The notes below the pieces were generated by a model. The model did no database searches. It worked only from the letters and a program-made list of their open reading frames with translations, and was not told where the DNA came from. A DNA stretch of 27,128 bases from Cellvibrionales bacterium UBA4435 (GTDB lineage: Bacteria; Pseudomonadota; Gammaproteobacteria; Pseudomonadales; Porticoccaceae): assembly GCA_002390525.1 (NCBI GenBank), contig DGPR01000025.1, forward strand, positions 1-27,128. Reading direction: 5' to 3'. Below, piece by piece: positions 1-27,128 of the stretch (within the stretch, counting starts at the first letter, position 1; each line of letters begins with the position of its first letter). A program made the position numbers and the translations under genes.

Positions 1-5
1 ACCCA

Positions 6-833
6 TCAACCAATACGGCCAGTTATATATGATTCTGTTAACTGATGTGTTGGCGCGGTAAATATTTTTTCTGTATCGTTAACTTCCACCAAGCGCCCCA
101 AGTGAAAGTATGCCGTTCGATTCGAAACTCGAGCTGCCTGTTGCATGGAATGAGTTACTATAGCTATAGTGTAATTTTCTGATAACTCGGCGATCAGTTC
201 CTCTATTTTTGCAGAAGCAATCGGATCCAGTGCAGAGCACGGTTCATCCATCAAAATAACCTCTGGACTTATTGCAATTGCTCTTGCTATACATAGTCTT
301 TGTTGTTGACCACCTGAAAAACCTGTACCAGGTTGATCAAGACGATCCTTTACCTCCCCCCACAAGCCGGCTCTAGTAAGGCTTTTCTCAACAATTTCAT
401 CTATTTCGGCGCGACTGCTAACCAGTCCATGTAATCTTGGTCCATATGCGACATTATCATAAATTGATTTAGGAAAAGGATTAGGTTTTTGAAAAACAAT
501 GCCTACTTGTGCTCTCAATGCAACAGGATCCATTGAATTTGAATATATATTTTGGTCGTCTAAAGTAATCGTTCCAGCAACCTTACAGCTCTCAATAGTG
601 TCATTCATCCTATTTAAACACCTTAGAAATGTAGATTTACCACAGCCTGAAGGCCCAATCATTGCGATTACTTCGTGTTTTCCAATATCCAAGGATAAAT
701 CAAATATAGCCTGTTTATCATTATAAGAAACATTAAGGTTTCTAACAGACATTTTTGGATTCTCTATTAATGGCACACCAACTGTTTCTTCTGGATAATT
801 AGCTTCTTTACCGTGGTTTTTAATTATACTCAT
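6..833 (-). CDS. pstB: Phosphate ABC transporter ATP-binding protein PstB
   Basis: This is the cytoplasmic ATPase that powers PstSCAB phosphate import. The 275-residue product has every ABC hallmark: Walker [10 protein letters not shown] at about residues 60-68, Q-loop glutamine near 115, signature SGGQQQR at 173-179, Walker B VILMDEP at 192-198 and the switch histidine near 228. The ABC core begins near residue 28, so there is a short non-conserved N-terminal tail. The stop codon lies at 6-8, so the gene is complete. It follows pstA by 15 bp and has an AGGGA ribosome site about 10 bases before the ATG, fitting one pstSCAB operon. A phoU gene is expected just beyond the window edge but cannot be seen. 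Identification is secure. Confidence 0.97.
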
Positions 834-848
834 AATAATTTTTAATCC

Positions 849-2141
849 CTACATCCATCGACGCTCAAGGCGTTTGCGCAAAACTACAGCTACTGTATTC
901 ATTATTACCAAAAATGCCAGCAATACCATGATCGCAGCTGATGTTTTTTCTACAAAAGCTCTCTCTGGGCTGTCTGCCCAAAGAAAAATCTGAACAGGTA
1001 ATGCTGTTGCAGGATCATTAAATCCCGTTGGAACGTCTACAATAAACGCCACCATGCCAATCATCAATAAAGGAGCTGTTTCACCCAAAGCTCTTGCCAT
1101 TCCGATTATTGCTCCTGTTAGCATTCCAGGCATTGCAAGAGGTAACACATGGTGCAAGACAACTTGCATAGGAGAAGCGCCCACTCCGATGGCAGCCTCA
1201 CGTATTGACGGCGGAACTGACTTAATAGCTGCTCTGCTTGAAATAATTATTGTTGGTAAAGTCATCAATGTTAGAACTAAACCACCCACTAGTGGTACTG
1301 AACGAGGTACATCGAAAAAATTAATGAAAACTGCTAAGCCTAATAATCCAAAAATTATAGATGGAACAGCTGCAAGATTATTAATATTGACTTCGATGAA
1401 ATTAGTCCATCTATTACGAAGTGCAAATTCTTCGAGATAGACTGCAGCGGCAACACCCAACGGAAAAGCAAGAATTATCGTAATAAGTAGTGTATAAAAA
1501 GAACCCATCGTAGCTCCATATATTCCTGCTAGCTCTGGCTCTCGAGAATCTCCCTTGGAAAAGAAATTTGTGTTAAAGCGTGTCTCTACTTCGCCAGATT
1601 CAATTAAGCTTTGCAGCCAAGTCTCCTTATTCTCTGTCATCCTTCCTTTGAAAGGACCATCTTTATTGTTAAGACTCTTAAAATAAGTATCTACATCATC
1701 ATCGGCTATTAGCCACATGTTGGCTGTAGTGTTTAATAGGTTCGGATTTTCTTTCAATTGGTCACGTAAAGTATAGCCAGCTCCGTTGCTTAATATACTG
1801 TAGAGCTCTCGTTTATTTTTGCGGCCATTAACATCAGTAAATCTGTCTCTTAAGCCAGCCTTCACAGCGCCATGGAAATCACCTAAAGCCATTTGAGAAA
1901 GATCGCTTGCGTCACTTACACCCAAAACATCCTCATCATAAGTTACGTTAAGATTAATATAAGTTAACTGAAAAGCCTTGTACCCTTTGCTGGTGATATC
2001 AGAAAATAAAAAGAGAACACACATTAATCCAAATGTAATAGCAGTTGCACCGTATAATCGAAAACGAGTTTCTGCACGATGACGTTTTTTTAAGCCTGAC
2101 CGAATTTTTTCTTGACGCGCTGCTGTAGAGAGACTAGTCAT
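849..2141 (-). CDS. pstA: Phosphate ABC transporter permease PstA, long form
   Basis: This is one of the two inner-membrane subunits forming the phosphate channel. At 430 residues it is longer than the roughly 300-residue E. coli type. Residues 1-30 are basic and cytoplasmic, a first membrane segment lies near 31-47, and about 160 hydrophilic residues follow before the transporter core begins near residue 208 (GIYGATMGSFYTLL). This N-terminal region resembles the domain known in long PstA proteins as DUF3333; that assignment is from memory of the family. The core has the ABC-permease EAA-loop region (REAAIGVGAS) near residues 315-325. The start overlaps the pstC stop by 8 bases (ATGACTAG) behind a GGGAG ribosome site, implying translational coupling. 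Confidence 0.95.
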   Translation of the reverse strand: MTSLSTAARQEKIRSGLKKRHRAETRFRLYGATAITFGLMCVLFLFSDITSKGYKAFQLTYINLNVTYDEDVLGVSDASDLSQMALGDFHGAVKAGLRDRFTDVNGRKNKRELYSILSNGAGYTLRDQLKENPNLLNTTANMWLIADDDVDTYFKSLNNKDGPFKGRMTENKETWLQSLIESGEVETRFNTNFFSKGDSREPELAGIYGATMGSFYTLLITIILAFPLGVAAAVYLEEFALRNRWTNFIEVNINNLAAVPSIIFGLLGLAVFINFFDVPRSVPLVGGLVLTLMTLPTIIISSRAAIKSVPPSIREAAIGVGASPMQVVLHHVLPLAMPGMLTGAIIGMARALGETAPLLMIGMVAFIVDVPTGFNDPATALPVQIFLWADSPERAFVEKTSAAIMVLLAFLVIMNTVAVVLRKRLERRWM

Positions 2142-3522
2142 ATTGCTCCCTATATTTATTCACAATACGCAGTGCTAGAAAATTCAATATCAAGGTTACA
2201 ACGAATAACATTAACCCCAAGGCAAAAGCTGCAAGTGTTTTAGGGCTATCGAACTCTTGATCTCCAACTAGCAAGGTAACAATTTGTACTGTCACTGTGG
2301 TTACAGTTTCAAGTGGGTTAATGGTCATTTTTGCAGCTAAACCTGCTGCCATGACTACAATCATTGTTTCTCCGATAGCGCGAGAAACTGCAAGCAAAAC
2401 TCCTCCAACTATTCCAGGCAATGCAGCTGGAAAAATGACTTTTTTAATTGTCTCAGATTTGGTTGCCCCCAAGCCTAAAGAGCCATCTCTGAGACTTTGT
2501 GGAACTGCAGTTATAACATCATCTGCTAGAGAAGAGACAAATGGTATTATCATTACCCCCATTACAAGCCCGGCAGACAGAGCGCTTTCTGACGATATTT
2601 CTAATCCAATAGTTGCGCCATACTCACGTAAAAAGGGAGTGACAGTTAAAGCTGCGAAAAATCCATATACTACTGTTGGAATTCCTGCCAAAATTTCAAG
2701 TACTGGCTTAGCAAAATTTCTCACTACAGGTTTAGCGTACTCTGCTAGATAAATCGCAGACATTAAGCCAGCGGGAACTGCTATACACATTGCAATAAAA
2801 GAAATTAAGAGGGTGCCCACAAATAGTGGTATGGCACCAAAACTTCCAGTTGATCCAACTTGATCTGAGCGAATAGCCATTTGTGGACTCCACTCAGTGC
2901 CTAATAAAAAGTCACTTGCCGGCACTAGCTGAAAAAACCTTATTGCCTCAAATAATACTGAAAGAATAATACCTAGCGTAGCAAGAATAGCTAAACAAGC
3001 CGCGATCAGGAGTGTCCATTTAAACATTTTTTCAACCATCTGCCTGGCATGCAATTTAGGTGAAACTTTTATCCAAGCAAAGGACATAAAAAAAATAGAA
3101 ACGGATAATATTAATATAGTTAGTAATTTTTGGGCTGTATTATTTAGCTGATCTAGTATTTTTGAAGCAGACACCAAATTTGGGTCAGCAAATTGTGGAT
3201 CTAGGGAACCACTTGATATATTTTCTATACTGTTTATCAACAGATTATGTTGATCAGTATTGGTTGGCTTGACGCTATCTGGCAAGTTGCTTAGAACTAT
3301 TGTGCTAATTATGTGATTATCAAACAAAGACCATATAATTAATAATGCTAATGCAGGTAAGGCGCACCATATTGCTGCACGCATACCATAAAAAAAGGGT
3401 AGTGACGCCAGCTGCTGAATGCCGCCGAGAGATTTTGCCATACTTAAAGCTTTTACGCGTGATGCATAAAATGCTATCAAGCTAAGTCCAAGCACAGCTA
3501 GAATTAAAGAACCAAATCCCAT
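2134..3522 (-). CDS. pstC: Phosphate ABC transporter permease PstC, long form
   Basis: This is the second membrane subunit of the phosphate importer. The 462-residue protein is longer than E. coli PstC (about 320). The N-terminal part has hydrophobic segments near residues 2-20 and 45-65, then a polar stretch of about 70 residues, a third segment near 132-150 and a fourth near 170-190. The transporter core follows, with the conserved ILAGIPTVVYGFFA region near 277-290 and an EAA-type loop SLRDGSLGLGAT near 343-354. PstC and PstA are both of the extended type, so the extra regions may form a shared periplasmic part (inference). An AAGGAA ribosome site lies 8 bases before the ATG. A 151-bp gap with hairpins separates it from pstS. 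Confidence 0.95.
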   Translation of the reverse strand: MGFGSLILAVLGLSLIAFYASRVKALSMAKSLGGIQQLASLPFFYGMRAAIWCALPALALLIIWSLFDNHIISTIVLSNLPDSVKPTNTDQHNLLINSIENISSGSLDPQFADPNLVSASKILDQLNNTAQKLLTILILSVSIFFMSFAWIKVSPKLHARQMVEKMFKWTLLIAACLAILATLGIILSVLFEAIRFFQLVPASDFLLGTEWSPQMAIRSDQVGSTGSFGAIPLFVGTLLISFIAMCIAVPAGLMSAIYLAEYAKPVVRNFAKPVLEILAGIPTVVYGFFAALTVTPFLREYGATIGLEISSESALSAGLVMGVMIIPFVSSLADDVITAVPQSLRDGSLGLGATKSETIKKVIFPAALPGIVGGVLLAVSRAIGETMIVVMAAGLAAKMTINPLETVTTVTVQIVTLLVGDQEFDSPKTLAAFALGLMLFVVTLILNFLALRIVNKYREQYD

Positions 3523-3673
3523 TACATAAATTCCTTCATATTTCGAAATTGAAAACGGCTCATGAGTATACTCACAAGCCGGATATTATCATAATAATAA
3601 GCAAATTTTTTTTGCAATCTCTCTGAGAAATATCTCAGCAGACTATAACGAAGGGGTGGGCAAGAGATTCTAG
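3523..3673 (-). other. pstS-pstC intercistronic region with two stem-loops
   Basis: This 151-bp gap within the pst operon holds two inverted repeats. At 3556-3581, arms CGGCT/AGCCG enclose, after a 2-base mismatch, the 12-base palindrome TGAGTATACTCA. At 3623-3638, arms CTGAGA/TCTCAG enclose a 4-base loop. Neither is followed by a T-run on the minus strand, so they do not look like full Rho-independent terminators. Between a highly expressed binding protein and its permeases, such hairpins commonly stabilise the upstream mRNA or reduce readthrough (established for ABC operons generally). That role here is inference. Confidence 0.5.
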
Positions 3674-4792
3674 TTATTCCACACCCTTCATTATGGTCAT
3701 GTTTTTTATGTCATCTGAAAACTTAGATCGTAAATCTTTATTCATAGGGATCATACCCTTATCAGCCAAATAACCCTCTGGACCCCATGCTTTTTCACTA
3801 CTAAATTCTGCAGCATAGTCAGCAATTCGAGGTACAACATTTATATGTGCTTTTTTAATATAAAAGTATAAGGGACGTGCTATCGAATAACTTTTATCAG
3901 CTATACTTTCAAATGTAGGTTCTACTAACTCAACTGTTGAGCCTTGAACCTTGTCACTATTTTGATCTAAAAAAGAATATCCAAATATACCTAATGCATC
4001 TGGATTGGCTTCTAATTTCTGAATAATCAAGTTATCGTTTTCACCGGCCTCTATGTAGGCGCCATCCTCGCGAATAGCATGAGTGATTGCCTTAAAAACT
4101 TTCTTACCCTTCTCATTAAAAGCACTCGCAGGTATATCGAGATCTCTCATCATCTCTATAATTTTATTGCTATCCTTGCTTTTTCTTAAAGCTTTGAGAG
4201 CTTTAAAACTTTTAGCTCCGCCTTCCATTGCAAGCTCTACAAAAGCATCACGAGTTCCAGATGTTGGTGGAGGACCGATCACGACAATTGCTTTATCCGG
4301 TAGTGAAGGATTAACATCCTGCCAGGTTTTATTTGGGTTTTTTACCAATTTGCCGTTTGAATTTGGAATTTTGTCTGCCAAAGCTAAATAAATATCTTTA
4401 CGTGTTAAATTCATTTTTTTTGATTGAATAGAATTTGACAATACAATGCCGTCGTAACCAATAAGAACTTCGATAATTTCCGTTACGCCGTTATCTTGGC
4501 ATTTTTTAAACTCAGATTCTTTTATTCGTCTTGATGAATTTGTAATATCTGGGTATTTTGTACCAATGCCAGAACAAAATAACTTCATTCCACCACCTGA
4601 ACCAGTAGATTCTATTTTAGGTGTCAGACTACCAGTATTTTTTCCAAAGCGCTCTGCCACCACTGTGGCAAAAGGGTACACTGTTGAGGATCCTACAACA
4701 CTGATATAGTCACGAGATGCGGCGAACAGACTAGAGCTAAAAGAAAGTAGGCTAACAACAATAATGTAATTTTTTATACTAATGATTCTCAT
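3674..4792 (-). CDS. pstS: Periplasmic phosphate-binding protein PstS
   Basis: This protein captures phosphate in the periplasm and delivers it to PstCA. From the chosen start it has 372 residues and begins with a signal peptide: Arg and Lys near the N terminus, a hydrophobic core at about 9-20, and likely cleavage after LFA. The mature protein starts near ISVVGSSTVYPF, with the ligand-loop motifs ESTGSGGG and GPPPTSGTRDAF typical of PstS. I chose the ATG at 4792 rather than the in-frame ATG at 4819, because an AGGAGA ribosome site sits just upstream and the peptide then begins as a normal signal sequence. The -10 also lies near 4830, leaving no room for a leader to the earlier ATG. The promoter carries a Pho box, so phosphate-starvation induction by PhoB is expected. 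Confidence 0.95.
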   Translation of the reverse strand: MRIISIKNYIIVVSLLSFSSSLFAASRDYISVVGSSTVYPFATVVAERFGKNTGSLTPKIESTGSGGGMKLFCSGIGTKYPDITNSSRRIKESEFKKCQDNGVTEIIEVLIGYDGIVLSNSIQSKKMNLTRKDIYLALADKIPNSNGKLVKNPNKTWQDVNPSLPDKAIVVIGPPPTSGTRDAFVELAMEGGAKSFKALKALRKSKDSNKIIEMMRDLDIPASAFNEKGKKVFKAITHAIREDGAYIEAGENDNLIIQKLEANPDALGIFGYSFLDQNSDKVQGSTVELVEPTFESIADKSYSIARPLYFYIKKAHINVVPRIADYAAEFSSEKAWGPEGYLADKGMIPMNKDLRSKFSDDIKNMTIMKGVE

Positions 4793-4830
4793 ATTGAATC
4801 TCCTTTGATGATTTTTCATTGAGAATCATT
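4781..4830 (-). repeat. Perfect 11-bp inverted repeat across the pstS promoter and start codon
   Basis: The arms at 4781-4791 (AATGATTCTCA) and 4820-4830 (TGAGAATCATT) are exact reverse complements separated by 28 bases. The distal arm overlaps the proposed -10 hexamer. The proximal arm contains the TG of the pstS start codon and the first three sense codons. Depending on the true transcript start, this is either a pair of operator half-sites in DNA or a leader hairpin enclosing the ribosome site in its loop. Each arm resembles half of a Fur box (compare TGATAATCATT), but no complete 19-bp Fur box is present. Confidence 0.6.
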
Positions 4831-4833
4831 TTA
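4828..4833 (-). promoter_or_regulatory. Probable pstS -10 element
   Basis: TAAAAT on the minus strand matches the sigma-70 -10 consensus at 5 of 6 positions. It lies 9 bases past the Pho box, the expected spacing. The implied transcript start is near 4820, giving a leader of about 28 bases before the ATG at 4792. Confidence 0.6.
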
Positions 4834-4842
4834 CTCTACATT

Positions 4843-4860
4843 CATGACAGTAATATGACA
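4843..4860 (-). promoter_or_regulatory. Pho box upstream of pstS
   Basis: Read on the minus strand, the site is TGTCATA, four bases, TGTCATG: two 7-bp direct repeats at 11-bp spacing, which is the classical PhoB-binding layout and very close to its consensus. A -10-like TAAAAT lies at 4828-4833, about 10 bases downstream, as expected where PhoB replaces a -35 element. The orientation points to pstS, not to dctQ. This places the pst operon in the Pho regulon. Confidence 0.88.
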
Positions 4861-4902
4861 AAATCAACAAATGATAATTGACTGGTAAAATATACGCATA
4901 TT

Positions 4903-5475
4903 ATGAACATTAAAAATTTCATCAACTATAAATTTCACCTTTTTATTCGTAAGATAGCAACGAGTATAGATAATTTTACTGAATGGACAGGAAAAATAGT
5001 TTCATGGGCAGTCCTATTAATGGTTTTCTTAATGGGTTTAATAGTTTTAATGCGCTATTTTTTTGAAATCGGGTCGATTGCTCTACAGGAATCCTTAACT
5101 TACTTGCATGCGCTAGTTTTTTTGATGGGCGCAGCTTTTACACTAAAGAGAAAAGGGCATGTTAGTATCGATATTTTTTACCAGAAGTTCAGTCCTCACA
5201 CTCAGGCGGTAATTCAAGTATTAGGTACATTAGTGTTCTTGATGCCTGTTTGCATTGTGATTTTAACTCTCAGCTGGGATTACGTAATAAGCAGTTGGTC
5301 TATACAAGAAGTTTCAATGGAGGCAGAGGGCCTACCGTATATATATCTATTGAAAACATTATTAATAACTATGCCTGCATGTCTTTTACTACAGGGACTT
5401 TCTGAAGTTATAAAGAATTCTTTATTTCTATTTGATCAAATTAAAAGTGAAGCAGAGAGTGGTTCAGATGCTTGA
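4903..5475 (+). CDS. dctQ: TRAP transporter small membrane subunit (DctQ family)
   Basis: This is the four-helix small integral subunit of a tripartite ATP-independent periplasmic (TRAP) transporter, which imports organic acids or related solutes using a sodium or proton gradient. The 190-residue protein has hydrophobic segments near residues 33-55, 68-85, 103-127 and 150-168. It shows the family pattern RYFFEIGSIALQE near 49-61 followed by FLMGAAFTLKRKGHVSID near 75-92. It overlaps dctM by 8 bases. No strong ribosome site is visible before the ATG. The substrate cannot be told: specificity lies in the DctP binding protein, which is absent from this window. The gene is divergent from pstS across a 110-bp spacer. 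Confidence 0.9.
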   Translation: MNIKNFINYKFHLFIRKIATSIDNFTEWTGKIVSWAVLLMVFLMGLIVLMRYFFEIGSIALQESLTYLHALVFLMGAAFTLKRKGHVSIDIFYQKFSPHTQAVIQVLGTLVFLMPVCIVILTLSWDYVISSWSIQEVSMEAEGLPYIYLLKTLLITMPACLLLQGLSEVIKNSLFLFDQIKSEAESGSDA

Positions 5476-6835
5476 ATATATCCCTATAATTATGTTTGCT
5501 TCTGTTTGCGTAATAATCATGGCGGGCTACCCTGTAGCTTTTTCATTGGCAGGAACTGCACTTTTATTTGCAGTATACGGTAACGTAGCCAATATCTTCG
5601 ATATGGATTTTTTGCATGCTTTGCCAAATCGATTATACGGTATAATTGATAATACTATTCTAATAGCAGTTCCTTTATTTATTTTTATGGGTGTAATGCT
5701 AGAAAAGTCTAGCTTAGCTGAAAACCTACTGAATAGTATGTCTCAATTATTAAGAAATTTTAAAGGAGGGCTCGGTATATCGGTTGTTATGGTCGGTATG
5801 CTGTTGGCTGCTAGCACAGGAATTGTAGGCGCAACTGTAGTGACTATGGGGCTGATTTCTTTACCTACTATGCTCAAACAGGGGTATTCTCCCTCTCTAG
5901 CATCTGGGACTATTTGTGCGACAGGAACTCTTGGACAAATCATCCCGCCATCAATCGCTTTAGTGCTACTGGGCGATATCATTGCAAATTCTTATCAGCA
6001 AGCCCAGCTTGCTCAGGGTGTTTTTGCTCCAAAAACTATATCCGTTGGTGATCTTTTCTTAGGTGCAGTTGTCCCAGGAATGCTATTAATAATGATGTAT
6101 ATAGTTTATTTGACGCTTGTCGCACGTTTTGAACCACGATCTATGCCAATTGTTACTGAACAAAAAATAAAAAGTAGTTTTTTTCAACTACTTAAACCTT
6201 TAATGCCGCCTGTAATACTTATTTTTTCAGTACTAGGATCTATTTTGTTCGGTTTAGCCACCCCAACTGAAGCAGCAGGCATAGGTGCAATTGGGGCGAT
6301 TCTGCTTACTTATAATGCGAATATGCTTTCATATGACTTATTAAAAAAAGTGGCCCAAAAAACTACCGAAATTACCTCTATGATTTTCCTGATATTAATT
6401 GGTGCATCTATCTTCTCTTTAGTTTTTAGAGGTTTTGGTGGAGACCAACTAGTAGAAGATCTTTTGAAAAATATACCTGGAGGTCTTTTTGGAGCAACAT
6501 TTTTGGTTATGTTGCTAATATTTCTTCTTGGATTTATTCTCGATTTTATAGAAATAACTTATGTGGTTGTTCCAATTGTTGCCCCAGCTTTGCTTGGATT
6601 AGGTCTTGATCCGATTTGGCTTGGTATTATGATTGCAGTAAATTTACAAACTTCTTTTTTAACACCACCATTTGGTTTTTCATTATTTTATCTTAAAGGT
6701 GTAGCGCCAAATAGCGTACACATACAGGATATTTATAAAGGAGTGATGCCCTTTATAGCAATACAAATAATACTCATGGCACAACTTGCCATTTGGCCTT
6801 CAATTGCAACGTGGCTTCCATCTTTGAGTAACTAA
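5468..6835 (+). CDS. dctM: TRAP transporter large permease (DctM family)
   Basis: This is the large translocating subunit of the TRAP system, about 12 membrane segments in 455 residues. Family-typical stretches include GYPVAFSLAGTALLF near the N terminus, ASTGIVGATVVTMGLISLP in the first half, GTLGQIIPPS shortly after, ATPTEAAGIGAIGA in the middle and NLQTSFLTPPFGFSLFY near the end. I chose the ATG at 5468, not the upstream in-frame codon at 5432, because it forms an ATGCTTGA overlap with the dctQ stop and starts at the usual place for the family. The gene ends 10 bp before the convergent glutaredoxin gene, with no clear terminator between them. Confidence 0.93.
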   Translation: MLEYIPIIMFASVCVIIMAGYPVAFSLAGTALLFAVYGNVANIFDMDFLHALPNRLYGIIDNTILIAVPLFIFMGVMLEKSSLAENLLNSMSQLLRNFKGGLGISVVMVGMLLAASTGIVGATVVTMGLISLPTMLKQGYSPSLASGTICATGTLGQIIPPSIALVLLGDIIANSYQQAQLAQGVFAPKTISVGDLFLGAVVPGMLLIMMYIVYLTLVARFEPRSMPIVTEQKIKSSFFQLLKPLMPPVILIFSVLGSILFGLATPTEAAGIGAIGAILLTYNANMLSYDLLKKVAQKTTEITSMIFLILIGASIFSLVFRGFGGDQLVEDLLKNIPGGLFGATFLVMLLIFLLGFILDFIEITYVVVPIVAPALLGLGLDPIWLGIMIAVNLQTSFLTPPFGFSLFYLKGVAPNSVHIQDIYKGVMPFIAIQIILMAQLAIWPSIATWLPSLSN

Positions 6836-6845
6836 CGATCGAGAA

Positions 6846-7109
6846 CTAGTTGATCATATTCTTATCTCTAAGATATTTCATCAGCTCTTGGTACCCACCT
6901 ATGTATGAGTTATTGTAAAAAATTTGTGGGACTGTATTTGCAGGCTTTCCAATTTTTTGAGCTAGATCATCTGGGTTTATATTTTCTGTATGAATATCAA
7001 TGTAATCGAACTGTATAAGATTTGCCTGAAGAACTGTCTTTGCTTGACGACAAAATCCACATGCTTGATGTCCATATATAGTAAATATATCAATTTTATT
7101 ATCTATCAT
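6846..7109 (-). CDS. Glutaredoxin with a CGFC active site
   Basis: This small thiol-disulfide oxidoreductase uses glutathione to reduce protein disulfides or mixed disulfides. From the ATG at 7109 the protein has 87 residues, the normal size for a GrxC-type glutaredoxin. A longer reading from 7163 would add an 18-residue hydrophobic tail with no support. The active site is Cys17-Gly-Phe-Cys20, followed by the cis-proline motif TVP at 59-61 and GGY at 71-73. The usual dithiol site is CPYC and the monothiol class uses CGFS, so this motif is intermediate. The gene stands alone, divergent from glyQ and convergent with dctM. An AGGA sequence lies about 11 bases before the start. Confidence 0.9.
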   Translation of the reverse strand: MIDNKIDIFTIYGHQACGFCRQAKTVLQANLIQFDYIDIHTENINPDDLAQKIGKPANTVPQIFYNNSYIGGYQELMKYLRDKNMIN

Positions 7110-7218
7110 AAGAGATTTTTCCTGATAAAATATTTGAAATAAAAATAAAAAATAAAGGACCACAGCAAGATGTCAGTAACTGATTTTATAAATACTTACT
7201 ATTCATTGTCTGCAGCCT

Positions 7219-7224
7219 TATAAT
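7219..7224 (+). promoter_or_regulatory. Possible -10 element for glyQ
   Basis: TATAAT, a perfect sigma-70 -10 hexamer, lies about 32 bases before the glyQ start. The corresponding -35 position (TTACTA) is poor. This is the only promoter-like element I see in the 146-bp gap between the glutaredoxin and glyQ starts. Confidence 0.4.
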
Positions 7225-7255
7225 CATTAATATTATATTCTAAGAGGAAGCCTAG

Positions 7256-8209
7256 GTGTCGCAAATTAAGAAGGATTGTACTTCGTTTCAAGAGTTAATC
7301 TTATCCTTACAAAAATTTTGGTCTGATCATGGGTGTGTTATTTTGCAACCCCTTGATATGGAAGTTGGTGCAGGTACATTTCATCCAGCTACTTTTTTGC
7401 GTGCTATTGGACCTGAAGTTTGGAACTCCGCTTATGTACAACCATGTCGAAGGCCAGCTGATGGTCGGTATGGCGATAACCCAAATCGCCTTCAACATTA
7501 TTATCAATTTCAGGTGATACTAAAACCCTCGCCATCAAATATACAACAACTCTACTTAGACTCACTCAAAATGTTAGGAATTGATACAACAATACATGAT
7601 ATTCGTTTTGTTGAGGATAACTGGGAGTCTCCCTCGCTCGGTGCATGGGGGCTCGGCTGGGAAGTATGGCTTAATGGAATGGAGATAACACAATTTACAT
7701 ATTTCCAGCAAGTGGGCGGTCTTGAATGCTTTCCAGTGGCTGGAGAAATAACCTATGGTCTTGAGCGCATTGCCATGCATCTTCAAGGAGTTGACAATGT
7801 ATATGATCTGGTCTGGACCAGTGGCGATGAGGGTGTTGTAACCTACGGAGATGTATTTCATCAAAACGAGGTTGAAATGTCAGCATATAACTACGAAGAA
7901 GCTGATATTGATTTCATGCGCGAAACATTTAATCAACTCGAATCTGATTGTAGGCGACTTGTTAATAAAGGACTTCCGTTACCAGGTTACGAGATGGTTA
8001 TAAAGGCTTCGCATGCATTCAATTTGCTTGATGCACGCCACGCAATATCGGTAACTGAGAGGCAGCGTTATATTTTAAGGATTCGAACTCTAGCTAAGTC
8101 TGTTGCAGAAGCATACTTCAACTCTAGAAGTGCACTTGGATTTCCATTAGCATCAAAAGAAATGGCAGACAGGGCAATAAGGCGTATTGGGGGGAAAAGT
8201 AATGGCTGA
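7256..8209 (+). CDS. glyQ: Glycine--tRNA ligase alpha subunit
   Basis: This is the catalytic subunit of the bacterial alpha2beta2 glycyl-tRNA synthetase, which activates glycine and charges tRNA-Gly in the cytoplasm. The 317-residue product starts [14 protein letters not shown] and contains the strongly conserved [15 protein letters not shown] and [17 protein letters not shown] stretches (about residues 42-80), then [11 protein letters not shown] and the class II core with [10 protein letters not shown]. Translation begins at a GTG codon, preceded by a strong AGAGGAAG ribosome site. The gene overlaps glyS by 8 bases. Confidence 0.97.
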
Positions 8210-10283
8210 TTTTTTAGTGGAAATAGGCACAGAAGAGCTTCCACCTAAAGCATTAATGAATCTCGCTAACGCGTTTCATGATCATGTTGCTAATGGGTTC
8301 AAGAATAATACCTTTGGCTTCAGCAAGACAAAAGTTTTTGCCACTCCGAGAAGAATAGCAATTTTACTCGAAAATCTTGATAAACAAGCACCTAGTAAAG
8401 AAATCACTATCTGGGGACCTCCTACAAAAATTGCATTTGATGCAGCAGGTGAACCAACCGCGGCTGGCATAGCGTTTGCAAAAAAAAATAGTATTCCGAT
8501 AGAATCATTATCTGAGATGGTTGGAAACAACCAAGGAAAAGAAAAATTGTTCAGTAAATCGAAAAAACCAGGGTTAAAAGTAGAAGACCTTGCAGAAAAT
8601 TTGATTAGAGAAGCTATAAGCGCACTACCAATTCCAAAGAAAATGCGATGGGGTTCAAATGCTTTTGAGTTTATTCGCCCCTTACAATGGGTATTAATTT
8701 TGTTTGGTAACAAAATTATCAATTCACAAATTATGGGTTTAAAAGCAAGTAATATAACCTACGGTCATCGATTTCATAGCAAGAATCAAATTATAGTAGA
8801 TGAGCCAAGGGAGTATGAATCTTGTCTCCGCGAAGCCAATGTAATTGCTTGTTTCTCTGAACGTAGAGAGCTAATAAGCTCTGCTATAAAGAAAATAGCA
8901 AAAAAAGTATGCGGAATAGCTATTGTTGATGCTTCATTGCTTGATGAAGTAACAGCACTTAATGAATGGCCTGTAGCGCTTCTAGGTAGCTTTGACAGAG
9001 AATTTCTAGAAGTGCCAACCGAAGCACTAATTTCGTCAATGGCAGAGCATCAAAAATATTTTCATTTAACTAATACTGATGGTGAGCTTTTACCACTTTT
9101 CATAACAATTTCTAATATTGAAAGCAAAGATTCCTCTCAAATAATTCGTGGCAATGAAAGAGTTATTCGGCCGAGGCTATCCGATGCTGCTTTTTTTTAT
9201 AACACTGATAAAAAAACTACGCTCGAGAAAAGGAGAGAGTCACTAAAGTCTATAATTTTTCAAGAACAGCTCGGTACTATATACGAAAAGACAGACCGCC
9301 TTAGTGCTCTCGCAGAGTATATTGCACCTATAGTTAATGCCGATATATCATTATCAGTTAGAGCAGCTCAGTTATGTAAGTCAGACTTAGTAACAGATAT
9401 GGTTGGAGAGTTTGAAAGTCTTCAAGGAATCATGGGAAAGTATTATGCAACTAACGATGGAGAAAAGCCTGAAGTTGCTGAGGCGATACAAGAGCACTAC
9501 TTGCCAAAATTTTCTAAGGATGCAATACCCAAAACAGCTATAGGTATAACTTTAGCTATTTGTGATCGTCTAGATACATTAGTTGGAATATTTGGTATCG
9601 GACAACAACCATCTGGCTCAAAAGACCCATTTGCACTCCGCCGTTCCAGTCTAGGGCTACTGAGAATAATCATTGAACATAATATAAATTTAAATCTTTA
9701 TGAAGTTTTAAAAAAGGCAGCTACAGGGCACCAGCAACTGCAAACTGATGATGATCAAATTTGTATGCAAGTACTCACTTACGTAAAAGAACGCTTTAGA
9801 GCTTGGTATGAAGAAGAAGGTATACCAACTGAAGTTTTTTTATCTGTTTCTGCCAGAAACCTAAATAACCCTCTCGATATACATCGGCGCGTATATGCAG
9901 TCCATACGTTCACTAGATTCCCTGAAGCCGTAACATTAGCCGCTGCAAACAAAAGAGTATCTAATATACTTGCAAAAAATCCATTAAAGGATATGTCAGC
10001 GCCAATTAATAAGGACCTTTTGTGCGAGCCGTCAGAGCTCGCATTAACTAAAATAGTTGAAAATCTTGAGAAAAAAATACAGCCATTGCTCCAAGAACAG
10101 TCATATACGTCAGTATTAAAACTATTGTCTGGACTTGCCATACCTATAGATAATTTCTTCGATGATGTTATGGTTGTGACTGACGATGATGAAACACGTA
10201 TCAATCGTCTTGTACTGTTGCACAAATTAAGGGCTTTATTTCTCCAGGTAGCTGATATTTCATTATTGGTTCCAGAGAGATGA
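8202..10283 (+). CDS. glyS: Glycine--tRNA ligase beta subunit
   Basis: This is the tRNA-recognition subunit that pairs with GlyQ. At 693 residues it has the normal length. It begins [18 protein letters not shown], the family's signature start, and carries the conserved [13 protein letters not shown] region ([12 protein letters not shown]) and [16 protein letters not shown] in the middle. The C-terminal third is an anticodon-binding domain, with [10 protein letters not shown] leading into it. I chose the ATG at 8202, behind a GGGG-rich ribosome site and overlapping the glyQ stop (ATGGCTGA), rather than the in-frame codon at 8187. It is followed after 47 bp by gmhB. Confidence 0.97.
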
Positions 10284-10330
10284 TGGACCCAGATTGATTT
10301 TATAAGAATTTACAAAGGTAAGCTTATCTT

Positions 10331-10877
10331 ATGGTCAAACTAATTATTCTTGATCGGGATGGCGTAATAAACCAAGATTCAGATACTTATATAAAAACAG
10401 CCGATGAGTGGAGGCCAATTCCCGGAAGTATTGACGCCATCGTAAGGTTGTTTCGTTCTGGCTATAAAGTAGTTGTCGCCACAAATCAATCCGGTATTGG
10501 GCGAGGTTTTTTTAGTTACGATGCACTTGAAGAAATGCATTTAAAACTCAAAAATTTATTACTAAGCTCTAATGTCACGCTTAGCGGAATATTTTTTTGT
10601 CCTCATACACCTGAAGATGAGTGTGGATGCAGAAAACCAGCATCTGGACTTTTAGATCAGATAACTGAAGAACTAAATATAGATCTAACAGGTGTTCATA
10701 TAGTTGGTGATAGTCTTCGTGATCTTCAAGCTGGCCTTAAATATAATTGTTCACCGATTTTAGTTCGAACAGGCAAGGGAAATAATACTGAAATTCAACT
10801 AAAGAAAGAACAGAACCTAATTTTAAAACAAACAAGAATTTTTGATAATTTAGCCTGCGTTGCAGACTACTTATGCG

Positions 10878-10885
<8 letters not shown>
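10331..10885 (+). CDS. gmhB: D-glycero-beta-D-manno-heptose 1,7-bisphosphate 7-phosphatase
   Basis: This cytoplasmic HAD-superfamily phosphatase removes the 7-phosphate in the ADP-heptose pathway that feeds the LPS inner core. The 184-residue protein has the HAD catalytic motif DRDGVIN with Asp8 and Asp10, motif II TNQSG at 51-55, the zinc-ligand set Cys90, His92, Cys98, Cys100, then RKP, and motif GDSLRD at 126-131. Its position between glyS and plsC matches the Pseudomonas origin-region order. Its start has a GGTAAGC-type weak ribosome site. It overlaps plsC by 8 bases if the plsC start chosen here is right. Confidence 0.94.
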
Positions 10886-14039
<3,154 letters not shown>

Positions 14040-14059
14040 CTAGATAAATATTTTTTTGA

Positions 14060-15145
14060 TCATTGAGTAATCTTTCCATGTTCCACGTGAAACATTTTCA
14101 TATTAAGGTCTTCTTTGGGCCAACTGTTTAGCAGGTCTTCCTTAAGCACACCAGTTACAAAAGTTTGTGCCCCTAAATCCCACAATAATTTACCTACTTT
14201 TTTTCTATGAGAAAAATCTAACTCGGAGGGTAAGTCATCTATCAAATATAGACACTTTTCTGCTGTTTTTTCATAATACAAATACCCCTGAGCTATTTGC
14301 ATTGCAGCAACCAAAATTTTTGATTGACCTCTAGACAGAACCTCGTTGGCCGGTTTTGCATCAAGGCTAATTCGTAAATCTGACCTCTGAGGCCCATGAG
14401 TCGTTACTCTCATGTTTATGTCCTTTTGTTGATTCTTCTCTAGTATTTCTAATAATTTTTTATCAGTATCCCAACCTGAATAATACTTGAATTCAAAGTT
14501 ACCCAGATCTGTAATTTCACTTAAAACCCACTTTATTTTTTCAACTAAGCCCACAAGATAAATCTTTCGATATTTATCAATTGCTTCTGCAAAGCTTACA
14601 AACTCGGTATTCCATGAATTAAGTAAATCAACGTTTATTCTATCACATCGCAACAATGAATTCCGCTGCTTAAGAGTTCGTTTAAAGTTTTTAAGTGATT
14701 TTCTGTATGAATGTTCCACGTGGAACAATCCCCAATCCAGGTATTGTCGTCTAAATTGAGGTCCGCCGTCTAACAACTTGAATGTATCAGAATTAATGAG
14801 TAAAAGGGGCATTGTGTCTGCTAAAGACGATGAATTATTGACCTTTTGCCCATTCATTTTAAACCTAAAATCGTTATTTCGAGTTCTTGTGACACCCAGA
14901 GATATGTTTACATCATTTTTGTCGATTAACCCAAAAACTGTACAGGACTCTTCGTTTTCATTAATTACAAGGTCTAATGTGCGTGATCGAAATGATCTTC
15001 CACGACCAAGGACATACAATCCTTCGAGGACACTTGTTTTTCCACTACCATTTTCACCAAAAAAGAAATTAGATGTTGGAGATAACGATACTTCGTTGCT
15101 AGTTAAATTTCTTAGGCCGTGTATACCAATTTTTTTAAGGTGCAT
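14060..15145 (-). CDS. recF: DNA replication and repair protein RecF
   Basis: This SMC-like ATPase helps load RecA at single-strand gaps with RecO and RecR. The 361-residue protein has Walker A GENGSGKT at 30-37, the family stretch QYLDWGLFHVEH at 134-145, ABC signature SRGQSK at 271-276 and Walker B LYLIDD at 299-304. It follows dnaN by 9 bp. Unusually, two parS centromere sites lie within its coding DNA, producing the pentapeptide FHVEH at residues 141-145 and again at 352-356. The first coincides with a conserved RecF segment, the second with the variable C terminus. Confidence 0.96.
   Translation of the reverse strand: MHLKKIGIHGLRNLTSNEVSLSPTSNFFFGENGSGKTSVLEGLYVLGRGRSFRSRTLDLVINENEESCTVFGLIDKNDVNISLGVTRTRNNDFRFKMNGQKVNNSSSLADTMPLLLINSDTFKLLDGGPQFRRQYLDWGLFHVEHSYRKSLKNFKRTLKQRNSLLRCDRINVDLLNSWNTEFVSFAEAIDKYRKIYLVGLVEKIKWVLSEITDLGNFEFKYYSGWDTDKKLLEILEKNQQKDINMRVTTHGPQRSDLRISLDAKPANEVLSRGQSKILVAAMQIAQGYLYYEKTAEKCLYLIDDLPSELDFSHRKKVGKLLWDLGAQTFVTGVLKEDLLNSWPKEDLNMKMFHVEHGKITQ
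14079..14094. promoter_or_regulatory. parS site 1 (inside recF 3' end)
   Basis: TGTTCCACGTGAAACA is a 16-bp near-palindrome (14 of 16 positions symmetric) and matches a well-known chromosomal parS form bound by ParB/Spo0J. It lies in the last codons of recF, encoding MFHVEH. A parA-parB operon is present at 25.0-26.7 kb to read it. Confidence 0.93.
14712..14727. promoter_or_regulatory. parS site 2 (inside recF)
   Basis: TGTTCCACGTGGAACA is a perfect 16-bp palindrome identical to the consensus parS of many bacteria. It lies in the middle of recF, encoding LFHVEH, 633 bp from site 1. A random exact match in a window of this size is very unlikely. Confidence 0.95.
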
Positions 15146-15154
15146 AATTTCAGG

Positions 15155-16252
15155 TTATAGACGCATTGGCATTACAACGTATGTGGAATTTGGATTCGCC
15201 GGGTCTTCGATTAACACACTGCTACCAGCATTAGAAAAAGTAAAACTTGCATCGTCACCGCTTAAAATATTAAGAATATCAATTATATAGCTTACATTAA
15301 ACCCAAGCTCTAGGTCATCATGATCATATTTAACAGTAACCTCTTCTCTCGCTTCGTCTTGCTGATTTGTAGCCAAGAGCGTCAAGGTACCTTTTTGAAC
15401 TATTAGTTTAACGCCTCGATATTTCTCATTGGATAAAATAGCTGCTCGACTAAAACCACTTTGTAAATCAGTTCTTGAGCCTACCATCTGTTTATCGCCA
15501 TCTTTTGGTATGACTTGATCATAGTCAGGATAAGCCCCATCGACCAGTTTGGAGGTAAAACGAAAACCCTCGGTTACCACCTTCATGTAATTATCACTTA
15601 GTGTTATTAGAGCCTCCCCATTATCGGGTAGCAATCTAGAGAGCTCAATAACGGCTTTTCTTGGAATTATTGCCTGAGTTTTTTCGCCATGAAGTTCTAT
15701 TTTCCCAGAATCCATCATAGCTAATCTGTGTCCATCTGTAGCTACTGTTCTAACTCTGTTATCATCCAAGTCTAACAGCATACCATTCAGATAATAACGC
15801 ACATCCTGCTGAGCCATCGCAAAAGATGTTCGACTAATAAGATTATTTATCTCTTTGTTACTGATATTAAATGATTTACCTGAATCACCTTCATCTATAC
15901 TTGGAAACTCGTCAGCTGGAAGGGAAGAAAGTGTAAATCGACTTCGACCGCTTATTATCTGAACTTTTCCATCTTTTTCTGTAAACGTAATATCTGTTGA
16001 TTCTGGTAAAGATCGACAGATATCCATTAATTTACGTGCAGGTACAGTTATCTCGCCATTTGCTTCAGGGTCTCTAAGCATTACATGACCAACAATTTCA
16101 ACCTCAAGATCAGTTCCTGTCATGGATAAACAGTTATCTTTTAATGCTATTAAAACATTAGACAGTATTGGTAGTGTCTGCCTTCTTTCAACCACCCCAA
16201 CCACTAATTGTAGGGGCTGGAGTAAATCTTCACGGGAAATTTTGAATTTCAT
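15155..16252 (-). CDS. dnaN: DNA polymerase III beta sliding clamp
   Basis: This is the ring-shaped processivity clamp that tethers polymerase III and many partner proteins to DNA. The 365-residue product has the family's three-domain size, starts MKFKISREDLLQPLQLVVGVVERRQTLPIL and ends YVVMPMRL, the conserved C terminus forming part of the partner-binding pocket. It lies between dnaA (53 bp upstream) and recF (9 bp downstream) in the usual dnaA-dnaN-recF-gyrB operon order. Nothing looks damaged or unusual. Confidence 0.97.
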   Translation of the reverse strand: MKFKISREDLLQPLQLVVGVVERRQTLPILSNVLIALKDNCLSMTGTDLEVEIVGHVMLRDPEANGEITVPARKLMDICRSLPESTDITFTEKDGKVQIISGRSRFTLSSLPADEFPSIDEGDSGKSFNISNKEINNLISRTSFAMAQQDVRYYLNGMLLDLDDNRVRTVATDGHRLAMMDSGKIELHGEKTQAIIPRKAVIELSRLLPDNGEALITLSDNYMKVVTEGFRFTSKLVDGAYPDYDQVIPKDGDKQMVGSRTDLQSGFSRAAILSNEKYRGVKLIVQKGTLTLLATNQQDEAREEVTVKYDHDDLELGFNVSYIIDILNILSGDDASFTFSNAGSSVLIEDPANPNSTYVVMPMRL

Positions 16253-16305
16253 CTACTAATAATCCAATTTGAAGTTTGTTTTTTACACCTTATGAGTAAA
16301 TATAT

Positions 16306-17724
16306 TTAAGTAGTTAAGGCACGCAGTAAATGTTTCATGTCATCTTGCATATCCAAACTTTCTTCTTCGAGCTCTTTAATCTTTCTGCATGCGTGTAATA
16401 CAGTAGTATGATCACGACCTCCGAATGCTTCACCGATTTCGGGTAAACTATGATTAGTTAATGTTTTGGCGAGGGCCATTGCTACTTGTCTGGGTCTTGC
16501 TATTGATCTGCTACGTCTTTTAGACAAAAGCTCGGACATTTTTAACTTGTAGTATTCAGATACTACTCTCTGTATATTGTCAATAGTTACCAGCCTATCC
16601 TGTATGGCAAGTAAATCTTTCAAAGATTCACGTATAAGATCGACATTAATCGGACTACCTGTAAAGTGAGCACTTGCTATCACTCTTTTTAACGCCCCCT
16701 CGAGCTCTCGTACATTAGAGCGTATTCTTTGTGCGATAAAAAAGGCTGCTTCTGTTGGTAAATTAACGCGCGCTTGAGTAGCTTTTTTTATTAATATTGC
16801 AGCTCTGGTCTCTAATTCTGGTGGTTCTACCGCAACAGTGAGACCCCACCCAAAACGAGATTTTAAACGTTCTTCTAAGCCATCAATCTCTTTTGGGTAG
16901 CGGTCACAAGTAAGTATCATTTGTTTTCCTCCCTCTAACAGGGCGTTAAAGGTATGAAAGAATTCTTCCTGTGAACGCTCTTTGCCCGCAAAGAATTGCA
17001 TATCATCGATTAAAAGTGCGTCTACAGAGCGATAAAATCTTTTAAAGTCATTGATGGCATTTAATTGTAATGCTTTAACCATATCTGCAACAAACCGCTC
17101 AGAATGTAAATATATAATTTTAGCGTTTGGTTTTTGTTGTCGTAGGCTATTACCAACTGCATGCATTAAATGAGTTTTACCCAAGCCCACTGCACCATAA
17201 ATAAACAACGGGTTGTAGGCACCACCAGGATTTTCTGATATCTGTTTTGATGCTGCTAAAGCTAGTTGATTAGACTTCCCTTCGACAAAAGAATCAAATG
17301 TAAAAGTGGAGTTCAGGAAGCTTTTATGATTGAGGCCACCCTCTACAGTGTCAGTTGTCCTGTCTGGCGGTATTCTTATAGAAGTGGTTGCTGGTAATGG
17401 TTTGCTAGTAATAATTTGTGGTTGAGCAGGTGGCGCCTCACGTGAATCAGGTTTGTTTGATGATTTACTTCCGAGAGACGACTCTACTTTAACAGAGCAG
17501 CGCACCCCGCTTAGCTGTTGAAATATTTCTGTGATACGTGAAATAAACTTATCCAGAACCCAATCTCGTATGAAATGATTAGGTGCTAACAAGAGCACAT
17601 CTTTATCAAGAGCGATTTCATCGATTGAACCAAGCTCAAGAGGCTTTATCCAGGTTTTAAATTGCTGTTTTGGCAACTCTTCTTCGAGAAGACACAAACA
17701 TTTTTTCCAAACGACTTGAGCCAA
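16306..17724 (-). CDS. dnaA: Chromosomal replication initiator protein DnaA
   Basis: DnaA binds DnaA boxes, melts the origin and recruits the helicase. The 472-residue protein shows domain I (residues 1-80, with [10 protein letters not shown]), a proline-rich linker (about 90-135), the AAA+ domain with Walker A GAVGLGKT at 177-184 and Walker B LLIDD at 237-241, and the DNA-binding domain IV with [11 protein letters not shown] at 435-445. Translation must start at TTG (17722-17724): the in-frame codon two positions upstream is a TAA stop and the family N terminus aligns exactly here. GAGGGG about 9 bases upstream is the ribosome site. A weak start codon may keep DnaA low (inference). A perfect DnaA box 70 bp upstream suggests autoregulation. 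Confidence 0.97.
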
Positions 17725-17793
17725 GCTTTACTACCCCTCAAATACAAGAAATTTACTTTTATTTACGATCTAGTCTAGCCACAAATAGTTGAG

Positions 17794-17802
17794 TTATCCA
17801 CA
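17794..17802 (+). promoter_or_regulatory. DnaA box, perfect (TTATCCACA)
   Basis: TTATCCACA is the high-affinity consensus DnaA-binding 9-mer (TTATNCACA). It lies 70 bp upstream of the dnaA start codon. Confidence 0.85.
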
Positions 17803-17931
17803 ACTTTTATAAAAAAAATTAAAAGGCTTAGAACAAATAAAAACGTTTAAAAACAACAAGTTATAAAATACGACTGACTGTGTTTATAGACAGCATATTT
17901 TCACAAATAATAGCTCTATATAAGTAGAAGC

Positions 17932-17940
17932 TGTGTATAA
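17932..17940 (-). promoter_or_regulatory. DnaA box, perfect (TTATACACA)
   Basis: The minus strand reads TTATACACA, a full match to TTATNCACA. It is in opposite orientation to the box at 17794 and 25 bp before the tandem pair. Confidence 0.8.
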
Positions 17941-17964
17941 GATGTTGATAATTTGACGATTATT

Positions 17965-17984
17965 TGTGGATTATTTGTGGATTA
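17965..17984 (-). repeat. Tandem pair of near-consensus DnaA boxes, 11-bp period
   Basis: The 11-bp unit TATTTGTGGAT is repeated directly. Each copy contains, on the minus strand, TAATCCACA (17965-17973 and 17976-17984), one mismatch from TTATCCACA. A period of 11 bp places both boxes on nearly the same face of the helix, favouring side-by-side DnaA binding. Confidence 0.65.
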
Positions 17985-18055
17985 TTCATTTAATATGTTA
18001 GTTGTTATTGGCCAAAATTCATATAATAAATTTATGACTTAAAATCATTTATTAG

Positions 18056-19423
18056 TCACTTTCCGATACAGAAGCTACCGAATATTTGTCCTAATAAATC
18101 ATCACTACTAAAAACACCTGTTATGGATGACAGAGATTGCTGTGCATGACGTAAATCTTCAGCCAGTAATTCTCCTGCGGCCGCTCTTAACAATTGTTTT
18201 TTTCCTGACATTAGATAATTTTCTGTATTATTTAGCGCTTCAATATGTCGACGTCGCGCCACAAAAGAGCCCTCATTAGTTCCTGTATAGCCCATACAGC
18301 TCTTCAGATGATCTCCAAGCGCCTCGAGTCCATCGTGGCTTTTTGCAGAAAGAATGACTGTAGCAAGCTTGTCTTGTCTGATCCCGGGAGACAGGTCGGA
18401 AATATCAGATTTATTTAGTACAAAAGTGATATTATTCCTCGTTGGGTAACGACTGAAGTATTCAGGCCAGTTTTCTTGTATATTCAAAGAATATTTTGAA
18501 TTGCTATCTATCACATATAAGACTCTATCGGCTTGATCAATTTCATCCCAAGCTCTCTTAATACCCTCTTGTTCTAAGGAATTTTTTGTCTCATGAAGCC
18601 CGGCTGTGTCTATTATATGCAGGGGCATACCGTCTAGGTGGATATGTTCTCTTAAAACATCTCTTGTGGTACCAGCTATATCTGAAACAATTGCACTGTC
18701 TCTTTTTGAAAGAGCATTTAAAAGACTTGATTTTCCAGCATTAGGTTTACCAGCTATGACTACCGACATACCCTCTGAAACCAATGAACCCTGGTGGGCT
18801 CTCTCTTTAGTTTTTTTAACTAGGCTGAGCAAGGATTCCAGCTCTATGCTTATTTTTGGATCAGCGAGAAAATTAATTTCTTCTTCCGGAAAATCTATTG
18901 CAGCCTCAACGTAAGTGCGCAAACTTACTAAGTTTTCTAACAAAGTAGCAATTTGTTTAGAAAATTCACCCTGTAGCGATCTTATAGCACACCTTGCAGC
19001 CTGTTCTGAAGATGCAAGTATTAGATCGGAGATAGCCTCGGCTTGTATTAAATCTATTTTATTATTAAGGAACGCACGTTCAGAAAACTCGCCTGCACGA
19101 GCTAATCGAGCTCCCAGTTTTAGGCTACGCTGTAATAACAAATCCATGACTGCTGGGCCGCCGTGACCATGCAGCTCAAGGACCTCTTCTCCAGTAAATG
19201 AGTTTGGTGCGGGAAAATAAATAGCTATGCCCTTATCTATGATTACATTTTCATCGTCTGTAAAGCTTGCATATACCGCTGATCTAGGTTCAAGTTTTTT
19301 GGAAACAAATTTTGATAAAAAAACAGAAAGGTTCGAGCCGGAAATACGCAGTATAGAGACCCCGCCTTTCCCAGGTGGTGTCGCAATGGCACATATATTG
19401 TCAGTATCAGTGATTACGGTCAT
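18056..19423 (-). CDS. mnmE: tRNA modification GTPase MnmE
   Basis: With MnmG, this GTPase makes the 5-carboxymethylaminomethyl modification of wobble uridine 34. The 455-residue protein has the folate-binding N-terminal domain, the GTPase with Walker A GKPNAGKSS at 225-233, DTAG at 272-275 and NKSD further on, and the essential C-terminal CIGK motif. In the Pseudomonas order mnmE lies next to its partner mnmG, but here the two are about 3 kb apart on opposite strands. Its 3' end faces the dnaA promoter region and it sits last in the rpmH-rnpA-yidD-yidC-mnmE transcription unit. Confidence 0.97.
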   Translation of the reverse strand: MTVITDTDNICAIATPPGKGGVSILRISGSNLSVFLSKFVSKKLEPRSAVYASFTDDENVIIDKGIAIYFPAPNSFTGEEVLELHGHGGPAVMDLLLQRSLKLGARLARAGEFSERAFLNNKIDLIQAEAISDLILASSEQAARCAIRSLQGEFSKQIATLLENLVSLRTYVEAAIDFPEEEINFLADPKISIELESLLSLVKKTKERAHQGSLVSEGMSVVIAGKPNAGKSSLLNALSKRDSAIVSDIAGTTRDVLREHIHLDGMPLHIIDTAGLHETKNSLEQEGIKRAWDEIDQADRVLYVIDSNSKYSLNIQENWPEYFSRYPTRNNITFVLNKSDISDLSPGIRQDKLATVILSAKSHDGLEALGDHLKSCMGYTGTNEGSFVARRRHIEALNNTENYLMSGKKQLLRAAAGELLAEDLRHAQQSLSSITGVFSSDDLLGQIFGSFCIGK

Positions 19424-19474
19424 TCATAGCCTCAAATATTCATGCATGTTATCGGTATGTGTGTCCTTTTTGAT

Positions 19475-21163
19475 TTAAGCGTTCTCTATTTTGCGAGTAA
19501 TGTACCACTGTTGGAGAATAGAAAGACAGTTGTTTACGGTCCAATACAACACTAAGCCTGCGGGGAAAAACAAAAAGAAGAAAGTAAACGCTATAGGCAT
19601 GATCTTCATTACTTTGGCCTGAATTGGATCTGGGGGCGTTGGGTTAAGCTGCATTTGTATAAACATACTAGCTCCCATAATCAAAGGAAGAACGAAAAAC
19701 GGGTCTTTTACAGAAAGATCATTAATCCAAAGCACCCAAGGTGCGTGTCTTAGCTCAACGCTTTCCATTAACACCCAATATAATGCTATAAAAACTGGCA
19801 TTTGCACCAATATAGGCAGACAACCTCCCATTGGGTTAACCTTTTCTCGTTTATATAAACTCATTGTTTCTTGTGACATTTTTTGTCTGTCATCGCCATA
19901 AAGATCTTTCAAGCGGAGCATTTCTGGTTGTAATTTGCGCATATTGGCCATAGAGGTATAACTTTTCGCTGATAGCTGAAAAAAAGCTGCTTTTATTAAA
20001 ATCGTTAGCATAATTATGGACCAGCCCCAGTTATCGAAGATCTCGTGTAGTTGATACAAAACCCAGAAAAGGGGCTTTGCAATCATCCACAGCCACCCAT
20101 AATCTACAGTCAAATCAAGATATGGTGAAATTTTTTCAAGACGATATTGGTCCTTAGGGCCCGTATAAAAAGCTGCTTCGAGCTCGGCCTTTTCTCCAGG
20201 TTTTAGTTGGACTTGGGGTGAAGTAAAACCCATGATATAAAAATCTTGGTTGCTGATCTTTCTTACATTAAAGTTATTTCGAATATTTTGATCTGGCACC
20301 CAAGCACTTACGAAATAATGTTGGACCATTGCCACCCAACCACCATCAACGGTGTCTTTAAAAGTTTCATCGCTTATTTCAGAAAAGTTTAGTTTTTTGT
20401 AGTTTTTTTCATTAGTGGTTAAAGCTGCACCAAGGAAGGGTTGCATTCCCATCGCAGTAACATTGGTTGGATTGTGGCTATCTCTTTTTATTTGACCATA
20501 GAGCCCGGCCTGCCAGACAGAAGCGCTTTGGTTGTTTATTTGGTACTCTAGATTAATTAAGTAATCTGTTCTTTTAAAGGTAAACTGCTTAACAATCTGA
20601 ACCCCTTCCTGTTCAAGCATCAGGCGAACAACAAGGTTTTCCTCACTATCGTTTAGCTCATATTGACCAGCAACTGTTGTAAATACTGGTCTTCCTTTTT
20701 TTGTATCCGTTCCATTTACGCCTATTAGTCCACTTTGGGCTAAAAAAGTTGAGTCTTGTGCTCTATTTAATAGGATGAAGGGTGTTTCCTTGTCTGTAAT
20801 ATTTTGTAGGTGTTCGAGAAGCTCAACCCTAACAATATCTCCACCATGAGTATCAATATGCACCCTTAAAACATCTGTAGTAACAACAACCAATCGAGCA
20901 TCAGTGTTTATATCATCAGCGGTGGATGTATCGGTGACGTTTGATGTTTTTTCTGCATTTAATAGCGGTGAGCTTACAGGAATATCGTCCATTGATTCTT
21001 TTGTTTGAGGTTTGGTGGTTGCTGGAATATCAGGGATTACCAGCTGGTTTGAAGAGTCAGCTAGGATGAGATTTCTTTTTGACTGGAAACCATCCCACTC
21101 GAGAAAAAGCATATACAAAACAACCAACATAGCACCAATGAGAAAAGAACGCTGCCAATCCAT
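19475..21163 (-). CDS. yidC: Membrane protein insertase YidC
   Basis: YidC inserts and folds inner-membrane proteins, alone or with SecYEG. The 562-residue protein is the Gram-negative type: a first membrane segment at about 6-20, a large periplasmic beta-sandwich domain (about 30-345), then the conserved five-helix insertase core from about 354, including VNPMGGCLPILVQMP at 442-456 and PAGLVLYWTVNN near 534-545. It starts one base after the yidD stop and is followed by mnmE after 51 bp. Confidence 0.97.
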   Translation of the reverse strand: MDWQRSFLIGAMLVVLYMLFLEWDGFQSKRNLILADSSNQLVIPDIPATTKPQTKESMDDIPVSSPLLNAEKTSNVTDTSTADDINTDARLVVVTTDVLRVHIDTHGGDIVRVELLEHLQNITDKETPFILLNRAQDSTFLAQSGLIGVNGTDTKKGRPVFTTVAGQYELNDSEENLVVRLMLEQEGVQIVKQFTFKRTDYLINLEYQINNQSASVWQAGLYGQIKRDSHNPTNVTAMGMQPFLGAALTTNEKNYKKLNFSEISDETFKDTVDGGWVAMVQHYFVSAWVPDQNIRNNFNVRKISNQDFYIMGFTSPQVQLKPGEKAELEAAFYTGPKDQYRLEKISPYLDLTVDYGWLWMIAKPLFWVLYQLHEIFDNWGWSIIMLTILIKAAFFQLSAKSYTSMANMRKLQPEMLRLKDLYGDDRQKMSQETMSLYKREKVNPMGGCLPILVQMPVFIALYWVLMESVELRHAPWVLWINDLSVKDPFFVLPLIMGASMFIQMQLNPTPPDPIQAKVMKIMPIAFTFFFLFFPAGLVLYWTVNNCLSILQQWYITRKIENA

Positions 21164-21164
21164 A

Positions 21165-21416
21165 TTATTGCTTCCTGTTATTTTTATCTAAATGAGGTAC
21201 GGGGTCATAGCCGCTAGATCCAAAGGGGTGACATTTTATAAGTCGGCAACACAAAAGATGTGTTCCTTTAAAAATACCATGTGCCCTTATAGCCTTTTCA
21301 GCGTAAGAAGAACAGCTTGGATAAAATCTACAATTGTTTCCCATCCAGGGACTTAGTAAATATCTGTATAGTTTTATGGGAAAAATATATGCTGTCTCTA
21401 GTAAAGTTTTGATCAT
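21165..21416 (-). CDS. yidD: Membrane protein insertion efficiency factor YidD
   Basis: This small membrane-associated protein assists YidC-dependent insertion. The 83-residue product has the family core YRYLLSPWMGNNCRFYPSCS followed by a second cysteine region (LLCCRLIKCHPFGSSGYDPVP). It lies between rnpA (8 bp away) and yidC (1 bp away), its normal position. Confidence 0.94.
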   Translation of the reverse strand: MIKTLLETAYIFPIKLYRYLLSPWMGNNCRFYPSCSSYAEKAIRAHGIFKGTHLLCCRLIKCHPFGSSGYDPVPHLDKNNRKQ

Positions 21417-21424
21417 AGCGGGTT

Positions 21425-21778
21425 CTATGTTTTGTTTTTTAGTTGATCTAAACCCAAAGAAATCGACTTAGATTGATCTTTAAATGATAGTTTATTCATA
21501 CCTTTCCGAACAAGAAATATTATATCTAAAGCAGCGAGATTTTGTTGGTTTAGTCTAAAAGATGACCTTATAACCCTCTTTATCCTATTTCGGCCAACAG
21601 AAAGCCGTATATTTTTTTTTGCAACAATCATTCCGAGCCTAGCATGTTTAAGTTTATTTTGGTGAGCCAATAATAAAAAATTGGAGTTAGAAACTTTAAG
21701 ATCTGTGTTTTCAAAGACGGATTGAAAGGATTGTGCGTTTAATAGCCGTTTGCTTTTCTCGAAGTTGAAATTGGGCAT
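21425..21778 (-). CDS. rnpA: Ribonuclease P protein component
   Basis: This basic protein pairs with the RNase P RNA to mature tRNA 5' ends. The 117-residue product carries the diagnostic GRNRIKRVIRSSFR motif near residues 62-75 and an N-terminal KSKRLLNAQSFQSVF. It follows rpmH by 70 bp in the universal rpmH-rnpA pair. Confidence 0.95.
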   Translation of the reverse strand: MPNFNFEKSKRLLNAQSFQSVFENTDLKVSNSNFLLLAHQNKLKHARLGMIVAKKNIRLSVGRNRIKRVIRSSFRLNQQNLAALDIIFLVRKGMNKLSFKDQSKSISLGLDQLKNKT

Positions 21779-21848
21779 ATTAGATATTGATGATATGTTT
21801 GTTTAAAACACGGTGGCTCACAAGATGAGGGTGATTTCAACCTATAGG

Positions 21849-21983
21849 CTACGATGCGAGTCTTTTGCGGCCTTTCGCTCGTCGGCGATTTATGACTGCT
21901 CTTCCTGCTTTTGTGGCCATTCGTGAACGAAATCCGTGAGTTCGCTTCTGTTTAAGTACGCTGGGTTGAAATGTTCTTTTCAT
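21849..21983 (-). CDS. rpmH: 50S ribosomal protein L34
   Basis: I translated this short gene directly from the minus strand. The 44-residue product begins [20 protein letters not shown], continues with [20 protein letters not shown] and ends LAS before TAG. This is a full-length, textbook L34. It is the first gene of the rpmH-rnpA-yidD-yidC-mnmE unit, preceded by a good promoter at 22029-22057 and divergent from mnmG. Confidence 0.98.
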
Positions 21984-22028
21984 GACAGGTTTCCGTTTAC
22001 TAACTAGTATATTTCATTAACGTGTTGG

Positions 22029-22057
22029 ATTTTAATGAAAAAGCTTCTTTAGATCAA
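22029..22057 (-). promoter_or_regulatory. Probable rpmH promoter
   Basis: On the minus strand a -35 TTGATC (22052-22057) and a -10 TAAAAT (22029-22034) are separated by exactly 17 bp. The leader to the rpmH ATG would be about 40 bases. Matches are 4/6 and 5/6 to sigma-70 consensus. Confidence 0.6.
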
Positions 22058-22116
22058 TGAAAGAATTTGCTTTTTTTGGATACAGTTTTGTTTGTATTGT
22101 TTAAACTCCTTTTGTT

Positions 22117-22125
22117 TGTGAATAA
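22117..22125 (-). promoter_or_regulatory. DnaA box, perfect (TTATTCACA)
   Basis: The minus strand reads TTATTCACA, matching TTATNCACA. It lies 60 bp upstream of the proposed rpmH -35, in the same orientation as the box at 22173. Confidence 0.7.
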
Positions 22126-22172
22126 AATTGCAAAAAGGTCATGAAAGCTTATGTATGGGTAGTGGATTGTTT

Positions 22173-22181
22173 TGTGAATAA
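22173..22181 (-). promoter_or_regulatory. DnaA box, perfect (TTATTCACA)
   Basis: This is a second identical TTATTCACA on the minus strand, 56 bp from the first. The surrounding 12 bases (TTTTGTGAATAA on the plus strand) nearly repeat those at the first box (GTTTGTGAATAA). Confidence 0.7.
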
Positions 22182-22404
22182 AGGCGGCTTTTTATTTTCT
22201 GTTGATAACAGGTCATTTTGTTCACAACTTGCACAGAGCTATAATACACCTTTTGCTCAACTTACAAAAAGGATTTAATTGCTAATAAACATATGATAAA
22301 ACTATGTTTTTTTTAGTTTTACACAAAAAAGGGCTCCTGTAATAATAATTACAATAATAATATATATACATAAACACATATATAACTTGTTAATTGAGAT
22401 TACG

Positions 22405-22433
22405 TTGGCACTTAATGTTTATGATCTTATAAT
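22405..22433 (+). promoter_or_regulatory. Strong sigma-70 promoter for mnmG
   Basis: The -35 TTGGCA (22405-22410) and -10 TATAAT (22428-22433) are separated by 17 bp, a 5/6 and 6/6 match to consensus. It is among the best promoters in the window. The transcript would start near 22440, about 29 bases before the mnmG ATG. Confidence 0.8.
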
Positions 22434-22468
22434 GGCCCTGCAAAAAATAATTCTTAGAACCCTTGTTT

Positions 22469-24349
22469 ATGAAATATAGTGAAAAATTTGATGTAATAGT
22501 CATCGGTGGTGGACACGCTGGAACAGAAGCATGTCTGGCCTCTGCTCGCATGGGTAGGAAAACACTACTACTAACACACAATATTGAAACATTGGGCCAA
22601 ATGTCATGTAATCCAGCCATAGGTGGCATAGGAAAAAGCCACCTAGTTAAAGAAATTGATGCTCTAGATGGATTGATGGCTAAAGCAACCGACCAAAGCG
22701 GTATACAGTTTAGGGTTTTAAACGAAAGAAAAGGCCCTGCAGTTCGGGCTACAAGAGCCCAGGCAGATAGAGCCCTGTATAGATCTTCGGTGAGACACAC
22801 CCTAGAAAACCAACCAAACTTAATGATATTTCAACAAGCGGTTAATGATTTAATCCTCGATGGCGAGCGTGTTTCAGGTGTTATAACAGATATGGGTTTA
22901 AGTTTTTTTGGTAAGACAGTCGTTTTAACAACCGGTACATTTTTGGGTGGTAAAATACATATTGGTTTAGAAAGCGAATCAGGCGGAAGAGCCGGAGACC
23001 CGCCATCAATAGAGCTCGCAAAAAGATTACGAGATCTACCTTTTAAAATTAGTAGGCTAAAAACAGGAACACCCCCACGACTTGACGCTAGATCTATAAA
23101 TTTTAGTGGTCTGTTAACCCAATGGGGAGATAAACCGGAACCAACAATGTCTTACTTGGGGCACACCAACCAGCACCCAAGACAAGTTTGTTGCTATATA
23201 ACCCATACAAACATAAACACACACGAAATTATAAAAAAAGGATCTGATAGGTCACCAATATATTCCGGTATTATAGAAGGGGTGGGCCCAAGATATTGTC
23301 CATCCATAGAAGATAAAGTTATTCGTTTTGCTGATAAAAACTCACACCAAATTTTTATAGAGCCAGAAGGTCTCACGACAAACGAAATTTACCCTAATGG
23401 CATATCTACAAGCCTTCCATTTGACGTTCAAGTTGAGCTGGTTAGATCAATCAAAGGCTTTGAAGGGGCACACATTACAAGACCGGGTTATGCAATTGAG
23501 TATGATTTTTTGAACCCACAAGATCTAAAGAGCTCGTTAGAAACCAAGCATATAGACGGCTTGTTTCTTGCGGGACAAATAAATGGGACCACCGGTTACG
23601 AAGAGGCTGCTGCACAAGGCCTATTAGCTGGATCTAACGCCGCCTTATTTTCTCAAGATAAAGATTCATGGTCGATTGGTCGTGATGAGGGTTATATAGG
23701 CGTTTTGGTGGATGACCTAATTACTATGGGAACAACTGAGCCCTATAGAATGTTTACTAGTAGAGCGGAGTATCGCTTGTTGTTAAGACAAGACAATGCT
23801 GATTTGCGCCTGACAGAAAAAGGTAGAAATATAGGCCTGGTCGGCGATGAAAGGTGGAAAGCTTTTTGCGAAAAAAGAGAAGCCATAGAGCTAGAAAAAC
23901 AGAGACTCAAAAGCAACTGGATCCAGGTTGACTCAGCCCTAGCTAATGAAATAAGCAACAAATTTGATACCCCCCTAACTCATGAGTACAACATGTTAGA
24001 TTTATTAAAAAGGCCAGAGTTGAGGTATCACGACTTAGTGAAACCAGATGACCCAATGAGTACCCCACAAGATGTTGCTGAACAAATAGAAATCCAAGCC
24101 AAATATTCTGGATATATTGACCGACAAAAACAGGAGATTGAAAAACTTCACAGACAAGAAGACACCAAGATTCCAAAAAGCCTTAAACTTAATCAGATTC
24201 AAGGTCTTTCAAACGAAGTAAAACAAAAACTATTAGATGTTAGACCAGAAACCCTAGCACAAGCCTCACGTATTCCCGGGGTAACGCCAGCTGCAATTTC
24301 TATACTACTTGTTTACTTAAAGAAACATTCAGAAAAAAAGACAGCATAG
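22469..24349 (+). CDS. mnmG: tRNA uridine-5-carboxymethylaminomethyl modification enzyme MnmG (GidA)
   Basis: This FAD-dependent partner of MnmE modifies wobble uridine 34 of several tRNAs. The 626-residue protein has the FAD-binding [13 protein letters not shown] at 9-21, the conserved [21 protein letters not shown] stretch (about 47-67), [10 protein letters not shown] and [18 protein letters not shown] chose ATG 22469, the natural family start, over the in-frame TTG at 22463. There is no obvious ribosome site before it. It is followed after 2 bp by rsmG. Confidence 0.97.
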
Positions 24350-24351
24350 AA

Positions 24352-24984
24352 ATGATAGAGCCACTGCAACAAATGCTTGAAGTTGGTATTGAAAAACTAA
24401 GCTTGAAAATTTCAGCTCCACAAGTCTCACAACTGCTATTTTACCTAGAAATACTTCACAAATGGAACAATGCATATAACCTAACTTCCGTTCGTGACAG
24501 AGATCAAATGGTAGTGACCCATATCTTAGATAGCCTAAGCATAGCTCCACTTATCGAAGGAAAGAGTTTACTAGATGCAGGTACTGGTGCAGGTTTACCT
24601 GGAATTCCCTTAGCAATACTTTACCCCGATCGACACTTCACATTGCTAGACTCAAACGGAAAAAAAATAAGATTTATCTTTCAAGTGAAAAATCAGTTAA
24701 GCCTAAAAAATCTGACAGAAGTTCAATGTCGCCTAGAAGATTACAAACCAAAAGTTCTCTTTGATGCAATCACTAGCAGAGCGCTATCTTCTCTGTCTGA
24801 TATGGCACAAAAAACCAAACATCTCTTAAAAAAAGAAGGCAAATTTTACGCAATGAAAGGCTGTCTTCCACGACAAGAGTTGAGTATGTTATCAAAACAT
24901 TATAAGGTCATTGGTTCACATAAATTATTAGTACCAGGCATAAAAAGTGATCGACACCTTATTGAGATAGAGTTTTATAATTAA
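24352..24984 (+). CDS. rsmG: 16S rRNA (guanine-527-N7)-methyltransferase RsmG (GidB)
   Basis: This SAM-dependent enzyme methylates G527 of 16S rRNA, the modification whose loss gives low-level streptomycin resistance. The 210-residue protein has WNNAYNLTSVRD at 38-49, the SAM-binding LLDAGTGAGLPGIPLAI at 73-89 and ITSRALSSL further on. It starts 2 bp after mnmG and ends 19 bp before parA. Confidence 0.96.
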   Translation: MIEPLQQMLEVGIEKLSLKISAPQVSQLLFYLEILHKWNNAYNLTSVRDRDQMVVTHILDSLSIAPLIEGKSLLDAGTGAGLPGIPLAILYPDRHFTLLDSNGKKIRFIFQVKNQLSLKNLTEVQCRLEDYKPKVLFDAITSRALSSLSDMAQKTKHLLKKEGKFYAMKGCLPRQELSMLSKHYKVIGSHKLLVPGIKSDRHLIEIEFYN

Positions 24985-25003
24985 AAACCCCTGAGGAAGT
25001 TTT

Positions 25004-25780
25004 GTGGCCAAAATATTTACTGTTGCTAATCAAAAAGGCGGTGTAGGAAAAACCACAACCAGTATAAACCTGGCCGCCTCTTTGGCTAACTATAAAAAAC
25101 GTATTCTTTTGGTTGATATGGACCCACAAGGAAACGCCACCATGGGTAGTGGTGTAAATAAATTAGACCTTAAAACATCTGTACTCGATGTGTTGGCCGG
25201 AGATGCCGATGTATCAGATAGCATTCAGAAAAGTCAGGCTGGAGGCTATGATTTACTTCCATCAAATGGTGACCTTACAGCAGCAGAAGTGGAATTATTA
25301 GAATTCAAAAATAAAGAAAGCCGACTAAGACACGCACTAATAAACGTAAAAGATGATTTTGATTTTATAATAATTGACTGTCCCCCTTCATTGAGCATGC
25401 TTACCATTAATTCGTTGGTTTCTTGCGATGGTGTAATTGTTCCAATGCAGTGTGAGTATTTCGCACTCGAGGGATTGTCCGATTTAATCGGAACCATAAG
25501 TAAAATAAGTCAACGATTTAATCCAAAACTAAAGTTGGAAGGAATAGTAAGGACAATGTTCGATCCGAGAAACACCCTTTCCAACGAAGTAGCAGCCCAG
25601 TTAACAAAGCATTTTGGAAAGATAATGTACCAGATCGCAATACCACGTAACGTGCGCCTTGCCGAGGCTCCCAGTTATGGTTTACCAGGGCTTGCTTATG
25701 ATAGAAAATCAAAAGGAGCATTAGCATACCTTGGTCTGGCTGGCGAAATACTCAGACGAGAACGAGAGCTCATTAATTAA
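25004..25780 (+). CDS. parA: Chromosome-partitioning ATPase ParA (Soj)
   Basis: This DNA-binding ATPase works with ParB-parS complexes to separate newly replicated origins. The 258-residue product has the deviant Walker A KGGVGKTT at 11-18, LLVDMDPQGNATMG near 35-48 and the Walker B-like FIIIDCPPSLSML in the middle. It lacks the N-terminal DNA-binding extension of plasmid type Ia ParAs, which fits the chromosomal Soj type. Translation starts at GTG behind a TGAGGAAG ribosome site. parB follows after 16 bp. Confidence 0.95.
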   Translation: MAKIFTVANQKGGVGKTTTSINLAASLANYKKRILLVDMDPQGNATMGSGVNKLDLKTSVLDVLAGDADVSDSIQKSQAGGYDLLPSNGDLTAAEVELLEFKNKESRLRHALINVKDDFDFIIIDCPPSLSMLTINSLVSCDGVIVPMQCEYFALEGLSDLIGTISKISQRFNPKLKLEGIVRTMFDPRNTLSNEVAAQLTKHFGKIMYQIAIPRNVRLAEAPSYGLPGLAYDRKSKGALAYLGLAGEILRRERELIN

Positions 25781-25796
25781 AAAAATAGGTCGAAAA

Positions 25797-26672
25797 ATGG
25801 TAAAAAGAAAAGGGTTGGGGAGAGGGTTGGACGCTTTGTTAGATGCCGGAAAAAATGATGAGCACAATACAAAGTCAGATAAAAATCAAGCCAACAAGGG
25901 GCTGCTAGTTAACTTGCCAGTCGAGTTCTTAATAAGAGGAGAATACCAACCACGACGAGACATGTCGCCAGAAGCCCTTGATGAGTTAGCTGGATCAATT
26001 AAGTTGCATGGTGTTATGCAACCCATTGTTGTTAGGAAAATAGAACATCAAAAGTATGAAATAATCGCTGGGGAGAGAAGGTGGCGCGCAGCACAATTAG
26101 CGGGCTTGGATGTAGTTCCAGCGCTTGAAAAAAATGTTTCTGATAACGCTGCATTGGCAATGTCCTTGATTGAAAACATTCAACGTGAAGACCTTAACGC
26201 TATTGAGGAGGCTCGCGCATTAAGCCGACTTCAGGATGAGTTTAACTTAACACAACAAGAGGTTGCTGATGCGGTCAGCAAGTCTCGAAGCACTGTAACC
26301 AACCTAATCCGCCTCATGTCTCTAGAAAAAGAAGTTTGCAAATTATTAGAGCATGGTGACCTCGAAATGGGACATGCGAGAGCTTTATTGGCCCTTGATG
26401 GAAGCATGCAGCTTAATGCAGCCAGAATTGCTGTTTCAAAAAGCATGAGCGTGAGACAAATAGAAGCATATGTTAGACTTTTACTGCAAGAGAAAAAACC
26501 CACCGAGTTAAAAACACAATCCGTTCCCGACATCAAAATCCTTGAAGACCAACTTTCAAACACCTTAGGTGCCCCGGTAGCTCTTCAACACAAGGCTAAT
26601 GGAAAAGGCCGTCTAATATTAAAATATAACAGCCTAGAAGAGCTGGACGGCATCTTGGAGCACATAAAATAA
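25797..26672 (+). CDS. parB: Chromosome-partitioning protein ParB (Spo0J)
   Basis: ParB is a CTP-dependent clamp that loads at parS and spreads along DNA. From ATG 25797 it has 291 residues. An earlier in-frame start at 25731 lies within parA and is not credible. The N terminus KRKGLGRGLDALL is the ParA-interacting peptide, QPRRDM and the CTP-binding box GERRWRA (92-98) follow, ENIQREDLNAIEEA lies near 126-139, and a helix-turn-helix lies at about 151-172 (LTQQEVADAVSKSRSTVTNL). Its likely targets are the two parS sites in recF. Confidence 0.96.
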   Translation: MVKRKGLGRGLDALLDAGKNDEHNTKSDKNQANKGLLVNLPVEFLIRGEYQPRRDMSPEALDELAGSIKLHGVMQPIVVRKIEHQKYEIIAGERRWRAAQLAGLDVVPALEKNVSDNAALAMSLIENIQREDLNAIEEARALSRLQDEFNLTQQEVADAVSKSRSTVTNLIRLMSLEKEVCKLLEHGDLEMGHARALLALDGSMQLNAARIAVSKSMSVRQIEAYVRLLLQEKKPTELKTQSVPDIKILEDQLSNTLGAPVALQHKANGKGRLILKYNSLEELDGILEHIK

Positions 26673-26759
26673 TTGTACTCAAAATTCCCTATTTACTAGA
26701 AAAATGACCGTCACATGAAAAATTTACACTTAATTTGATAATAATACATCAAAGATATC

Positions 26760-26788
26760 TTGAATCTGTTGTTCGTACTCCCTATAAT
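26760..26788 (+). promoter_or_regulatory. Probable promoter of the atp operon
   Basis: A -35 TTGAAT (26760-26765) and a perfect -10 TATAAT (26783-26788) are 17 bp apart. They lie in the 166-bp gap between parB and atpI. The leader to the atpI ATG would be about 44 bases. No clear terminator for parB is visible in the gap. Confidence 0.65.
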
Positions 26789-26838
26789 TGCGGGCGCTTT
26801 AAAAAGTAAAGTACCGACAAAGATAATACTGGTAATGC

Positions 26839-27128
26839 ATGAAGACTACGATTAAAGCACCACCAGTTAGGCAAATAGCAAAAACTCAAACATTGATTTT
26901 GCTTATTGCAGTTGTAATATTAGCGCCATTAGATATAACAGTTTCTTTTTCAGTATTGATTGGCGGGATAATACAAATAGTGCCACAAGCCTATTTTTCT
27001 TTATTAGCTTTTCGATACACAGGGGCACAACAAGCACCAAAAATAGTGCGAGCTATACAAAAAGGAGCATCTGGAAAATTATTAATAACCGCGGTTTTGT
27101 TTGGGTTATCTTTTTACTTTCTTGATGC
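26839..27128 (+). CDS. atpI: ATP synthase protein I (AtpI), partial
   Basis: The gene runs off the right edge, with about 96 codons visible. The translation begins MKTTIKAPPVRQIAKTQTLI, with two hydrophobic segments (about residues 17-32 and 36-55), the family stretch GGIIQIVPQAYFSLLAFRYTGAQ, then KGASGKLLITAVLFGLSF as the start of a third segment. This matches AtpI, the small membrane protein encoded first in F-type ATP synthase operons and thought to help c-ring assembly. Its position right after parB is that of Pseudomonas. The rest of the atp operon should follow. Confidence 0.88.
   Translation, partial: MKTTIKAPPVRQIAKTQTLILLIAVVILAPLDITVSFSVLIGGIIQIVPQAYFSLLAFRYTGAQQAPKIVRAIQKGASGKLLITAVLFGLSFYFLD

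What the first reader, a model, noticed from the sequence alone, without database searches (positions are those of the whole stretch)
17725..22468. The rpmH-to-mnmE block is inverted relative to the Pseudomonas-type origin order
In the Pseudomonas order, mnmG-mnmE-yidC-rnpA-rpmH all point away from dnaA, with rpmH and dnaA divergent around oriC. Here rpmH-rnpA-yidD-yidC-mnmE runs toward dnaA on the same strand, and rpmH is divergent from mnmG. One inversion with breakpoints between mnmG/mnmE and between rpmH/dnaA explains this exactly. It separates mnmE from its partner mnmG and allows readthrough from a ribosomal-protein operon into the dnaA control region.
Basis: partly seen in the sequence, partly recalled or inferred. 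Interest (0 to 1): 0.72.

Follow-up and report, generated by a model that had tools for sequence, protein, structure and literature searches.

The report
Flipped gene block beside replication origin
In one family of marine bacteria a block of five housekeeping genes next to the chromosome's replication origin was turned around once in the family's ancestor, apparently so that these genes are now read in the direction the DNA is copied instead of against it.

Summary
In detail: rpmH-rnpA-yidD-yidC-mnmE runs toward dnaA on one strand, with mnmG divergent. It is no assembly error. Of 103 family genomes (Porticoccaceae, incl. SAR92) with a hit to either gene, 98 show it by rule, and it was read directly in all 14 genera. 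It was not seen in 118 scorable other genomes of the order sample or 98 of the class sample. Carriers form one clade with one change.

The likely meaning is new. Relatives and this family keep an E. coli-like DnaA-box module upstream of mnmG. Fourfold-site GC skew of the block is lagging-like in canonical relatives and leading-like here, while control genes do not differ. So oriC probably stayed beside mnmG, and the inversion turned the block from head-on to co-directional, leaving oriC between two genes that read away from it.

Against this: P. aeruginosa oriC is published next to dnaA, the dnaA gap also has DnaA boxes, an E. coli single-genome control did not show the skew, the window's own skew is uninformative, and replication was not measured.

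The parts
18056..21983 (-). Inverted block rpmH-rnpA-yidD-yidC-mnmE, reading toward dnaA
   Evidence: ORFs and translations; NCBIfam rpmH TIGR01030, rnpA TIGR00188, yidD TIGR00278, yidC NF002352, mnmE NF003661; order compared with 80 DnaA-centred loci
21984..22468 (.). Gap mnmG|rpmH: upstream breakpoint junction and proposed oriC
   Evidence: DnaA boxes at 3.46 per locus (up to 1 mismatch) against 0.21 in shuffles over 37 inverted loci; skew switch here for the family as a group
22340..22384 (.). AT-rich stretch (91% A+T), candidate duplex-unwinding element on the mnmG side of the boxes
22317..22325 (+). First box of the mnmG-side module (TTTTACACA, 2 mismatches)
22200..22208 (-). Second box of the module (TTATCAACA, 1 mismatch), 117 bp from the first, opposite orientation
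22173..22181 (-). Third box (TTATTCACA, 1 mismatch), 27 bp from the second; a further TTATTCACA at 22117-22125
17725..18055 (.). Gap mnmE|dnaA: downstream breakpoint junction and dnaA control region
   Evidence: DnaA boxes at 2.51 per locus against 0.14 shuffled over 39 inverted loci; no terminator-like site
17930..17984 (-). Row of five 11-bp units, four of them DnaA-box-like (TAATCCACA twice, TTATCAACA, TTATACACA)
17794..17802 (+). Exact DnaA box TTATCCACA about 70 bp upstream of dnaA
22469..24349 (+). mnmG, divergent from rpmH, followed by rsmG, parA, parB on the same strand
   Evidence: TIGR00136; rsmG, parA (superfamily only), parB
11616..17724 (-). dnaA-dnaN-recF-gyrB, undisturbed neighbour cluster, used as leading-strand reference
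7256..10283 (+). glyQ-glyS, reading toward the origin; lagging-strand reference in the skew test

Best explanation
SHOWN: one inversion of the rpmH-rnpA-yidD-yidC-mnmE block happened in the common ancestor of the Porticoccaceae and is present in all 14 genera examined. INFERRED from composition and DnaA-box geometry: the chromosome's origin lies next to mnmG, as in E. coli, both in mnmG-linked relatives with the canonical order and here. The inversion flipped only the block between oriC and dnaA. In the relatives the block is transcribed against the fork and reads toward oriC. In this family it is transcribed with the fork and reads away from oriC. MORE SPECULATIVE: the inversion was kept because it removes head-on collisions in an essential translation and membrane-insertion operon, and because divergent transcription of mnmG and rpmH puts negative supercoils into oriC from both sides.
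For: Clade-wide single event: 98 of 103 family genomes by rule; outside the family 0 of 118 scorable, of 131, in the order sample and 0 of 98 scorable, of 142, in the class sample; 39 inverted rows one clade, support 100, one change. Skew: block minus dnaA..gyrB at fourfold sites is +0.016 in 39 inverted loci and -0.200 in 30 mnmG-linked canonical loci (p=1.5e-9), while lagging controls glyQS (p=0.38) and leading controls mnmG..parB (p=0.45) do not differ; the block lies above glyQS in 30 of 33 inverted and 5 of 17 canonical loci. In the canonical loci mnmE is below its same-strand neighbour mnmG in 27 of 30, which puts the switch between those two genes. Likelihood of the switch at the mnmG side exceeds the dnaA side in 10 of 11 genomes, sums +38.6 (7 inverted) and +26.3 (4 canonical) ln units. 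Box module (opposed boxes 115-118 bp apart) in 13 of 37 inverted and 14 of 30 canonical mnmG gaps, against 0.27% and 0% of shuffles; the AT-rich maximum lies on its mnmG side in 12 of 13 and 12 of 14. E. coli K-12 oriC is annotated about 110 bp from mnmG, its first exact box lies about 167 bp from mnmG, and its rpmH..mnmE block is head-on relative to that oriC. In E. coli transcription reading away from oriC, but not into it, bypasses the ppGpp block of initiation (PMC6606810, passages).
Against: No replication was measured. In P. aeruginosa oriC is described as adjacent to dnaA and dnaN (PMC3642087, passage). The dnaA-side gap also carries DnaA boxes, with an exact one in all 69 loci scored, and 4 of 30 canonical dnaA gaps hold the 115-118 bp module too. 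24 of 37 inverted mnmG gaps lack the strict module. The skew method fails as a single-genome control in E. coli: block +0.121 against dnaA..gyrB +0.078 although the block is head-on there. In the window itself skew is uninformative (block -0.24, mnmG side -0.32, dnaA..gyrB -0.13). In 5 of 11 genomes the best switch lay more than 10 kb away, in G110 the dnaA side was 0.3 units better and the leading/lagging sign was reversed, and six genomes (G006, G008, G010, G024, G045, G050) were chosen after one search had shown strong contrast in them or kin; these give 55.1 of the 64.9 units, the other five 9.8. The 66 unlinked canonical loci, mostly Halomonadaceae, are intermediate (block minus dnaA..gyrB -0.122). 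Inverted genomes are one clade, so not independent samples of the event. For the supercoiling idea: the same paper notes that blocking gidA or mioC transcription on the E. coli chromosome does not affect replication in exponential growth (PMC6606810, passage).
Confidence: 0.72

Rival explanations
1. oriC lies at the dnaA gap (Pseudomonas-type). The inversion then turned the block head-on toward the origin without functional gain; it is a neutral relic.
For: Published P. aeruginosa oriC adjacent to dnaA and dnaN (passage); an exact DnaA box in all 39 inverted and all 30 canonical dnaA gaps scored; an 11-bp-spaced box row upstream of dnaA in the window and an 11-bp direct pair in 15 of 39 inverted loci.
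Against: With oriC at the dnaA gap the block would be leading in canonical and lagging in inverted genomes; the skew shows the reverse. Boxes at the dnaA gap are also expected from DnaA autoregulation of dnaA (recalled).
Confidence: 0.15
2. Both gaps act together as a bipartite origin, with the block as the spacer between the two box clusters. The inversion changes the spacer's direction only.
For: Both gaps hold box clusters in both groups, at similar distances from mnmG and from dnaA. Bipartite origins are known in B. subtilis and H. pylori, and two P. aeruginosa elements were studied (PMC4403523, passages).
Against: Skew marks the mnmG side rather than the dnaA side; the 115-118 bp module occurs in 0 of 39 inverted dnaA gaps.
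Confidence: 0.12
3. The skew difference is caused by changed transcription of the block (new promoters), not by replication direction.
For: Transcription also skews coding strands (general knowledge); yidC in E. coli has high skew although head-on.
Against: yidC and mnmE shift together, while neighbouring dnaA, gyrB, mnmG and glyQS do not shift comparably.
Confidence: 0.1
4. Misassembly or binning error at one of the two junctions.
For: The window is a contig of a 52-contig, 87.8%-complete assembly.
Against: Same junctions in many independent assemblies of different species, including genomes listed as one contig (G009, G087, G110, G120).
Confidence: 0.005

Closest known systems
[quoted passage not shown]
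   Same: Same genes, same outer order and strands
   Different: The inner block rpmH..mnmE is reversed, so mnmG faces rpmH and mnmE precedes dnaA
Escherichia coli oriC (mnmG/gidA-oriC-mioC)
   Same: Box cluster directly upstream of mnmG; first strong box opposed to later ones; AT-rich stretch on the mnmG side here, as recalled for the E. coli unwinding element; the rpmH..mnmE block of canonical Pseudomonadales stands to a mnmG-side origin as in E. coli, head-on
   Different: Opposed-box spacing about 106 bp in E. coli against 115-118 bp here; mioC reads into oriC in E. coli, whereas rpmH reads away here; dnaA is about 42 kb away in E. coli and under 5 kb here
Pseudomonas-type oriC (rpmH-dnaA gap)
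   Same: DnaA boxes upstream of dnaA are kept
   Different: rpmH is no longer next to that gap; skew places the switch at mnmG
Replication-transcription co-orientation and gene inversion (PMC6220195, PMC9098844: search listing with start of abstract only)
   Same: An inversion that changes a gene block's direction relative to the fork
   Different: Here toward co-directional, beside the proposed oriC, fixed in a whole family

Membership tests
E. coli-type oriC (mnmG-adjacent) | DnaA-box cluster in the gap directly upstream of mnmG | tested here: met
   3.46 boxes per locus against 0.21 shuffled, 37 inverted loci; 31 of 37 have at least two; window has three at one mismatch
E. coli-type oriC (mnmG-adjacent) | Opposed boxes at fixed distance with an AT-rich stretch on the mnmG side | tested here: met
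   Met in the window (boxes at 137/254, AT-rich 78-123 from mnmG) and in 13 of 37 inverted loci; the other 24 lack the strict module
E. coli-type oriC (mnmG-adjacent) | Strand-composition switch at that gap | tested here: met
   Met for the family as a group; not resolvable in the window alone
E. coli-type oriC (mnmG-adjacent) | Replication initiates there in vivo | not testable with these tools
   No marker-frequency or nascent-strand data held
Pseudomonas-type oriC (rpmH-dnaA gap) | Origin gap bounded by rpmH and dnaA, divergent | tested here: not met
   The dnaA gap is bounded by mnmE, same strand
Pseudomonas-type oriC (rpmH-dnaA gap) | DnaA boxes upstream of dnaA | tested here: met
   1.74 exact boxes per locus, at least one in all 39 inverted loci
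Canonical origin gene cluster | mnmE-yidC-rnpA-rpmH pointing away from dnaA | tested here: not met
   Block inverted
Head-on to co-directional gene inversion | Block on the lagging strand before, leading strand after | tested here: inconclusive
   Met by composition, but the method failed on one E. coli control and fork direction was not measured

The most novel reading that the evidence does not exclude
The inversion rewired origin control. oriC in this family sits between two outward-reading promoters, one of them of the ribosomal-protein L34 operon, instead of having an operon reading toward it. Growth-rate-regulated ribosomal transcription would then feed negative supercoils into oriC, and the rest of the operon leads to dnaA, linking ribosome synthesis, origin opening and DnaA supply on one strand.
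Probability: 0.25. Interest if true: 0.72.

Novelty: new variant of a known kind. Interest (0 to 1): 0.55.

Why it matters
It is a clean natural experiment beside a bacterial origin: one block flipped once, its neighbours unchanged, kept in a whole marine family including SAR92. It allows a test of whether replication direction alone resets strand composition (same genes, same neighbours), whether head-on orientation of essential operons next to oriC is costly, and whether transcription reading away from oriC helps initiation outside E. coli. It also questions the habit of placing oriC at rpmH-dnaA in Pseudomonadales from gene order alone.

Tried and rejected
Misassembly: rejected, because many independent assemblies show the same junctions. 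Raw single-genome switch scans: too noisy in five of six genomes; kept only as the comparison of two places. Six genomes (G006, G008, G010, G024, G045, G050) were chosen after one search had shown strong contrast in them or kin, so its sum is not from a random draw. E. coli skew control: did not discriminate. Rfam on the window: no match. 16S in the assembly: none found, so taxonomy rests on protein relatives and the tree. A possible inverted case outside the family, G294 in the class sample (dnaA at the record start, mnmE near its end on the same strand), was checked: mnmE lies about 25 kb from the record end without yidC, rnpA or rpmH beside it, so it is not this arrangement. Literature: (Porticoccaceae, dnaA, origin of replication) 0 papers; (SAR92, Porticoccus, synteny, inversion; at least 3) 0 papers; the titles and abstract starts listed do not name this inversion. 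Only open-licence PMC papers are held, so absence from print is not shown. How the inversion event arose (for example recombination between the two box clusters): considered, no evidence beyond both ends lying in box-bearing gaps.

Full report
What is in the window. The window is contig C30 of a 1.2-Mb, 52-contig assembly. With dnaA read as plus the order is parB- parA- rsmG- mnmG- | rpmH+ rnpA+ yidD+ yidC+ mnmE+ | dnaA+ dnaN+ recF+ gyrB+ plsC- gmhB- glyS- glyQ-. Names were checked with NCBIfam: the block genes, dnaA-dnaN-recF-gyrB, mnmG, rsmG, parB, glyQ, glyS and gmhB exceed a model cut-off; ParA and PlsC match only below cut-off. The nearest DnaA relative among named genomes is an uncultured Porticoccus (82% identity).

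It is real and clade-wide. Of 80 DnaA-centred loci from named genomes, 22 have this order, all within what the tree shows to be one clade (Porticoccus, SAR92 and unnamed kin). The other 58 have the block on the opposite strand; in two of these only rnpA and rpmH could be seen. In the whole-genome survey of the window's family (112 genomes), 103 had at least one of dnaA and mnmE. Of these, 98 have mnmE directly 5' of dnaA on the same strand. G036 has it if its record is read across its start. G075 has one inverted and one canonical contig. Two have the genes on different contigs and one lacks one gene. Twenty family regions covering all 14 genera were read gene by gene and all are inverted; L153 and L154 end before mnmG, so in g14 the mnmG junction was not seen.

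Outside the family. In the order sample (135 genomes) only the four family members are inverted. Of the other 131, 104 are canonical, 14 have another geometry (nine of them with dnaA at the record start and mnmE near its end on the opposite strand, as canonical circular records would), 6 are split and 7 lack one gene: 118 scorable, none inverted. In the class sample (143 genomes; 140 with a hit) only the window's genome is inverted; 86 are canonical, 12 other, 30 split, 11 lack one gene: 98 scorable, none inverted. One of the 12, G294, was looked at because mnmE is on dnaA's strand; it lies about 25 kb away across the record start and alone. A FastTree of DnaA, DnaN, GyrB, MnmE and YidC (79 rows, 2593 columns) puts the 39 inverted loci in one clade (support 100) with one change of state. 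So the order is derived in the Pseudomonadales and ancestral in this family. One inversion with ends in the mnmG|mnmE and rpmH|dnaA gaps is enough.

Where is the origin? I tested this with fourfold-degenerate GC skew on the coding strand. Reference genes: dnaA..gyrB (leading under either model), mnmG..parB (leading), glyQ/glyS (reading toward the origin, lagging). In 39 inverted loci the block (yidC, mnmE, rnpA) is at -0.034 and dnaA..gyrB at -0.050; mnmG..parB is at -0.106 (36 loci) and glyQS at -0.167 (33 loci). In 30 canonical loci with mnmG next to mnmE the block is at -0.240 and dnaA..gyrB at -0.040; mnmG..parB is at -0.077 (30) and glyQS at -0.173 (17). The block difference between groups has p=1.5e-9; the two controls do not differ (p=0.38, 0.45). 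In canonical loci mnmE is below mnmG, its same-strand neighbour, in 27 of 30. The strand switch thus lies between mnmG and mnmE there, and between mnmG and rpmH here.

Weight of the skew result. A likelihood comparison on 38-140 kb stretches favours the mnmG side over the dnaA side in 10 of 11 genomes (sums +38.6 for 7 inverted, +26.3 for 4 canonical). In five of them the best place overall lay more than 10 kb off. Six were chosen for strong contrast seen earlier and supply 55.1 of the 64.9 units; the other five sum to +9.8. The 66 canonical loci without mnmG beside mnmE are intermediate. In E. coli, with known oriC and a head-on block, the same measure does not show it (block +0.121, dnaA..gyrB +0.078). 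In the window alone it is uninformative.

Box anatomy. Upstream of mnmG there are 3.46 DnaA boxes (up to one mismatch) per inverted locus and 3.43 per canonical locus, against 0.21 and 0.20 in shuffles; control gaps (gyrB|plsC, parA|rsmG) are near the shuffled level. A module of two opposed boxes 115-118 bp apart occurs in 13 of 37 inverted loci (the window among them) and 14 of 30 canonical loci, against 0.27% and 0% of shuffles, with a third box about 27 bp on in 9 of the 13 and 7 of the 14. The AT-richest 45 bp lies on its mnmG side in 12 of 13 and 12 of 14. The module therefore stayed with mnmG through the inversion. In E. coli K-12 oriC is annotated about 110 bp from mnmG with boxes at about 167 (-), 273 (+), 308 (-) and 347 (+) bp from mnmG. 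There the rpmH..mnmE block lies on the plus strand at lower coordinates than oriC, so it meets the fork head-on. The dnaA gap also keeps its boxes in both groups, which fits both dnaA autoregulation (recalled) and a second origin element; the module itself is in 0 of 39 inverted and 4 of 30 canonical dnaA gaps.

How it most likely works. Shown: the inversion, its single origin, its retention. Inferred: oriC upstream of mnmG; block formerly head-on and reading toward oriC, now co-directional and reading away. Speculative: the benefit. In E. coli transcription reading away from oriC, but not into it, bypasses the ppGpp block of initiation, although blocking gidA or mioC transcription on the chromosome has no effect in exponential growth (PMC6606810, passages). 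Here both neighbours of the proposed oriC read away.

Known or new. A review says the rnpA-rpmH-dnaA cluster was long assumed to mark oriC and that E. coli and many others differ (PMC4285127, passages). P. aeruginosa oriC is given as adjacent to dnaA and dnaN (PMC3642087, passage). Yee and Smith 1990 is not held. Two searches aimed at this family found nothing. I rate it a new variant of the known origin gene cluster.

Noticed in passing
17930-17984: Row of five 11-bp units upstream of dnaA, four of them DnaA-box-like; an 11-bp direct pair of boxes occurs in 15 of 39 inverted loci, while in canonical loci 12 bp is the commonest spacing (8 of 30).
   Followed up: partly
whole assembly G000: Small, AT-rich genome (1.2 Mb, 87.8% complete) in a genus whose other listed members, G001 aside, have 1.7-2.7 Mb; G001, whose DnaA is the most similar, has about 1.3 Mb. 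Looks like a reduced sublineage of Porticoccus.
   Followed up: no
L144, L152 (gap mnmE|dnaA): Gap between the mnmE and dnaA matches is about 1.0-1.1 kb in these two. Part of it is probably the DnaA N-terminus, which the match does not cover.
   Followed up: no
G075:C81: Second dnaA-mnmE pair with canonical order in a family genome listed at 5% contamination; probably a foreign contig.
   Followed up: partly
canonical loci without mnmG beside mnmE (66): In Halomonadaceae and some others no mnmG was found beside mnmE and the block's skew is intermediate; where their skew switch lies was not mapped.
   Followed up: no
1-7000: PstB (over cut-off) and a PstS-family protein (below cut-off), with two long ORFs between them that look like pst permeases by eye, beside a TRAP transporter large subunit; ordinary flanking genes.
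   Followed up: partly
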